This document shows positions 1 through 64,000 of a stretch of DNA of 64,000 nucleotides, piece after piece. Positions within the stretch are counted from its first letter, which is position 1, and each line of letters begins with the position of its first letter. Source of the DNA: Rhodothermales bacterium (GTDB taxonomy: Bacteria; Bacteroidota; Rhodothermia; Rhodothermales; Bin80); the NCBI GenBank assembly GCA_951812585.1, contig OX638318.1, positions 524,819 to 588,818 on the forward strand, given 5' to 3'. Under the pieces are notes generated by a model. That model was not told the origin of the DNA, made no database searches, and saw only the letters and a list, made by a program, of their open reading frames with translations. Made by a program: the position numbers and the translations under genes.

Positions 1-1526
1 TGCTGAATGACAACGCACTGAAGATCGAAGTCGTTTCGGCTCCCGTCGTGCCGCTTCGGATCTGGTCCCATATCGCTGCCACCTACGACGGGTCAGGACG
101 CGCAGAAGGCCTGGCGCTGCACATCAATGGCGCAGCGGTGCGCACCATCATCGTTCGAGACTCCCTGGCACGCAAGAGCATTCTTAACGGCAATGATCTC
201 TTGGCTGGCCACTGGTCGCACCGCAAGAAGACGCGCGGCGACATCGAAGGGCTGAAGGGAGCAGCACTGGACGAGATTCGCATCTACGCGCGCGAGCTTT
301 CCGCATTGGAGGTGGCGCACCTGGCCGACAAGCCGCCGTCAGAATCCGCGCTGAAAGACCACTACCGCATACACCATGACGCCGCGCACGCGGCGCACGT
401 AACGCGCCTGGACAGTTTGCGGCGAAGCTGGCGCGAAGTCCCCCATATCATGGTGATGGAAGACATGGAAACGCCGAGGCCCACCTTTGTGCTGGCGCGC
501 GGCGCATACGATGCGCCGATGGATTCTGTCGGCCCCGATACGCCGGAGGCCATTCTAAGCATGCCGGCGCACTACCCACGCAACAGGCTGGGACTAGTCT
601 ACTGGCTGATGGACCCGCAAAACCCGCTTACCGCGCGCGTAGCAGTCAACAGGTTCTGGCAGATGATCTTTGGAGAAGGCCTGGTACATACACCCGAGGA
701 CTTCGGCAGTCAGGGCGCCTTCCCCACGCATCCAATGCTGTTGGATTACCTGGCGACCGCCTTCATCGCGTCCGGGTGGGACATCAAAGCACTCCTCTAT
801 GAAATCGTCACCTCAGCCACGTACCGGCAGTCCAACGCAATTACAGCATCGCTCGCTGCACGAGACCCGGACAACATGTACCTGGCCCGTGGACCCAAGG
901 TGCGCCTGTCCGCAGAAATGATGCGCGACAACGCACTATTTGCGAGCGGACTCCTGCACCAGGAGATCGGCGGCGAACCCGTGCGGCCCTACCAACCCGC
1001 AGGGCTCTGGAAAGCCCTTGCCAACCAGGTCGGCGAAAACCGCTACCGCCCCGGCCGGGGACACGACCTCTACCGGCGCAGCCTGTATACCTACTGGAAG
1101 CGCACCATACCGCCGCCCGCCATGCTCACCTTTGATGCGCCCGAGCGCACCGTCTGCACGGTGGAACGCCAATCCACGGCCACGCCGCTGCAATCCCTTG
1201 TGCTGTTGAACGATCCGCAGTTTGTGGAATCAGCCCGTGTCCTTGCAGAGCGGATAGTGCATGACCGGGCACTGGATGACGAGGAACGCATCACACGCGC
1301 CTTTCGCCTTCTGACTTCACGCGTGCCGACAAGAGAAGAACGCGCCAGCCTCAAGGCACTCCTTAGCGCGCAGAAGACCGCCTTTTCCAACGATTCAACC
1401 CGCGCCGCACGCTTGGCCAGCGTGGGGAACAGCCGCCCTGGGGGGCTGGCCGATGACGTGACGCTGGCAGCCTGGACGGTGGTCGCCAGTACAATCATGA
1501 ACCTGGATGAAGCCCAGTACCGATGA
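1..1526 (+). CDS. PSD1/DUF1553 cytochrome-type lipoprotein with LamG domain (5' end outside window)
   Basis: The reading frame is open from base 3, so the start lies upstream; a GTG at 48 is internal to a LamG domain and is not a start. What is visible is the end of a LamG/concanavalin-like domain (roughly the first 110 residues, ending near DEIRIYARELS) and a full DUF1553 (PSD1) domain with the motifs [40 protein letters not shown] and TPLQSLVLLNDPQF. The complete paralogues at 2984 and 7519 add an N-terminal lipobox, a PSCyt1 haem domain and DUF1549, so these are expected upstream. The stop overlaps the next start (ATGA), which implies translational coupling to its DUF1501 partner. The family is abundant in Planctomycetota, Verrucomicrobiota and Rhodothermota; its biochemical role is not established. 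Confidence 0.9.
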   Translation, partial: LNDNALKIEVVSAPVVPLRIWSHIAATYDGSGRAEGLALHINGAAVRTIIVRDSLARKSILNGNDLLAGHWSHRKKTRGDIEGLKGAALDEIRIYARELSALEVAHLADKPPSESALKDHYRIHHDAAHAAHVTRLDSLRRSWREVPHIMVMEDMETPRPTFVLARGAYDAPMDSVGPDTPEAILSMPAHYPRNRLGLVYWLMDPQNPLTARVAVNRFWQMIFGEGLVHTPEDFGSQGAFPTHPMLLDYLATAFIASGWDIKALLYEIVTSATYRQSNAITASLAARDPDNMYLARGPKVRLSAEMMRDNALFASGLLHQEIGGEPVRPYQPAGLWKALANQVGENRYRPGRGHDLYRRSLYTYWKRTIPPPAMLTFDAPERTVCTVERQSTATPLQSLVLLNDPQFVESARVLAERIVHDRALDDEERITRAFRLLTSRVPTREERASLKALLSAQKTAFSNDSTRAARLASVGNSRPGGLADDVTLAAWTVVASTIMNLDEAQYR

Positions 1527-2980
1527 CACCAGACCCGTTCTATGAATGCGGTTGCCAGATGAACCGCCGCCACTTCTTTTCGCGCTTAAGCCTGGGCATC
1601 GGGGGTGCAGCACTCGCGTCGCTCCTGGGCTGCGGCACGCGCCCTGCCGCCTCGCGAAGCGCACTGGAGGGAATTCTGGAAACGCCGCATATTGCGCCGC
1701 GGGCACGGCGGGTGATCTATCTGTTTCAGAGCGGCGGGCCATCACAGCTGGAGCTGTTCGACTACAAGCCCCTTTTGAAGGGACGGCGCGGAGAAGATCT
1801 GCCCGCGTCAGTTCGCATGGGGCAGCGCCTGACTGGTATGACGGCCTACCAGAAGACGCTGCCGCTGGCCCCTACGATCTATCCGTTCCAGCAGCATGGC
1901 AAGAGCGGCGCGTGGATCAGCGACCTCTTGCCATACACCGCCCAGATTGCCGACGAGCTTTGCATCGTGCGCTCGATGTACACCGAAGCGATCAATCACG
2001 ACCCCGCCATTACCTTCTTCCAGACAGGATCGCAGCAGCCCGGGCGGCCAAGCATAGGAGCCTGGCTGAGCTACGGGCTAGGCAGCGCCAATGATAATCT
2101 GCCCGCCTTTTGCGTGCTTCTCTCGCGTGGCCTGCAGCGGCCGCAGCCGATATACTCGCGGCTATGGGGCAATGGATTCCTGGCAGCGCTGCACCAGGGC
2201 GTGCAGTTCAGACCCGGCGGCGATCCCGTGCTGTACCTCAACAACCCGCCCGGCATAGGTCCCGCAGATCGGCGCCGCATGCTGCAGCACCTCACGGAGC
2301 TCAACAGCCTGCGCAGCGCTGCGGCGGGCACAGCGCACATTGAATCCCGTATTGCCCAGTACGAGATGGCATACCGGATGCAAACTTCCGTGCCGGCGGT
2401 GACCGACCTGTCAGATGAACCCGAATCCACGTTTGAGCTTTACGGCGAAGCAGCGCGCATCCCGGGCACGTACGCGGCCAACTGCCTGCTGGCCCGACGC
2501 CTGGCAGAACGCGATGTGCGCTTTGTGCAGCTGTATCACATGGGCTGGGATCAGCATGGAAACCTGCCGCACGATATTGCGCTTCAGTGCAAGGACACGG
2601 ATCGCCCGTCGGCGGCACTGGTGAAGGACCTCAAGCAGCGTGGCCTGCTCGATGATACGCTGGTGATCTGGGGCGGTGAGTTTGGTCGCACCAACTACAG
2701 CCAGGGAGCCCTCACCGAAATAAACTACGGGCGCGATCACCACCCGCGCTGCTTCAGCGTCTGGATGGCGGGCGGCGGGATCAAGCGCGGCCTTACCTAC
2801 GGCAAGACCGACGACCTCGGCTATAACATCGTGGAGGACCCCGTGCATGTGCACGACTTCCAAGCCACCGTACTGCACCTGCTGGGTATTGAGCACGAGC
2901 GCCTGACCTACAAGCATCAGGGACGGCGCTATCGACTGACCGATGTGCACGGCAAGGTCATTCGTAACCTGATTGCATGA
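1523..2980 (+). CDS. DUF1501 family Tat-exported lipoprotein
   Basis: A 485-residue member of the DUF1501 family, which has a sulfatase/alkaline-phosphatase-like fold. The N terminus has a twin-arginine motif (R15-R16 in NRRHFFSRLS), a hydrophobic stretch and a lipobox (SLLGC, C37), so Tat export followed by lipidation is likely. Family motifs are present in order: LFQSGGPSQLELFDYKP, SGAWISDLLP, NHDPAITFF, HMGWDQHGN, WGGEFGRTNY and YGRDHHPRCF; several of the Asp/His residues probably bind metal. The ATG at 1523 overlaps the upstream stop; an ATG at 1559 (MNRRHFF) would also keep the Tat signal and cannot be excluded. Only three bases separate the stop from the next PSCyt gene. DUF1501 proteins are regularly paired with DUF1549/DUF1553 proteins, but their reaction is unknown. 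Confidence 0.92.
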   Translation: MTPDPFYECGCQMNRRHFFSRLSLGIGGAALASLLGCGTRPAASRSALEGILETPHIAPRARRVIYLFQSGGPSQLELFDYKPLLKGRRGEDLPASVRMGQRLTGMTAYQKTLPLAPTIYPFQQHGKSGAWISDLLPYTAQIADELCIVRSMYTEAINHDPAITFFQTGSQQPGRPSIGAWLSYGLGSANDNLPAFCVLLSRGLQRPQPIYSRLWGNGFLAALHQGVQFRPGGDPVLYLNNPPGIGPADRRRMLQHLTELNSLRSAAAGTAHIESRIAQYEMAYRMQTSVPAVTDLSDEPESTFELYGEAARIPGTYAANCLLARRLAERDVRFVQLYHMGWDQHGNLPHDIALQCKDTDRPSAALVKDLKQRGLLDDTLVIWGGEFGRTNYSQGALTEINYGRDHHPRCFSVWMAGGGIKRGLTYGKTDDLGYNIVEDPVHVHDFQATVLHLLGIEHERLTYKHQGRRYRLTDVHGKVIRNLIA

Positions 2981-2983
2981 CCT

Positions 2984-5900
2984 ATGTGCAAAGCAGCCGC
3001 ATGGTGGATTATTGCATGCTGCTCCCTCGCAGCCGGTTGCAGCATGCCGCGGGAAACTAACCTCCCGCTGGTGGTGGACTACAACGTTCACGTCAAGCCG
3101 ATCCTGTCCGACCGCTGTTACAAGTGCCACGGACCTGACGCGAAGGCACGCCAGGCCGGACTGAACCTGTCAGACGAATCGGAAGCCAAGGAAGCGGTGT
3201 TGGAGTCTGGTGGGCATGCCATTGTGCCGGGCAGTCCGCGCAGAAGCAAACTCTATCGTCGCATTACCGCGCGGGATGCCGACAAACGCATGCCGCCCGC
3301 GGAGTCAAACCTGTCGCTTGCACCGAACGAAATTGCGCTCCTGAACCGCTGGATCAGGCAAGGCGCAGCGTGGAAGCCCCATTGGGCGTTCATCGCACCC
3401 CGCCCGCAGTCCCTGCCCGCCGTTCAGGACAGCACATGGCCCCGTCACGGCCTGGATTATTTTGTGCTGGCGCGCCTGGAACGTGAAGGACGTACGCCCA
3501 GCGCCGAGGCCGCCAGGGAAACGCTCATCCGGCGCGTGACTTTCGACCTGACGGGACTGCCACCTTCGCTGGACGACATCGACGCCTTCGTAGCCGATAG
3601 CAGCGTGGACGCGTATGAACGCGTCGTGGATCGCCTTTTGAACGCGGAGGCCTATGGAGAGCACATGGCGGCCGAATGGATGGACATCGCCCGCTATGCG
3701 GATACGGATGGCTACCAGGTAGACCTTGAGCGGCGGATGTGGCCGTGGCGCGACTGGGTGATCGATGCGCTCAACGCAAACATGCCGTTTGATCAGTTCA
3801 GCACCTGGCAGCTCGCCGGCGATCTGTTGCCGGATGCAACAAACGAACAGCAGCTCGCGACCGCCTTCAACCGCAACCATCGACAGACGCACGAAAGCGG
3901 TGCTATTGATGAAGAGTTCCGCACGGAGTATATCGCAGACCGCACCAACACAGTGGGTACAGCATTTCTTGGACTCACTATGGAATGCGCGCGCTGCCAT
4001 GACCACAAGTACGACCCGATCACGCAGGAGGATTACTACAGCCTGTTCAGCTTTTTCAATAACATCGACGAGGCTGGGCTTAATGCCGGCGTGACCATGG
4101 CCGTGCCGGTGCCCTCGCTTATGCTGCCGGATGAGGATGCCCGTCAAAAGATCCGCACGCTGGAGGCCGAAGTGGCCACACAGGAAAACGCTGCAGCAGC
4201 GGCAGCCCAGGCGACACACAGCGACTTTGACGTATGGCTCAAAAGTGGCGCGGAGTTGGGCCCGGTGCCACCAGCAATGTTGGCATACGACTTTGATGTG
4301 CTGCAGGACAGCACCACGCCTGCACTGCGCGGCCCACCTGGCACGGCGGTGCTGGAGCCTATGCTCGTAGAAGGGCGCTTCGGAAGCGCCTTGAAATTCG
4401 ATGGTGCCAGTGGCATCAAGCTCGAAGGTGCAGGGCAGTTTGAGCGCAGTGATCCCTTCACGCTCAGCCTGTGGATCAAGGCTTCGCATCACGAAGCAAC
4501 GGCGGTCCTGGTGCACCGCACGCACGCAAGGCTGGAAGCGGGAAGCCGGGGCTATGAGCTGTCTCTGCAGGAGGGCCGACTCGTGGGACAATTGGCTTTC
4601 ATGTGGCCCGAAAATGCCCTGCGCGTTGTATCGGACCAAGCCGTACCGCTGAATAAATGGGTGCATGTTGCCCTGTCGTACGATGGCGCCAGCGAAGCGC
4701 GCGGACTGCGCCTGTACATGGATGGGAAGCAGTTGCCGGTCACCGTTGTGCGGGACAACCTTCACGGCTCCATCCAGTACGACAACATCCCGGTCCCGGT
4801 CGCTGTCGGCTACCGCATCCTGGATCGCGGCTTCAAGGGGGGCGCCATCGACGGGCTGCGCATTTATGACAGCAGGCTCCCCGCCTTGGACATCCTGCGC
4901 CTGGCGGAGCAGACGCCGCGCGCCGGCGAGGCCGAACGATACGAGTACTTTCTGGCGCGCCATGCGCCAGCATATCAACAGCAGCTTCGGAGGCTTCAGT
5001 CCAGCCGGCACGCGCTTAGCCGCGCCTTGCACGCAGTGCCTCAGATCATGGTGATGCGCGAAACCGCAATGAATCGCACCGCCTTTGTTCTGGAACGCGG
5101 CCAGTACGACGCCAAGGAAAAGCCGGTAGCAGCCGGTGTTCCAGAGGCCATCTTCCCATGGAATGATGAGTGGCCGCGCAACCGTTACGGGTTCGCGCAG
5201 TGGCTCTTTGACGCGGAGAATCCGCTCACTGCGCGCGTGGCCGTGAACCGGTTCTGGCAGCGATACTTTGGCACCGGCCTGGTGTCCACACCCGAAGACT
5301 TTGGCAGTCAGGGACGGCTTCCTTCACATCCCGCGCTGCTGGATTATCTGGCCCGAACCTTCATCGACAGCGGCTGGGACATGAAGAACCTGCACCGCCG
5401 CATCGTCACTTCGAGCACCTATCGGCAGCGGTCCGAGCCCCGGAACGACGACCTAGTGCTGGATCCTGCCAATACGCTCCTGGCACGCGGGCCGCGCCTG
5501 CGACTGTCCGCAGAAATGCTGCGCGACCATGCCCTTGCCGCCAGCGGCCTCCTGGATCGCACCATCGGCGGACCCAGCGTCAAGCCCTACCAGCCTCCAG
5601 GGCTCTGGGAAGAAAAGCAGAACCAGCGCTATGTCCCGGACACCGGTAGCGCCCTCTATCGGCGCAGCCTTTATACCTTCTTCAAGCGCAGCTCGCCGCC
5701 GCCAGCCATGATGGCCTTTGACATGCCTAATCGCGCCCACTGCGTCATGCGGCGGCAGCGCACGGCCACGCCGCTGCAGGCCTTGGTGCTTTTCAACGAT
5801 CCGCAGCTGGTGGAAGCCGCGCGCCATATTGCACAACGGGCGCTGACGCATCCCGTGCTGGAGGATCAGATCACCAAAGCCTTCCGGCTGGTGCTGAGCC

Positions 5901-6109
5901 GCCGGCCTTCAGACGAAGAGGTTCGGGTGCTGGCGTCGCTGTACGCAGAGCAGTATGTGCACTATTCCGACAACCCTGAGGCAGCTGTGCAGCTGCTGCA
6001 CACCGGGGATTCCGGGTGGGACGAAAGCCTCGACCCTGCCGCTTTGGCAGCGGCAACCATGCTAAGCAACGCGCTCTTATCTTATGATGAAACCGTCGTC
6101 AAGTACTGA
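2984..6109 (+). CDS. PSCyt1-DUF1549-LamG-DUF1553 two-haem lipoprotein
   Basis: A 1041-residue protein. The signal peptide ends in a lipobox (LAAGC, C19). A planctomycete-type cytochrome c domain (PSCyt1) follows with a haem motif C45-Y-K-C48-H49. DUF1549 (PSCyt2) covers about residues 150-370 and contains a second haem-type motif C335-A-R-C338-H339 followed by [10 protein letters not shown] short coiled-coil-like stretch (about 385-410) leads to a LamG domain (about 440-645) and a C-terminal DUF1553/PSD1 domain (about 700-1030, with NRFWQ and [14 protein letters not shown]). Two CxxCH motifs suggest electron transfer outside the cytoplasmic membrane, and LamG suggests glycan binding; both are inferences. 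It overlaps the next DUF1501 gene by one base (TGATG). A central stretch is nearly identical in DNA to the paralogue at 7519. Confidence 0.93.
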
Positions 6110-7515
6110 TGCACGCGTGCCACAACTATAGACCCATCACCTCCAGGCGGGAGTTTCTGGGGCGGCTGGGATTGGGTCTCGGCGGCGTGGCCCTTTCTTC
6201 CATCGTGGCGGCGACACCCGCACCAGGGCCCAAGGCGCGGGCTAAACGTGTCATCTACCTGTTTCAGAGCGGCGGTCCCTCGCAATTTGAACTGTTTGAC
6301 TACAAGCCGCTGGTGAATCAGCTGCACGGCCAGGAATTGCCTGATTCCGTGCGCAAGGGACAACGTCTTACGGGGATGACCGGGTACCAGAACTCGCTGC
6401 CACTGGCCCGGTCGCACTTCGGCTTTGCGCAGCACGGCAGCAGCGGGGCATGGGTAAGTGAACTCATGCCGTACACGGCCCAGGTGTCGGATGAGCTGTG
6501 CTTTGTGAAGTCCATGCATACGGAGGCCATCAACCACGACCCGGCCATCACTTTCTTCCTTACCGGATCACAGATCGCTGGGCGCCCGTCCATGGGCTCC
6601 TGGCTCAGCTACGGCCTCGGTACGGACAACGACAACCTGCCTGCATTCTGCGTGCTGATCACCAAGGACAAGTCGGGCCAGCCGCTGTATGCCCGCTTGT
6701 GGGGCAACGGATTTCTGCCTTCACTGCATCAGGGCGTGCAGTTTCGTTCGGGCAAGGATCCCGTATTGTATCTGAACAATCCTGCGGGAGTCTCTGATGA
6801 GAGTCGCCGCATGATGCTGTCCCGCTTGCGCGAGCTTCACGAACTGAAATCAGCTGAGCCAGCCTATGCGGAAGTGGAATCGCGCATTGCGCAGTACGAG
6901 ATGGCCTATCGCATGCAGACCTCGATCCCCGAGGTGATGGACCTCTCTGGTGAGCCGGACTACATCTTCGATCTATACGGAGAAGACGCGAGAGAGCCGG
7001 GCACTTTTGCGGCGAACTGCCTCCTGGCGCGTCGACTGGCGGAGCGTGGGGTGCGCTTCATACAGCTGTTCCACCAGGGGTGGGATCACCACGGCGGCCT
7101 GCCCGTGGGCATCCGGCAACAGTGCAAAGAAACGGATCAGCCCTCTGCAGCGCTGGTGCAGGACCTTCGGCAGCGCGGCATGCTAGAAGACACGCTGGTC
7201 GTGTGGGGCGGAGAGTTTGGTCGCACCAACTACTGTCAGGGCCGGCTGACCGCTGAAGACTACGGACGCGACCATCACCCGCGCTGCTTCACGCTGTGGA
7301 TGGCCGGGGGCGGCATCCGGCCCGGACTGAGCTACGGCGAAACCGACGACTTTGGATACAACATCGTGCGGGACCCGGTGCATGTACACGACCTGCAGGC
7401 TACGCTCCTCCATCTTTTGGGCATAGATCACGAAAAGCTCACCTTCAAGTACCAGGGACGCCGGTACCGGCTGACCGATGTTCATGGTCACGTAGTCAGC
7501 AGCCTCCTTGCGTAA
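6109..7515 (+). CDS. DUF1501 family Tat-exported protein
   Basis: A 468-residue DUF1501 protein, close to the one at 1523. The twin-arginine motif is R13-R14 (SRREFLGRLG), followed by a glycine-rich hydrophobic segment. Unlike the first copy, it has no cysteine at a lipobox position, so it is predicted to be a soluble periplasmic protein. It shares the motifs LFQSGGPSQFELFDYKP, NHDPAITFF, FHQGWDHHGG, WGGEFGRTNY and YGRDHHPRCF. The start ATG shares its A with the upstream TGA, and the next gene begins three bases after its stop, so it sits in one polycistronic unit with its haem-protein neighbours. The repeated gene order supports a two-protein module; the reaction is unknown. Confidence 0.92.
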   Translation: MHACHNYRPITSRREFLGRLGLGLGGVALSSIVAATPAPGPKARAKRVIYLFQSGGPSQFELFDYKPLVNQLHGQELPDSVRKGQRLTGMTGYQNSLPLARSHFGFAQHGSSGAWVSELMPYTAQVSDELCFVKSMHTEAINHDPAITFFLTGSQIAGRPSMGSWLSYGLGTDNDNLPAFCVLITKDKSGQPLYARLWGNGFLPSLHQGVQFRSGKDPVLYLNNPAGVSDESRRMMLSRLRELHELKSAEPAYAEVESRIAQYEMAYRMQTSIPEVMDLSGEPDYIFDLYGEDAREPGTFAANCLLARRLAERGVRFIQLFHQGWDHHGGLPVGIRQQCKETDQPSAALVQDLRQRGMLEDTLVVWGGEFGRTNYCQGRLTAEDYGRDHHPRCFTLWMAGGGIRPGLSYGETDDFGYNIVRDPVHVHDLQATLLHLLGIDHEKLTFKYQGRRYRLTDVHGHVVSSLLA

Positions 7516-7518
7516 CGG

Positions 7519-10500
7519 GTGCGGAAGGCAGCGTCATACCTGCTGGTCGCCGTGCTACTGCAGGGATGCAGCGGGCCCGGTGCAGAAGAAGTGATTCTGC
7601 CCGCCGTCGTTGACTACAACTTTCACATCAAGCCGATCCTGTCGGATCGGTGTTATGCCTGCCACGGCCCGGACGAAAAAGCACGGCAGGCGAGCCTGAA
7701 GCTGCACGAAGAAGCGGGTGCAAAACGGGCGGTGCTGGAGTCGGGTGGCCATGCCATCGTACCTGGCAGCCTTCGACGGAGCAAACTCTATCGCCGCATC
7801 ACGGCGCGGGATACAGACGAGCGCATGCCGCCCGCCGAATCCAACCTTGCGCTCTCGTCCTTTGAGATTGCACTAATCGGTCGCTGGATACAACAAGGAG
7901 CCGAATGGAAACCCCACTGGGCTTTCATCAGACCGGCGAAGCCGCCGCTGCCTGCCGTGCAGGATGCGGCGTGGCCCACCAGCGGGATCGACCACTTTGT
8001 GCTGGCACGCCTGGAACGGGAAGGACTCTCCCCCAGCGCAGAGGCAGGCAGGGAAATGCTCATTCGCCGCGTGACCTTCGATCTGACAGGGCTGCCGCCT
8101 TCGCTGGACGACATCGACGCCTTCGTGGCCGATAGCAGCGTGGACGCGTATGAACGTGTCGTGGATCGCCTTTTGAACTCGGAGGCCTATGGAGAACACA
8201 TGGCGGCCGAATGGTTGGACATCGCCCGCTATGCGGATACACACGGCTACCAGAACGACCGTGAGCGCCGCATGTGGCCGTGGCGCGACTGGGTGATCGA
8301 TGCGCTCAACGCAAACATGCCGTTTGATCAGTTCAGCACCTGGCAGCTCGCCGGCGATCTGATGCCGGATGCCACGGTGGAGCAGCAACTGGCGACCGCT
8401 TTCAACCGCAACCACCGGCAAACGAACGAGGGCGGCAGCATTGAGGAGGAGTTTCGCACGGAGTACGTCGCGGACCGGACCAACACGGTGGGGACGGCCT
8501 TTCTGGGGCTCACCATGGAGTGCGCGCGTTGTCACGACCACAAGTACGATCCCATTACGCAGCAGGACTATTACAGCTTATTCAGCTTGTTCAACAACAT
8601 TGATGAGTCCGGCCAGACTTCCCACTTTACGCAGGCTGTGCCGGTGCCCGCACTGCCGCTGCCGGATGCAGCGGCTGATGCCCAGATCCGTACGCTTCAG
8701 GCGCAGGTAGACGAGCAAGAACGAATGGTGCGCCAAGCTGCGGAGGCCGCCCGATCCATGATTGAGGCATGGACCGAGCACGGCGCGCCACTCGTTTCGG
8801 TGCCGCCACCCATTCTTGCCTACGACTTCGATGTGCTGCAGGATGACCGCATGCCCGCGACACTCGGACCGGAAGGCCAAGCGGTCTTTGCACCGACGCT
8901 GGTAGAAGGACGACATGGCCAGGCCTTGTCATTTGATGGCGAAAGCGGCATCAACATCCCTGAAGCCGGCCGCTTTGCGCGCAGCGATCCCTTCACGATC
9001 AGCTTCTGGATCAAGGCCGCTGAAGCGCATACCACCTGCGTCCTGGTGCATCGCACCCAGGCCGCGCTAGATGCTGGAAGCCGGGGTTACGAGGTATCGC
9101 TGCAGGACGGGCTGCTTTTAGGACAGTTGGCACATATGTGGCCGGAGAACGCGCTTCGCATCACCACGGACGCACCCGTGCCGGTAGGACGCTGGGTGCA
9201 TGTGGCCATGACGTACGATGGATCCAGCACGGCGCAAGGGTTGCGCCTCTTTGTGGATGGCGTGCAGGCGCAGACCACCACCGTGCGCGACAATCTCCAG
9301 GGCCCCATCCTGTACGAGAACCTTGCGGTTCCCTTCACGATAGGGTATCGGTTTCGGGACACAGGCTTTAAGGGTGGGGCCATTGATGCCCTGCGCATCT
9401 ACGACAGCGCGCTGCCCGCTCTGGACGTACGCCGTCTGGCGGGCTTGGAGCCCGGAGCAGATGAAGCGGACCGCTCTGAGTACTATCTGGCACGATTGGG
9501 CGCGGAGCATGTGGACCAGATCCTTGCGCTTCAGTCGCGGCGCGCCGCACTCAATGCGGCCCGTGCCGCAGTGCCCCAGATCATGGTGATGCGCGAAATG
9601 TCCATGAACCGCGCCGCTCATGTCCTCGTGCGCGGGCAGTACGACGCCAAGGGTGCACGCGTTGACCCTGGCGCGCCCGAAGCCATAATGCCCTGGTCCG
9701 ACAAGTGGCCGCGCAACCGCTACGGCTTGGCGCAGTGGCTCTTCGACCCGGACAATCCGCTCACTGCGCGCGTGGCCGTCAATAGATTCTGGCAACGCTA
9801 CTTTGGAACCGGCCTTGTGGCGACACCCGAAGATTTTGGCAGTCAGGGGGCCCTGCCCTCGCATCCAGACCTTCTGGACTACCTGGCGACGACCTTCATA
9901 CAAAGCGGGTGGGACATGAAGGACCTGCATCGCCGCATCGTCACCTCCCGCACCTATCGGCAGCGATCAAGCACCGATCCTGCCACGCTAGCGCGTGATC
10001 CTGCCAACACGCTCCTGGCACGGGGGCCGCGGCTGCGACTGTCTGCGGAGATGGTGCGCGACCACGCCCTGGCCGCCAGCGGCCTTTTGGATCGCACCGT
10101 GGGCGGGCCCAGCGTCAAGCCGTATCAACCCGACGGGCTCTGGGAAGAGAAGTCGGGTGTGCGCTACGTCATGGGCACCGGCCCCGACCTGTACCGGCGA
10201 AGCCTCTACACCTTCTTAAAGCGAACGTCGCCACCACCGTCGATGATCACCTTCGACATGCCGACACGCGCGCAATGCGTCATGCGCCGGCAGCAAACCA
10301 CAACGCCGATGCAGGCGCTGGTGCTGCTTAATGATCCGCAGTATGTGGAGGCCGCGCGGCATATTGCGCAGCGCACCATGGCGCAGCCGTCGCTGGAGGC
10401 GCGTATCACGCGGGCGTTTCGTCTGGTGACAAGCCGGTACCCCACCGGCAAAGAGATCGAAGTGCTCCAAGCGCTGTACCAGGAACAGCATGCTTTCTTT

Positions 10501-10644
10501 GAAGCGGACGCTGCGCGCGCACCCGCGCTATTGACTACAGGCCAGTCCGCGTGGGATGCGGTCTCGGAGCCCTCAGCCCTGGCGGCTATGGCCGTGCTCT
10601 CCAGCGCGCTCCTGTCGTACGATGAGGCGATCATGAGGTACTGA
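7519..10644 (+). CDS. PSCyt1-DUF1549-LamG-DUF1553 two-haem lipoprotein
   Basis: This 1041-residue paralogue matches the product of the gene at 2984 in length and domain order. The start is a GTG three bases after the DUF1501 stop; it yields a signal peptide with lipobox LLQGC (C17). PSCyt1 carries C45-Y-A-C48-H49; DUF1549 carries [14 protein letters not shown] near residue 335; a heptad-like segment around 390-415 precedes LamG (about 435-645) and DUF1553 (about 700-1030). No DUF1501 gene follows it: the gap to the next gene is 309 bases, so this copy may end the first operon. Residue and base positions are collinear with the 2984 copy at a constant offset of 4535 bases over the shared tract around 3563-3831, which marks a tandem duplication. 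Confidence 0.93.
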   Translation: MRKAASYLLVAVLLQGCSGPGAEEVILPAVVDYNFHIKPILSDRCYACHGPDEKARQASLKLHEEAGAKRAVLESGGHAIVPGSLRRSKLYRRITARDTDERMPPAESNLALSSFEIALIGRWIQQGAEWKPHWAFIRPAKPPLPAVQDAAWPTSGIDHFVLARLEREGLSPSAEAGREMLIRRVTFDLTGLPPSLDDIDAFVADSSVDAYERVVDRLLNSEAYGEHMAAEWLDIARYADTHGYQNDRERRMWPWRDWVIDALNANMPFDQFSTWQLAGDLMPDATVEQQLATAFNRNHRQTNEGGSIEEEFRTEYVADRTNTVGTAFLGLTMECARCHDHKYDPITQQDYYSLFSLFNNIDESGQTSHFTQAVPVPALPLPDAAADAQIRTLQAQVDEQERMVRQAAEAARSMIEAWTEHGAPLVSVPPPILAYDFDVLQDDRMPATLGPEGQAVFAPTLVEGRHGQALSFDGESGINIPEAGRFARSDPFTISFWIKAAEAHTTCVLVHRTQAALDAGSRGYEVSLQDGLLLGQLAHMWPENALRITTDAPVPVGRWVHVAMTYDGSSTAQGLRLFVDGVQAQTTTVRDNLQGPILYENLAVPFTIGYRFRDTGFKGGAIDALRIYDSALPALDVRRLAGLEPGADEADRSEYYLARLGAEHVDQILALQSRRAALNAARAAVPQIMVMREMSMNRAAHVLVRGQYDAKGARVDPGAPEAIMPWSDKWPRNRYGLAQWLFDPDNPLTARVAVNRFWQRYFGTGLVATPEDFGSQGALPSHPDLLDYLATTFIQSGWDMKDLHRRIVTSRTYRQRSSTDPATLARDPANTLLARGPRLRLSAEMVRDHALAASGLLDRTVGGPSVKPYQPDGLWEEKSGVRYVMGTGPDLYRRSLYTFLKRTSPPPSMITFDMPTRAQCVMRRQQTTTPMQALVLLNDPQYVEAARHIAQRTMAQPSLEARITRAFRLVTSRYPTGKEIEVLQALYQEQHAFFEADAARAPALLTTGQSAWDAVSEPSALAAMAVLSSALLSYDEAIMRY

Positions 10645-10953
10645 AGCCCATGCCCTGTCGGTCTGCAGGCGGCGCGAGATGCAAACGTGGCAACCAGGGC
10701 CTTTGCCTTGGCGTTGCGCTGCGCTTCCTGCTCGCGGTGCCTGTCCGTTGCCGCTGCAAGCCTCGGCCACAGCACAGCTGGATGGCGGGGTGGCCCGGTC
10801 CGCTGGTCTGGCCAGTGAGCGTGCGAGTGATCGCCGCAACCCAAGGCTGGCGATTGCGCGCGGGCTGCACCGGCGTGGTGCAGTGCGGCGCTCCGCTATG
10901 GAGTGCCGCTGTATGAATAGGATAACAATGCGGGCTGATCATTAGATTAAGAC
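10645..10953 (+). other. intergenic region between two PSCyt/DUF1501 operons
   Basis: I see no convincing gene in these 309 bases; the open frames present have no recognisable protein pattern. The region should hold the end of the first operon and the promoter of the second. The only feature that stands out is ATGAATAGGAT at 10913-10923, 30 bases before the start codon at 10954. A near copy lies at a similar distance upstream of the permease gene at 18356. No clear -35 or TTG box, and no strong terminator hairpin, was found. Confidence 0.5.
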
Positions 10954-13413
10954 ATGCATCGTGCAGCGCTCTTACTGCTGATTGCCACGCTCGTCGCGAG
11001 CTGTTCCCCCCGCGTAGACTTCAATGCCGATATCCGGCCCATCCTCAACGAGCGTTGTGTGGACTGCCATGGCGGAATCCGCCGGCAAGGCGACCTGAAC
11101 CTGTTGTTTCGGTCGGAGGCGTTGGCCGAAGCTGAGTCCGGGCTGCCCGCAGTCGTTCCGGGCAAGCCCAACGCCAGCGAACTCATCCGCCGCGTCAGCC
11201 ACGGGAATCCCGAAGTGCGCATGCCGCAAGAAGGCCATGCGCTTTCCAAGGGCGAGGTGCGCATGCTGCGCCAGTGGATCAGGGCCGGGGCGCCGTGGGA
11301 CGCGCATTGGGCCTACGTTGCACCCGAACGACCTGCATTGCCCGCCATCAAGCAGAGCGAATGGCCGCAGCAAGACTTGGATCGATTCGTACTCGCAAAG
11401 CTTGAAGATCAGGCGCTAGAGCCTTCGCCGCCCGCGGCATGCCCTACGCTGGTACGTCGCGTGACGCTCGACCTGATCGGGCTGGCTGCAACGCCTGACG
11501 ATGTAGCATCCGTCTGCGAGGGCGTCACCACCTACGAAGCCTACGTCGAAAAACTCCTAGATTCGCCGCACTACGGCGAACGCTGGGCGGCTATGTGGCT
11601 GGACCTGGCGCGCTATGCCGACTCGAAGGGCTACGAAAAGGACATCGGCCGCACCATCTGGCGCTACCGGGACTGGGTGGTGGACGCCTTCAATGCGGAC
11701 ATGCCCTTTGATCAATTCACTGTAGAACAGCTGGCCGGGGACCTGCTTCCCGCACCGACCGAAGATCAGCTCATCGCCACAGCCTTCAACCGCAACACGA
11801 TGACCAATACGGAAGGCGGCACGGACGATGAGGAATTTCGCGTGGCAGCTGTAGTGGACCGTGTCAACACCACCTGGGAGGTATGGCAGGGCACCTCGTT
11901 TGCGTGCGTGCAGTGCCACGGCCATCCGTATGATCCGTTCCGGCATGCGGAGTACTACCAGTTCTTCGCCTTCTTCAACAACACTGTCGACCGCGACTAC
12001 GACGACGAGTATCCGACGTTGCCGCGCTTTGACGCCGAGACGACGGCGGCAGGCACTGCGCTGATGGAGGAGTGGGAACGCCTGGACCAGGAAATTCTGC
12101 GCATTGCCCTGGAAGACTCCATCGCGCGCGCACGCCGCGAATGGGAAGCACTGCTGGATCGCCCGGAGGTCATTGGAAGAGTGCGCAACATGCTGCAGAA
12201 CGAGGTGCGGCGCGTGGCGCTGACACCTGAGATCGAACGCGACGCGGCGCAGCAGACGCTGATCGCTTCAGTCTATGCCGATATCAGTACGGACTCACGC
12301 CTGGAGATCCTGCGTAAGCGCCGCAGCGAAGTGCGCCAGGAGATCAATGTGCTGTCTCCGCTCCAAACGCCTATTATGCGCGAACTGCCGCAGCACAAGC
12401 AGCGCAAGACCTATGTCTTCGAACGGGGCAGCTTCCTTACGCGCGGCAAAGCCGTGACCGCCGGCACGCCCCAAGCGCTTCCACCACTTCCAGACAGCGC
12501 GCCGCGGAACCGGCTAGGGATGGCACAGTGGCTGGTCAGCGAGGAAAATCCGCTCACTGCCCGCGTGACGGTGAACCGCTTCTGGGAGCAGCTGTTCGGC
12601 ACCGGTATCGTAGAGTCACTGGAAGACTTCGGTACGCAGGGCTATGCGCCGTCCCATCCAGACCTGCTGGACCACTTGGCGGTGACGTTCAGAGAGGACC
12701 AGGCATGGAGCGTCAAGGACCTCTTGCGCACCCTGGTGACCTCGGCAACGTACCAGCAATCATCGCACATCACGCCTCTCCTGCTGGAGCTGGATCCGTA
12801 CAATCGACTCCTGGCCCGCGGACCGCGCTTCAGGCTGACTGCGGAGCAGATCCGGGACCAGGCACTTTTTGTCAGCGGCCTCCTGAGCACGCGGATGCAT
12901 GGACCACCTGTCATGCCACCCCAACCCGAAGGTTTGTGGAACAATCCATACGACAGCAGGCAATGGCAAACGAGCGAAGGCGAAGACCGCTATCGACGCG
13001 CGCTCTACACCTACTGGCGGCGTACAATTCCGTACCCCTCAATGGTCACCTTCGATAGCCCCACGCGCGAGTTTTGCCTTTCCCGGCGGCTGCGCACCAA
13101 TACGCCGCTACAGGCGCTGGTAGGGCTTAACGATCCCGTCTATGTGGAGGCTGCGCAGGCATTGGCGCGGCGTATGGAAACGCGCGCGGAGGGTGCGCAG
13201 GAACAACTGGCGGAAGGCTACAGGCTGGCGCTGAGCCGCGCACCGGCACCAGCGGCGCTGGCGGAGCTTACTGCGCTCTACGACAAAGCCCTAGCCCATT
13301 ATGAGAATAGTCCTGAAGACGCGCCGACGATGGGCAGCACGGCCCACCAGGCTGCCTTGGCGATGGCCGCCAGCGCTATAATGAACCTTGACAGCTTTGT
13401 AACGAAGGAATGA
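10954..13413 (+). CDS. PSCyt1-DUF1549-DUF1553 two-haem lipoprotein without LamG
   Basis: An 819-residue member of the same family with lipobox LVASC (C17), a PSCyt1 haem motif C35-V-D-C38-H39, DUF1549 with a second haem-type motif [12 protein letters not shown], and C-terminal DUF1553 ([34 protein letters not shown]). Where the paralogues carry LamG it has instead a roughly 110-residue charged, probably helical linker (about residues 360-480), which explains the shorter length. It is clearly more diverged than the other copies. The ATG overlaps nothing upstream; the stop overlaps the next DUF1501 start as ATGA. It opens the second operon, which continues to the sulfatase. Confidence 0.93.
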
Positions 13414-14858
13414 CTCTGGTTCGCGAAGCCCAGCATGCCTACCTGGGACATGTCACACGCCGCCACTTCTTGCGTACGGCTGGCACCGGCCTCGGAGCCG
13501 TCGCGCTCGCGTCACTAGGCATAAAATCCGCTCAGGCCGACCCGCTCGCACCGAGGCAGCCACACTTTGCGCCGCGCGCGAAGCGGGTCATCTTTTTGCA
13601 TATGGCCGGCGGGCCATCGTCACTGGAACTGTTCGACTACAAGCCCGACCTGGCCCGCTTGGATGGAGCGCGCTGCCCGGACTCGCTGCTCGAAGGTAAA
13701 CGGTTTGCGTTCATCCGCGGCGTACCCAAGATGCTAGGCCCGCAAGCGACCTTCAAGCAGCATGGGGAATCCGGTGCCTGGGTATCCAATCACCTGCCAC
13801 ACCTTGCGCAGACGGTGGACCGCATAGCCTTTCTCAAGGCGATGCACACGGACGAGTTCAACCATGCACCCGCACAGCTTCTGGTGCACTCGGGCAGTCC
13901 GCGCCTCGGACGGCCCAGCATGGGTGCCTGGGTAACCTACGGGCTGGGTACAGAGAACGCCAACCTGCCTGCTTTTGTCGTGCTGCTATCCGGTGGGGCG
14001 GCGCCCGACGCGGGGGCAAGCGTATACGGCAGCGGTTTCTTGCCCACGGTGTACCAGGGCGTGCAGTGCCGCTCAAAAGGCGATCCCGTGCTGTTCTTGA
14101 ATGATCCTGAAGGGATACCGCGCGATTTGCGCCGCGCGTCCATCCGGGCAATCAACCGCATCAATGCGCAGCAGCACGCCGAAGTCGGAGATCCTGAAAT
14201 CCTGACCCGCATTGCGCAATACGAGATGGCGTTCAGGATGCAGACCTCCGTGCCCGAGGCGATGGATATCGGGCAGGAACCTGCCTATATCCACGAGCTG
14301 TACGGCACCGTGCCGGGAGAAACCGCCTTCAGCAATAACTGCCTGCTGGCGCGCCGACTGGTGGAGCGCGGCGTGCGCTTTGTACAGCTATTTCACTGGG
14401 GTTGGGATTCGCACGGCGCAGGTGCCAGCGAAGCGCTCAACGATGGCTTCCTGAAGCGCTGCAAAGAAACGGATCGCCCCGTGGCTGCGCTGCTAAAAGA
14501 TCTGGAGCAGCGCGGTTTGCTGGACGATACCCTCATCATCTGGGGCGGAGAGTTCGGACGCACGCCGATGCTGGAAAACCGCTCGGGCACGGACAATCCT
14601 TTTGTAGGGCGCGACCACCATAGTGATGCGTACACGATGTGGCTTGCCGGCGGCGGCGTCAAGGGCGGCATTACGCACGGCGCCACTGACCCCATAGGCT
14701 ACAGCGGCATCAGCGGCCAGGTCCATATCCACGACCTGCAAGCAACCATATTGGACCTCTTGGGATTTGATCATCTGCGGCTCACCTATCCATTTCAGGG
14801 TCGCGACTTTCGTTTGACTGATGTGCACGGCGAAGTCGTGCGCGAAGTGCTCGCCTGA
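13410..14858 (+). CDS. DUF1501 family Tat-exported protein
   Basis: A 482-residue DUF1501 protein with a Tat signal (R17-R18 in TRRHFLRTAG, then a hydrophobic segment ending near KSAQA), probably cleaved by signal peptidase and not lipidated. The family motifs are LHMAGGPSSLELFDYKP, FHWGWDSHGA, WGGEFGRTPM and GRDHHSDAYTMW. The last two differ from the other two copies (NY replaced by PM, PRCF replaced by SDAY), so it belongs to the more divergent pair with the gene at 10954. The coding region begins inside the upstream stop (ATGA) and ends four bases before the next start, which implies co-translation. Confidence 0.92.
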   Translation: MTLVREAQHAYLGHVTRRHFLRTAGTGLGAVALASLGIKSAQADPLAPRQPHFAPRAKRVIFLHMAGGPSSLELFDYKPDLARLDGARCPDSLLEGKRFAFIRGVPKMLGPQATFKQHGESGAWVSNHLPHLAQTVDRIAFLKAMHTDEFNHAPAQLLVHSGSPRLGRPSMGAWVTYGLGTENANLPAFVVLLSGGAAPDAGASVYGSGFLPTVYQGVQCRSKGDPVLFLNDPEGIPRDLRRASIRAINRINAQQHAEVGDPEILTRIAQYEMAFRMQTSVPEAMDIGQEPAYIHELYGTVPGETAFSNNCLLARRLVERGVRFVQLFHWGWDSHGAGASEALNDGFLKRCKETDRPVAALLKDLEQRGLLDDTLIIWGGEFGRTPMLENRSGTDNPFVGRDHHSDAYTMWLAGGGVKGGITHGATDPIGYSGISGQVHIHDLQATILDLLGFDHLRLTYPFQGRDFRLTDVHGEVVREVLA

Positions 14859-14862
14859 ATCC

Positions 14863-16371
14863 ATGACAAAGAAGGCCCTGATCAGCCTTGCCGCAGGACT
14901 AGCGTGGCTGCTCCTCATGCTCATACTGGTGCCCGGCAGCGGGCGTCCGTCGGACTTTTCGCTATTTCTGGGGCGGTTCCATCCGGTTGCCGTGCACCTG
15001 CCAATCGGCATCCTCTTCATGGGTGTGCTCCTGGAGGTTCTTTCTCGGCGCTGGAGCAGACTGGAAATGCCCGTGCTCGTGCTGCTCTATGCGGGTGCCT
15101 GGACCGCTATCATGGCCGCAGTGGTGGGCCTCTACCTCGCGCAGGGCGGTGGCTACGATACCGGCACGCTGGCATGGCACAAGCGTCTGGGCGTACTGAT
15201 CGCGATTGCGGCCAGCGCCGCCTGTGCACTGAAGGCATGGCCCGACATAGCTCAGCGGCCGGCTACAAAACAGGAAGGGCACGGATATCTTGCTTCGGTC
15301 GGCGCCCTCGTTCTGTTCGTCGCCCTTGCGGGGCACATGGGCGGAAAGCTGACCCATGGCGACGACTTTCTGACACGCTATATGCCGGATGGACTGCGGG
15401 CCTTGGGAGGCCTGCCTGACAAGGATGATATCGGCATGCTGCAGCTCGAGGATCCCACCGCAACCTCCACCTTTGACGCCCTGATTGCGCCTGTGCTTTC
15501 GGACAAGTGTGAGAGCTGCCACCGGGAAGGCCGCGCGCGGGGCGGACTCGCCCTTGACACGCAAGAAAGCCTGATGGCGGGCGGCGATGATGGCCCCGTG
15601 ATCGTTGCGGGACGCGCCGACGAAAGCGCGCTGGTGCATCGGCTCTGGCTGCCCCTGTACGCTGACGATCACATGCCGCCGGAGGGCAGCCCGCAGCTTA
15701 CCGTGGCCGAAGCTGAGCTCATTCGGTGGTGGATCGACAGCGGCGCTTCATTTGAGGTGATGCTGACCGACGCCGAGGTTACGCCCGTCGTGCGGTCCAT
15801 CCTGGACAGCTACGGGCTGGACGAAATCAAAACCGGCATCTTCGCACTGGATATCGCCCCGGCGGATTCCAACGACATCGCGGCGCTGCGAGCCGTGGGG
15901 GTAGCCGTGACCGCGCTTGCTGAGGATGTACCCTTCTTGCAGGTGCGTTGCACCGATGTGGACGTTTGCACTACGGACGATTTTGTGCGGGCCTTGCGCC
16001 CGGTGGCGCGCAATGTGGCCTGGCTTGATCTGGGGCGCACCAATGTAGGCGACAACATCTTCGGCATTATAAATGATCTTCCGCATCTGACGCGCCTCTA
16101 CCTGCAGCAGACCCAGATCACCGACGAAGGGCTGACAAGCCTAGAAGGGCTGGAGTTCCTGGAGTACCTGAACCTGTTCGGCACCAGCGTGGGCGACGCA
16201 GGCGTGGACCACCTGGCAGATCTGCCCGCCCTGCGGTCGCTATACCTCTGGCAGACAAGCGTCACAGATTCAGCAGTCGCTGCGCTGCAGGCGGCTGCGC
16301 CCAACCTGTATATCAACACAGGGCTGAGTCTTGAGCCTGTAGTCACCGAAGAACCCGAAGAATCCGAATGA
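14863..16371 (+). CDS. membrane-anchored cytochrome-domain protein with C-terminal leucine-rich repeats
   Basis: A 502-residue protein. The N-terminal 150 or so residues hold about four membrane helices, including the segment FLGRFHPVAVHLPIGILFMG typical of DUF2231-like membrane domains found with planctomycete cytochromes. A PSCyt1-like domain follows with the haem motif CESCH and the later MPPEG signature. The last third has leucine-rich repeats of the type LTRLYLQQTQITDEGLTSL. The start was set at ATG 14863, four bases after the DUF1501 stop, because an in-frame upstream ATG at 14821 would lie inside that gene. The stop overlaps the sulfatase start (ATGA). It may be the membrane partner that receives electrons from the haem lipoproteins; that is inference from domain content and operon position. 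Confidence 0.88.
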   Translation: MTKKALISLAAGLAWLLLMLILVPGSGRPSDFSLFLGRFHPVAVHLPIGILFMGVLLEVLSRRWSRLEMPVLVLLYAGAWTAIMAAVVGLYLAQGGGYDTGTLAWHKRLGVLIAIAASAACALKAWPDIAQRPATKQEGHGYLASVGALVLFVALAGHMGGKLTHGDDFLTRYMPDGLRALGGLPDKDDIGMLQLEDPTATSTFDALIAPVLSDKCESCHREGRARGGLALDTQESLMAGGDDGPVIVAGRADESALVHRLWLPLYADDHMPPEGSPQLTVAEAELIRWWIDSGASFEVMLTDAEVTPVVRSILDSYGLDEIKTGIFALDIAPADSNDIAALRAVGVAVTALAEDVPFLQVRCTDVDVCTTDDFVRALRPVARNVAWLDLGRTNVGDNIFGIINDLPHLTRLYLQQTQITDEGLTSLEGLEFLEYLNLFGTSVGDAGVDHLADLPALRSLYLWQTSVTDSAVAALQAAAPNLYINTGLSLEPVVTEEPEESE

Positions 16372-18116
16372 GATTTTGGCCACTACTGCTATGCCTTGTG
16401 CTTGGATGCACCACGGCAGATCGCGATGCTTTCGTAACGCAGCCCCCTGTTCCTGATCGCCCCAACATTGTATGGATCTCTGCTGAGGACATGGGTCCGC
16501 GACTTGGATCCTACGGTGATTATATAGCACGCACGCCAAATCTGGATGTGCTGGCTGCCCAAGGCACGCGTTACACGCGCGTCTTTACGACCGCCGGTGT
16601 GTGCTCTCCGAGCCGCGCGGCGATCATCACGGGGATGCACCAGGTCTCCTTGGGTGCACAGCATATGCGAACCTTGTCGGGTGCACCCTTCGCACCGGAG
16701 CCTGCGCCGTATTCCGTAGTGCCACCCCATTATGTAAAGACGTTCACGGAATACTTGCGCGCCGCGGGATATTACACCACCAACAACGGCAAGGAGGATT
16801 ACCAGTTTGAGACGCCGGCGACCGCATGGGACGAGTCCAGCAGCAATGCACACTGGCGCAACCGCCCGCACGCGGACCAGCCCTTCTTTGCGGTATTCAA
16901 CTTCCTTACCACGCACGAAAGCCGCATCTGGCCCGACCCGCAAGCGGCCTTTCGCGCCATGGGGCTGCCGGAAGCGCTGGCCCATGCGGCGCCGGATCCG
17001 CTCGTAACGGATCCGGCTGCGGTGGAGGTGCCGCCCTACTACCCGGATACCCCAGTCGTGCGCCGGGACATCGCGCAGCATTATGACAACATCAACAGGA
17101 TGGATGCGCAGGCGGGCAGAATCCTGCGACAGCTGGAGGAAGACGGACTGTTGGAGAATACGGTGGTGTTCTTCTGGAGCGACCACGGCGATGGCCTGCC
17201 ACGGCACAAACGCTGGGTGTACGACTCTGGCCTGCATGTGCCCCTGATCATTCATGTGCCGGGTCAGTCGCCTGCCGTCGATGATCAGCTGGTTAGCTTT
17301 TTGGACTTGGCGCCAACGGTGCTTTCGCTGGCGGGTGTGGAACCTCCGGCGCATATGCAGGGCCGCGCGCTCCTCGGCGCGTATGCAGACAACAAACCCA
17401 CGCATACGTACCTCTTCGCGGCGCGTGATCGCTTTGATGAGCAGTACGATATGGTGCGCGCAGCCAGGGATCACAGGTACAAGTATATCCGCAACTACCG
17501 CCCCGAGAAGCCTTATGTGTTGTGGATGGCCTATGCCAACGTCATGCCCACGATGCAAGAGCTCTTTCGTCTGAATCAGGAGGGCCGGCTGGACTCCGTT
17601 CAAGCGCTGTGGATGCGCAGCAAGCGTCCGGTGCACGAGCTGTATGACGTTCAAGAGGATCCCCACGAGACGCGCAATCTAGCTTATGACCCTGCGCACC
17701 AGGACATCCTTGTGCGCATGCAGCGGGCGTTGGACTCGTGGATGACTGCCAGTGGAGACTATGGCCTGTCTTCGGAGCTTGATATGGTAGAATCTATGTG
17801 GCCGGGTGGCGTGCAGCCTAAGACGCAGCCCGTCGCCATCATCCCACGGGCCACCATGCGCACGGGGCTTACGGCAGAGGGGCTCAATCCCACCGCGAGC
17901 GGCGGCACGTTCGACGCGCCCATCGAGCTGGAGATGTACAGTCCTACGCAGGGGGCTTCCATTACGTACTCTGCGGGCGGCCCGTGGAGGCTTTACCACG
18001 CGCCGATCACGGTATCTGTTACGACAACGATTAGAGCCAAGGCCATCCGGTACGGATTTGAAGAGAGCGCGGTCATCGAGGCTCTGGTGGCCATCAACCC
18101 ACCAGAATCCGAGTAG
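16368..18116 (+). CDS. sulfatase lipoprotein with C-terminal chitobiase-like domain
   Basis: A 582-residue type I sulfatase. The lipobox is LVLGC (C14). The formylglycine signature C79-S-P81-S82-R83 is intact, so the Cys should be converted by a formylglycine-generating enzyme or anaerobic maturase encoded elsewhere. Metal-site segments include NIVWISAEDMG and FFWSDHGDGLPRHKRW, and KRPVHELYDVQEDPHETRNL is the usual end of the catalytic domain. The last 75 residues resemble a chitobiase/hexosaminidase C-terminal beta-sandwich (CHB_HEX_C_1 type). The likely substrate is a sulfated glycan; the exact sugar cannot be read from the sequence. It is the last gene of the second PSCyt/DUF1501 operon, coupled by ATGA, which ties that system to sulfated polysaccharide breakdown. 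Confidence 0.93.
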   Translation: MRFWPLLLCLVLGCTTADRDAFVTQPPVPDRPNIVWISAEDMGPRLGSYGDYIARTPNLDVLAAQGTRYTRVFTTAGVCSPSRAAIITGMHQVSLGAQHMRTLSGAPFAPEPAPYSVVPPHYVKTFTEYLRAAGYYTTNNGKEDYQFETPATAWDESSSNAHWRNRPHADQPFFAVFNFLTTHESRIWPDPQAAFRAMGLPEALAHAAPDPLVTDPAAVEVPPYYPDTPVVRRDIAQHYDNINRMDAQAGRILRQLEEDGLLENTVVFFWSDHGDGLPRHKRWVYDSGLHVPLIIHVPGQSPAVDDQLVSFLDLAPTVLSLAGVEPPAHMQGRALLGAYADNKPTHTYLFAARDRFDEQYDMVRAARDHRYKYIRNYRPEKPYVLWMAYANVMPTMQELFRLNQEGRLDSVQALWMRSKRPVHELYDVQEDPHETRNLAYDPAHQDILVRMQRALDSWMTASGDYGLSSELDMVESMWPGGVQPKTQPVAIIPRATMRTGLTAEGLNPTASGGTFDAPIELEMYSPTQGASITYSAGGPWRLYHAPITVSVTTTIRAKAIRYGFEESAVIEALVAINPPESE

Positions 18117-18355
18117 TGGGTGGTGCTGCGATTCTCGGCAGATCCGCGAGCAAACAGGCAGGAAGCGGCAAAGCCTTGGCTATGCGTACAGGCATTGGCA
18201 AGCCGTGGCCAAGCGTGCGGCCACCGTCGTGGCTGCATTGCGCCAGTGTGCCCATGGCTTTGATTTGCGGCTCTTCTAACGCGATGGTGCATGCTGCGCG
18301 GCGTGTGCATGGATAGGATGCAGACCAGACCCGTCGGCCAACAAGACGCTTGAGC

Positions 18356-19759
18356 ATGGATCCCGCGCTCTCGCAATCTATTGTCGCGCGCCTGGACGCG
18401 ATCAATGAGTTTGATCGCGAACCGGTAAGGAAGGGTCGGCTACAAGGCTTGGGCAGCTTCGCAGGCCTCTACGCAGGAGAGCATGTCGCAGGCACAGAGT
18501 TCGTTATTGGACCCCTGTTTGTAGCACACGGCGTAGCCGCCGGGGATCTCATCACTGGGCTCTTGGTGGGCAACCTCCTCGCCGTACTCTCGTGGGCCTT
18601 CATCTGCGCGCCGATTGCTGTCGGGACGCGGCTGAACCTGTACTGGAAGCTTCGCAAGATCGTAGGCCCCCGGCTGCTGGTCGCCTACAATATTGTCAAC
18701 GCGCTGATGTTCTGCTTTCTGGCGGGTGCCATGATCAGCGTAGCAGCCACCGCGGTTGGCATCCCCTTTGACATGAACATGCCCGCGCTAAGCGACCGCT
18801 ATCCCGTTAGCGCCGGCTGGGTCATCACGGTGCTGCTGGTGGGCGGTGTGGTCACCACGGTGGCCATCCTGGGCTTCGAGAAGATCGCATACTTTTCCAA
18901 GGTCGCCGCACCGTGGCTTCTCCTTGTCTTTGTTGCCAGCGCGCTCGCCGTGCTGCCCGATTTGGGCGTGCATTCCGCAGGCGACTTCTGGCGCGTGGCC
19001 AATGAGAAGATCTGGACCGGCGTGCCCATGGAAGGCCGCACACGCTTTACCTTCTGGCATGTTGCTTTTTTTGCATGGTTTGCGAACATGGCCATGCACA
19101 TCGGCATGGCTGACATGACGCTGCTTCGGTACGCAAAGCGATGGCAGTACGGTTTTGCCAGCGCCTTCGGCATGTACCTGGGCCACTTCATAGCGTGGCT
19201 GGCCTCCGGCGTGCTGGTCGCCCTTGCGCTGCAGCAGGGCGGCGAAGTGGCGCCCGGGCCTATTGCATACCTCGGCGCTGGATTCGCGGGGCTCGCTGCA
19301 GTGGTTATCGCCGGCTGGACCACGGCTAACCCCACCATCTATCGCGCCGGCCTTGCCATGCAGACAGTGTCACCCAACTGGAAGCGCTGGAAGGTCACCC
19401 TGGCCGTCGGCGCGGTGACTTCTATCGCCGCGCTGTTTCCCGCGCTGATGATGCGGCTCTTGGATTTTGTGGCGTTGTATGGCCTGCTGCTTATGCCGAT
19501 GGGGGCCGTGATTTTTGCCGACTACTGGCTATTACCCCGGCTTGGAATGCAACAGGATTATGCAGCGCTGCGCGCACTCACCTTGAGCTGGCCCGCTGCC
19601 GCAGCATGGCTGCTCACGCTGGGTGCATGCCTGGCCTTAAACCAGACCTGGGGCGTTGAAATCTTCTTCCTGGGCCTCCCCGGATGGTTCATCGCGACGG
19701 GACTGTACCTTGTGTGCTGCCACTGGCAGCAGCGACGCCTGCCTGGTGCCTTGGCTTGA
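18356..19759 (+). CDS. NCS1-type (cytosine/purine/hydantoin) permease
   Basis: A 467-residue polytopic protein with about 12 predicted membrane helices. The N-terminal signature (SFAGLYAGEHVAGTEFVIGP, then NLYWKLRKIVGP) fits the nucleobase:cation symporter-1 family (Transp_cyt_pur). The start at ATG 18356 is preferred over a TTG six bases upstream. A 66-residue membrane protein follows 10 bases after the stop and L-rhamnose isomerase 35 bases after that, all on the same strand. That context suggests the substrate may not be a nucleobase, or that rhamnose use is linked to nucleoside or cofactor supply; neither can be settled here. The 239-base gap upstream carries an ATGGATAGGAT element at 18309-18319. 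Confidence 0.85.
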   Translation: MDPALSQSIVARLDAINEFDREPVRKGRLQGLGSFAGLYAGEHVAGTEFVIGPLFVAHGVAAGDLITGLLVGNLLAVLSWAFICAPIAVGTRLNLYWKLRKIVGPRLLVAYNIVNALMFCFLAGAMISVAATAVGIPFDMNMPALSDRYPVSAGWVITVLLVGGVVTTVAILGFEKIAYFSKVAAPWLLLVFVASALAVLPDLGVHSAGDFWRVANEKIWTGVPMEGRTRFTFWHVAFFAWFANMAMHIGMADMTLLRYAKRWQYGFASAFGMYLGHFIAWLASGVLVALALQQGGEVAPGPIAYLGAGFAGLAAVVIAGWTTANPTIYRAGLAMQTVSPNWKRWKVTLAVGAVTSIAALFPALMMRLLDFVALYGLLLMPMGAVIFADYWLLPRLGMQQDYAALRALTLSWPAAAAWLLTLGACLALNQTWGVEIFFLGLPGWFIATGLYLVCCHWQQRRLPGALA

Positions 19760-19769
19760 TCCACCCCTC

Positions 19770-19970
19770 ATGATGCGAATCCTCCTCATCGCTGCTTCAG
19801 TTGGTGGCCTGCTGCTCACCGTGGTGCCGGCTATGCTGGTCTTCTGGGGCGCTATTGCATTTCCGCTGCATGCCAAGCTGATGGCTGTTGGCACCTTGGC
19901 GTGGTTTGCCAGCGCTCCGCTTTGGATGAAGCGGGAGTCGGCTGAACCTTCATCAGAGACGCCTCTGTAA
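19770..19970 (+). CDS. small two-helix membrane protein
   Basis: A 66-residue protein with two predicted membrane helices (about residues 3-28 and 34-50) joined by a short loop, ending in a charged tail (MKRESAEPSSETPL). It starts with two consecutive ATGs (19770, 19773), 10 bases after the permease stop. I do not recognise the family. The spacing, strand and two-helix form suggest an accessory subunit or stabiliser of the permease, in the way small subunits accompany other transporters (compare DUF4212 at 44548). Codon use is similar to its neighbours. It could be overlooked by gene callers because of its length. Confidence 0.6.
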   Translation: MMRILLIAASVGGLLLTVVPAMLVFWGAIAFPLHAKLMAVGTLAWFASAPLWMKRESAEPSSETPL

Positions 19971-20005
19971 GGCCTCCCCTTGCACCTGTGGGGTGCACCA
20001 GTCCC

Positions 20006-21289
20006 ATGCGCATCGCAGAGCACATCCGAAGTTCCAACCGCTCGTTGGCGTCGGCACATGCCGCAGATCTGGATCACCTGGCCCTGCAGTTGCGCCGGGA
20101 CGAGATTGACATCCACGCGGTGCTCGATGAATTGGCTGCCTTTGATGTGGCGATCCCCTCTTGGGCTTTGGGCACGGGCGGCACGCGCTTTGGGCGGTTT
20201 CCGGGCCGAGGTGAGCCGCAGAACGTTTTTCAGAAGGTGGATGACATCGCGCTCATCCACCAGCTGACTGGTGCTTCTTCGCGGGTCTCGTTGCACATAC
20301 CGTGGGACGAGCCCGACGATGCGGTAGCACTCCGTGAACATGCGGCAGCGGCAGGCATTGGCTTCGATGCCGTCAACTCCAACACGTTCCAGGATCAGCG
20401 CGGCCAGGCGCTTAGCTACAAGTTCGGATCGCTTTCCCATACGGATGCTGCCATCCGTGCTCAAGCTATTGCACATCATCTGCATGTGATTGCACTGGGA
20501 GATGGTCTGGGATCCAAGGCCCTTACCGTATGGCTGGCCGATGGCAGCAACTACCCCGGCCAGATACACCTCCGAAAGAGCTTTGACCGACTGCTTGAGA
20601 GCCTGCACACAGTCTACGCACACTTGCCGCACGACTGGGGTCTCTTCACCGAGCACAAACCCTTTGAACCGGCCTTCTATGCTACGGTGGTGCAAGATTG
20701 GGGCTCGTCGCTACTGCTGGCTCAAGCGCTGGGCCCGCGTGCATCGTGCCTGGTAGACCTCGGTCATCACTTGCCCGGCACCAATGTAGAGCAGGTGGTG
20801 GCGCGACTGATCACCGCCGGCAAGCTTGGCGGCTTTCATTTCAATGACTCCAAGTATGGCGATGACGATCTGACGTCCGGTTCCATACACCCGTATCAGC
20901 TATTCCTTGTGTTCAACGAACTGGTGGATGCATCTCGCGAGTTGGGTACCGACTTTCGCCCAGCGTACATGATTGATCAGAGCCATAACGTGAAGGATCC
21001 CATTGAAGCGCTATTGTCCACGGTGGACTGCCTACAGCAGGCCTGTGCAAAGGCGCTGTTGGTGCGCCGGGATGCGCTGCATCACTATCAGGTTACCAGT
21101 GACGCGCTGATGGCAGAGCGAACACTGAAGTCGGCGTATGACACGGACGTGCGCCCGCTGGTAAGAGAAGTGCGACGTCGCAAGGGTGCAGCACTCGATC
21201 CTGTCGTGGCATTCAGGCACTGCGGTTATCGCACCCTTGTGGCCAAAAGTCGCAGCTGCGCCGACTACGCCCCACCACAAAGCCTGTAG
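20006..21289 (+). CDS. rhaI: L-rhamnose isomerase (RhaI type)
   Basis: A 427-residue TIM-barrel sugar isomerase of the Pseudomonas stutzeri-type L-rhamnose isomerase group, which converts L-rhamnose to L-rhamnulose with bound divalent metal. Supporting motifs are PSWALGTGGTRFGRFPG, SLHIPWD, FTEHKPFEPAFY, LVDLGHHLPGTN, GGFHFNDSKYGDDDLT and IDQSHNVKDP, which contain the expected Glu, Asp and His metal ligands. The start was placed at ATG 20006; a GTG at 19988 is less likely. No rhamnulokinase, aldolase or dehydrogenase is in the window, so the rest of the pathway is elsewhere. The upstream transporter and the nearby sulfatase suggest rhamnose-rich sulfated polysaccharide as the source, which is inference. 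Confidence 0.9.
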   Translation: MRIAEHIRSSNRSLASAHAADLDHLALQLRRDEIDIHAVLDELAAFDVAIPSWALGTGGTRFGRFPGRGEPQNVFQKVDDIALIHQLTGASSRVSLHIPWDEPDDAVALREHAAAAGIGFDAVNSNTFQDQRGQALSYKFGSLSHTDAAIRAQAIAHHLHVIALGDGLGSKALTVWLADGSNYPGQIHLRKSFDRLLESLHTVYAHLPHDWGLFTEHKPFEPAFYATVVQDWGSSLLLAQALGPRASCLVDLGHHLPGTNVEQVVARLITAGKLGGFHFNDSKYGDDDLTSGSIHPYQLFLVFNELVDASRELGTDFRPAYMIDQSHNVKDPIEALLSTVDCLQQACAKALLVRRDALHHYQVTSDALMAERTLKSAYDTDVRPLVREVRRRKGAALDPVVAFRHCGYRTLVAKSRSCADYAPPQSL

Positions 21290-21351
21290 TGCGCTGGAGA
21301 ACAACCTGCCTGTTAAGCCAACCTTCGTCATCCTGACTTCTGCGGTTTAAG

Positions 21352-21390
21352 TAGTGCTTGCCCGAAAAAGGGGTTTTCAGGCAAGCACTA
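21352..21390 (+). terminator. strong hairpin after rhaI, likely terminator
   Basis: The arms TAGTGCTTGCC (21352-21362) and GGCAAGCACTA (21380-21390) pair perfectly over 11 bp. After one mismatch, five more pairs (GAAAA with TTTTC) close on the loop AGGGG. No long T-run follows on either strand, so classical intrinsic termination is not certain, but the position 62 bases after the rhaI stop fits a transcript end. Confidence 0.55.
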
Positions 21391-21402
21391 ACTGGAAACA
21401 CA

Positions 21403-21433
21403 CCGAGTCCCACGGGATCTCCGCGGGGCTCGG
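21403..21433 (+). terminator. second hairpin downstream of rhaI
   Basis: The arms CCGAGTCCC (21403-21411) and GGGGCTCGG (21425-21433) form a 9-bp stem with one G-U pair; CGG and CCG inside the loop can add three pairs. It lies 12 bases after the first hairpin. It could reinforce termination, or form part of a structured 5' leader for the LRR gene. Confidence 0.35.
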
Positions 21434-21604
21434 TAGAAACGTTCTGCTAACAACCGCGGCCGTACATGCGAAATTGATCCAGTGCGACCCGACTCGCGCA
21501 CAACCGTAGCGTCGAATGTACGCACTTGCCCATGCGGGCGCAGTACGCTGCCTGGATGTGGTACGGCAAACGTCGCCAGTACTTCGTACCATAGAAGAGC
21601 TCTG

Positions 21605-23629
21605 ATGCAACATTTGCTAACTGTCGTGACCCATGGCCGTATCCTGCAATCCGCACGGCGCCTCGCCCTAGTGGGCCTGGTGCTTTTCGGCTTCGAAGCG
21701 CAACGTGCGGCAGCGCAATACCAAGGGTGCATGTACATCCAGCAGATAACGCTGGAAGCATGCAAAACCCTGGAAACGTTTTTTACCGAAACGGACGGTC
21801 CGGGGTGGTTTGATGCCCGAGGATGGCTCCGATCAAATCAGCCCTGTGACTGGTTTGGCATCACCTGTGCCTCGGGAGCCTGGCCGCGGAGCATCACACG
21901 GATCGAATTGTCCGGCAACAACCTGTCTGGATCGCTCCCCGGCGAGCTGTCCCGACTAAGCAAGCTTCGTGTGCTGTCCATAGATAACCGGGGCGCAGGA
22001 ATCCGCTACAGGAAGCTCAGCGGCAATATTCCGGCTGTGCTCGGTCAGCTGCTTAATCTTGAAGTGTTGCGCCTGGATGACAACGAATTCACGGGCACCA
22101 TTCCACCGGAATTGGGGAAACTCTCAAGCCTTCGCACGCTCGGCCTTAGCCACAACCGACTTTCCGGCACGGTGCCGAACACCCTCGGCAATCTAGGGGC
22201 GCTCACTACGCTGGACCTCAGCGACAATCAGCTGGAGGGCACCATCCCTGACGCTGTCGGCAATCTGCATGCACTGGAGTACCTAAGCCTTGCCGGTAAC
22301 CTGCTGCAAGGTGAGCTGCCGAATACCCTTGGGTCGCTGTCCAGTATTATGGCCTTGGACCTTAGCCGCAACAACTTGGAAGGACAACTGCCAAATGCGT
22401 TAACCAACCTGCAGCAGCTCATCTGGCTATCGGTTGTCGATACCGATTTGGAAGGCCCCTTGCCCCTTGCAATGGCTGCATTCGGGGCCAGTGTCAACAC
22501 ATGCCAGATGGAACGCACACAGCTATGCCTGCCCTCCGATGCCCCCTACACAGCCCTGGGGGCCGGCGCCATCTGCGGGCTGCACCCTGCCGCTTCCTGC
22601 CAGGTGTGTGAGGGTGCTGCATGCGCCGCGCTCGAGGCACTGTACTATGCCACAGATGGGCCGGAGTGGATACAATCCGACGGTTGGCTGGCCACACGCT
22701 CTGCCTGCGACTGGGTTGGTACACAATGCGACGGAGACACGCTTACGCATCTTGCGCTCAATGCCAACGATTTGCAGGGCGCGCTGCCGATAGAGCTCGG
22801 GACGCTTTCAACCTTGCAGTCGCTAAGCCTGGCAGGAAACGCCTTGCACGGAGAGATCCCCACCGAACTTGGAAGCCTGTCGAACCTGGCTTTGCTTGAC
22901 CTGAGCAGGAACATGTTGTCTGGCCAATTACCGCTGAGCGTCGCAACGCTCGGTGCCGGCTTGCCATCTTGCGATCTCAGCGGCAACGCAGGCCTGTGCA
23001 TCCCGGATGAAGCGGAATATCGCGCCTTGGATGCCAGCCCGATCTGTGCGCTGCCGCTTGTTTCCCCGTGCACCCCGGACAGGTTAGTCGCGATAGAACA
23101 CTTTGCTGCAGAGGTCACCTACGACTTCGTAGTGCTTCGTTGGCAGACAGACGAAGTCCCCCCCGAAGCCATGTTTGAGGTGCAGCAGCGGCAATCAGAT
23201 GGCGCATTCGTATCGATTGCTGAGGTTGAAGCCGATGGCACGGCGTATGCCTATACACTTCGGGATCTTCCTGCCGGCACCTTCACATTCAGGATAAAGC
23301 AGCGCACGAAACGGGGCTCAGTAGCGTACACCGAAGCGGTGTCCGTTACGCTGGTGCCGAGCGGCCTTACCGTCGGGGATACCTACCCAATGCCGTTTAC
23401 AACGCGCACCACCACTTCGTTTGCTTCCGGGACGCAGCAAGTGGTCCGCGTTGATCTCTTCGACGCCAGCGGCCGCCTGGTGCGGGTTCTCTATGAAGGC
23501 ACGCCCCAAGCGCACCAGATGGTCTCGCTCAACATTGATGGCAGCAGCTTGGGTAGCGGACTGTACGTTCTGCGCTTTTTGGCAGGCGGCCGCGTGCAAG
23601 CAACACGCACGCTGATCCGCGTCCGATAA
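21605..23629 (+). CDS. secreted leucine-rich repeat protein with T9SS sorting domain
   Basis: A 674-residue protein. The signal peptide runs to about residue 38 (VGLVLFGFEAQRAAAQ). Two LRR modules follow, each opened by a plant LRRNT-like cap: TDGPGWFDARGW with CDWFGITC, and TDGPEWIQSDGW with CDWVGTQC. Each cap leads into plant-type repeats (LSGNNLSGSLPGEL, LDDNEFTGTIPPELG, LSLAGNALHGEIPTELG). A fibronectin-like segment (about 500-585) and a type IX secretion C-terminal domain complete it (VRVDLFDASGRLVRVLYEG, then SGLYVLRFLAGG). The start at ATG 21605 is chosen because it directly precedes the signal peptide. It is probably exported through the outer membrane and attached to the surface; a role in binding is likely but the ligand is unknown. 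Confidence 0.9.
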   Translation: MQHLLTVVTHGRILQSARRLALVGLVLFGFEAQRAAAQYQGCMYIQQITLEACKTLETFFTETDGPGWFDARGWLRSNQPCDWFGITCASGAWPRSITRIELSGNNLSGSLPGELSRLSKLRVLSIDNRGAGIRYRKLSGNIPAVLGQLLNLEVLRLDDNEFTGTIPPELGKLSSLRTLGLSHNRLSGTVPNTLGNLGALTTLDLSDNQLEGTIPDAVGNLHALEYLSLAGNLLQGELPNTLGSLSSIMALDLSRNNLEGQLPNALTNLQQLIWLSVVDTDLEGPLPLAMAAFGASVNTCQMERTQLCLPSDAPYTALGAGAICGLHPAASCQVCEGAACAALEALYYATDGPEWIQSDGWLATRSACDWVGTQCDGDTLTHLALNANDLQGALPIELGTLSTLQSLSLAGNALHGEIPTELGSLSNLALLDLSRNMLSGQLPLSVATLGAGLPSCDLSGNAGLCIPDEAEYRALDASPICALPLVSPCTPDRLVAIEHFAAEVTYDFVVLRWQTDEVPPEAMFEVQQRQSDGAFVSIAEVEADGTAYAYTLRDLPAGTFTFRIKQRTKRGSVAYTEAVSVTLVPSGLTVGDTYPMPFTTRTTTSFASGTQQVVRVDLFDASGRLVRVLYEGTPQAHQMVSLNIDGSSLGSGLYVLRFLAGGRVQATRTLIRVR

Positions 23630-24036
23630 GCTGTGGTGCAATGGTCATCTGTCAGTGGAGGCGCACCGTACGTACGCATGCCATCGCGCTAGAACGCCCC
23701 CATGTGCGGGTGACAGAGCAGTAGTGCCGGAATCCGTTGGCTTGTCGGGGACGCAATCCGCTGGTGATGGCGCCATACCTGAGGAGCACTGTTTGTCTCC
23801 TTGTGGCTGCAACTCCGCTGAGCCGGCACGTCCATTGAGGCGAAGGACATGCCGATGGTCGCACCTACAGAGTTCCTGGTAAAAACCGATGGGCCGCGTC
23901 CAATGGTACGGCCGATGGGCCACATCCACCGTGGCGTACGGCCTGGAAGGCTGGAGAGAATCGCACGCAAGGCGGACAACACGGGTCGTGCCCATGGCCA
24001 ACGGCGCGACCCGGTGGCTATCGCCACGCAATGGTG
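23630..24036. other. convergent intergenic region
   Basis: These 407 bases lie between the convergent LRR gene (+) and the hydrolase-like gene (-). No frame has protein-like character that I trust. An imperfect direct repeat is visible: CCGATGGGCC starts at 23886 and again at 23912, with partly matching flanks. A weak GGTGC/GCACC pairing follows the LRR stop. Two transcripts must end here, but I saw no strong terminator. Confidence 0.4.
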
Positions 24037-25317
24037 CTATCGGAGCAGAGCCAGAATCACCTGCAGCACACGGACAGCCTGCTCCTGGTGTATGTATGCG
24101 CCGCTTTCGTGCACCACGATGTGCGTACCGCTCCTCTCCGCTGTCCACTTCCGGTGCAGACCAATCCACGCCGCTCGTCCCGCATCGCCCTCGCCCACCC
24201 AGCGGGGCGCTTCGGAAGCACGGGCCGACGTCAGCACAGTCACAGGGATGTCGCCAGACCCATCCATGCCCGGCATGGATCCTGATTCCAGAATTGCTGC
24301 ATACGCGCTGAATTCTGCCTGCAGCACCGCGGGAAGATTCTGCTGCATAGCCTTGCGCCGCTCCCAGTAAGCAAGCCACGCAGACCTGTCCCACTCCTGC
24401 CACATCGCATGCTGCGATTCAAGGTGCGGGTCAACCAGCACCAGCGCCTTGACCGACGCCCCGTATAGCGCGGCAAAACGCCGCACATACAAGGCCCCTT
24501 CTGCATGCCCTACCAACACGTACGGAGGCGCGATACCAGCTTCACGCAGCAAGCCGCGCAGCTCAACGGCAATCTGCTCGGGAGAACGCGGCGCATCGGT
24601 CGGCTCAGAGTACCCCAACCCTGCACGGTCGTACGATACCACACGCACATGCTGTGCCAGAAGCTTCTGCAACTGTTCCCAGGAGGTCAGATTGTCGCCC
24701 AGCCCGGCTTCCAAAACCACCGTCACGGGACCTTCACCTGCGACCACCAAGTTGGCCCTGCGCCCATGCACGACCACATTCTGTCCGAGCGGATACGTGT
24801 CTGAAAGGCTGGGCAATGCGTCCGAAGGCACAGCCTCAGTCCACCCGGCGATGCTTTCGATCGTCTCAGCATGGAGTGGTATCGCATCAACATCGGAGCC
24901 CGGAGGCGCCATCACGATACCGCCAAATCCGCCCCATGGATCCATGCAGGCACCCTGGAACACCCCGTCATCCAAGCGAGCCAATGAGCACGCAAGTTCA
25001 AACGACGGCTCCCACGTAAAGTGCAGACTGTCGCGCGTGGCCCGTATATGATCAAACGCAAACGGGCCGTACCCCTCCACGACCATGGAAATCTCCACTC
25101 CATTGGCCTGATTGCGCACCTCGTAAACTACCTCCATGCTTCTGCCCGTCAGATGAATGATCCGACCCACCCAATCGCCATCCGCGATTGGCTGGGCTGC
25201 TGCAGGCAAAACACACGCAGCCAGAATTACCACAACAGTTGCGCCGACCTTCCTTATGCTACACACGCCTTCTACGCATGCCCTTAGGCATCCACTCATC
25301 AAAGACAGTTGGGGCAT
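24037..25317 (-). CDS. alpha/beta-hydrolase-fold protein lacking catalytic Ser and His (probable pseudoenzyme)
   Basis: A 426-residue exported protein. After a signal peptide (GATVVVILAACVLPAAAQ) comes a beta-rich N-terminal domain of about 150 residues, then an alpha/beta-hydrolase domain with the clear family pattern VVLEAGLGDN, VVSYDRAGLGYS and VLVGHAEGALYVRRFA. The nucleophile position in GxSxG is Ala272 (codon at 24502-24504), and the C-terminal position where such enzymes have Gly-His is Ala407 (codon at 24097-24099, context ESGAYIHQEQ). Both catalytic residues are therefore missing while the fold is intact. The start ATG at 25317 lies one base after the TPR gene stop; an ATG at 25299 is an alternative. 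It ends the CRTAC1-TPR chain. A binding or regulatory role is more likely than hydrolysis. Confidence 0.8.
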   Translation of the reverse strand: MPQLSLMSGCLRACVEGVCSIRKVGATVVVILAACVLPAAAQPIADGDWVGRIIHLTGRSMEVVYEVRNQANGVEISMVVEGYGPFAFDHIRATRDSLHFTWEPSFELACSLARLDDGVFQGACMDPWGGFGGIVMAPPGSDVDAIPLHAETIESIAGWTEAVPSDALPSLSDTYPLGQNVVVHGRRANLVVAGEGPVTVVLEAGLGDNLTSWEQLQKLLAQHVRVVSYDRAGLGYSEPTDAPRSPEQIAVELRGLLREAGIAPPYVLVGHAEGALYVRRFAALYGASVKALVLVDPHLESQHAMWQEWDRSAWLAYWERRKAMQQNLPAVLQAEFSAYAAILESGSMPGMDGSGDIPVTVLTSARASEAPRWVGEGDAGRAAWIGLHRKWTAERSGTHIVVHESGAYIHQEQAVRVLQVILALLR

Positions 25318-25318
25318 T

Positions 25319-26575
25319 TTACTCGGCAGGCATGGCATCCAGCTGTGCAAGATTGCGGCGCGCTGTGGCGTTGCCTGGATCCAAAGCCAAGGCCTTCTCC
25401 CATACTTGGCGCGCCTCCTGCGTGCGGTCCTGATTCGCATACGCAACCCCCAGTCCAACCCAGGCCGCCACCATGGTGGAATCGTTTAGCAGAATCATCT
25501 CAAACAGGCTCGCCGCTTCCTGTGCATCCCCATTCTGAAGTTGCAGAAACGCCAGGTTGTTCTGAATGCTCAGCCATATCCCCAGCGGCATATCCCGGGC
25601 CGCAGCGTTCTTGAACGCTTCAATAGCACGCCCATATTGCCCACTCTGACGCAGCAAGTCCCCCAGCCTGATCCAGTTGTCCAGCATGTCGGGATCTTGA
25701 TTGATCGCGTCCTCTGCCTCGGAGATGGCTTGCGCCTGCTGCTGCGCGACATCCGCACGTTCAAAGAACTCCCGCGCATCCTCCTCTCGCCCAAGCCGCA
25801 TGTATACCTGTCCGAGGTTGGTTTGTGCACCCTGATGCCACCGCCAGGCCGCTGCCACAGGCTCCAGATAGGGCAACGCCTTCTCTGGCTGCTCCAAACG
25901 GTGGTATTGGCTGCCCACGATATACTGATAGTCCAGGTCGTGGGGCCGTAGCGCCAGACCCTGCAATGACAGCGCAAGCGCCGCTTCCAGGTCTCCCGCC
26001 TCCTCCTCCAGCTGTCCGAGCCACATATACGTAGTCGCGTGCGTGCTATCCATCGCGAGCGCCATAAAATATGCCGTACGCGCACTGTCCGGCTCGCCCA
26101 ACTTGGCATACGCGCGGCCAAGCTCGTGATACAATGTGGCCGTGCCGCCGACCTCTTTCTCCTCCTCGCGGTACAAATCGATAGCACTGCGAAGCCGGCC
26201 GCGCCGATAAGCATTCAGGCCCATGTTGTGGCGCGCACCCGGGTACCATGGATCAAGTTCCAGCACGGTTTCATAGGCCGCCTGCGCCACATCAGGCCGG
26301 TTCAGCCGCGTATAGATGGCACCCCGCAGAAAATGCAGGTCTGCCAGATCGGGAGCCCGTGCCTCCACGCTGTCGGAATAAGCCAGCGCCAAGTCATAGA
26401 GTCCATTTTCGTGGGCGCGCTGCCCCTCGATGAGTAGCTGTGCAACGTCCGCTGGCAGCATGGCGCGCTGCGCTTCGGTGACGGAGCGTTGCTCACCCTG
26501 GCACCCGAAGAGCAGCGTTGCAATAGCCATTGCCGCAGCGAATCCTGCATGGCGCAAACCCGACCGGTATGACAT
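25319..26575 (-). CDS. TPR-repeat lipoprotein
   Basis: A 418-residue protein with a signal peptide and lipobox LLFGC (C25), followed by tandem tetratricopeptide repeats across nearly the whole length, for example LHFLRGAIYTRLNRPDVAQA, ELGRAYAKLGEPDSARTAYF and WLGQLEEEAGDLEAALALS. The start at ATG 26575 is chosen for the lipobox; in-frame ATGs at 26629, 26665 and 26737 would add an unlikely N-terminal extension. It resembles the neighbouring TPR protein at 26743, sharing the order of the LHFLRG, ELG/QIGRVYARLG and LDYQY/DYQYR segments, so the two are probably paralogues. It should face the periplasm or outer surface as a scaffold for protein contacts. Its stop nearly touches the hydrolase-like gene. 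Confidence 0.87.
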   Translation of the reverse strand: MSYRSGLRHAGFAAAMAIATLLFGCQGEQRSVTEAQRAMLPADVAQLLIEGQRAHENGLYDLALAYSDSVEARAPDLADLHFLRGAIYTRLNRPDVAQAAYETVLELDPWYPGARHNMGLNAYRRGRLRSAIDLYREEEKEVGGTATLYHELGRAYAKLGEPDSARTAYFMALAMDSTHATTYMWLGQLEEEAGDLEAALALSLQGLALRPHDLDYQYIVGSQYHRLEQPEKALPYLEPVAAAWRWHQGAQTNLGQVYMRLGREEDAREFFERADVAQQQAQAISEAEDAINQDPDMLDNWIRLGDLLRQSGQYGRAIEAFKNAAARDMPLGIWLSIQNNLAFLQLQNGDAQEAASLFEMILLNDSTMVAAWVGLGVAYANQDRTQEARQVWEKALALDPGNATARRNLAQLDAMPAE

Positions 26576-26742
26576 TACAGGCGCTGAAAACGCGGCACGG
26601 GGCACTTCACAACGTTGCGACCGCTCCATAGAATAGCGACCCTTCGGCCTGACTAGACGGGACATGACAAGTGTCGGCAAGGACCCTTTCGCAGCCAAAA
26701 CTTCAGCGCTAAAGATATTCAATACGGGCTTATGCATCGATG

Positions 26743-27717
26743 CTATTGACTGGTCGACATCAGCTGACGGGCAATCCGAAACGCTTGACGGGCCTCGTCA
26801 AGCTGGCCCGCCTGCTCGTACAGCAAGGCTAGCACGATCCACTCATCCTGCCCCTCCGGCGTGTGCTGCGCAGCATACCTGGCCAGCACGATGTCCGAAG
26901 CTAGCGCTTGCAGGCTGTCGGTAGCATCCAGCAGCGGAGCGCCCTCAGCGGTACGCCCTAGTGCGATCAGCGTCCTCCCCAGGTTGTAGTGCGCGCCGGT
27001 GTGCCATGGCTGCGCTGCAATGGCCGCGCGCAGAGGCGCTACAGCCGCCTCCAAGTTGCCCATGCGATAGTGCAGCGCGCCCATGCGATACTGATAGTCC
27101 GGGTGGTCAGGATCGAGTGCGCTGGCACGCTCGGCCGCTGCCAAGGCTTCCTCGAATCGACCTTCCTCCTCCGCAAGCTCCGACATCCACCCCCAGGCCT
27201 GATCATTTGCTGAATCGTTGCCAATAGCACGCTCATACGCAATACGCGCACTGTCCGACACGCCCAGGCGCGCATATACCCGGCCAATCTGCGCCCATAC
27301 CGCACTGCTGCTGACAGAATCTGCATGCGCACCGAGCGCCTTTTGCTCTTGGAAGTAGTACGAAAGCGCGGCGCGGTTTTGGCCCAGGAAGAATGCGTTG
27401 TTGCCCAATCGATACGCGGCGGTCGGGTAACGCGGATCGAGTGCCAAGGCGCGGGTGAAGGCCGCCTCCGCCTCCTTGAATCGATACAGCGTGGAGAGCA
27501 TATCGCCGCGCAGAAAATGCAAGCGTGGATTGGCGGGCGCGAGCACGATGGTACTATCCAAGAGGGCTAGCGCACGTACAAACTGTTCATGCTCGGACGC
27601 TTCCTGAAAGGCCCAAAGCAATTCTCGTGCTTCCGGGCTTAGCATTGCCGGCGCTTCGGCCTGACGGCACGCACCCAGCAGTACCAGTGCCAAACAGGCC
27701 TGTAACGCAATGTGCAT
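26743..27717 (-). CDS. TPR-repeat lipoprotein
   Basis: A 324-residue lipoprotein (lipobox LLGAC, C17) made of tetratricopeptide repeats, including LHFLRGDMLSTLYRFKEAEA, QIGRVYARLGVSDSARIAYE, WGWMSELAEEEGRFEEALAA and YQYRMGALHYRMGNLEAAV. The start ATG at 27717 overlaps the upstream CRTAC1 stop as TAATG, a strong sign of translational coupling. The next gene downstream begins after 168 bases. The coupling of TPR lipoproteins with CRTAC1 proteins suggests that they form a surface or periplasmic assembly; the function is unknown. Confidence 0.88.
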   Translation of the reverse strand: MHIALQACLALVLLGACRQAEAPAMLSPEARELLWAFQEASEHEQFVRALALLDSTIVLAPANPRLHFLRGDMLSTLYRFKEAEAAFTRALALDPRYPTAAYRLGNNAFFLGQNRAALSYYFQEQKALGAHADSVSSSAVWAQIGRVYARLGVSDSARIAYERAIGNDSANDQAWGWMSELAEEEGRFEEALAAAERASALDPDHPDYQYRMGALHYRMGNLEAAVAPLRAAIAAQPWHTGAHYNLGRTLIALGRTAEGAPLLDATDSLQALASDIVLARYAAQHTPEGQDEWIVLALLYEQAGQLDEARQAFRIARQLMSTSQ

Positions 27718-29384
27718 TATTGCTCGACGATTTGGACCACCTGGTTGATGGCAATCGGCCCTTCGCGATATACCGCGCCGTTCGGCCAGTACACCCACAG
27801 GCTGTCTACGACGGGCACCGCGCCCAGCCCAAAATGGGGCCACTGCTGCGACTGCGAAAGGTAACTGGCCCCCGCACGCACTTCGCGCTCCTGGTGGCGT
27901 CCGCCCGCCAATACGACAACCCGCGCGCCCACTCCATCGCGGTTGCTGGCCGTGCCCTCCAGTCGCACTTCCAGATAACCGCCGCCGGGCGTGTCATTGC
28001 GCCACAGGTGTGCGGGACCACCATTCTCAGTGAAGAGCACATCGAGGTCACCATCACGGTCATAATCACCATACGCCGCACCGCGTCCGACGAATCCGCG
28101 TGTAAGCAGCGGATGTGACGACGCCGACAGCTCCGCAAACAGGCCGGCCCCCTGGTTGATGTAGAGCTGGGGGCGCTGCCGGTAGGTGATGCCTTCTTCC
28201 ACCAGACCGATCTCTTCGATGATGTGCCCGTTGGCGGTGAACAGGTCCAGGTCACGGTCACGGTCTACATCGAAAAGAAACAGGCCGAACGTCAACGTAC
28301 GCAGGCTGGGACGACCTATCTGCGACACCGCGGCGCGATCCACAAAGAAACCGTTCTGCGTGTGGCGATACACACCGACCATCTCAGCAGTGAAATGCCC
28401 GACGAAAAGCGTGACCTCACCCGTCTCGTCCACGACGCCGATGTCCAGCCCCATGCCGGCACGCGCGCGCCCATTCTCATCAAAGGCAATACCGCTGTAG
28501 ACCCCCTTTTCGACGAAGGTGCCATCACCCTGGTTTTCGAAGAGCAGGTCCCGTTGCGTGTCGTTGGCGACGATAAGGTCCGACCACCCATCCCGATTAT
28601 AGTCCACGCTCAAGGCTCCCAGCGTCTTACCCGGGGCCGTATCAAAAACGCCTGACTGCCGTGTAAACGTACCGTCGCCGCTGTTTCTGTAAAAGGCACC
28701 CGACAGGCCATTGTACAGTTCCGGCGTGCAGTAGGCCTTGCGATCTCCTACGCGCGTGCACACAATGTCTTTGTCCGGGCCCCAATCCACATAGTTGCCT
28801 ACGTACAGGTCCAGAAAGCCATCTCTGTCCGCATCGACGAATACCGCCGCGGTACTCCAGGCGGCCTCGTCGGCGAGGCCTGCAGCTGCTGCCACCTCCG
28901 TGAAAACGCCGTGGTCGTTGCGCAGCAGCAAATTCTCAAAGAGTGCGGTCACAAAAACGTCAGGGTCTCCATCATTGTCGTAATCCGCGGATGTGATCCC
29001 GAAGGCATACGACCGCAGCGCACCGAGGCCGGCTGCTTCTGTGACCTCTTCAAAGGAAGTGCTGTCCACATTGCGATACAGCCTTAGCGCGGGCGGAGCG
29101 AACTCGCTTCGCGAAGGAAAAGGATTGCCGCCAACAAGCAGGATGTCCAAGAGGCCATCCCCATCATAGTCAAGGAAGCCTGCACCAGCGCCCATGGTTT
29201 CCGGAAACCATTTCTGCCCGAATGCGCCCGTCAAGTGCTGGAAGCCCCCTAGCCCCGCCTGCAGGGTCACATCCTCGAACGCGACCGACGGCAGTTCAGA
29301 CGGCGCCTCATTCACGACAGTTTCGTCGGGCGCCCGGCAGGCTGCCACGCCCGCCAGCAGCACTATGCACACCCAAGGGCACAT
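27717..29384 (-). CDS. CRTAC1 family lipoprotein (FG-GAP/VCBS repeats, ASPIC-UnbV domain)
   Basis: A 555-residue protein with lipobox GVAAC (C16). It has a beta-propeller built from FG-GAP/VCBS-type repeats carrying calcium-loop motifs (DYDGDGLLDI, DYDNDGDPDVF, DADRDGFLDLY, DYNRDGWSDL, DVDRDRDLDLF, DYDRDGDLDVL) and a C-terminal ASPIC/UnbV domain (GTASNRDGVGARVVV, then GASYLSQSQQWPHFGLG). The start at ATG 29384 is chosen because it leads straight into the signal peptide; a longer frame reaching 29528 would overlap the upstream gene within a repeat tract. It is the third of three paralogues in a row. The family is associated with the cell envelope, with integrin-like propellers; the ligand is not known. 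Confidence 0.88.
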   Translation of the reverse strand: MCPWVCIVLLAGVAACRAPDETVVNEAPSELPSVAFEDVTLQAGLGGFQHLTGAFGQKWFPETMGAGAGFLDYDGDGLLDILLVGGNPFPSRSEFAPPALRLYRNVDSTSFEEVTEAAGLGALRSYAFGITSADYDNDGDPDVFVTALFENLLLRNDHGVFTEVAAAAGLADEAAWSTAAVFVDADRDGFLDLYVGNYVDWGPDKDIVCTRVGDRKAYCTPELYNGLSGAFYRNSGDGTFTRQSGVFDTAPGKTLGALSVDYNRDGWSDLIVANDTQRDLLFENQGDGTFVEKGVYSGIAFDENGRARAGMGLDIGVVDETGEVTLFVGHFTAEMVGVYRHTQNGFFVDRAAVSQIGRPSLRTLTFGLFLFDVDRDRDLDLFTANGHIIEEIGLVEEGITYRQRPQLYINQGAGLFAELSASSHPLLTRGFVGRGAAYGDYDRDGDLDVLFTENGGPAHLWRNDTPGGGYLEVRLEGTASNRDGVGARVVVLAGGRHQEREVRAGASYLSQSQQWPHFGLGAVPVVDSLWVYWPNGAVYREGPIAINQVVQIVEQ

Positions 29385-29439
29385 GCGTGCTCTTCGGCGT
29401 TGCCTGCAATGGCCCATTCCTGCCAGCAAGACGCGCATT

Positions 29440-31176
29440 CTAGGGTACATGCGTACTTCCCTCCATAGCATGCGCGCCTTCCTCAGCACGCGTGCCTCTC
29501 TCCGCAGCATGCGTACGACCCTCCACAATCTTTATTTCACTGTTGATCCCCACGGCCGTTATTCGATCTACGACGCCGCTGGGCCAATGTACCACCAGGC
29601 TGTCAGGGCGTGCGGTTTCGCCGAAGCCGAAGGTGGCTACGGCCTCCAGGTGCGACAAGTAGCTGGACCCGGCCCTGAGCTGACGGTACTGCCGCAGCGT
29701 GCCGCTGTGCACAACAACGAGGGCACCGTAACCATCCCGGTTGCTCGTGAGCCCCTCCAGGCGCACACGCAGCCAGCGTCCACCTTCCAATTCGTTGCGC
29801 CAAAGATGCGCCGGACCGTTGTTCTCCGTGATAAGCACATCAAGATCGCCATCGCGGTCGTAGTCTCCATAGGTAGCCCCGCGAGCGACTATCGCCTGCG
29901 CAAGTGGGCCGTCCGCAGGAGCCTCCGCAAAACGGCCATCACCGCCGTTGAAAAACAGCTGAGCCGGCTGCCGAAACGTTATGCCCTCCACGATCCGCTC
30001 TATATGCGTTTGGACATGCCCGTTCGCTACCAAAAGGTCCAGATCCGCATCCAGGTCCACATCGAACAGCATCAGCCCAAAGGCGAGCGTCTTGAGCGTC
30101 GGCCGACCGACGAGAGACGCAGCCGCCCGATCCATAAACAGACCACCACCCGTATGACGGTACACGCCCACCATCTCCTCTGAAAAGTTGCCGACAAACC
30201 AGGAAGGCTCGCCCGTGGAATCTACCACGCCGATATCGATGCCCATGCCTGCCCGCGGAATCCCATGCAGATCATACGCAATGCCGCTGCGAATGCCGGT
30301 TTCGGTGAAGATGCCATCGCCACCATTCAAAAAGAGCATGTCCCGCTCGGTATCGTTGGCTATCGCCAAGTCCGGCCACCCATCCCCATTGGCGTCAAAG
30401 GTGGCAACGCCCAGCGTCTTATCGCGCGACGCCTCAATGCCGGACAAGAACCCCGCCTCGCGCGTCCAAAGGGTAAAAGTGCCATCCCCCTGATTGCGGT
30501 AAAAGCGGCCGGCGATGCCATCATAAAGCTCCGGGGTGCAGTATACCTTTTCCCCTTCAAAGCCGCAGTAGATGTCCTTCTCCGGAGACCAGTCCACATA
30601 CGTGCCGACATACAGGTCGAGCCAACCGTCATTGTCTGCATCAAAGAACAGCGCCGAGCTGCTCCACTCCGCAACGCTGCCGACACCTGCAGCCTCGCCT
30701 ACTTCAGCGAAGACCCCACCCTCGTTGCGCAAGAGCAGATCGCGGTACAAGGTCGTCACATACATGTCGGAATCGCCATCATTGTCATAGTCTCCAACCG
30801 TCACGCCGAAGGCGTAGGCCGCGAGTGCGGCCAGGCCCGCTTCGCTGGTCACCTCCCGAAACGTCCCATCCTGCTGGTTGCGAAACAAGCGCACGCACGG
30901 ACCGCGGTAGCCCGCCTCGTTCGCAAAAGCACCACCCGCAACCAGTACAATGTCCAGCCAGTCATCGCCATCATAGTCGAAAAAGCCGGCGCCCGCACCT
31001 ACAATCTCGGGCGCCCAGGCCTCGCCAAAACCTCCATTGGTGTGTGCAAAGCCCCCCAGACCCACAAGTTCGGTGACCTCTGCAAACAGCGCCTGTGTCT
31101 CCGGCATCGGACTCCTGCAGGCAGCACACAGCAGTAGCCCGGCTACAACCGGGGGGCAGCTAATCTTCGCCTTCAA
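29440..31176 (-). CDS. CRTAC1 family lipoprotein (FG-GAP/VCBS repeats, ASPIC-UnbV domain)
   Basis: A paralogue of about 578 residues with the same plan: lipobox LLCAAC, propeller repeats (DYDGDDWLDIV, DYDNDGDSDMYV, DADNDGWLDLYVGTYVDW, DANGDGWPDLA, DVDLDADLDLL, DYDRDGDLDVL) and an ASPIC/UnbV domain (LTSNRDGYGALVVV, GSSYLSHLEAVATFGFG). No ATG is suitably placed before the signal peptide. TTG at 31176 or 31179, inside the end of the upstream gene, gives a normal lipoprotein signal (LKAKISCPPVVAGLLLCAAC) and a 17-20-base overlap. The N terminus is therefore a best guess. The C-terminal tail beyond UnbV is a low-complexity heptapeptide-like repeat absent from the other two copies. Confidence 0.85.
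   Translation of the reverse strand: MKAKISCPPVVAGLLLCAACRSPMPETQALFAEVTELVGLGGFAHTNGGFGEAWAPEIVGAGAGFFDYDGDDWLDIVLVAGGAFANEAGYRGPCVRLFRNQQDGTFREVTSEAGLAALAAYAFGVTVGDYDNDGDSDMYVTTLYRDLLLRNEGGVFAEVGEAAGVGSVAEWSSSALFFDADNDGWLDLYVGTYVDWSPEKDIYCGFEGEKVYCTPELYDGIAGRFYRNQGDGTFTLWTREAGFLSGIEASRDKTLGVATFDANGDGWPDLAIANDTERDMLFLNGGDGIFTETGIRSGIAYDLHGIPRAGMGIDIGVVDSTGEPSWFVGNFSEEMVGVYRHTGGGLFMDRAAASLVGRPTLKTLAFGLMLFDVDLDADLDLLVANGHVQTHIERIVEGITFRQPAQLFFNGGDGRFAEAPADGPLAQAIVARGATYGDYDRDGDLDVLITENNGPAHLWRNELEGGRWLRVRLEGLTSNRDGYGALVVVHSGTLRQYRQLRAGSSYLSHLEAVATFGFGETARPDSLVVHWPSGVVDRITAVGINSEIKIVEGRTHAAERGTRAEEGAHAMEGSTHVP
29443..29523 (-). repeat. degenerate 21-bp tandem repeat at CRTAC1 gene junction
   Basis: About four degenerate units of 18-21 bases encode the C-terminal tail of the second CRTAC1 protein: EGRTHAA, ERGTRAE, EGAHAME and GSTHVP, then stop. 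The core CATGC recurs in most units. An 18-base near copy of the last unit (29440-29457, three differences) lies at 29374-29391 and overlaps the start codon of the next gene. Confidence 0.6.
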
Positions 31177-32830
31177 CAAGATGTATTTCCTGATTGGCAG
31201 CAACGGGACCGAAGACCTGCACCGCACCCAAGGGCCAGTGCACCCACACGCTGTCGGCCTGCTCGGCCTGGCCCAACCCAAAGGTCACCACAAATTCATT
31301 CTGCGACAAGTAGCTCGACCCGCTCCGTATGCGCCGCTCCTGCCTTGCTCCCTGCACCAGCGCGACGATGCGCGTACCCAGTCCATCGCGATTGCCGCGC
31401 TTCGCCTCCACGCCAATGCGCAGGAAGTTGTTGCCCTTGTGCTCGTTGCGCCACAGATGTGCGGGACCATCATTCTCCGTGATCAGAATGTCCACATCGC
31501 CATCCTTGTCGTAGTCCGCATAGGCCGCGCCGCGCGCCACCATCAGCGCCGTCAGAGGCAGCGTGATTGCTGGAGCAACCTCGTTGAAGAAACCCTGCCC
31601 GACATTTTCAAACAGCTGCGAGCGCTGCCTATACGTGATCTTGTCCTGGTCCACCAGCCGATCTGGATACACATGGCCGTTCGCAGAAAACAGGTCCAGG
31701 TCGCCATCCAGCTCCACATCAAAAAGAAACAGGCCAAACGCCAACGTGTTCAGGCTGGGCTGGCCGATCCGTGACGTAGCCGCACGATCCAGAAACAAGC
31801 CCTGGCCGGTGTGACGATAAACGCCGATCATCTCCTCCGAGAAATTACCCACGAATATCGAAGGCTCGCCCGTGGAATCTACCACGCCGATATCGATGCC
31901 CATACCTGCACGCGCTTCGCCGTGTTCGCTGAAAGCGACGCCGCTCAGCACGCCCCGCTCTGTGAAGGTGCCGTCCTGATTGTTGTGAAACAGCAAATCA
32001 CCCTCACCGTCGTTGGCCACAACAAAATCGCTCCAGCCATCCCGATTGTAGTCAAACTCCGCCATGCCGAGCGACTTGCCATACGCAGAGTACGTCCCCG
32101 CTTCAACAGTCACGTCCTGAAATACGCCGGTCTCACTGCCCAAGTAGAAGCGGCTAGGCATTCCGCTGTAGTCCGCGGGCACGCAATACAGCTTGATCTG
32201 CGCCCCTTCTGGACAGAACTTGTCCGTCTCAGGCGTCCAGTCAGCATAGTTGCCCACGTACACATCCAGCCAGGAATCATTGTTGGCGTCAAAAAACAGC
32301 GCGGAGCTGCTCCACTCGTCGTGCTCCGAAAGGCCCGCCGCCTTCCCCACCTCAGTGAAGAAGCCGCCCTCATTCCTAAAGAGCATGTTGTGGTTCAGGT
32401 TCGTCAGCAGGAAGTCGGTATCACCATCATTGTCGTAGTCCGCCGCGGCCATTCCTATGGTGTAAGCATGAACATCGGCCAGACCCGCCTGTGCGGTCCG
32501 ATCCTCAAACGTGCCGTCCCCACGATTTCTAAACAGCCATAACGGACGATAGCCTACCTTCGGCGCGCGATTCCATTGCCCGCCCCCCATCAGCATGATG
32601 TCCAGCCAGCCATCCCCGTCGTAATCGATCCAGCCGCCCCCGGAGCCCATTTGCTCGGCGTAGTACTTGTCACCCGCCGCACCATTGTCGTGCACAAAAG
32701 CGCCGATGCCCGCCTGGCGTGCTACATCCGCAAAGGCAATGATTGGCGCAGTCTCCGGCGAAGATGTTGTAGACGAACAGCCCGCGCCGATGCCCACTGC
32801 AGCGGCCAGTCCGAGGATGCTCCACTGCAT
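31160..32830 (-). CDS. CRTAC1 family lipoprotein (FG-GAP/VCBS repeats, ASPIC-UnbV domain)
   Basis: A 556-residue first member of the triplet. The signal peptide is MQWSILGLAAAVGIGAGC, with lipobox IGAGC (C18). The propeller calcium loops are DYDGDGWLDIM, DYDNDGDTDFL, DANNDSWLDVYVGNYADW, DYNRDGWSDFV, DVELDGDLDLF and DYDKDGDVDIL; the ASPIC/UnbV end contains RGNRDGLGTRIVA and GSSYLSQNEFVVTFGLG. The start ATG at 32830 lies only about 20 bases after a terminator-like hairpin that follows the PorV-like gene. Transcription must therefore read through that hairpin or start close to the gene; no obvious promoter box was seen. The gene order of three CRTAC1, two TPR and one hydrolase-like gene is continuous. 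Confidence 0.88.
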   Translation of the reverse strand: MQWSILGLAAAVGIGAGCSSTTSSPETAPIIAFADVARQAGIGAFVHDNGAAGDKYYAEQMGSGGGWIDYDGDGWLDIMLMGGGQWNRAPKVGYRPLWLFRNRGDGTFEDRTAQAGLADVHAYTIGMAAADYDNDGDTDFLLTNLNHNMLFRNEGGFFTEVGKAAGLSEHDEWSSSALFFDANNDSWLDVYVGNYADWTPETDKFCPEGAQIKLYCVPADYSGMPSRFYLGSETGVFQDVTVEAGTYSAYGKSLGMAEFDYNRDGWSDFVVANDGEGDLLFHNNQDGTFTERGVLSGVAFSEHGEARAGMGIDIGVVDSTGEPSIFVGNFSEEMIGVYRHTGQGLFLDRAATSRIGQPSLNTLAFGLFLFDVELDGDLDLFSANGHVYPDRLVDQDKITYRQRSQLFENVGQGFFNEVAPAITLPLTALMVARGAAYADYDKDGDVDILITENDGPAHLWRNEHKGNNFLRIGVEAKRGNRDGLGTRIVALVQGARQERRIRSGSSYLSQNEFVVTFGLGQAEQADSVWVHWPLGAVQVFGPVAANQEIHLVEGED

Positions 32831-32852
32831 GCAAAACGCGTATACGCAAAGA

Positions 32853-32887
32853 AGCGGAGAATCCGGCGCAGTGCCAGATTCTCCGCT
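32853..32887 (-). terminator. intrinsic terminator-like hairpin after the PorV-like gene
   Basis: AGCGGAGAATC (32853-32863) and GATTCTCCGCT (32877-32887) pair over 11 bp; after one mismatch, three more pairs (GGC with GCC) extend the stem. Read on the minus strand, the stem is followed by CTTCTTTGCG, a modest T-rich stretch, consistent with termination downstream of the gene at 32937. Confidence 0.6.
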
Positions 32888-32898
32888 CTTAGAGTGCT

Positions 32899-32922
32899 GC
32901 GGCCCAGCCTTCGCTGGTCCGC
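32899..32922 (-). terminator. second hairpin after the PorV-like gene
   Basis: GCGG-CCAGC and GCTGG-CCGC arms (one internal mismatch) close on a four-base loop (CTTC on the plus strand). It lies just past the stop at 32937 and 11 bases before the larger hairpin at 32853-32887, so the two probably act together. Confidence 0.4.
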
Positions 32923-32936
32923 TTTGCAAGCCCAAC

Positions 32937-33998
32937 CTACAGACCGAGGTTCAGTCCAACACGATGAACCGCACCGAACAGACCAAAGTCGGTAAACGCG
33001 TAGTCCGCGCCGATGCGGAAGTCGCCAGCGCCCACCTTGACGCCTGCACCTGCGCTGAAGCCTTGCTCTTCGCTTACGGCTGCCTGCTCAAATCCGCCCC
33101 GTAGCGATGCAATGCCCATAAAGGTGTACTCCAGCCCAAAGCGCACATGCTCTGAAAAGTCACGCGGACGCTGGGCGTCCACATGAAGCTGCAGGCGGTG
33201 CATGTCTGGATCAAGAGCAGAAAAGTCCACCAGATTCATTGACGCGCCGATCTGGAATGTGAGCGGCAATTCAAACCGCTCCCGCACGTACGTCTGCTCC
33301 GCAGAAAAATTGCGCGCCATCATGGCGATGGTCAGACTCCTGAAGCCCGTGGAGTACAGCACGCCAAAGTCGAATGCCACCGTTTGTGTGCTGTAACTGT
33401 CGGTCGCAATAGTCGCTCCCGTGTCGAAATCCTGGCTGGTAACAAAATCGCTGCCCAGATCCTGGAAGGCCAGCTTGATGTTGGCCCCCGCCGAAAAGCG
33501 ATCACTGAACGATCGGGCATAACCTAAACCAACGGCCATCGCCGAAGGCGAGTAGACGCCCGTGTCTACGAAGCCAAAATCGTTGTTGGCGCGAATCGTA
33601 CCCATGAAGTCGCCGTAGTCGACAGCGACGACAGAAACGCCCACAACGCCGAGATTGCCGCCCCCAGGCCTGAAGGCAACACTTGCCTGCGTGTAGCTGA
33701 TGTCGGCGATGAACTGCAGGATACCACCCCCAGCCGAAAACCGGCCCGGCATGAAGGCCATGCTAGCCGGATTGTAAAACATCGAGGTGGATGACCCTTG
33801 GAACTCCGCGGTGAGTGCAGAACCCAAGGCCGATGCCCGCGGATCCACGGAGGTGCTCAGAAACTTCATGCCCGTCTGCGCACGCTTGTCCGTGGTGACC
33901 TCTGTATCCGGCGTCAAGCCCTGCTGGGCAAACACGCTCGGAGCCAGGCCCAAGAGAAGCACAAGGGCCAGCGAGGTTATGCTATAGCGCTTTTTCAT
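32937..33998 (-). CDS. PorV/PorQ family outer membrane beta-barrel protein
   Basis: A 353-residue protein with a signal peptide (residues 1-25, ending SVFAQQ) and the start of the PorV/PorQ (UPF0164-like) pattern: TGMKFLSTSVDPRASALGSA, SMFYNPASMAF. The rest alternates polar and hydrophobic residues as in a membrane beta-barrel. PorV-type proteins shuttle T9SS substrates at the outer membrane; here the gene sits directly downstream of a T9SS-sorted protein and a TonB receptor, so a dedicated paralogue for that operon is likely. The start at ATG 33998 gives a normal signal peptide. Whether it is the main PorV or a specialised paralogue cannot be told from this window. Confidence 0.82.
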   Translation of the reverse strand: MKKRYSITSLALVLLLGLAPSVFAQQGLTPDTEVTTDKRAQTGMKFLSTSVDPRASALGSALTAEFQGSSTSMFYNPASMAFMPGRFSAGGGILQFIADISYTQASVAFRPGGGNLGVVGVSVVAVDYGDFMGTIRANNDFGFVDTGVYSPSAMAVGLGYARSFSDRFSAGANIKLAFQDLGSDFVTSQDFDTGATIATDSYSTQTVAFDFGVLYSTGFRSLTIAMMARNFSAEQTYVRERFELPLTFQIGASMNLVDFSALDPDMHRLQLHVDAQRPRDFSEHVRFGLEYTFMGIASLRGGFEQAAVSEEQGFSAGAGVKVGAGDFRIGADYAFTDFGLFGAVHRVGLNLGL

Positions 33999-34031
33999 AG
34001 CAGCTGAACTGTTTTGTGTAGCATTAAAGCT

Positions 34032-34052
34032 GCTTTGGCCTGAGGCCAAAGC
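34032..34052 (-). terminator. intercistronic hairpin between the T9SS-substrate and PorV-like genes
   Basis: GCTTTGGCC (34032-34040) and GGCCAAAGC (34044-34052) pair perfectly over 9 bp with a three-base loop. It lies between the stop at 34060 and the start at 33998. No T-run follows, so it may act as an attenuator or as an mRNA-stabilising structure. Confidence 0.45.
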
Positions 34053-34059
34053 TTTGTTG

Positions 34060-36378
34060 TTAGCGGATTACCGTGAACTTGAGTATGGACTCATCCCCAT
34101 TGGAATTGTCCGTGATGACCGCGATGTAAATACCGCTGACCAGCAGCTGGCGTGAGGTCGTGGTCAAATTCCAAAGCTCATCTCCACTGCCATCGTCATG
34201 CACGATGGTGTGGACAAGCTCCCCGATCTCTGTGAAAATCTTGATGGTGCAGTCGCCCGGAATGTTGAAGAACGCTACGCGATCCTCCTGCTCAAACCGC
34301 ACTGAATTGTCTGCGCCCAGGTTCACAGGGTTGGGCACAATACGTGCATCAGCCACCGTGCCGGTGTTGCCGTACGGCGGACGCTTGAGGTTTACAGGCT
34401 GATAGGTCTGCGTCAGCGAGCGCGAGCTCCGAAGCGGGAAACCACCGGGCGTGCCGTTGATGCCATCCGGATCGTTCGGTTGCGGTCCGCCCACCGCCTG
34501 CAGATAGTAGTAGTAGTCTGTGCCACGTACCGGATCCGTATCGGCGTACGAAGTCGCGCTGGCATCCAGCTCTGCAATCATCTCATAGCCGCAACGAGTC
34601 TGTCCGGGCGATCCATTTACGATCCCGACAAAGTTGGCATTGTCCGTGCATCCCGTGGTGTACAGGTGGTCCTCCCACAGATCCGTTCGATACAGCACCC
34701 ACTTCGTCCGCGACGGCCCACCGGATGGCGGCGTCCATTCTATGTCCACCTTGTCGGGACGCCCGAACACCGAGAATTTTTGCGGCGCATGCGGCGCCTC
34801 CGGTATAGGATAGGTGGACATGTTGTTGCTGGCGGCGTACAGATTGATACCGCGCTGCAGGGTCTGGAACAGTGAATCACGCGAAGTCATCGCCCACTGA
34901 TTCTTGGTCATCTCCTCCAGGCCCCAGCCAAAGGTGTCAAACATGCCGTCACCGTCCATGTCCAACTGATTGATGGCGTAGTTGAAGTCGCCCGTCATGA
35001 TCGTGCCATCCATATTGGCGTCATACTGGATCAACCTCGTGTCCCGTGCGGTGCCGCCCCGCTTGTATGCGCGGCCAATCTTGTAGTCCGCATCAAACCC
35101 AAGACCGCCCACCGCCTCAACAACCACAATCCGCACACTCTCGCCCGGGGCCATGTCGTATGGGCCGTACGCCGTGGTCACGGCATGTCCGCCCTGCTTG
35201 CCCGTAGAGGCATCGTTCTTTGCCTCCCAGAATATGCCACTAGGCTCAATGCGGTCCGCATAGTGCGGAAACATATGCTGGGAACCACCGGTGATTCGAT
35301 CCGGGTTTTCGCGCGTACGTATGCCCCACTCGTAATAATCCTCGTGCGGCGAGCCATCGGCTGTCAGCGCCTCGTCCGAGTCCATAAAGCCCATGGTGCG
35401 CGGCTGGCAGGTGTCTATCGTGGCCGGCGTACAGCGAATGTAAGTGGTGTTGGTCGGCGAGGCATCCGCGTGGATGGTCGTACGCCCGATGAACGAGCTG
35501 CCCGAAAGCCGCCCGAGCGAATCTCCAGATGCGACCCAGGTGTGCTCATTGAATACGGGCGCGCCGATGCGATCATACTGGGACTGCGCCTCTGGGTCCA
35601 CGCCAATCCACAAGTACTGCGCCGTAAACGAGATCGGATAGTCCGCGTGGCCATCGCCGACCACATCCACCATGCTGAACTTGCCCCAGACCTGGCCGCC
35701 GCTCACCGTCCATGCACCCTGGAGGCTGCCCCGCCAGCGGTGAATACGGAAGAAGTAGGTATCGGTCAGCGTCTGGTTGGGTAGCTCAATGTCCTCATCG
35801 TCGTCCGTGTTGCCAGTGTTGGTGTACACGTACTCGATGATGTGGTAGTCGTCATGGGCCTGATTCACCCAGGCGTATGCTTTGCGATCTACCGTGATGC
35901 CGATATAGGTGTTGTGGATGTTGTGCACCATCCGGTCGGCTGCCATGCCCGGATCAATCTCATCGATAACGGCCACGTTATCGAATGAAAGGGCACCATC
36001 CACCTCGACGATCGTGTCCTCTGTCTTGCTCTTCAAGACATTCTGTACCGGAAAGGTTACATCCGCGCCCGCCGTACGCGGGCCGATGCGGGCCACGAAG
36101 TACGGAAACGTCTGCCCGTTCGGGTCTGTCCAGTTTTTTGTGCCGAGCCAGAACGCTTTCGCACGAAAATGGCTGCTGTTGCGCAAAATGGCTGGCCACT
36201 CCATACCGTCGGCAGCCGAACTGTTGCCCTCATGCTGGGCACCAGACTCGGTGTATGTGCCATGGAACGTGCCGATGTCCAGCCACTGAGCCGTGAACTG
36301 TGCTTGCGCCGCAGTCGCTCCGAAAAGGAGGAAGAGCGCAGCAATGGCAAAGTTTCGGAAGTAGCAAGTGCTGTTCAT
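34060..36378 (-). CDS. large secreted protein with T9SS-type C-terminal domain
   Basis: A 772-residue protein with a signal peptide (ALFLLFGATAAQAQ) from the ATG at 36378. The central part is not assigned to a family I can name; it contains an Asp-rich calcium-loop-like segment (QLDMDGDGMFDTFGWG) and a fibronectin type III-like domain before residue 690 (DKVDIEWTPPSGGPSRTKW). The C-terminal 85 residues match a type IX secretion sorting domain (VRFEQEDRVAFFNIPGDC, IKIFTEIGELVHTI, LVSGIYIAVIT). Its place after a TonB receptor matches the usual position of a SusD-like partner, but it has no SusD features. It is probably a surface-exposed partner of the receptor. Confidence 0.8.
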   Translation of the reverse strand: MNSTCYFRNFAIAALFLLFGATAAQAQFTAQWLDIGTFHGTYTESGAQHEGNSSAADGMEWPAILRNSSHFRAKAFWLGTKNWTDPNGQTFPYFVARIGPRTAGADVTFPVQNVLKSKTEDTIVEVDGALSFDNVAVIDEIDPGMAADRMVHNIHNTYIGITVDRKAYAWVNQAHDDYHIIEYVYTNTGNTDDDEDIELPNQTLTDTYFFRIHRWRGSLQGAWTVSGGQVWGKFSMVDVVGDGHADYPISFTAQYLWIGVDPEAQSQYDRIGAPVFNEHTWVASGDSLGRLSGSSFIGRTTIHADASPTNTTYIRCTPATIDTCQPRTMGFMDSDEALTADGSPHEDYYEWGIRTRENPDRITGGSQHMFPHYADRIEPSGIFWEAKNDASTGKQGGHAVTTAYGPYDMAPGESVRIVVVEAVGGLGFDADYKIGRAYKRGGTARDTRLIQYDANMDGTIMTGDFNYAINQLDMDGDGMFDTFGWGLEEMTKNQWAMTSRDSLFQTLQRGINLYAASNNMSTYPIPEAPHAPQKFSVFGRPDKVDIEWTPPSGGPSRTKWVLYRTDLWEDHLYTTGCTDNANFVGIVNGSPGQTRCGYEMIAELDASATSYADTDPVRGTDYYYYLQAVGGPQPNDPDGINGTPGGFPLRSSRSLTQTYQPVNLKRPPYGNTGTVADARIVPNPVNLGADNSVRFEQEDRVAFFNIPGDCTIKIFTEIGELVHTIVHDDGSGDELWNLTTTSRQLLVSGIYIAVITDNSNGDESILKFTVIR

Positions 36379-36404
36379 GTGCTTGCTGTTTTGCTTGAAT
36401 GGAT

Positions 36405-36438
36405 TGCACCCGGCGGCACACAAGCGCCGCCGGGTGCA
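36405..36438 (-). terminator. intercistronic hairpin after the TonB receptor gene
   Basis: TGCACCCGGCGGC (36405-36417) and GCCGCCGGGTGCA (36426-36438) pair perfectly over 13 bp with an eight-base loop. It begins 8 bases after the receptor stop and ends 27 bases before the next start. No T-run follows. A hairpin here could lower expression of downstream genes relative to the receptor, or stabilise the upstream mRNA. Confidence 0.5.
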
Positions 36439-36445
36439 CGATCAT

Positions 36446-39400
36446 TTAGAATGTGAGCCGGACACCCATCGTGACGCGCCGGATGTTCAGGAAGGTGTTG
36501 AAGCGAAGGTTCGGCATGTCAATGTATGCCTTGTCCTCCAGCATCTGATCCACCTCGTTCTGTGGCACCTCGTCCCAACTGGAGCCGTTCCACCGCGAAT
36601 AGGTTTCGGTATCGGCGGCCCAATACCACGCCACCGAACTAGGTGCCTGGACACTCGTCAATGAGCCCACGGCCTCTACGGGCTGGTAGTCCACATCTGG
36701 ATGGCGGAATACACCCGGCTTGTCGTTGCCGGGTACCCAGATGTAGGGAAACCCGCCTGACTGGACCTTTTCCGAATAGCTCAGGTCAGCGTCGATGGCA
36801 TTCAGCTCATCGTAGATGTCAGCCGGCAGGTGGAGTGACCACATGTAGCGGTCGAAATCCCGGTTATCGGGATGAAAAGCCGTGGCGCTGTAGAGGTGAC
36901 GCCGGTTGAAGACATTGTCAACATCGAGAAAGAGCTGGGCAGCACCGAACTGCGTGTTGATATGCTTCGTGAAGCGCAGGTCAAACCCGACAAAGCTCCG
37001 CCAGCGCACATTCTCCTGAAGTTCTGGCGGTGCAGCGGCACCCCCCGACCAGGTCCACTGCGTACCGGCGCGCCATTCGCCCAGCAGGCTGATGCGCCAG
37101 TCCCCGAGAAGATCTCCGTTGAGCACGCTCGGCATCCACTTGGTCGGCGTGAGAATAAGCAGGTTTCCGCGCGCAAATGGCTCTGCCAGTGGTGCGCCAA
37201 TGCGATAATCCGTGGATGTCCGCAGGTAGTTGCGCTGCTCAAACGTGTTCTCGTTGAACTGACCATAGCCGAAGTTGCCGCCCTTGGTCTGCAAGTAGGT
37301 GTAGTTCAGGAATCCACGCACCCACGACCCGCGGGTCTTCGTCAGCGTAACCTCTGCGCCACGCACATCCCTGTAGTTCCAAGGCTCGCGCGTAGTGTAC
37401 TGAACCACGCTACCGAGCGAACGATAGGTCACGCCACGCGGCTGATTCTGGATGTCGCGATAGTAGCCGGAGATGCGCAGCAGGAACTGGTCCGCAATGT
37501 TCTGGTCGAATCCCAATTCGTATGCTACTGTTAGGGGCATCGGATGGCTGGGATTGCCTATCTGATCAATGCCGCCGTTGCGGGACTGCTGAATGCCAAA
37601 CACGTCAAACGGATTGAGCATCTGGCGGAAATGCCCGTAGTTGAAGTACAGTTTGCTGTCCAGCGTGATGGGGAACGATATACCCAGGCGCGGGCTGACA
37701 AAAATCTGCGCTGCTGGGTCCTCCTTGTCCAAGAGCTCATCCAGCCCCTCCACCTGCTGTCGGAAGGCGGCATCATAGGGGTTTTCTGCGACCCACCACG
37801 GCGAGTTCGCATCAAAGAAGTCTAACCTGAGGCCCAGGTTGGCAATCATGCCCTGGAATTCCAGCTTGCCCTGTGCATAGGCGGCACCCTGGATGGGCGT
37901 CCGCTCGAAGGGATAAGCAGCCTCCGGCTCCGGACCGACCAGCGCCAGGTTGACGCGCTGGTAGTTGAGGTCGTAGTCGCTGATGATCAGCTCCGCGCCC
38001 GTCTTGAGCTGAAGGACACGGGTAAGCTGGCTTGTAAGATCGAAGCGCCCCGTAAAAACGCTCACGTCAGAGGTGTCACGCGTCTTGACCCAGTGTCCGC
38101 CTGTCGTTTCAGCACCGCCGATCAGATTGCCACCCTGACCCAGGAATCCAAACGGTTCGTCACCAACCACATAAGGCGTGATGACGCCGTCGCCATTGAG
38201 GTCCTCACGACCGCCAAATTCCGTCAGCCGATCATAATTGTCCAGTCCCGCCTCCGTGGGTCGCCCCAGGTTGTTCGTATAAGGTACCTGAACGAAGTTT
38301 CCGTTTTCGTCGATGTAGGACCCATCCCGCAGGTTGGGGAAATGACTGCGGTACTTCGTCGCAAGATTCTGCAGGCTGACTTCGTAAAATGTGCTTGCAC
38401 TCAGCGTATGCGTGAAGGTCGCACCAAAAAGGCCATGGTCGATGTCCGCAAGCGGGAAAGCTCCGTCCGAAAGGATCACACGACCCCTGCGATTGATGCC
38501 ATCCACTATTTCTGCACCCGCACCCCACCAAGGGTAACTGGGCAGATTGCCGCTGTACATACGCAAATCCGCGGAGCCCTGCGACTGATTGATACCGCGC
38601 TCCGTGCCCTGCATGGCGTTCAAGGTCAGCTTCATGCCGCGGCGCACGTTGGAGACCAGTTTGGCCTGAAATGTGTTGCTGTTGAAGGCCTCGCGCGACT
38701 GCGGGTACAAATAGGCCCGCTGTGTGCCGCGATAGGAAACCAGAAAACGCAGGTCTCCGAGCTGGGAACTGAGTCCCGGCACTAGCGGACCGCTCACACT
38801 TATGTCCGCCTCGTAGTCGGGAACCGTGATTGCATTGTCCTTGCGATGCGTGTGCTTGAAATAGTCCTGCATGTCCTGTGCAGTGACATCAAACCCTTCG
38901 TCATTCCTTAGCCGCTCCGCAAGCGTGGTCCAGCCCTCAAAGCCGTTGTACTGGAGCTGCTTGTACGAATCCCAAGCACCGCTCTCGGTGCCGTCCATCG
39001 CAACATCGGGATCCAGGAATGGCCGGATAAACCAGTTATCGCAGTCGCCGTACACCCGCGTGCTGAAGTCACAATCGTCCAGGTTTGTGCCTCCTAGCCC
39101 CTCAAGAGATTTTGGCTGCGCCGGGATATAGCGCATGAGCGCGTCTACGTTGTACCGCGTGCGCGAAGGCTCCTTGGAAGTCACATTGACGATGCCGCTT
39201 CGCACATTCCCATACTCCGCATTGAATCCACCCGTCTGCACCTGCACCTCCTCCAGCGAAGTGTAGCTGATGTTGGTAAACGGCTGATGCGACCGGCCCG
39301 TCCGCAGATTCATGCCATCGACTACGAAGGCGACCTCACTGAGGCCGCCGCCGCGAACGCGCAAACCCGGCTCAATGCCGGCCTGAAGGTCCAGAACTTC

Positions 39401-39841
39401 CGTCACACCTGCCACGGGCAGGTCTTCGAACGCTTCAGCATTCAAGCTGGCGACGTTGGCCGACACATCTAACTGCACAATCGGACGCTCACTCACGACA
39501 ATAATCTCATCCAGCCCGATCTCTTGCTCTCGCATTTCGATGTCAAGGGTCGCCGTCAAACCCGTCGACACCCGCACGCCGGTGATGGATTCTTCGGTGT
39601 AGCCGACAAACGAGATCCGCAGCGTATACGTACCCGGCCGTACGTTGTTGATGAAGTAGAATCCCTCAACATCGCTGGCCGTACCCTGCTGCGTCTCCAC
39701 GATCAGAATGTTCACGCCCGGGATCGACTCGCCCGTTGCGGCATCTGTCACCGTGCCGGCGATCTTCCCCCGCTGTGCAAGTGCGGGCGATGCTATAAGA
39801 AGTAATACCGCGAAAAGGCCCAGTAGCTGTGCATGCCTCAT
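36446..39841 (-). CDS. TonB-dependent receptor with N-terminal carboxypeptidase-like domain
   Basis: About 1131 residues. The signal peptide (GLFAVLLLIASPALAQ) is followed by a carboxypeptidase regulatory-like domain (KIAGTVTDAATGESIPGVNI, then GFYFINNVRPGTYTLRISFVGY), a plug domain (EVLDLQAGIEPGLRVRGGG, AFVVDGMNLR, EEVQVQTGGFNAEYGNVRSG) and a long outer membrane beta-barrel ending in NIRRVTMGVRLTF with a terminal Phe. No SusD gene accompanies it. It should import a TonB-energised substrate, possibly an oligosaccharide or peptide. The start at ATG 39841 (MRHAQLL) is preferred to one 15 bases upstream. A LacI-type operator and a TAnnTTTG-like promoter lie 130-190 bases upstream. Confidence 0.92.
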   Translation of the reverse strand: MRHAQLLGLFAVLLLIASPALAQRGKIAGTVTDAATGESIPGVNILIVETQQGTASDVEGFYFINNVRPGTYTLRISFVGYTEESITGVRVSTGLTATLDIEMREQEIGLDEIIVVSERPIVQLDVSANVASLNAEAFEDLPVAGVTEVLDLQAGIEPGLRVRGGGLSEVAFVVDGMNLRTGRSHQPFTNISYTSLEEVQVQTGGFNAEYGNVRSGIVNVTSKEPSRTRYNVDALMRYIPAQPKSLEGLGGTNLDDCDFSTRVYGDCDNWFIRPFLDPDVAMDGTESGAWDSYKQLQYNGFEGWTTLAERLRNDEGFDVTAQDMQDYFKHTHRKDNAITVPDYEADISVSGPLVPGLSSQLGDLRFLVSYRGTQRAYLYPQSREAFNSNTFQAKLVSNVRRGMKLTLNAMQGTERGINQSQGSADLRMYSGNLPSYPWWGAGAEIVDGINRRGRVILSDGAFPLADIDHGLFGATFTHTLSASTFYEVSLQNLATKYRSHFPNLRDGSYIDENGNFVQVPYTNNLGRPTEAGLDNYDRLTEFGGREDLNGDGVITPYVVGDEPFGFLGQGGNLIGGAETTGGHWVKTRDTSDVSVFTGRFDLTSQLTRVLQLKTGAELIISDYDLNYQRVNLALVGPEPEAAYPFERTPIQGAAYAQGKLEFQGMIANLGLRLDFFDANSPWWVAENPYDAAFRQQVEGLDELLDKEDPAAQIFVSPRLGISFPITLDSKLYFNYGHFRQMLNPFDVFGIQQSRNGGIDQIGNPSHPMPLTVAYELGFDQNIADQFLLRISGYYRDIQNQPRGVTYRSLGSVVQYTTREPWNYRDVRGAEVTLTKTRGSWVRGFLNYTYLQTKGGNFGYGQFNENTFEQRNYLRTSTDYRIGAPLAEPFARGNLLILTPTKWMPSVLNGDLLGDWRISLLGEWRAGTQWTWSGGAAAPPELQENVRWRSFVGFDLRFTKHINTQFGAAQLFLDVDNVFNRRHLYSATAFHPDNRDFDRYMWSLHLPADIYDELNAIDADLSYSEKVQSGGFPYIWVPGNDKPGVFRHPDVDYQPVEAVGSLTSVQAPSSVAWYWAADTETYSRWNGSSWDEVPQNEVDQMLEDKAYIDMPNLRFNTFLNIRRVTMGVRLTF

Positions 39842-39971
39842 AGCGCGTTCCTCCACATTGTTCTAGTTGCAGTTTTCAATCCCGCCCAGCCACCAGGGTT
39901 CCTTATGGTTGGCTCCATTTCGTAACTCACCAATCATAGGGTTCCCGGCACTCGGGCAAGACTGTTCGTCT

Positions 39972-40004
39972 TAAACCTAGCGAATATCCAAAAAAGACCA
40001 CAAG
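39972..40004 (-). promoter_or_regulatory. candidate Bacteroidota-type promoter for the TonB receptor
   Basis: On the minus strand CTTG (40001-40004) is followed after 21 bases by TAGGTTTA (39972-39979). This is one mismatch from the Bacteroidota -7 consensus TAnnTTTG with the usual -33 TTG spacing. It would give a 5' leader of about 125 bases. Confidence 0.4.
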
Positions 40005-40013
40005 ATGACAAAC

Positions 40014-40028
40014 TGGAAACGCTTCCGA
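40014..40028. promoter_or_regulatory. LacI/GalR-family-like operator
   Basis: TGGAAACGCTTCCGA is a near-palindrome around a central CG: the inner 12 bases match their reverse complement at 10 positions. This is the shape of LacI/GalR-family and Cre-type operators. It lies just upstream of the candidate -33 box of the receptor gene. No LacI-family regulator is in the window. Confidence 0.4.
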
Positions 40029-40391
40029 AACTCTTCATATTCCCTTCACGTCAGCGGCTTCCCGCCATCTTGAACCACACCTGAACGTCGGTTACAGCCC
40101 TCGAAATATGTGCCCCTGGTCGTACACGCAAGCCCGGCCTGACTCCCCAATGGGCAATGCGCGCGGTGCCCAAAGCACTTCGCCCGCCCTGGGTCGTCCG
40201 TACGAATATGCCGGCTTGGTCCCGAACGGCCCACTGCCCCGCCGCCACGAAGTGCGGCCCCGTACCGTAACCAGCAGCGGCCGGTGAATCGGCATAGGCC
40301 GGGCTTGCCCGGGCGCATGCCTGTCTGGCGATCCTGCGTGCTGCCGCACCTTTACTTTATCCTTTTCGCGTGCGCCCTTGGCCTGGCGGGC

Positions 40392-41993
40392 CTACCAGAA
40401 CAGCACGTACAGCGCAGTGGTAATCGCCATTACACCGAATGCCAGACCGGCAAACAGCGGATCGGTTTTCAGCACGCCGCCACCCAGGCTGATCCCCTTC
40501 TTGCTGTCCTGCCCCTTGCCTTCGGCCAGGGAGAGCACGACGATCACGGCCACCGAAATCACGAAAGCCACGCCCATGCGGTCCAGAAACGGGAGTGCGG
40601 GAAAGAACCACTTCAAGGCCCAGGTCAGCGGAATGCTGAGCAGCGCCGAAACCACCGCGGAATTGGCCGTGGCCTTCTTCCAGAACAGCCCCATGATGAA
40701 AATGGCCAGGACGCCCGGACTGACAAAGCCCGTGTATTCCTGTATGTACTGAAAGACCTGGTCGAGCGACGCCAAAAGCGGTGCAAGGCATACCGCGATC
40801 CCGATACAAATCAAGGCCACGATCCGTCCTGTGCGCACCAGGCCCGCTTCCGAAGCGGACTTGTTCAGGTAGTTCCGATATATGTCCATCGTGAAGATGG
40901 TCGCTGTGCTGTTCATCATCGAGGCCAGAGACGACACAATGGCCGCGATGAGCGCAGCAAAGGCCAGACCCTTCAACCCGGGGCCCACATATGCGTTAAG
41001 TAGCCATGGATACGCCTCGTCCGCGGCATCAATCGGCGCACTGATCGCATAGGCCACGATGCCAGGCAACACCACGATCAGCGGCAAGAGTAGCTTCAGG
41101 TAGGCGGCAAACGCGACGCCGCGCTGCGCTTCCCTGAGGCTCCGTGCCGCCAGTGTGCGCTGAATGATATACTGGTTGCATCCCCAGTAAAACAAGTTGG
41201 CAATCCACATGCCACCTAGCAGCACGCCCAGTCCAGGCAAAAGGTCGTATGCGTCTTTGAGCACGCCCTTGTCATCGGTGTAGAGCAGCTCGTCCTCGAA
41301 GAGGATCATATTGAAACGATCCGGCGCTTCCGCGAACAGGCGTGTAAGCCCCGCAAGCGGACCCTGACCATCGCTGAATGCATTCAGGGCCAGCACCGTC
41401 GTCAGAAGGCCGCCGCCGACCAGAAAGAATACCTGAACAACGTCAGTCCAGGCCACGGCCTTGAGTCCGCCGTACACACTGTACGCCGAGGCGAAGACCG
41501 CCAGCGCCACAACGCCGACCCACAGCTCCAAGCCCATGATCCCCTTGAGCGCAAGCGCACCGAGATAGAGCACGCTGGTAAGGTTTACAAACACATAGAC
41601 GAGCAGCCAGAACACTGCCAGGAGCGTCCGCACCCGCGCATCGTACCGCACCTCCAGAAACTGGGGCATCGTGAAGATGCCTTTCTTCAGGTAGATCGGG
41701 ATAAAGAGCCACGCAACGAGAAGCAGCGTGATGGCGGCCATCCACTCGTAGCTCGCAATGGCCAGTCCCAGGCGAAAACCCGACCCACTCATACCGATGA
41801 ACTGCTCCGCAGAAATGTTGGACGCAATAAGCGAAGCCCCGATCGCCCACCAGGGCAGCGCCTTGCTGGCAAGGAAATAATCTGCGGCGTCTTTCGTGTG
41901 CCCCTTCTTCTCTCTCGACACCCAGAGGCCTACGCCTACGATGAGCAGGCAGTAGGCCCCGAAGACGATATAGTCAATACGTGCAAAATCCAT
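40392..41993 (-). CDS. sodium:solute symporter, SGLT (sodium/sugar) type
   Basis: A 533-residue polytopic membrane protein with about 14 predicted helices. Family signatures of the SSS/SGLT group are clear: DYFLASKALPWWAIGASLIA, SNISAEQFIGMSGSGF, MPQFLEVRYD, SVYGGLKAVAWTDVVQ, GCNQYIIQRTLAA, ALIAAIVSSLASMMNSTATI and EYTGFVSPGVLAIF. It should couple Na+ entry to uptake of a sugar or similar solute such as inositol. The start ATG at 41993 gives the usual short N terminus. It stands alone, about 190 bases from the lipoprotein gene upstream. It may serve the same glycan-use programme as region 1, but nothing in the sequence proves it. Confidence 0.92.
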   Translation of the reverse strand: MDFARIDYIVFGAYCLLIVGVGLWVSREKKGHTKDAADYFLASKALPWWAIGASLIASNISAEQFIGMSGSGFRLGLAIASYEWMAAITLLLVAWLFIPIYLKKGIFTMPQFLEVRYDARVRTLLAVFWLLVYVFVNLTSVLYLGALALKGIMGLELWVGVVALAVFASAYSVYGGLKAVAWTDVVQVFFLVGGGLLTTVLALNAFSDGQGPLAGLTRLFAEAPDRFNMILFEDELLYTDDKGVLKDAYDLLPGLGVLLGGMWIANLFYWGCNQYIIQRTLAARSLREAQRGVAFAAYLKLLLPLIVVLPGIVAYAISAPIDAADEAYPWLLNAYVGPGLKGLAFAALIAAIVSSLASMMNSTATIFTMDIYRNYLNKSASEAGLVRTGRIVALICIGIAVCLAPLLASLDQVFQYIQEYTGFVSPGVLAIFIMGLFWKKATANSAVVSALLSIPLTWALKWFFPALPFLDRMGVAFVISVAVIVVLSLAEGKGQDSKKGISLGGGVLKTDPLFAGLAFGVMAITTALYVLFW

Positions 41994-42185
41994 CTCGTAC
42001 CACAGTCATGGAATCAACAGCCCCTGTCCCAAATGGCAGGCGTAAACAGCCACACCGTGCGCTTTTGCTTGCCCAGTCCTTCTGGATCCCACCCGCACAT
42101 CCGGCTCTGCGGAAAGCCCCCTGAAAAAGTCTTTCCTCCAAGGCACTAGAACACCGCCGCCGGCGGCCTGTACATTCTTACATTC

Positions 42186-42674
42186 TTATCGCACGCGCCG
42201 CCACACCTCGTCATAGCGGCTGTCTTGCACGCCCCCGACATGGTGCCAAATTGAATCGCCGACGATCTCACACTCAAACATGAACTGCTCACCTACGTTC
42301 TGCGGGATGGCGCTGTATTTTACAACTTCGGTGTAGAAGCCTCCCGGCTCCAAGAAGTAGGTTCCGCCCTGGGCATGCACAAACTCGTCCGCAGACTGCC
42401 GAATAAACATCCAGTGCGTTTCGTTGAGAATCTTGAGGGTTGGTGCGGACTGATAATCCGGATCCGACTCAAACTCGCCCGAAAGTGCGGCTGCCGACTC
42501 ATTGATGCGCACAAGCTCCCACGAGCCAACCAGGCTTGGACAGATATCGCCACCGCCCGTGGCAGCCTCGGCGTCTTCGCCGTCCAACGCGGCGTCTTCG
42601 GCATTTTCTGCACAACCGAGGGCGATCATGGCAAGCAGAGCGGTAGTGAGTACAGCGTGGCCAATCGTCTTCAT
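42186..42674 (-). CDS. small lipoprotein with lipocalin-like (DUF4488-type) pattern
   Basis: A 162-residue lipoprotein (lipobox IALGC, C21) with an acidic, alanine-rich linker (residues 22-45) and a small beta-rich domain that begins LVGSWELVRI and contains LKILNETHWMFIRQ, TYFLEPGGFYTEVVKY and GDSIWHHVG. The GSWEL opening and later KILNETHW resemble lipocalin-like DUF4488 proteins of Bacteroidota; I assign it at that level only. It lies between two sodium symporter genes on the same strand, with 190-200-base gaps on both sides, so it is probably a separate transcription unit. Confidence 0.75.
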   Translation of the reverse strand: MKTIGHAVLTTALLAMIALGCAENAEDAALDGEDAEAATGGGDICPSLVGSWELVRINESAAALSGEFESDPDYQSAPTLKILNETHWMFIRQSADEFVHAQGGTYFLEPGGFYTEVVKYSAIPQNVGEQFMFECEIVGDSIWHHVGGVQDSRYDEVWRRVR

Positions 42675-42761
42675 AGCGGCACCTCAAAGCGGGAATAGCT
42701 GACAACAGCAATATAAGGAATGTGAAGACTTAATGCGCACCTGCGCTGCACCAAGCCTGCA

Positions 42762-42792
42762 GGAACCCGATTGGGCTGCCACGCGGGGTTCC
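42762..42792 (-). terminator. possible terminator after the VC_2705-type symporter
   Basis: GGAACCC (42762-42768) and GGGTTCC (42786-42792) pair perfectly over 7 bp around a 17-base loop, about 80 bases downstream of the symporter stop at 42875. No T-run follows; weak support. Confidence 0.25.
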
Positions 42793-42874
42793 GGCTCAGC
42801 GCGGCGTCGTGCCCGGAACGATCTGTAACCGGTGGACCGCCGCGGCAGGCCGAACGGCGCGGATCAGAAGAGAC

Positions 42875-44548
42875 CTATCTGCCCGGCCCTCGAATCTCGT
42901 CCACCAGGCGACCGATGGCAGCGGGCGGCGCGGGCGTGAAACGCGATACGACAAGTGCAACGACGAAGTTAATCACCATGCCGAGGGCTCCGATGCCTTC
43001 GGGCGATATGCCAAACAGCCAGTGTGCGTCCGAGTTCAGCTCAGGACTGATGAACTTGAAGAAGATGATGTACCCCGCAGTGAATGCGATCCCGCTGATC
43101 ATGCCGCTGATCGCACCGTACTTGTTCATCCTGCGGGTGAAGATGCCCAGGATGATCGCCGGAAAGAAGGAGGCAGCCGCCAACCCGAACGCGAAGGCGA
43201 CCACCTGCGCAACAAATCCGGGCGGGTCGATGCCGAAATATCCCGCAATGCAGACCGCTACGCCCGCCGTGATGCGCGCCGTCAAGAGCTCCTGCCTTTC
43301 CGTGATATTGGGCCGCAACCCTTTCTTCAGGAGGTCCCGCGCGACCGATGTGGAAATCACCAGGAGCAGCCCCGCGGCAGTTGAAAGCGCCGCCGCCAGC
43401 CCCCCGGCAGCTACCAGGCCAATAACCCAGTTTGGCAGACCCGCGATCTCAGGGTTGGCCAGCACCATGATGTCTGGATCGATCACCAGCTCGTTGGCCA
43501 CATCATCACCCACATACTGGATGCGCCCGTCGCCGCTTTTGTCCTCGAATGCAATCAGGCCTGTGGCCTCCCAGTTCTTGAACCAGGGCGGCACCGATGC
43601 ATACGGCGTCTCAGAAACGGTGTTTAACAGGTTCGTGCGCGCAAAGGCCGCCACAGCCGGAGCGCTGGTATACAAGAGCGCAATAAAGACCAGCGCCCAA
43701 CCAGCGCTGCTGCGGGCAGCAGCCACGCGCGGCACAGTGTAGAAGCGAACGATGACATGCGGCAAGCCCGCCGTACCCACCATCAGGGCCGCCGTAATGG
43801 CGAAGACATCAATCACGCGCTTGTTGCCGGCAGTGTACAAGTGGAAACCCAACTCCGTGCTTAGGCCATCCAGCTTGTCCAGCAAATAGACGCCCGACCC
43901 GTCCGCCAGCGTGCTTCCGAAACCGATCTGCGGTACCACATGCCCGGTCATCAGCAGAGAAATGAAGATTGCCGGCACCAGGTAGGCAAAGATCAGCACG
44001 CAATACTGCGCAACCTGCGTATAGGTGATGCCCTTCATGCCGCCGAGCACGGCATAGAAAAACACGATGCCCATGCCAATCAGCACGCCCGGCACAATGT
44101 CAATCTCCAGAAAGCGGGAAAACACAATGCCCACGCCGCGCATCTGTCCGGCCACATACGTGAACGACACAAACACCGCGCAGATGATGGCCACAAAGCG
44201 GGCCGTCTGCGAATAGTACCGGTCGCCCACAAAATCCGGTACGGTAAACTTGCCGAAGCGGCGCAGGTACGGCGCCAAAAGCAACGCCAACAGCACATAG
44301 CCCCCCGTCCACCCCATGAGGTATACGCTGCCGTCGCGTCCCAGGAAGGCGATGATGCCTGCCATCGATATGAATGAAGCCGCGCTCATCCAGTCGGCCG
44401 CCGTCGCCATGCCATTCAGCACGGGTGGCACGCGGCCGCCGGCTACATAGAACTCTCCCGTTGACCCTGCCCGCGACCACACGGCTACGCCGATGTACAG
44501 GGCGAAAGTCAGCCCTACAAGGACAAAGGTCCACGCTTGTGCATCCAT
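42875..44548 (-). CDS. sodium:solute symporter large subunit, VC_2705 subfamily
   Basis: A 557-residue polytopic protein of the SSS family, acetate-permease-like (ActP/VC_2705 group): FYVAGGRVPPVLNGMATAAD, WMSAASFISMAG, FGKFTVPDFVGDRYYS, GGMKGITYTQVAQYCVL, GTAGLPHVIVRFYTVP and AGGLAAALSTAAGLLLVIST. This group is normally encoded with a DUF4212 small subunit, which is exactly the case here: the two overlap as TGATG. The usual substrates in the group are short-chain carboxylates; the true substrate is not visible. An insert after the central helices (about residues 310-370, EDKSGDGRIQYVGDD) is typical for the subfamily. It is the last gene of a four-gene minus-strand operon with the WbqC and MscS genes. 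Confidence 0.93.
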   Translation of the reverse strand: MDAQAWTFVLVGLTFALYIGVAVWSRAGSTGEFYVAGGRVPPVLNGMATAADWMSAASFISMAGIIAFLGRDGSVYLMGWTGGYVLLALLLAPYLRRFGKFTVPDFVGDRYYSQTARFVAIICAVFVSFTYVAGQMRGVGIVFSRFLEIDIVPGVLIGMGIVFFYAVLGGMKGITYTQVAQYCVLIFAYLVPAIFISLLMTGHVVPQIGFGSTLADGSGVYLLDKLDGLSTELGFHLYTAGNKRVIDVFAITAALMVGTAGLPHVIVRFYTVPRVAAARSSAGWALVFIALLYTSAPAVAAFARTNLLNTVSETPYASVPPWFKNWEATGLIAFEDKSGDGRIQYVGDDVANELVIDPDIMVLANPEIAGLPNWVIGLVAAGGLAAALSTAAGLLLVISTSVARDLLKKGLRPNITERQELLTARITAGVAVCIAGYFGIDPPGFVAQVVAFAFGLAAASFFPAIILGIFTRRMNKYGAISGMISGIAFTAGYIIFFKFISPELNSDAHWLFGISPEGIGALGMVINFVVALVVSRFTPAPPAAIGRLVDEIRGPGR

Positions 44549-44790
44549 CAGCGCTGTGCGGCCTCCTCCCTCTTGTCCAGACGATTCATCAAAAAGACGT
44601 ACACGAAGATGAGCACAACAAAGACGTAAATCGCACCCTGCTGCGCAAACCAGAACCCGAGCTTGAATCCGCCAAATCGGATCGAATCCAGCTCATCGAC
44701 CAGCAGTACACCAAATCCGAATGACACCAGGAACCAGATGGTCAGCAGAATCCCGACGTACTTGAGGTTGGTCTTCCAGTAGCTGTTCAT
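44548..44790 (-). CDS. DUF4212 symporter small subunit
   Basis: An 80-residue protein with two membrane helices (about 11-31 and 48-68) and the DUF4212 pattern YWKTNLKYVGILLTIWFLVS and FGFWFAQQG-like motif (LGFWFAQQGAIYVFVVLIF). DUF4212 proteins are the small partner of VC_2705-type symporters. The start overlaps the upstream MscS stop (ATGA) and the stop overlaps the large-subunit start (TGATG), so all three are translationally linked. Confidence 0.93.
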   Translation of the reverse strand: MNSYWKTNLKYVGILLTIWFLVSFGFGVLLVDELDSIRFGGFKLGFWFAQQGAIYVFVVLIFVYVFLMNRLDKREEAAQR

Positions 44791-45872
44791 GGCGGGTCCT
44801 CGCCGCGTTCGAGGAATAGGGTGCGCGCCGGATAAGCCAAGCCGAGGCCCTGTGCTTCAACGAGTCTAAGGATACGCATCAGGATCGCTTCCTGCGCCTC
44901 CATGAAAGCGCCCAGGTCAGGCCTTGTCGTCAGCACCTGCACCAGAATGCCGTAGCCGGATTCTTCCATCGACTCCAGGCGGACCACCATAGTGGCGGTG
45001 TCAATACCCCCCACCTCCGACAGCTGCGTGCGCAGCGATGCAATAAAGGCTTCTATCTGGTCGGGCGTGGCCCGACCATCCAGCACGACCTGGTGGCGAA
45101 TGCGCCGCTTCTTGCGCAGAGAGTGGTTGACGACTGTGGTCGTGGTGAACGACTGGTTGGGTATGGTTGCAACGGACTGATCAAACTGGCGAATCCGTGT
45201 CACGCGCAGTCCGATCTGCTCAATTACGCCTTCGGTCCCGTCGACATCGACCACGTCTCCAACAATGAATGGCCGATCAGTCAGCACGACGACGAATCCG
45301 AAAAAATTGGCCACGGCGTCCTTGGCCGCTAGCGCCAGCGCCAACCCACCAATGCTGAGGCTGGCAATAAAGCTGGTGACTGGAACGCTCAGCGAATCAG
45401 CAACGGCAATGGATACGATCACGACCACGCCTGCCTTCGCTATGGTGCGCGCAAAGGGGACGATCTGATCATCCGTACGCGATTCTGTCTCTTCGGCCTT
45501 GCGAAGCGCAACGCCTGCCGCCACATCGATGAGCCTGAAAACAGCGGCTACCAGTGCCACGATCAAGGCCACCAGAAGGCCCCGCGTCACGACGAGGTGC
45601 ACGTTCAAGGGCTCCACAGGCAAGTCGAGTACCCGCGTAATGGCGTACCACAACAGCACTGTGACCAAGAGGCTGAGCGGCTTGGGCATGAGCCTGTTGA
45701 ATTCCTCTGCCCACTTTTTCTTGGACTCCTTGCCGAGCCGCGTCGCTGCGCCCACCAGGCGGCGCATAACCGGCCGCACGATGAATTCAAGCAGCAGCAG
45801 CGCCGCCGCCAGACAGAGCCGCCACAAGGTGACCCCCCAGAGGTATTCCTGCTGAAAAAACTGTAGATCCAT
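44787..45872 (-). CDS. MscS-family mechanosensitive channel
   Basis: A 361-residue membrane protein. Four or so N-terminal helices lead to the MscS pore helix and core (SLSIGGLALALAAKDAVANF, FGFVVVLTDRPFIVGDVVDV) and a cytoplasmic beta and alpha/beta domain (EGVIEQIGLRVTRIRQFDQS, VATIPNQSFTTTTVVNHSLR). It should open on membrane tension to release solutes in osmotic downshock. The start at ATG 45872 overlaps the WbqC gene stop (TGATG); a longer open frame extending to 46385 is only the antisense/frame shadow of that upstream gene. Coupling with a sodium symporter could balance solute uptake and release. Confidence 0.9.
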   Translation of the reverse strand: MDLQFFQQEYLWGVTLWRLCLAAALLLLEFIVRPVMRRLVGAATRLGKESKKKWAEEFNRLMPKPLSLLVTVLLWYAITRVLDLPVEPLNVHLVVTRGLLVALIVALVAAVFRLIDVAAGVALRKAEETESRTDDQIVPFARTIAKAGVVVIVSIAVADSLSVPVTSFIASLSIGGLALALAAKDAVANFFGFVVVLTDRPFIVGDVVDVDGTEGVIEQIGLRVTRIRQFDQSVATIPNQSFTTTTVVNHSLRKKRRIRHQVVLDGRATPDQIEAFIASLRTQLSEVGGIDTATMVVRLESMEESGYGILVQVLTTRPDLGAFMEAQEAILMRILRLVEAQGLGLAYPARTLFLERGEDPP

Positions 45873-46537
45873 CAGCTCCCCGCAATTGCGCGCTCCAAAA
45901 GCGCCGCGCTGTCCGGGCCGTAGTTGAAAAGAAGATCCAGAGCAGTCATACCGGACACAAACCCGGCGAAAGCCTGGCGATACGTTGGATGCATGAAGTC
46001 CAGCATTCGGATTTTCATTTCGCGATGACGGTCTGCGTGCGCTGCCGCAGGGGGCAAAAGTACCACTTGGTGGGGAAACGAGCGCGCTGCTTCCAACATG
46101 GTGCAGGGCTGGCCTTCCATGACCGAAGCGCGCCACAGGCGCGTGCGAAGGCCAAAGAGCGCATGCGTCAGCGTTACCGAGGCGCAGGTCGCATCGGCCA
46201 GAAACGTGTGCTCGGTGGCAAAAAAATCCGCAAGTGCCGCCTCGTACCGCGCGAAGAAGGGTGTGCGGCCATAGCTGTGGACGAGTGCTTTCCAGTGCCG
46301 CTGCCGCCAGTCGACGATCGGGCTGATCCGCGTGCGGACAGACGGATATCCATGCTGCCCGCCGCTCAGGGGCACCGTCAACCAATGTGCACCCTGGCTG
46401 CTGCGCACGCGTGTGCGGTTCTGAAACGACTGGCGGCTGTACTGAAACATGTCCGCCATCACAAAGTCCTCTACACTCATCATGAGTGCGACGAACTCCA
46501 GGCCGGGGAAGTACTCAGGTGGTCGGACCGACAGCAT
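45872..46537 (-). CDS. WbqC family protein
   Basis: A 221-residue protein of the WbqC family (PF08889). Typical features are the N-terminal PPEYFPGLEFVALMMSVEDF, MFQYSRQSFQNRTRV, WLTVPL, and W-K-A-L...Y-x-x-x-PFF (HWKALVHSYGRTPFFARYE), followed by the YGPDSAALL end. WbqC-like proteins occur in O-antigen and cell-surface glycan clusters and in Bacteroidota core genomes next to signal peptidase genes; the catalytic function is not established. The gene is divergent from the LD-carboxypeptidase gene, with a repeat-rich region of 75 bases between them. The stop is used as part of the MscS start. Confidence 0.88.
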   Translation of the reverse strand: MLSVRPPEYFPGLEFVALMMSVEDFVMADMFQYSRQSFQNRTRVRSSQGAHWLTVPLSGGQHGYPSVRTRISPIVDWRQRHWKALVHSYGRTPFFARYEAALADFFATEHTFLADATCASVTLTHALFGLRTRLWRASVMEGQPCTMLEAARSFPHQVVLLPPAAAHADRHREMKIRMLDFMHPTYRQAFAGFVSGMTALDLLFNYGPDSAALLERAIAGS

Positions 46538-46549
46538 GCCGATTGTGTG

Positions 46550-46585
46550 TATCTGTGTACGTATCTGCGTACATATCTGCGTATC
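46550..46585 (+). repeat. three 12-bp tandem repeats between divergent genes
   Basis: The units TATCTGTGTACG (46550-46561), TATCTGCGTACA (46562-46573) and TATCTGCGTATC (46574-46585) follow each other without gap. They lie between the wbqC start (minus) and the LD-carboxypeptidase start (plus). The last unit runs into the candidate -7 box TATCTTTG. They could be regulator-binding sites for one or both genes. Confidence 0.65.
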
Positions 46586-46589
46586 TTTG
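46582..46589 (+). promoter_or_regulatory. candidate -7 promoter box for the LD-carboxypeptidase gene
   Basis: TATCTTTG matches the Bacteroidota consensus TAnnTTTG exactly. It lies 23 bases before the proposed TTG start. No TTG box sits at the expected -33 distance; that place is taken by the 12-bp repeats. Confidence 0.4.
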
Positions 46590-46612
46590 CCTTCTACTCT
46601 CTACGCGCACGC

Positions 46613-47527
46613 TTGCACCGGCTACTCCCGCTTTTTCCTGGCGACACGATTGCCATCGTAGCGCCAAGCAGCGCGCCGCATAAGCAGTCGCGACTGACCA
46701 GTGGACTGGCAGCACTCGAGGCGGAAGGCTTCATTCTCGACTGGGAGCCGCAGAGCTTGGAGCGCCGCGGCTACCTGGCGGGCAGCGATGCCGCGCGGGC
46801 CCGGCAGCTCAACCGGGCGATCACGCACAGCCATGCCAAGGCCATCATGTGCGTGCGGGGAGGCTACGGTGCCATGCGTATCCTGGACCGCATCGACTAC
46901 AGCGCCGCCCGCCGCAGCCCTAAGCTGCTGATCGGCTTCAGCGACGTGACTGCTTTGCACCTCGCCCTGTACAAGCACGCGGCTTGGCGCGGACTGTCGG
47001 GACCGCTCGTGGTGAGCTTTGCAGAAACTGGCCCGCGCCTCAGGGCACGCTTTTTGGCCCTGGCACGCGGTGAGCTGGCTCCGCCCATCCGTTCGCTGGA
47101 GGCCCTGCAGTGCGGCACCGCGCACGGAACCCTTCTGGGCGGCAACCTGTCCATGGTCGCGCGCCTTGTCGGAACGCCACACATGCCCTCGCTCCGGGGT
47201 GCCATCCTGTTTCTTGAGGATGTGGGCGAGGCGCCCTATCGCATCGATGCGCTCTTGGCGCAGCTGCGTCTCGCGGGCCATCTGGACCGGTTGGGCGGCG
47301 TCGTGCTGGGGGCTTTTACAGGTTGGGAGCCCCGAAGCGACCAGCCGGTGCTGACGCCTGCCGAGATCTTTGCGGACTATTTTGCCGATGCAAAATACCC
47401 TGTGGCCACTGGCCTCCGGTATGGGCATTTTTCGGAGCGGGAGACGATCCCGGTAGGCGTGCCCGCGACGCTCGCTGTAACCCCAGGCGGCAGTACACTC
47501 AGCATGCATGAGTCCATATGCGGTTGA
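46613..47527 (+). CDS. LD-carboxypeptidase (peptidase family S66)
   Basis: A protein of about 304 residues that would cleave the terminal D-Ala from murein tetrapeptides during peptidoglycan recycling. S66 features are present: the N-terminal LFPGDTIAIVAPSS, RGGYGAMRILDRIDY, the nucleophile region LLIGFSDVTALHLAL, the Glu region ILFLEDVGEAPYRIDALL, and the His region YGHFSERETIPVG. No ATG is available before the conserved start; TTG 46613 fits the family N terminus and the nearby -7 box, and a GTG at 46547 (within the 12-bp repeats) is the alternative. The much longer frame upstream of that overlaps wbqC antisense and is not real. The purN gene follows after 57 bases. Confidence 0.88.
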   Translation: MHRLLPLFPGDTIAIVAPSSAPHKQSRLTSGLAALEAEGFILDWEPQSLERRGYLAGSDAARARQLNRAITHSHAKAIMCVRGGYGAMRILDRIDYSAARRSPKLLIGFSDVTALHLALYKHAAWRGLSGPLVVSFAETGPRLRARFLALARGELAPPIRSLEALQCGTAHGTLLGGNLSMVARLVGTPHMPSLRGAILFLEDVGEAPYRIDALLAQLRLAGHLDRLGGVVLGAFTGWEPRSDQPVLTPAEIFADYFADAKYPVATGLRYGHFSERETIPVGVPATLAVTPGGSTLSMHESICG

Positions 47528-47584
47528 GTAGAATTGCCACACTGCTGCCACCTTGCGCGGCACAGAGCTAAACCCAACGAGCCT

Positions 47585-48211
47585 ATGGCGCAACACCTAG
47601 CAGTCATGGCCTCGGGGGGCGGCTCCAACTTTCGCGCGATCCTCCACGCCATTGAAGCCGGCACACTGCCGCTGCGCTGCCCGCTGCTGGTAAGCAATCG
47701 GTCCTCGGCAGGCGCGCTCAAGATCGCTGAAAGCCATGGCGTTACGGCGGTCGTGATCAACCCTGCGGCCTATGAAGCTGAAGCTGACTATGTGGCGGCG
47801 CTTATGGACCTCTTTGCGCGGCATCAGATAGACCTGGTAGCCCTGGCAGGATACCTCAAGAAGGTTCCTGTCCCCGTTGTCCGCGCGTTCAGACACCGCA
47901 TGGTCAACATTCACCCTGCGCTTTTGCCGGACTTTGGCGGACCTGGACTCTACGGCTTACGGGTCCATGCAGCGGTGCTGGCGGCAGGCGCTAGGCAGAG
48001 CGGCGCCACCATCCACTTTGTGGACGAGGAATACGACACGGGACCCTGCATTTTACAGGAGCAGGTCCCCGTACTGGCAGACGATACGCCGCAAACGCTC
48101 GCAGCCCGCGTGCTTGCGGTGGAGCATAAGCTGTATCCCAAGGCGCTGGCGCTTTTGGCGCAAGATCGGATACGCGTAAATGGACGAGTGGTAACTATCT
48201 TTGGCGCGTGA
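47585..48211 (+). CDS. purN: phosphoribosylglycinamide formyltransferase
   Basis: A 208-residue enzyme that transfers a formyl group from 10-formyl-tetrahydrofolate to glycinamide ribonucleotide, the third step of purine synthesis. The motifs are the GAR-binding loop MASGGGSNFRAI, the catalytic N108-I-H110-P in VNIHPALLPDFGGPGLYG, SGATIHFVDEEYD with D151, and TGPCILQ. The length is standard for the family. ATG 47585 is the start; an upstream ATG at 47534 adds a non-conserved stretch. The stop overlaps the purH start (GTGA), so two purine genes are co-translated. Confidence 0.95.
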   Translation: MAQHLAVMASGGGSNFRAILHAIEAGTLPLRCPLLVSNRSSAGALKIAESHGVTAVVINPAAYEAEADYVAALMDLFARHQIDLVALAGYLKKVPVPVVRAFRHRMVNIHPALLPDFGGPGLYGLRVHAAVLAAGARQSGATIHFVDEEYDTGPCILQEQVPVLADDTPQTLAARVLAVEHKLYPKALALLAQDRIRVNGRVVTIFGA

Positions 48212-49782
48212 TTGAAGCACGGAGCAATATCCCCTTTCCGGACCATGTCCCTGTACGGCGGACGCTCCTGTCTACGTACGACAAGACAGGACTAGCCCGG
48301 TTTGCCGCCGCATTGCAGGCGCTGGACATCGAACTGATCTCCAGCGGAGGGACGGCGCGCCACCTGCGCGCGGCAGGCCTGCGCGTACAAGAGGTGTCAA
48401 CCGTGACCGGCTTTCCCGAAATTCTGGGCGGCCGCGTCAAGACGCTGCATCCCAGGGTGCACGGCGGCATCTTGTACCGGCGCGGCGACCCGAAGGACGA
48501 GGCCGAACTGATGGCAGAGAACATCGGTCCCGTGGATATGGTGGTGGTCAACCTGTATCCATTCGCTCAGGCGGTAGCGCAGCCAGGCAGCACCGATGCC
48601 ATCGCGGCGGAGAACATCGACATCGGCGGTCCGGCCATGGCCCGGGCTGCAGCAAAAAACTTTGCCTATGTCGCGGCCGTGTCGCGGCCTTCCGCGTACG
48701 ATGCGGTTCTGAGCGAGCTCCAGAAAAACGGCGGCACCCTCTCGCTGGCCACCCGTCGCAGCCTAGCCCAGGCCACCTTTGAGCAAACAGCCTCCTACGA
48801 CCGGGCCGTCAGCCGGTACCTCGCCCGAGCGCCGGGTACGCTGCCGGCAGCGTACGATTGGCATCTCCCCAGGAGCCATGCGCTTCGCTACGGCGAAAAT
48901 CCTCACCAGGCGGCTGCGTTCTACGGCGACCTGGGGGCCGCTGTGCAGCAACTCCATGGTAAGGCGCTCTCCTACAACAACCTGATTGACACCGATGCGG
49001 CCCTGTCGCTTATTGCTGAGTTCGCCCATGCGCCACCGGCCGTGGCCATATTGAAACATACCAATCCATGCGGCGTGGCAATCGCGGATTCACTGGAATC
49101 GGCATATGCCCGGGCATTTGCCACCGATACGATGTCGCCCTTTGGAGGGATCGTGGTAATGAACCGGTGCTGCACGCTGGCCGCCGCCAGCGCCATCAAC
49201 GAGGTTTTTACAGAAATCATCATCGCGCCTGGGTTCGAGGAAGACGCCTTGCACTTCTTGAAAAAGAAAAGAAATCGTCGGCTGCTAAAGGCGGGAGCTC
49301 CAGCGAAAGATGGCTTGGAGGCGCGCCACACCCTTGGCGGCGTGCTTTGTCAAACGCGCGACCTGCCTTTGGAACAGGCGCTGGCCCCGCAGCTGCAATG
49401 CGTAACCAAACGCCAGCCCACTTCCTCAGAGCTTCAGGATATCGACTTTGCCTGGCGCGTAGCCAAACATGTCAAGAGCAACGCCATCGTGTATGCCAGG
49501 GGGCAGCGCACGCTGGGCATTGGAGCCGGTCAGATGAGCAGAATAGACGCTTCGGAAATCGCCGTCATGAAGGCGCACAAGTCCGGGCTCGATCTTCAGG
49601 GCAGCGTTGTAGCATCCGATGCGTTCTTTCCGTTTGCCGATGGGCTGCAGGCCGCAGCGGACGCCGGGGCACGCGCCGCCGTGCAGCCGGGCGGATCAGT
49701 GCGCGATGAAGCCGTCATCAGTGCCGCCAATGCGCGGAATATGACGATGGTCTTCACAGGAAAGCGTCATTTTCGTCACTAA
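48208..49782 (+). CDS. purH: bifunctional AICAR transformylase/IMP cyclohydrolase
   Basis: A 524-residue enzyme for the last two steps of IMP synthesis. The N-terminal cyclohydrolase (MGS-like) domain has LLSTYDKTGLARFAAALQAL, ISSGGTARHLRAAGL and GGRVKTLHPRVHGGIL. The transformylase part has ALRYGENPHQAAAFYG, LSYNNLIDTDAALSLI, AILKHTNPCGVAIAD and the C-terminal SDAFFPFADGLQAAADAGA and QPGGSVRD. The length matches family members. The GTG start at 48208 overlaps the purN stop. An 88-base gap with a TATAAT-like box separates it from mreB. Confidence 0.96.
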   Translation: MIEARSNIPFPDHVPVRRTLLSTYDKTGLARFAAALQALDIELISSGGTARHLRAAGLRVQEVSTVTGFPEILGGRVKTLHPRVHGGILYRRGDPKDEAELMAENIGPVDMVVVNLYPFAQAVAQPGSTDAIAAENIDIGGPAMARAAAKNFAYVAAVSRPSAYDAVLSELQKNGGTLSLATRRSLAQATFEQTASYDRAVSRYLARAPGTLPAAYDWHLPRSHALRYGENPHQAAAFYGDLGAAVQQLHGKALSYNNLIDTDAALSLIAEFAHAPPAVAILKHTNPCGVAIADSLESAYARAFATDTMSPFGGIVVMNRCCTLAAASAINEVFTEIIIAPGFEEDALHFLKKKRNRRLLKAGAPAKDGLEARHTLGGVLCQTRDLPLEQALAPQLQCVTKRQPTSSELQDIDFAWRVAKHVKSNAIVYARGQRTLGIGAGQMSRIDASEIAVMKAHKSGLDLQGSVVASDAFFPFADGLQAAADAGARAAVQPGGSVRDEAVISAANARNMTMVFTGKRHFRH

Positions 49783-49823
49783 CGCACAAAAGACTTTGCG
49801 GCCTATCTGGTATCTCAGGCCCG

Positions 49824-49829
49824 TATAAT
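49824..49829 (+). promoter_or_regulatory. possible -10 box upstream of mreB
   Basis: TATAAT lies 41 bases before the mreB start, within the 88-base gap after purH. No matching -35 or TTG box was seen at standard spacing, so this is only a weak promoter candidate. Confidence 0.3.
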
Positions 49830-49870
49830 AGCGTATCCTATGCTGGACACACTGTCGCATCGAACACCAA

Positions 49871-50881
49871 ATGCCATTGCTGCGCTTCTCATCTGACGTT
49901 GCCATAGATCTCGGTACAGCCAATACCCTGATCTACATCAAAGGCAAGGGGATCACGCTCAACGAACCGAGCATCGTTGCAGTTCACCGAAACTCGCGCA
50001 AGCAACTCGCCGTGGGTCGGGAAGCGCTGATGATGCATGAGCGCACACACAAGGAAATCGAGACGATCCGCCCGCTTAAGGATGGCGTCATTGCAAACTT
50101 CGAGGTTGCGGAACAGCTTATTCGCGGGCTGATTCAGAAGGTGCAGAAGGGATGGCTCACCTCCATCCGCCGGATGGTTGTCTGTATTCCCAGCGGCATC
50201 ACCGAGGTGGAAAAGCGTGCCGTGCGCGACAGCGCCGAGCATGCCGGAGCCAAAAAGGTTTTTCTTATTGCTGAACCGATGGCGGCCGCCATTGGAATCG
50301 GCCTTGATGTGACCGAGCCTATCGGCAACATGATCGTGGACATTGGCGGCGGCACCACAGAGATCGCAGTCATCTCGCTCAGCGGCATCGTCGTGAACGA
50401 GTCCATCCGAACCGGAGGCGACAAGGTGGACAGCGCCATCCACCACTATTTTAAAAAGTATCACAACCTGTCCATCGGGCAGCGGACGGCGGAACGTCTG
50501 AAGCGGGAGGCGGGCAGCGCCGTGCCGCTGAACCCGGAGCTCAAGATTTCGGTCAAGGGACAAGACCATGTCAGCGGCATTCCGAAGATTCGGACTATCA
50601 GCTCGGAATCTGTGCGCGAAGCGCTGAAGACCCCTGTCGAAGAGGTTGCGCTGGCAGTTACACGGTGCCTGGAACACACGCCGCCGGAGCTGGGGGCAGA
50701 CATCTTGGAGCGTGGCATCATGCTGACGGGGGGCGGCGCGCTGCTGAAGGGCATGGATGAGCTGATTCGAAGCCGCGTAGAAATCCCTGTCTACCTGGCG
50801 GAAGATCCGCTTACCTGCGTAGCGCGGGGCACCGGCAAGGTCCTGGAGGACCTTGCTGCGTACAAGAATGTCCTGATATAG
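49871..50881 (+). CDS. mreB: rod shape-determining protein MreB
   Basis: A 336-residue actin-like protein that forms membrane-bound filaments guiding lateral cell-wall synthesis. Nucleotide-binding motifs are clear: phosphate 1 D13-LGTANT, phosphate 2 D157-IGGGTTE, and the adenosine region MLTGGGALLKGMDEL. FLIAEPMAAAIGIGLDV and SIRTGGDKVDSAI are typical MreB segments. The length is near the usual 330-350 residues. MreC follows after 20 bases. The organism is therefore expected to be rod-shaped. Confidence 0.97.
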   Translation: MPLLRFSSDVAIDLGTANTLIYIKGKGITLNEPSIVAVHRNSRKQLAVGREALMMHERTHKEIETIRPLKDGVIANFEVAEQLIRGLIQKVQKGWLTSIRRMVVCIPSGITEVEKRAVRDSAEHAGAKKVFLIAEPMAAAIGIGLDVTEPIGNMIVDIGGGTTEIAVISLSGIVVNESIRTGGDKVDSAIHHYFKKYHNLSIGQRTAERLKREAGSAVPLNPELKISVKGQDHVSGIPKIRTISSESVREALKTPVEEVALAVTRCLEHTPPELGADILERGIMLTGGGALLKGMDELIRSRVEIPVYLAEDPLTCVARGTGKVLEDLAAYKNVLI

Positions 50882-50901
50882 CGCCGCAACCCGGGTATCC
50901 C

Positions 50902-51729
50902 ATGATCAATCGTAGGCGGGATAGCACCAGCGACTGGATTGTCCTGACCGGCCTCCTATTGACTGCAATATTCTTCATGGTTACCTGGAATAATCCGTTG
51001 GTGCGCAATCTGCGCACGCTGTCGCTGCAGGTAGCCAGCCAGGCAGAAGCCCGAATGACCTGGGCCAGCCAGTACATACGTGCGTTCAATGAAAACAAGA
51101 CGCTCCGACGTGACAATGTGGTCCTGAACAGCCAACTGGCCCGCCTCAACCTGGCGCGTATGGAGAACACACAGCTTAAAGAGGCGCTGGGCTTCAAGCA
51201 GGAGTCTGGCTACAGCATGGTGGCCGCCCGCATCATTTCCAAGGACATCTTCGGCCAGAACAACTTTCTTACTCTCAATGTGGGGGCCGACGACAATGTG
51301 GAAGTGGATATGCCAGTGGTTAACGAACACGGCATCGTTGGACGGGTGGTACTGGTCAGCAAGAACTACAGCCGTGTGCTGCCGTATCTCAATACGGGCT
51401 TCAGGGTGCCGGTGCAGGTGCGCCCTAGCTTCGCAGTCGGCGTGGTCAGCTGGCCCGGCACGCGCCCCGATGAGCTGGTGCTCGAAAACATCGTTACGAC
51501 GGTAGCGGTGAATGTCGGCGACACGCTGGTGACAAGCGCCACCAGCCAGATCTTTCCGCCCGGCTACCTGGTGGGCCAGATCACCGAGATTTCGACAATC
51601 ACAGGGATGGGCACACTGGACATCAAAGTACGACCGGCCGCCGCCCTGGATGAGACACAGCATGCCTTCGTCCTGCTGCACCACTACGCGGAAGAACGTG
51701 CAGTCCTGGAAGGCGAGTCCGTTCGCTGA
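50902..51729 (+). CDS. mreC: rod shape-determining protein MreC
   Basis: A 275-residue bitopic protein: a short cytoplasmic N terminus, one membrane helix (about residues 13-30), a coiled-coil (about 55-90, ENKTLRRDNVVLNSQLARL), then the two-beta-barrel MreC domain (AARIISKDIFGQNNFLTLNV, VVNEHGIVGRVVLVSKNYSR, GDTLVTSATSQIFPPGYLVG). It links MreB to the periplasmic cell-wall synthases. Its position after mreB is standard. The usual mreD, mrdA and mrdB genes do not follow; dacB does, after 96 bases. Confidence 0.95.
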   Translation: MINRRRDSTSDWIVLTGLLLTAIFFMVTWNNPLVRNLRTLSLQVASQAEARMTWASQYIRAFNENKTLRRDNVVLNSQLARLNLARMENTQLKEALGFKQESGYSMVAARIISKDIFGQNNFLTLNVGADDNVEVDMPVVNEHGIVGRVVLVSKNYSRVLPYLNTGFRVPVQVRPSFAVGVVSWPGTRPDELVLENIVTTVAVNVGDTLVTSATSQIFPPGYLVGQITEISTITGMGTLDIKVRPAAALDETQHAFVLLHHYAEERAVLEGESVR

Positions 51730-51825
51730 TCTGCAGCGCGGACCGAGACGACTGGGCTGCCGCCGAATCCTGTGCTCGTCTTCCTGGCAGCCCCAAACAA
51801 TTGCTGCTACAGGCTACGATTCTTC

Positions 51826-53316
51826 ATGGCAACCGCACGAATAAGAGCAACCTTTTGGGGACTGCTGTGCGCATTCCTTTGCGCAGATGGTGCGCATGCA
51901 CAGCCGCAACGGACTCCTCTGGTGCGCGAGATTCAGCAAATCACCAACCGGGACCGCACCGCAAACGCCTGGTGGGGCATATTCGCAGTCGATCTTGCTT
52001 CGGACGAAATCATCTACAGTGAAAACGCCGGTCGAAGCTTTATTCCCGCCTCGGGCACCAAGCTCTATACAACCGCCGCAGCGCTGGACCAGCTCGGACC
52101 TCATTACACCTTTCGGACGCAACTGTTTGCCGATGGCTCTATGGCTGATGGCACGCTGAACGGGAACCTTGTTGTACGCGGCACAGGCGACCCTACGCTG
52201 GGCGGCGCCAAGTTATTCGAACCCCGGACGGCGGTCTTTGCACAGTGGGCTGAAATCCTGCGGGCCGCTGGCATCACGCATATCACGGGAGACATCATCG
52301 GGGACGACGATGTCTTCGACGACACCGCGCTGGGCAATAGCTGGGCCTGGGACGACGAGGTATACGGCTACTCGGCACAGATCAGCGGGCTTTCGTTTCA
52401 CGACAATGTGGTGGACGTAACCATTGAGGCACAGGCGCGCGGAGAGGCTGGCATCGTTGCGTGGGAGCCGCACGCGACCAGCTACGTCACCATCCAGAAC
52501 AGCACCCGCACCATTGGCAGAGGTCAGGCGCTCATTGAGGGCTATGATCGCACCCGTGGCACCAACATCATCCGGTTGTACAGCGAAGTACCCGAGGGGC
52601 GTACGGACCGGGAATCCCTTGCCGTGCATAATCCTACGCTCTACGCTGCGCATGTCCTGCGGGAGGTGCTCGTGGAGCAGGGCATCAGCGTAGGCGGCAT
52701 CGCTGTGGACGTAGACGATCTGTCCATCAAGCCGTCTTATGCTGCACTGCGCCTGATGGCGAACCACGATTCACCGCGGCTCGAGAGCATTGTGTCCATC
52801 GTAAACAAAGAAAGCCAGAACTTGTACGCAGAGCTGCTGCTTCGGACGTTAGGCGCTCAGCATCCGGTCGAGGATGACGTGCTTCCCCCTGGATCCGCGG
52901 CGATGGGCATTGCGGCTGCGGCGCGGACGTTTGCTGCTGCGGCCATTGATACCAGCCGATTGCAGCTGGTGGATGGCTCAGGCCTATCCCGAAAGAATCT
53001 GGTGACGCCTGCCATGACGGTTAAGCTCCTGCAATTCATGGCAAACCATGAAGACCCGCTCGTTCGCGCGGCCTATGCGCAGTCCCTCGCCGTAGGCGGC
53101 CGGGATGGCACGCTGGAGTACCGGTTTCGGTCCGGGGTGGACGTACGCGCAAAAACAGGCTCGCTCGGCAACGTCAGCTCGCTCAGCGGCTACCTGCGTA
53201 CGGCATCCGGCCGCATGCTGGCATTCGCTGTTGTGTGCAACCATTACACTGTGCCGACTCGCGAAGTCCGACTGGCCATTGATCGTATTGTAACAGTGCT
53301 TTCGCAGCGGTTATAG
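51826..53316 (+). CDS. dacB: D-alanyl-D-alanine carboxypeptidase/endopeptidase (PBP4, peptidase S13)
   Basis: A 496-residue low-molecular-weight penicillin-binding protein of the S13 family, which removes the terminal D-Ala or cleaves cross-links in peptidoglycan. The signal peptide is residues 1-25 (ending GAHAQ). The active-site motifs are S76-G-T-K79 (SxxK, in FIPASGTKLYTT), S330-Q-N332 (SxN) and K443-T-G445. The GTGDPTLGG segment after the first motif is typical of DacB. The start at ATG 51826 is chosen for the signal peptide. It follows mreC directly, which supports a shared wall-growth role. A short perfect hairpin follows the stop. Confidence 0.94.
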   Translation: MATARIRATFWGLLCAFLCADGAHAQPQRTPLVREIQQITNRDRTANAWWGIFAVDLASDEIIYSENAGRSFIPASGTKLYTTAAALDQLGPHYTFRTQLFADGSMADGTLNGNLVVRGTGDPTLGGAKLFEPRTAVFAQWAEILRAAGITHITGDIIGDDDVFDDTALGNSWAWDDEVYGYSAQISGLSFHDNVVDVTIEAQARGEAGIVAWEPHATSYVTIQNSTRTIGRGQALIEGYDRTRGTNIIRLYSEVPEGRTDRESLAVHNPTLYAAHVLREVLVEQGISVGGIAVDVDDLSIKPSYAALRLMANHDSPRLESIVSIVNKESQNLYAELLLRTLGAQHPVEDDVLPPGSAAMGIAAAARTFAAAAIDTSRLQLVDGSGLSRKNLVTPAMTVKLLQFMANHEDPLVRAAYAQSLAVGGRDGTLEYRFRSGVDVRAKTGSLGNVSSLSGYLRTASGRMLAFAVVCNHYTVPTREVRLAIDRIVTVLSQRL

Positions 53317-53319
53317 GCG

Positions 53320-53337
53320 GCCCGAATCCTTTCGGGC
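53320..53337 (+). terminator. hairpin after dacB
   Basis: GCCCGAA (53320-53326) and TTCGGGC (53331-53337) pair perfectly over 7 bp with a four-base loop, starting 4 bases after the dacB stop. No long T-run follows, but the position fits a terminator. Confidence 0.5.
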
Positions 53338-53342
53338 GTACG

Positions 53343-53360
53343 TTCGTACCATTCGTACCA
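53343..53360 (+). repeat. 9-bp tandem direct repeat upstream of hslV
   Basis: TTCGTACCA occurs twice in tandem (53343-53351 and 53352-53360), just after the dacB hairpin and about 55 bases before the hslV start. It may be part of the hslV control region; no promoter box could be assigned. Confidence 0.4.
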
Positions 53361-53414
53361 GAAAGACGGGGCTGTTGCGGCGACGACTAAGAATGTTCGC
53401 CATTCAACATTTTG

Positions 53415-53978
53415 ATGGATTTGCAAAGGCACCCCCGAACGCACGGCACCACGGTTGTCGGCGTGCGCATGGGGGGAAAGGTAGTTCTCGGATCAGATGG
53501 CCAGGCAACGATGGGAACTGTAGTCATGAAACACCGGGCACACAAAGTGCGTCCGCTGTTTGGCGGAAAGATCCTGGCAGGATTTGCGGGTGCCACAGCG
53601 GACGCGTTCACGCTGTTTGAACGCTTTGAAGAAAAGCTGCAGCAGTTTTCTGGAAATATTACACGCGCTGCTGTAGAGCTCGCTAAGGATTGGCGTACTG
53701 ATCGGTACCTGAGGCGACTGGAGGCCCTATTGGCAGTGGGGGCACCTGATCGGCTGCTTGTGATCAGTGGCAGCGGCGATGTAATTGAACCCGATGATGA
53801 TATCGTCGCGATTGGGTCAGGCGGGCCGTACGCATTGGCTGCGGCCCGCGCGCTGGTGCAGCATGCACCGGCACTCCCGGCCAGGGACGTGGTAGCGCAC
53901 GCATTGGCCGTTGCGGCGGACATATGCATCTACACGAACACCAATGTATCCATTCTGGAAATTGATGCCTCTGCCTAG
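53415..53978 (+). CDS. hslV: ATP-dependent protease subunit HslV
   Basis: A 187-residue proteasome-like peptidase. An 11-residue propeptide precedes the expected cleavage before T12 ([11 protein letters not shown]), the N-terminal nucleophile. Typical segments are [62 protein letters not shown]-like [18 protein letters not shown] and DICIYTNTN. It assembles into two hexameric rings capped by HslU. The start at ATG 53415 is preceded directly by an in-frame TTG. A NYN-domain gene lies between it and hslU, which is unusual. Confidence 0.95.
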
Positions 53979-53989
53979 CGCGCGAGAGG

Positions 53990-55129
53990 ATGAAAAGCGA
54001 ATATGCCATGCACTATCAGCAAAGGAATTCAAAGAATCCCTCGGCGCATGATCGGGCTGCCGTTCTGGTGGACTATGACAACCTGTTCAGCTTCCTGTAC
54101 CGGCGCTGCGGGCCCCGGCTTCGTCCAGACGAGGTCATCGATGAGCTGCTGCACAATGTGCGACAATATGTGGGCCGCGAGCTCGGAGTCACGGTCTCAC
54201 TCATGGCTGCCTACGCAGACTTTGCAGAGATTCATAGCGGCGGACGTGACATCAGTCGCAGTCTGTATTTGAGCGGCGTCGAGCCTCGGTTTGTCCCCGC
54301 TTCAATGCAGCGCAATGCTGCCGAGCTGCAGCTCACCATGGATGCCATGGAATCTTCCTACACGCATCCAGACCTCAGCCTGATCGTCATCGTGTCTGCT
54401 GATCGGCCCTATTTGCCACTGATCAAGCACTCGCACCGTATGGGACGACAGCCGCTGGCGGTAATGCTGAGGCCGCCCGCAGATCTGCGTGAAGTGGCAG
54501 GCGAACGATTGGTCATCGGTGCCGAGGAGTTGCTCAGTGATGCAACGGTGCGGGGGCTGGGCATGCGGATCAGGGTCTCTCGACATGCTTCCCCGGAGCC
54601 GCATGAGCAGAGAAAAGCGACCAGAGCCGAACCTGTCGTATATCGCCCAATAACCCACCGAGGCGCGCTAGCCGCCCTGGAGGTTATCGACGAGCACTTC
54701 GGGCAGTATTCGGAGATCTACCTGACGCCGCTCTTGCGCAAGCTCTCCGAGGTGATCGGGGACGAAGAGTACGACCCAAAGTCTCTCATCACGGAAATCG
54801 AGGAAGCCGGCGCGGTGTGGCTGGAGAAGCGCAAGGGCTTCCCGTACAACTATACTGTACTTATCATCGACCCTGAGCACCCCGACGTGAAGGCTTTGCA
54901 GGAAGAAGCGTTTGCGGACAGTCCTCCGCAACAGGCACCGGCCGACATGGCTGACTACGACCAAGAGGCATACGCGGCGCAACCCGACGAGGGGCATCCA
55001 GATAACTACGCATCCCAGGAGTCCCCGGACGAGCGAATAACAGAGGACTATGCGGAAGACTACGAAGAAGACGATTATGATGATGAAGACGATTATATGC
55101 CATCCGAAGAGGACAGTAGATCAGGATAA
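53990..55129 (+). CDS. NYN-domain protein with acidic C-terminal tail
   Basis: A 379-residue protein. Residues 20-200 form a NYN (PIN-like nuclease) domain: AAVLVDYDNLFSFL carries the first acidic pair, and LIVIVSADRPYLPLIKHSHR the second (S-x-D) motif. Residues 215-310 resemble a winged OST-HTH/LOTUS-like domain (DEHFGQYSEIYLTPLLRKL, LEKRKGFPYNYTVLII). The last 60 residues are strongly acidic (for example YAEDYEEDDYDDEDDY) and likely disordered. Proteins of this type are predicted RNases or RNA-binding factors. It lies 11 bases after hslV and 34 before hslU, so it is probably co-transcribed with the protease. Any functional link to HslUV is inference. Confidence 0.85.
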   Translation: MKSEYAMHYQQRNSKNPSAHDRAAVLVDYDNLFSFLYRRCGPRLRPDEVIDELLHNVRQYVGRELGVTVSLMAAYADFAEIHSGGRDISRSLYLSGVEPRFVPASMQRNAAELQLTMDAMESSYTHPDLSLIVIVSADRPYLPLIKHSHRMGRQPLAVMLRPPADLREVAGERLVIGAEELLSDATVRGLGMRIRVSRHASPEPHEQRKATRAEPVVYRPITHRGALAALEVIDEHFGQYSEIYLTPLLRKLSEVIGDEEYDPKSLITEIEEAGAVWLEKRKGFPYNYTVLIIDPEHPDVKALQEEAFADSPPQQAPADMADYDQEAYAAQPDEGHPDNYASQESPDERITEDYAEDYEEDDYDDEDDYMPSEEDSRSG

Positions 55130-55163
55130 GAAACGTATCAGGTAGCCAATTCATCCGCTGCGT

Positions 55164-56603
55164 ATGCGCGACGAGCTGACGCCCCGCCAGATTGTTGTGG
55201 AGCTGGACGCCTACATCATCGGGCAATCGGATGCAAAGCGCACCGTTGCGATTGCCCTCCGCAATCGGTGGCGTCGGCAGCGAGCACCGCAGGAGATGCA
55301 GGACGAAATCCTGCCCAGCAACATCGTTCTCATAGGGCCTACGGGTGTCGGCAAGACGGAGATTGCCCGGCGCCTGGCGCGGCTCGCCGATGCGCCCTTC
55401 TTGAAGATTGAAGCGACCAAGTTCACGGAAATCGGATACGTAGGACGCGATGTGGACAGCATGATCCGCGATCTGGCCGACATTGCAGTCAACATGGTGC
55501 GTGCAGAGCATGAAGCACGCGTCCAATCGCGGGCCCGTGAGCTGGCCGACGAGGTTATACTGGACGCGCTGCTGCCCCGCAACCCCCAGCCGGCATCCGC
55601 CCCTGCTTTCGTGCAAGGCGCAGCGGCGCAACCCGCGGCACAGGACCGTGCGAGCGTGCACACGAAGGTACTGGCCCCTGGCGAAACTGAGCACGGGGCA
55701 GAACACATCAAGCAGTGGCGGCGAACGAGAGAACGCATGCGCACCATGCTGAATGCCGGGGCCTTCGATCAGCGGGAGATCGAGATTGAAGTCGCTGCCG
55801 ACCAGTCACCCATGCTGCAGGTCTTTGGACCCATGGGGCTGGAAGAGATGGGAATGAACATCCAGGACCTGTTGGGCAACATGGGGCCTAAGCGCCGCAA
55901 GAAGCGACGCGTCAAGGTTGCCGATGCCTACGACATTCTGACGCCGCAACAGGCGCAGAAGCTCATCGACATGGACAAGGTGACGCGAGAGGCTCTGGAA
56001 CGCGCACAGCAGTCTGGCATAGTCTTCATCGATGAAATCGACAAGGTCGCCAGCAGTGCCGGACGAGCAAAGGGCAGCCCAAACGTCTCGCGCGAAGGCG
56101 TGCAGCGTGACCTCTTGCCGATCGTGGAGGGCTCCAACGTGACCACGAAGTACGGGATGGTGCGTACGGACCATATCCTCTTTATTGCCAGCGGAGCCTT
56201 TCATGTGACCAAACCCAGCGACCTCATACCCGAGCTCCAGGGGCGGTTTCCTATCCGGGTGGAGCTGCACAGCCTGACAGAAGAGGATTTCTACAAGATC
56301 CTGACGCAGCCCAGGAACGCATTGCTGAAGCAGTACAAGGCCTTGCTCCTTGCAGATGGCGTCTCCATAGACTTCACCGATGACGCAGTATGGGAGATTG
56401 CCCGAACGGCAGCCCAGGTCAACATTGACGTCGAAAACATCGGGGCTCGCCGACTGCACACAATCATGACCACGCTGCTGGAGGACATCCTGTTCGAGGC
56501 CGATGGATCAGGGCCCGCCTCGATTACGATAGATGCCGTCGATGTGCGCAAGAAGCTGGCGGATATTGTCAAGAATCGCGATCTCAGTCAGTACATTCTG
56601 TAG
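55164..56603 (+). CDS. hslU: ATP-dependent protease ATPase subunit HslU
   Basis: A 479-residue AAA+ unfoldase for HslV. Key parts are the N-terminal [17 protein letters not shown], Walker A G58-PTGVGKT, the pore-loop region [19 protein letters not shown], an intermediate (I) domain (about 110-240) with HslU-type [14 protein letters not shown], Walker [10 protein letters not shown] (D290-E291), sensor [25 protein letters not shown], and the C-terminal DLSQYIL that docks into HslV. The length is slightly above the usual 440-470 because of the I domain (an Ala/Gln-rich stretch near 140-165). The stop overlaps the next start as TAGTG. Confidence 0.96.
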
Positions 56604-57520
56604 TGTCGTTGGTCACTAACAGCCTTGCCTGTGATGATCGCGCGGCCCAGGCCCGGTGGCAATCATTGTGGGAAGCGTCACCACAGCGCACAGCCTTCGC
56701 GTCGCTGGCATACGTGTTGCACGCGGCTGAGACTTATGGCCTGCAGTCTCGGATGCACCTGGTGCACCGCGATGGCGTCGACGAGGCCGGCATCATCGCA
56801 CTCTGGCGCCGAAAGCTGACTGGAAAGACTGTTGTGCAGCCGCCCCTTACGCAGTACTCTGCGCTGCTCTTGAGGCATCCTGCTGCGGAGGCCGCGGTGC
56901 ACCGGCGCACAGCCCCGCTGGAACATCTTCTCAGGGCGCTGGAAAAAGCCTATGCCCGCGTGCATCTCTTCGCGCATTTGTCCGATCCGCGCCCCGCTCA
57001 GTGGCGCAGGTGGCGCGTGTCGCCGCTCTTTACGTACTGCCTGGTTCCCGGCGCAGATACGGCGGCCTGGTCCGAGGCCACGCGCCGCGCTTTCCGCAAG
57101 CACCGGGCAGCCTTTGAAATAACCGAATCGCCAGCGTCGGCCACGGACATCATCGGCTTGTGCCAACAGAGCTACGCGCGTCATGGGCGCAAGCTGCCTG
57201 CACCGGTTGCGCGTGTGCAAGGCCTGATCAAAGGCCTCGCAGACAACGTGCGCTGCTTCGTCGCGCAGCGCCCCGGTACAGCCGCACCCGAGGCAGGCCT
57301 CGCCGTGCTCCACGACGGGCATACCGCGCACTACTGGATTGCAGGCAGCACGCCTGGCCCTTCCATGACAGTGCTGATTGGCCAGGTCCTGCTGCGCCTC
57401 CGAGCAGATGGCATCACTTCATTTGACTTTGTCGGTGCCAATACGCCGTCTATTGCCGAGTTCAAGCGTCATTTTGGCCCTAGGCTGATACCGTACTACG
57501 CCTTCGCGTGGCGAACCTAG
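56603..57520 (+). CDS. FemAB/GNAT-like acyltransferase
   Basis: A 305-residue protein with a double-GNAT pattern like FemAB/BioF2-type (Acetyltransf_6) proteins, which transfer amino acids or acyl groups onto cell-wall or exopolysaccharide precursors. The supporting features are the central TRRAFRKHRAAFEI, QSYARHGRKLPAP, GLAVLHDGHTAHYWIAGSTP and the C-terminal FDFVGANTPSIAEFKRHFGPRLIPYY, which is typical of the family. The GTG start at 56603 overlaps the hslU stop (TAGTG). It precedes a polytopic protein and a flippase on the same strand, which together point to surface polysaccharide or cell-envelope assembly. The substrate is unknown. Confidence 0.82.
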   Translation: MSLVTNSLACDDRAAQARWQSLWEASPQRTAFASLAYVLHAAETYGLQSRMHLVHRDGVDEAGIIALWRRKLTGKTVVQPPLTQYSALLLRHPAAEAAVHRRTAPLEHLLRALEKAYARVHLFAHLSDPRPAQWRRWRVSPLFTYCLVPGADTAAWSEATRRAFRKHRAAFEITESPASATDIIGLCQQSYARHGRKLPAPVARVQGLIKGLADNVRCFVAQRPGTAAPEAGLAVLHDGHTAHYWIAGSTPGPSMTVLIGQVLLRLRADGITSFDFVGANTPSIAEFKRHFGPRLIPYYAFAWRT

Positions 57521-57551
57521 CGCGCGTGCCTCCATCAAAGCTCCGCGCCGA

Positions 57552-59132
57552 ATGGTTTCAGGCAATGCCAGCAGATCCCTTGCAGCCCGTGGCCCGGTGC
57601 GCATGCCGATGTTTGTGGCACTGGCCACGCTCTTGGCCTACCTCTTGCTCTATGGATACAGCTTTGCCGACGGAGATCACGACGCGTTCCTGCCCTATCT
57701 GCTCCACATGCTGGATCCGGACCTCTTGGACTCGGACTGGTTTGTGTCCACGCAACTTGAGCGCATCGGACCCCGGACTGGTTTTGTCTGGCTGCTCTAT
57801 TGGCCTTCAAAGCTCTTGGGACCCTTTGGCGCTTTCACCGCGCTTTATGTCCTCTGCTGGTACCTGATCTCCGCTGCCGTTTATGCGCTCAGCTGCTACG
57901 TAGCGCCAGACCGGATTGCTGCAACCGGAGCCGTTGCGGCCTTGCTCCTGGTTGCGCCGTGGTCATCCTTTGGCGGCAACACCGTGATCGGCGGACAGTT
58001 CGCACCCAGCACAGCGGCCTGGGCGCTGGCACTCTGGAGCGCTGTGATGCACACCCGCAGCAAGCCCCTCCGGGCGGCACTCCTGTGCGGCGTCGCAACC
58101 ACGATTCAGGCGCTTGTCGGCCTTCAGATGGCCTTGCTGCTAAGCCTGATGATGGTGTGGGAACGCCGGTCGCTCCGCAGCATTGCGATCTTCGCCGCTA
58201 CGTTTGCGCTTACGGCGTCCATCACCGTTGTCCCGCAGGTCGTGCAGCAGTGGTCTGCGAGTGGCTCAGAGCCTTCTCTCTTCTACATCCTGTTCGAATT
58301 CAGGGCACCGCACCACTATATCGTTTCACAGTTTCGCCCCAGGAGCACGCTGGTTTTTGCAGGCACAGTAGTGCTGGCAATGGTGTGCCTTGCGGCACTA
58401 ACCAGGAAGCAGCGCCTGCTTCCTGTGCGGATCTGGATCATCACGGGCCTGTTTTGCCTGGCCGGCTTTCTTGGGACAGATCTCTTCAGGAGTGAGTTCC
58501 TAGGCAAGCTTCAGCTATTCCATGCAACTGTCTTTGCCAAAGTGTTGCTGGTGATTGTGATTTGCGCTGCGATCAGCCGCATACTGCCCCGCATAGTACA
58601 CCACAGCCTGGACCGCTTTTTTGATTACGCGCGGTACGCCTTGGCAGGCACCATACTTGTTGCGGCGGCGCTCCTGGTCGCCAGTCCGCGCACCTTGGGC
58701 CTTGCACCGGCCCGCGTCACCAGCGCAAGTCCCGCGCCTGAACAGATTGCGGAGTGGGCAAAAGCGGAGTCACCACTCGCAAGTGTGTTTGCCGTACCGC
58801 CCTCCTGGGACGGCTTTCGCAGCCGTGCCCATCGCGCCATCGTTGTGAATTTCAAAGCGGTCCCCTTTGCAGCACCCTACACCGTTGAGTGGTACGAGCG
58901 GCTGATGGCGCTGGCCCCCATACCCGAAACGGGGGAAATGCCGGTCAGCAATGTTCAGGCACAGCTGGATGACGCTTTTTTCGCGTTACCCACAGATGAC
59001 GTGCGGCGTCTTGCATCACAGTACGGGTTTGACCACATCGTGCGCAAGGCTTCGCTTCGGCCCCCACCTTCCGATTTCGAAGCCGTGTTTCGTGCAGGCG
59101 GGCTCACCACGTATCGCATCCAGACCCCGTGA
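57552..59132 (+). CDS. polytopic membrane protein (DUF6798-like)
   Basis: A 526-residue protein with about ten membrane helices in the first 400 residues and a soluble C-terminal part of about 120 residues (SPLASVFAVPPSWDGFRSRA, then YGFDHIVRKASLRPPPSDF). DGDHDAFLPYLLHMLDPDLL near the N terminus and GGQFAPSTAAWALALW resemble DUF6798-type proteins and, more loosely, GT-C glycosyltransferases, in which an early acidic pair lies in the first loop. I do not assign a reaction. The last codons overlap the flippase start (TGATG), so it should work in the same glycan-export context. Confidence 0.75.
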   Translation: MVSGNASRSLAARGPVRMPMFVALATLLAYLLLYGYSFADGDHDAFLPYLLHMLDPDLLDSDWFVSTQLERIGPRTGFVWLLYWPSKLLGPFGAFTALYVLCWYLISAAVYALSCYVAPDRIAATGAVAALLLVAPWSSFGGNTVIGGQFAPSTAAWALALWSAVMHTRSKPLRAALLCGVATTIQALVGLQMALLLSLMMVWERRSLRSIAIFAATFALTASITVVPQVVQQWSASGSEPSLFYILFEFRAPHHYIVSQFRPRSTLVFAGTVVLAMVCLAALTRKQRLLPVRIWIITGLFCLAGFLGTDLFRSEFLGKLQLFHATVFAKVLLVIVICAAISRILPRIVHHSLDRFFDYARYALAGTILVAAALLVASPRTLGLAPARVTSASPAPEQIAEWAKAESPLASVFAVPPSWDGFRSRAHRAIVVNFKAVPFAAPYTVEWYERLMALAPIPETGEMPVSNVQAQLDDAFFALPTDDVRRLASQYGFDHIVRKASLRPPPSDFEAVFRAGGLTTYRIQTP

Positions 59133-60595
59133 TGCGAGCCTTGCTGTCCAAGATCTTTTCCACGCAGGGCCTCCGCGGCCCCGTGCTCACGCTCCTTACG
59201 GGCTCTACGCTCGGGCTCATCATCTCGCTGCTCGCGCAGCTCGTGCTTGCCCGACTGTACACTGAGGCGGAGTTCGGAGTCTACGGTTACTTCGCCAGCA
59301 TCATGGCCGTGCTGATCACTTTCACGGGCCTCCGCTACGAAGATGCACTGATGCTGCAGGAAGAGGAGCGCGATGCGGGTGTTGTCGTACTGCTTGGATT
59401 CCTGGTGGTAACCTTCTTTGCTGCGGTTACTGCGGTGCTGGCCCTTTGGAGGACCAAGATCGCAACCCTGCTGGAGATGCCTGCGATGGCACCGTACCTG
59501 GTACTGGTGCCTGTGACGTTGATCGCGATGCGCGGCACCAAGTTGGCTGAGCTGTGGCTTGCGCGCAAGCGTTCTTTTCGAGTGGTGAGCGCCAGCCAGC
59601 TTGCCAATAACACCACCATGGCGGGATACAAGGTCGGCGCTGATGTGCCGCCTCTCAGCGCCGGCGCGGAAGGACTGATCGGCGGCTACTTCGTGGGCAA
59701 TGCCGCCCCCTTCTTTATCCTTTGGACCATCATCTTGCGGCGGAGCGGTCGGCTCTTGCGTGATGCGTTTCGCTGGCGCGCCATCTGGGCTGCGGCCAAG
59801 CGATATTGGCGATTTCCCCTGTTCTCTACGCCCGCGACACTGGTGGCGTCCCTTGAATTGCGCGCCGCTTTCTTCTTCGTCCCTGTGTTCTTCGTGGTGC
59901 AGAAGCAGGAGATTCTGGGCTTGTACACGTTTGCTTTCACCAACGTGTCCATCCCGCTGGCGTACTTTGCCCGGGCGGTCGCCCAGGTTTTCTTCGTAAG
60001 TGCGGTAGAGGCGCAGTTGCAAGGTAATCTGCATGTAGTCGCCGAAGGCGTGCATCGGCGCCTGGTGATGGTAATGCTGTTTCCAACCCTGGTGATCCTG
60101 GTCGCAGGCCCGGACCTTTTTGCCATCGTCTTCAGCGAAACCTGGCGAGAGGCGGGGATCTACGCGCAGTATGTCGCCCCTTGGATCTTTCTCGCATCCG
60201 TCTGCTCCCCGCTCAGCCGCATCTATGATGTGCTGCAGCGGCAGCGCCTGGACTTTGTGATGGGATTTGTTTCACTGGTGCTGGTTATAGCCGCGCTGCT
60301 TTTGGGAGGCCGTACGGGCGATGTCCGCACCTATCTGCTCTTCCTGTGCGTAGGGGGCTGCCTGGCCCGTTTGTTGCGCCTGGCGGTCGTGTCATACCTG
60401 GCTCACGTCCCAGCATTCAAAGTTGTCGCACCCTACTTCCGCTACCTTGCCTATGCAGCGCCGGGGCTGCTGCTCATGCTGGGCATTCGGGCGCTAGGTG
60501 ATCCGCTGCTTACCGTGGCCGGCAGCCTGGCGGCCACGGGCATCTATGGGGTCCTCCTGCTGTGGAAGGAAAAACTCATTCGCTGGCCCCTGTGA
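59132..60595 (+). CDS. oligosaccharide flippase (Wzx-like, MOP superfamily)
   Basis: A 487-residue polytopic protein with about 14 helices. The N-terminal GSTLGLIISLLAQLVLARLY and EAEFGVYGYFASIMAVLITF are typical of Wzx-like polysaccharide biosynthesis proteins, as are RFPLFSTPATLVASLELRAA, LGLYTFAFTNVSIPLAYFAR and VFSETWREAGIYAQYVAPWI. It should move lipid-linked oligosaccharides across the cytoplasmic membrane. Either GTG 59129 or ATG 59132 starts it; both overlap the upstream stop. With the FemAB-like and DUF6798-like genes it forms an apparent envelope-glycan cassette downstream of hslU. Confidence 0.9.
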   Translation: MRALLSKIFSTQGLRGPVLTLLTGSTLGLIISLLAQLVLARLYTEAEFGVYGYFASIMAVLITFTGLRYEDALMLQEEERDAGVVVLLGFLVVTFFAAVTAVLALWRTKIATLLEMPAMAPYLVLVPVTLIAMRGTKLAELWLARKRSFRVVSASQLANNTTMAGYKVGADVPPLSAGAEGLIGGYFVGNAAPFFILWTIILRRSGRLLRDAFRWRAIWAAAKRYWRFPLFSTPATLVASLELRAAFFFVPVFFVVQKQEILGLYTFAFTNVSIPLAYFARAVAQVFFVSAVEAQLQGNLHVVAEGVHRRLVMVMLFPTLVILVAGPDLFAIVFSETWREAGIYAQYVAPWIFLASVCSPLSRIYDVLQRQRLDFVMGFVSLVLVIAALLLGGRTGDVRTYLLFLCVGGCLARLLRLAVVSYLAHVPAFKVVAPYFRYLAYAAPGLLLMLGIRALGDPLLTVAGSLAATGIYGVLLLWKEKLIRWPL

Positions 60596-60776
60596 GCGCC
60601 GCAGAAGGCATTATTTCCGGATGAACGTGCGCTCCGAGCAGCGCTTCTTCGCATTATGCGGACGCTGGACTGGCGTCGAAGCGCGTCTGCACTCCTGTGA
60701 TGATCCGCTTCGTGCCACGCGGGCGCAGAATCGGCGTCCCAAGCCCACCTTTCCAACAGTGGGTATTGGGATGAGA

Positions 60777-61019
60777 TTACAGGCAGACGGGGATGAATTC
60801 GCGGCTCTTTATCCAGGGAATCTGGCCCTGTGAACCGACAGAGCCGGCTTGGCGAAGCAGGTTGTTGTAGGTGCGTCGTTTCAAGCGGACAATGATTTGC
60901 GTGGGTGTGGTCTTGATGCGTGCGGGCACATCGACGAACGTGCACGCGTAAGTGTCGGCGCGTTCCGCCAAGCGCGATTCCGACATGGAACCGGATCGGC
61001 AGTTGTCGATATCGCACAT
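60777..61019 (-). pseudogene. possible transposase C-terminal remnant or small unknown gene
   Basis: An 80-residue frame with an ATG preceded by AAGGTAAAGGAAT, a plausible ribosome-binding site. The C-terminal half (ARIKTTPTQIIVRLKRRTYN, then GQIPWIKSREFIPVCL) recalls the end of DDE-type transposases, where a beta-strand with alternating basic residues is followed by PW and a basic segment. If so, only the extreme 3' end remains; no terminal inverted repeats or the catalytic part were found. It overlaps, on the opposite strand, the promoter candidate of the amidohydrolase gene. It could also be an unrelated small protein or a chance frame. Confidence 0.3.
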
Positions 61020-61034
61020 ATTCCTTTACCTTTG
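61003..61034 (+). promoter_or_regulatory. Bacteroidota-type promoter upstream of the M20 amidohydrolase gene
   Basis: TTG at 61003-61005 is followed after 21 bases by TACCTTTG (61027-61034), an exact match to the TAnnTTTG consensus with normal -33/-7 spacing. Transcription would start near 61040, leaving a leader of about 45 bases before ATG 61087. Confidence 0.6.
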
Positions 61035-61054
61035 GGGTCACCTTCATATTTGAG

Positions 61055-61068
61055 GTTACCTTCGTAAC
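61055..61068. promoter_or_regulatory. inverted repeat in the amidohydrolase leader
   Basis: GTTAC (61055-61059) and GTAAC (61064-61068) flank CTTC. A related GTCACCTTC lies 18 bases upstream. Placed just after the expected transcription start, it could be an operator or a small mRNA hairpin. Confidence 0.3.
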
Positions 61069-61086
61069 GGTTTAAATCTGAAGTTT

Positions 61087-62334
61087 ATGGCAGACACGCA
61101 ACAGCTGGATCAGGTCTCCACAGCGCAGAATGGCACCGTGATGCAGCGCCCTGTCCAGTTGGCCCCGGGGCTTCCAAAGCTCCTGCACAAGACACGTTGT
61201 GCCTTGCATCAGTGTCCTGAACTCGGTTTCCAGGAAGTGGAAACGAGCAGATACCTTCGCGGATTGCTGGAGCAAAACGGTCTTGAAGTCCACGGGCCGC
61301 TGGCGACCACTGGATTCTATGTTGACATCGAGGGTGCGATTCCGGGACCGATGATCGGATATCGGGCCGATATGGATGGCCTCCCAATCCAGGATGCCAA
61401 GCAGGTGCCGTATGCATCAAGGAATGCAGGCGTCTCACATGCGTGCGGCCACGATGCCCACATGGCCATCGGCGCAGGCGTGGCCTTGATGTTGCATCGG
61501 CTTCGCAAAGAGTTGCACGGCACCGTACGCGTGTTCTTCCAACCCAATGAAGAAGGGGCCCCAAGCGGGTCGATACCCATGATTCGCGACGGTGTCCTCG
61601 ATGGGATGGAGGCCGTATACTGCGTTCATGTAGATCCAACGCTGCAGCTAGGCATCTATGGCCTTATTGACGGCACCGTCACTGCTTCTTCAGATCGGTT
61701 CCTGGTACGTATATGCACACCTACTACCGGGCATTCTGCCCGCCCACACCAGGCCAAAGACACGATCTGGATTGCAACGCTGCTCTTGCATCAGCTTTAT
61801 CAGCTCCTGGGCCGCATCACCGATGCGCGCAACCCCGCCGTGTTTACGGTGTGCATCTTCAAAGGCGGCACTGCACACAACGTCATCCCGTCCGAGGTGG
61901 AGTTTGAAGGCAACCTGCGGTTCCTTAATGAGAACGACCGTGATCATGTCAAGCACTACCTACAGCGTACGACCGAGCAGTTCGCAGCGCTGCATGAAGT
62001 GAAGATTACACTAGACTTTCGAAGCGGCCTGCCGAGCGTGGTTAACGACCCTCACATGGTGAGCCACATTCGGGACACGATACACCTGCTCTTTTCCAAG
62101 GATGCCGTGCGGGACATCACGGTGCCGAGCATGGGATCAGAGGACTTTGCCAACTACCTGGAATATGTTCCAGGTGCACTTGTTCGCGTGGGTACGCGCA
62201 GCACCCGGCACACGAGCTTCCCGCTGCATGATGCGCATTTTGACATTGACGAGCACTGCCTGGCCCCTACGGTGCAGCTTATGAGCACGGTTCTGATGGA
62301 TCACACGCGGCTAGGTGTGCTGGTCAGCAGCTGA
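61087..62334 (+). CDS. M20 family amidohydrolase (M20D type)
   Basis: A 415-residue metal-dependent amidohydrolase. The M20D metal and catalytic motifs are in order: IGYRADMDGLPI, HACGHDAHMA (C120 and H122 as likely ligands), VFFQPNEEGAPSGS (the Glu-Glu pair), VYCVHVDP, a dimerisation domain insert (about 205-320, with GHSARPHQ and GTAHNVIPSEVEFEGNLR), and the C-terminal MGSEDFANYL. Members cleave N-acyl amino acids, hippurate-like compounds or indole conjugates; the true substrate is not apparent. No signal peptide is present, so it is cytoplasmic. It has its own promoter candidate; the next gene starts 67 bases downstream. Confidence 0.93.
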   Translation: MADTQQLDQVSTAQNGTVMQRPVQLAPGLPKLLHKTRCALHQCPELGFQEVETSRYLRGLLEQNGLEVHGPLATTGFYVDIEGAIPGPMIGYRADMDGLPIQDAKQVPYASRNAGVSHACGHDAHMAIGAGVALMLHRLRKELHGTVRVFFQPNEEGAPSGSIPMIRDGVLDGMEAVYCVHVDPTLQLGIYGLIDGTVTASSDRFLVRICTPTTGHSARPHQAKDTIWIATLLLHQLYQLLGRITDARNPAVFTVCIFKGGTAHNVIPSEVEFEGNLRFLNENDRDHVKHYLQRTTEQFAALHEVKITLDFRSGLPSVVNDPHMVSHIRDTIHLLFSKDAVRDITVPSMGSEDFANYLEYVPGALVRVGTRSTRHTSFPLHDAHFDIDEHCLAPTVQLMSTVLMDHTRLGVLVSS

Positions 62335-62401
62335 ACCAGAGGCGGTCGCGCGGAACAAATGCCGCCGATCGGTGTAGCACTGGTAATTCTGAATGCTGGT
62401 T

Positions 62402-62755
62402 ATGAACGACTCAGCCACAGCAATCCACGCGCCCGTGCAGTTAAGCCCGCGTGCACATTCAGAAGTCGCCAAGATCTTGGAGGCTCAGGAGATTCCCGAC
62501 GGGTACGGTCTCCGCGTTGGTGTGCGTGGGGGTGGATGTTCCGGCATGAGCTATATCCTGGGCTTTGACAAGCTGCGTGAACACGACATCACCTTCGATG
62601 CAGGCGGAGTGGTCTTGTATATTGATAAGCGCCATGGCTTGTACCTTTTAGGCACTACCATCGATTACCACGATGGTTTAGACGCGCGAGGATTCGTGTT
62701 CAACAACCCGAATGCTACGCAGACTTGCGGGTGCGGCTCCAGCTTCGCAGCCTAA
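62402..62755 (+). CDS. A-type iron-sulfur cluster carrier (IscA/ErpA/SufA family)
   Basis: A 117-residue HesB/IscA-type protein that carries Fe-S clusters to apoproteins. The three conserved cysteines are C46 in GGGCSGMSY, and C109 and C111 in QTCGCGSSFAA; LGFDKLREHDITFDAGGVVL and FVFNNPNA are also typical. The start at ATG 62402 is preferred; an ATG at 62393 adds three residues. The family alone does not tell IscA, ErpA or SufA apart, so no symbol is given. ClpC starts 30 bases after its stop. Confidence 0.94.
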   Translation: MNDSATAIHAPVQLSPRAHSEVAKILEAQEIPDGYGLRVGVRGGGCSGMSYILGFDKLREHDITFDAGGVVLYIDKRHGLYLLGTTIDYHDGLDARGFVFNNPNATQTCGCGSSFAA

Positions 62756-62785
62756 CGCTCCAGCCTAACCTATCGAACAGCCTAC

Positions 62786-64000
62786 ATGGAAAAGCACTTC
62801 TCACACCGCGTACGAGATGTAATCTCTTACAGCCGGGAGGAGGCCATCCGGCTCGGTCATGACTACATTGGCACTGAGCACCTGCTGCTGGGCATCCTTA
62901 AGGAAGGCGAAGGGGTTGCTGTCGAAATTCTTCAAAATCTGGGATGTGACCTGACCAAGCTGAAGAAAGCGATCGAGGATACCGTGCGCAGTGCCGGCGG
63001 CACGCTTACGGCAGGAGGCAAGCTGCCGCTGACGAAACAGGCCGATAAGGTGCTGAAGTTGACCTTTCTGGAGGCGAAAATGCTCAAGGTCGAAGTCGTC
63101 CGAACGGAGCATCTGCTGCTCAGCTTGCTGAGAGACACCGAAAACATCGCCGCCCAGATCCTGAACCAGGGATATTCCATCACTTACGATGGCATGCGTG
63201 CAGAGCTGGATGGCATCATGAGCCGGAAAGCGGGCGGCGTCGGCACAGTGCCGAAATCTGGTCGCCTCTCCTCCAAGGGGCGGGAGCGCGCGCCCTCCAA
63301 CAAAGGAAAAACGCCGGTACTCAATAACTTCGGACGTGATCTGACCAAGCTTGCGGAAGAGAATAAGCTCGACCCGGTCATTGGGCGTCATCGTGAAATA
63401 GAACGCGTAGCACAGGTTCTGAGCCGCCGAAAAAAGAACAACCCGGTCTTGATCGGCGAGCCCGGCGTTGGCAAGACGGCCATTGCGGAAGGACTGGCGA
63501 TGCGCATCACGCAGCGCCAGGTATCAAGGGTGCTCTACGATAAGCGCATCGTGACCTTGGATCTTGCGGCTCTGGTGGCGGGCACGAAGTACCGTGGACA
63601 GTTTGAGGAGCGGATGAAGGCCGTTATGAACGAGCTGGAAAAGTGCTTCGACGTCATACTGTTCATAGACGAGCTTCATACCATTGTGGGGGCCGGCGGC
63701 GCTTCCGGCTCGCTTGATGCCTCCAACATGCTCAAGCCTGCACTGGCACGCGGCGAGATTCAGTGCATTGGGGCCACAACGCTGGACGAATATCGCAAGT
63801 ACATCGAGCGGGATGGCGCACTCGATCGGCGATTTCAAAAGATCATGGTGGACCCACCCACCCCGGACGAAACCATTGAAATCCTGGAGGAGATCAAGGA
63901 CCGCTACGAAGAGCACCATCGCGTCCGATACACCAGTGAAGCACTCCGACTGGCGGTCCGGCTATCGAATCGGTATATCTCGGACCGCTTTCTGCCGGAC
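62786..64000 (+). CDS. clpC: ATP-dependent Clp protease ATPase subunit ClpC (3' end outside window)
   Basis: The first 405 codons of a ClpC-type AAA+ unfoldase; the frame is open to the window end. Two N-terminal Clp repeats are visible ([35 protein letters not shown], then [15 protein letters not shown]), followed by a linker and the first AAA+ domain with [20 protein letters not shown], Walker A G224-EPGVGKT, a pore loop [12 protein letters not shown], Walker [11 protein letters not shown] (D295-E296), [14 protein letters not shown] and an Arg finger region DGALDRRFQ. The M domain and second AAA+ domain should follow outside the window. It delivers damaged or tagged proteins to ClpP. No adjacent ctsR or mcsAB gene is present. 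Confidence 0.96.

Follow-up and report, generated by a model that had tools for sequence, protein, structure and literature searches.

CRTAC1 and TPR lipoprotein genes of Rhodothermales form the downstream part of a conserved unit with a TonB receptor, a T9SS-exported protein, and a PorV-family barrel

Six consecutive genes of a Rhodothermales bacterium, encoding three CRTAC1 lipoproteins (C1, C2, and C3), two TPR lipoproteins (TPR2 and TPR1), and a secreted pseudo-alpha/beta-hydrolase (HYD), are the downstream part of a larger conserved unit. In the window that we analyzed (64,000 nucleotides of contig OX638318.1), these genes are preceded by an SSF symporter, a TonB-dependent receptor, a T9SS-exported surface protein (T9S), and a PorV-family outer-membrane barrel, in that order. 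We see about an even chance that the unit is a polymer-capture and uptake locus resembling SusCD systems and utilisomes, with the CRTAC1 and TPR proteins serving as surface-binding and scaffold subunits. The original prediction had treated the six genes as one envelope system. Their conserved linkage agrees with this view, but the chain as originally drawn omits what proved to be the core, namely the upstream triad of TonB receptor, T9S, and PorV-family barrel.

Organization of the gene chain

The minus strand carries all six open reading frames (ORFs) described in the original prediction, from position 24037 to 32935, and they overlap or touch as stated (Table 1). The end that had been given for the chain coincides with the first in-frame ATG of C1. 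A TTG start within an upstream gene had been noted and corresponds to that of C2 (31179), and the TAATG junction is seen at 27717. TPR2 and TPR1 are separated by a 5-bp gap ahead of the ATG at 26737.

Table 1. Genes and hairpin-bearing gaps of the conserved unit in the window
Feature	Positions	Strand	Remarks
HYD, secreted pseudo-alpha/beta-hydrolase	24037..25338	-	Pfam Abhydrolase_1; N-terminal beta domain; GHAEG; ORF 24037-25458 opens at TTG 25458, start taken at in-frame ATG 25338
TPR1, TPR lipoprotein 1	25319..26737	-	TPR families; lipobox-like Cys conserved among orthologues
TPR2, TPR lipoprotein 2	26743..27717	-	ATG 27717; ORF 26743-27843
C3, CRTAC1 lipoprotein	27717..29384	-	FG-GAP propeller + UnbV_ASPIC; ORF 27717-29528
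C2, CRTAC1 lipoprotein	29440..31179	-	TTG start; ORF 29440-31281
C1, CRTAC1 lipoprotein	31160..32830	-	ATG 32830; ORF 31160-32935
PorV/C1 gap	32831..32936	-	Long terminator-like hairpin, 17 pairs counted
PorV/PorQ-family outer-membrane barrel	32937..33998	-	NF033709; wider span 32937-34049
T9S/PorV gap	34032..34059		9-bp GC-rich hairpin; 14/100 shuffles reach the stem, so weak in the window
T9S, T9SS-exported surface protein	34060..36378	-	PorZ-like C-terminal sorting domain; wider span 34060-36423
TonB/T9S gap	36379..36445	-	15-bp hairpin; 0/100 shuffles reach the stem
TonB-dependent receptor	36446..39856	-	CarboxypepD_reg domain and plug (Pfam)
SSF-family sodium:solute symporter	40392..41993	-	Adjoins the TonB gene in most complete family loci

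Five lipobox genes and one signal-peptide gene had been proposed, and this assignment is upheld by the cysteine kept in nearly all CRTAC1 and TPR orthologues of Rhodothermales. The -3 position of the lipobox is non-canonical in two of the window CRTAC1 proteins (GAGC and CAAC). Hydrolase orthologues from the family of the window carry N-terminal signal peptides that are mostly free of cysteine. Pfam reports many TPR families for both TPR proteins. The TPR repeats are combined with a signal peptide and a conserved lipobox cysteine, and we regard both proteins as candidate outer-membrane lipoproteins. The signal peptides are the basis on which the six proteins may be viewed as a surface-bound assembly.

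All three window CRTAC1 proteins match FG-GAP and UnbV_ASPIC above the Pfam cut-off (56 to 63 bits versus 23.4). The barrel belongs to the PorV/PorQ subfamily (NF033709, 176 bits versus a cut-off of 90), and its score against the PorV equivalog NF033710 (52 bits) does not reach the cut-off of 250. Likewise, the TonB receptor scores 68 bits against the SusC/RagA model TIGR04056, whose cut-off is 368.

Conservation within Rhodothermales

The comparison set consisted of 59 relatives, in which families carry arbitrary labels (f1, f15, and so on) and statements on all or every locus refer to the loci fetched. The window's family is represented by 16 genomes, and in each of them the matches to HYD, TPR1, and the CRTAC1 proteins lie side by side, which disposes of the possibility, raised with the original prediction, that the order is unique to one genome. 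Every complete family locus mapped reads TonB-T9S-PorV-C1-C2-C3-(TPR2)-TPR1-HYD and is usually preceded by the symporter. In each of the 24 top genomes, no more than about 1 kb separates the best TPR match from a CRTAC1 match, and a contig scan with one TPR protein as the query returned only two loci. Gene order is maintained at approximately 46 to 84% protein identity across the family and beyond. A chance neighborhood is ruled out by this conservation of gene order among relatives.

The composition of the chain is less constant than the original prediction implied. TPR2 was detected only in genera g1 to g5 of the window's family and not in g6, and three other families (f9, f12, and f15) have just two CRTAC1 genes. 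The three f9 genomes, one of which is cut before T9S, carry TonB-T9S-PorV-C1-C2-TPR1 and no hydrolase, and four f15 genomes carry the same series plus the hydrolase. In f12, insertions separate T9S-PorV, C1-C2-TPR1, and the hydrolase, all of which are retained. Varied CRTAC1-TPR arrays come after PorV in f3, f6, f7, and f8, and they follow it directly in f6, f7, and one f3 locus. In all, the CRTAC1-TPR core was found in seven Rhodothermales families other than that of the window.

The original description of the CRTAC1 proteins as calcium-loop propellers stands. Each window protein contains five or six D-x-[DN]-x-[DN]..D loops as recognized by a regular expression. In an alignment of 21 CRTAC1 sequences, four of them from Acidobacteriota, six calcium-type loops have invariant Asp positions and two cysteines are invariant as well. 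The C1 slot is common to f9, f12, and f15, and the C2 slot to f9 and f15. In a maximum-likelihood tree, the two slots form separate clades that each extend across f1, f9, and f15, with the f9 plus f15 branch of the C2 clade slightly below the support threshold. The exception is f12, whose two copies group together. These slot-wise clades indicate that the CRTAC1 paralogues are ancient and have stayed in place.

Hairpins between the genes

Stems in the gaps that follow PorV are reached by at most 1 of 100 dinucleotide shuffles in 17 of 22 cases, and 7 of the 22 gaps have at least five T residues within the eight bases behind the stem. The same shuffle result was obtained for 12 of 20 gaps after TonB and for 10 of 23 after T9S. 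The hairpin persists between genomes even though its sequence varies. The PorV/C1 hairpin looks terminator-like and could bring about a partial transcriptional separation of the six genes and lower expression of CRTAC1. It is the main caution against a single transcript for the whole unit.

A pseudohydrolase and a candidate surface platform

The structure model of HYD (mean pLDDT 84) retrieves alpha/beta-hydrolases with Foldseek, so the fold is retained. All 21 sequences lack the nucleophile serine of the G-x-S-x-G elbow: the residue is Ala in the family of the window, Asp in the f12 sequences, and Gly in those of f15. This bears out the earlier judgment that the enzyme is catalytically dead as a serine hydrolase. 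The nearest stand-alone paralogues of the same order, four in number, have GHSMG and keep the serine. The Asp of f12 could in principle be a nucleophile of the dehalogenase or epoxide-hydrolase type.

T9S is a protein of 787 amino acids in which Pfam finds no domain, and no match to Por_Secre_tail was reported for it. A sequence search of the PDB with this protein likewise gave nothing significant. Confidence in its structure model is modest (mean pLDDT 68), and the Foldseek matches to this model are chiefly fn3 domains and PorZ. From the N terminus onward, we distinguish a part resembling the super-beta-sandwich of GH94/GH116-type enzymes, an fn3-like domain, and a PorZ-like C-terminal sorting domain. 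VIA-align matches the first ~500 residues to the super-beta-sandwich region of enzymes from GH94, GH116, and GH65 (Z ~15 over 240 to 280 residues), a similarity that is clear in VIA-align only and is a partial fold match. The same program superimposes the C-terminal domain on PorZ (Z 11.6). By inspection T9S has a signal peptide, and with a C-terminal domain similar to PorZ in both sequence and structure it has the features of a type IX substrate. A match to SprA_N identifies SprA, the type IX translocon, in the same genome. The modeled fold would fit a carbohydrate-related surface protein, a resemblance that does not imply function.

The triad recurs with other cargo

Relatives of T9S occur in 158 of 296 sampled genomes of the phylum (E 1e-3), many of the weak matches being to the C-terminal domain alone. 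Twenty strong-match loci were mapped across the phylum, and 19 of them show TonB-T9S-PorV; the twentieth stops after T9S. CRTAC1 follows PorV in none of these 20 loci. Those proteins that were tested at the position after PorV mostly have an IPT/TIG domain, and some also have propeller-repeat matches. Farther downstream, some loci contain genes for GHL10, NAGPA, CBM48, a PfkB kinase, and an MFS transporter, and the GHL10/NAGPA glycosidases in several loci are T9SS-exported.

The genome from which the window was taken has at least five further triads (L224 to L227 and L231). L224 lies near a sulfatase gene, L225 near genes for heparinase II/III-like and beta-helix proteins, L226 near a subtilase gene, and L227 near an amidase gene. 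Only one SusD was detected in this genome, approximately 1 Mb from the window operon, versus eleven PorV-family genes. BLAST labels of "GHL10" at L205, L208, and L226 were discarded as evidence because Pfam shows only the shared T9SS C-terminal domain there; other weak BLAST labels (L206, L207, and L224 to L231) are suspect on the same grounds, and those at L203 and L204 come from BLAST alone.

Given its recurrence across the phylum, its polymer-degradation neighbors, and the single SusD versus eleven PorV-family genes, the triad seems to be an outer-membrane module that serves polymer use and whose cargo can be exchanged; the six genes would be one such cargo. Polysaccharide is the most likely ligand class and our best guess. 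Some sister triads are accompanied by peptidase or amidase genes, and thus the ligand is not necessarily a glycan.

CRTAC1-TPR pairs outside the order

Recurrence in distant genomes, named in advance as support for the original prediction, was found for CRTAC1-TPR adjacency both in other Rhodothermales families and in Acidobacteriota. Four CRTAC1 loci were examined on Acidobacteriota plasmids. In three of them CRTAC1 has a TPR gene as its immediate neighbor, in three a TonB-type receptor with CarboxypepD_reg is nearby, and all four have glycoside hydrolases in the vicinity. The surrounding genes include GH28, GH30, GH88, GH27, GH172, LacI, and fucP. At the class and phylum levels, CRTAC1 adjoins SusC-SusD at some loci and multiheme cytochromes at others. 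One SusC-SusD locus has a gene for a MauG-type peroxidase (CCP_MauG) between SusD and CRTAC1.

Alternative explanations

These heme proteins point to a different reading, in which CRTAC1-TPR pairs are periplasmic or surface partners of heme proteins such as multiheme cytochromes and MauG-type peroxidases and the window copy has lost its cytochrome. Cytochrome-TPR proteins with four CxxCH motifs are present in the CRTAC1-TPR clusters of f3 and f7, which also counts against polymer capture, and beside CRTAC1 in f8. Genes resembling multiheme cytochromes adjoin CRTAC1 in other Rhodothermales as well as in the class-level loci, the peroxidase gene adjoins it at SusCD, and hydrazine-synthase-like genes are reported to be flanked by CRTAC1 genes in other phyla (PMC12758564). 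The repeated association of cytochromes with CRTAC1 in sister lineages makes this reading worth attention. However, none of the ten window proteins contains CxxCH, no locus of the window's family has the cytochrome, and the four-heme TPR homologue of the same genome lies some 2 Mb away (2550488) with no CRTAC1 match near it. We therefore consider a redox module decidedly unlikely. A calcium-dependent adhesion or surface-layer assembly, in which TPR scaffolds would carry the CRTAC1 proteins as adhesins or matrix proteins while the TonB receptor serves another purpose, draws on the intact FG-GAP/CRTAC1 calcium loops and on homology to human cartilage acidic protein 1 (structure 9etn). It is unlikely because the genes are consistently linked with TonB receptors and genes of catabolism in two phyla and because LacI regulators stand next to CRTAC1-TPR pairs at second loci of the window's family.

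The barrel itself invites comparison with outer-membrane protein assembly. In the BAM machinery of Bacteroidota, a surface lipoprotein is held by BamG, a barrel of the FadL family, and the FadL-related (PorV-family) barrel beside surface proteins in our unit recalls this BamG-BamH arrangement (PMC12611786). TPR proteins are also frequent in assembly machines. Nevertheless, the same genome contains at least six triads whose cargo genes differ, a pattern better suited to substrate-specific loci, and an accessory role in protein or lipoprotein assembly akin to that of the BAM accessory subunits seems quite improbable. That the six genes are neighbors with no joint function would be in keeping with a PorV/C1 hairpin that terminates transcription and with the variability of TPR2, C3, and HYD between lineages. 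It is hardly credible given the order preserved despite the protein divergence reported above and the slot-by-slot orthology of C1 and C2.

Proposed function as a polymer-capture locus

We favor polymer capture and infer a surface-exposed complex that would operate as follows. The TonB receptor would be the energized import pore. T9S, exported by the type IX system, would be anchored on the cell surface by its C-terminal domain, perhaps to a dedicated PorV-family barrel, and would form a binding lid or platform. The calcium propellers of CRTAC1 and the TPR lipoproteins would make up a lipid-anchored layer in which a propeller face binds ligand and TPR scaffolds the receptor, and this layer would substitute for SusD/SusE-type surface glycan-binding proteins. 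The secreted hydrolase, with its nucleophile lost, may act as a binder, and the product would pass into the cytoplasm through the SSF symporter.

More tentatively, the unit may exemplify a class of outer-membrane machine that takes up polymers without SusD in Bacteroidota and that has a CRTAC1-TPR-TonB relative in Acidobacteriota. Such a machine would place T9S on its own PorV-family barrel and use CRTAC1, TPR, and pseudohydrolase proteins as the ligand-binding layer. If correct, this proposal assigns a function to bacterial CRTAC1 (ASPIC/UnbV) proteins, which are widespread and for which no function was found in the papers searched. Their operon with a TonB receptor, T9S, and PorV-family barrel offers a role that can be tested. 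It also suggests that polymer uptake in many Bacteroidota follows a plan distinct from SusCD and missed by annotation pipelines.

Comparison with known systems

The original prediction stated that no system of this composition has been described, and our search of the literature outside subscription journals found none. The T9SS attachment complex PorV-PorZ resembles the unit in joining a PorV-family barrel and a protein with a PorZ-like C-terminal domain, whereas the window proteins score below the PorV, PorQ, and PorZ equivalog cut-offs. The TonB-T9S-PorV-TIG loci of other Bacteroidota have the same three upstream genes in identical order, but a TIG-domain protein follows PorV where the window has CRTAC1-TPR. 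Shared with the Acidobacteriota pairs are the FG-GAP propeller and UnbV_ASPIC protein, the TPR gene, and the TonB-type receptor. The window differs in having at least two CRTAC1 paralogues in fixed slots, in the presence of T9S and PorV, and in the export signal of its CRTAC1 proteins, which is a lipobox rather than the twin-arginine-like N terminus seen in Acidobacteriota.

The nearest known systems are SusCD-type polysaccharide utilization loci and utilisomes (PMC7618045). Common to both are a TonB-type receptor with CarboxypepD_reg, exported partners, surface lipoproteins, and an inner-membrane symporter, and the sister triads adjoin glycosidase, heparinase-like, or sulfatase genes as SusCD loci do. 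The window operon is nonetheless not a SusCD locus: its receptor falls below the SusC cut-off, and neither SusD nor a depolymerase (glycoside hydrolase or lyase) was found among the ten operon proteins with Pfam and further family models. In their place, it has T9S and a PorV-family barrel, and the CRTAC1 and TPR lipoproteins would replace SusE and the surface glycan-binding proteins.

Neighboring genes

Beyond the end of the operon lies a convergent gene for a leucine-rich-repeat (LRR) protein, and such a gene also comes after the operon elsewhere (genomes at L098, L101, and L118), where some of the encoded proteins carry a T9SS C-terminal domain. At the other loci of the window's family, the gene after the operon encodes an LRR protein wherever it was identified, and no sulfatase/L-rhamnose isomerase-like neighborhood was seen there. 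The planctomycete-type set interleaves DUF1501 proteins with PSCyt1/PSCyt2/PSD1 (DUF1549/DUF1553) proteins and includes one membrane protein with a PSCyt1-DUF2231-LRR architecture.

Features within and near the operon and at related loci
Feature	Location	Strand	Remark
PSCyt1/PSCyt2/PSD1 (DUF1549/DUF1553) + DUF1501 set	window 48-16371	+	planctomycete-type
Sulfatase	window 16368-18116	+	opposite strand to operon, adjoining
L-rhamnose isomerase-like gene	window 19988-21289	+	opposite strand to operon, adjoining
LRR protein	window 21482-23629	+	convergent to operon
Hairpins	window 32831-32936, 34032-34059, 36379-36445		successive intergenic gaps of operon
f12 hydrolase	L111:16307-17686	+	nucleophile position Asp (AHDAG)
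~900-aa four-CxxCH protein	L125:11716-14724	+	
~900-aa four-CxxCH protein	L128:9527-12427	-	
~900-aa four-CxxCH protein	L130:715-3435	-	
~900-aa four-CxxCH protein	L135:3014-5749	+	
Very long VCBS/CRTAC1 cluster	L136, own genome 1557000-1576900		
Very long VCBS/CRTAC1 cluster	L137, own genome 2452000-2471900		

Variation within the operon

The gap hairpins are constant in location across genomes and differ in sequence; they are possible transcript-processing or attenuation sites. Judging by its motif, the Asp-bearing hydrolase of another Rhodothermales family (f12) could have a different chemistry rather than being a dead enzyme.

Related proteins at other loci

In other Rhodothermales, the four-CxxCH proteins adjoin CRTAC1 genes or lie close to them. 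Both of those scanned with Pfam combine Cytochrome_C554 with C-terminal TPRs and, by inspection, have N-terminal membrane helices. The window's own genome encodes a homologue (2550488-2553139). This genome also has the two VCBS/CRTAC1 clusters, one of which (L137) is adjoined by a SusC-like receptor. Their proteins, at 1134-1320 aa, differ from the short lipoprotein CRTAC1s.
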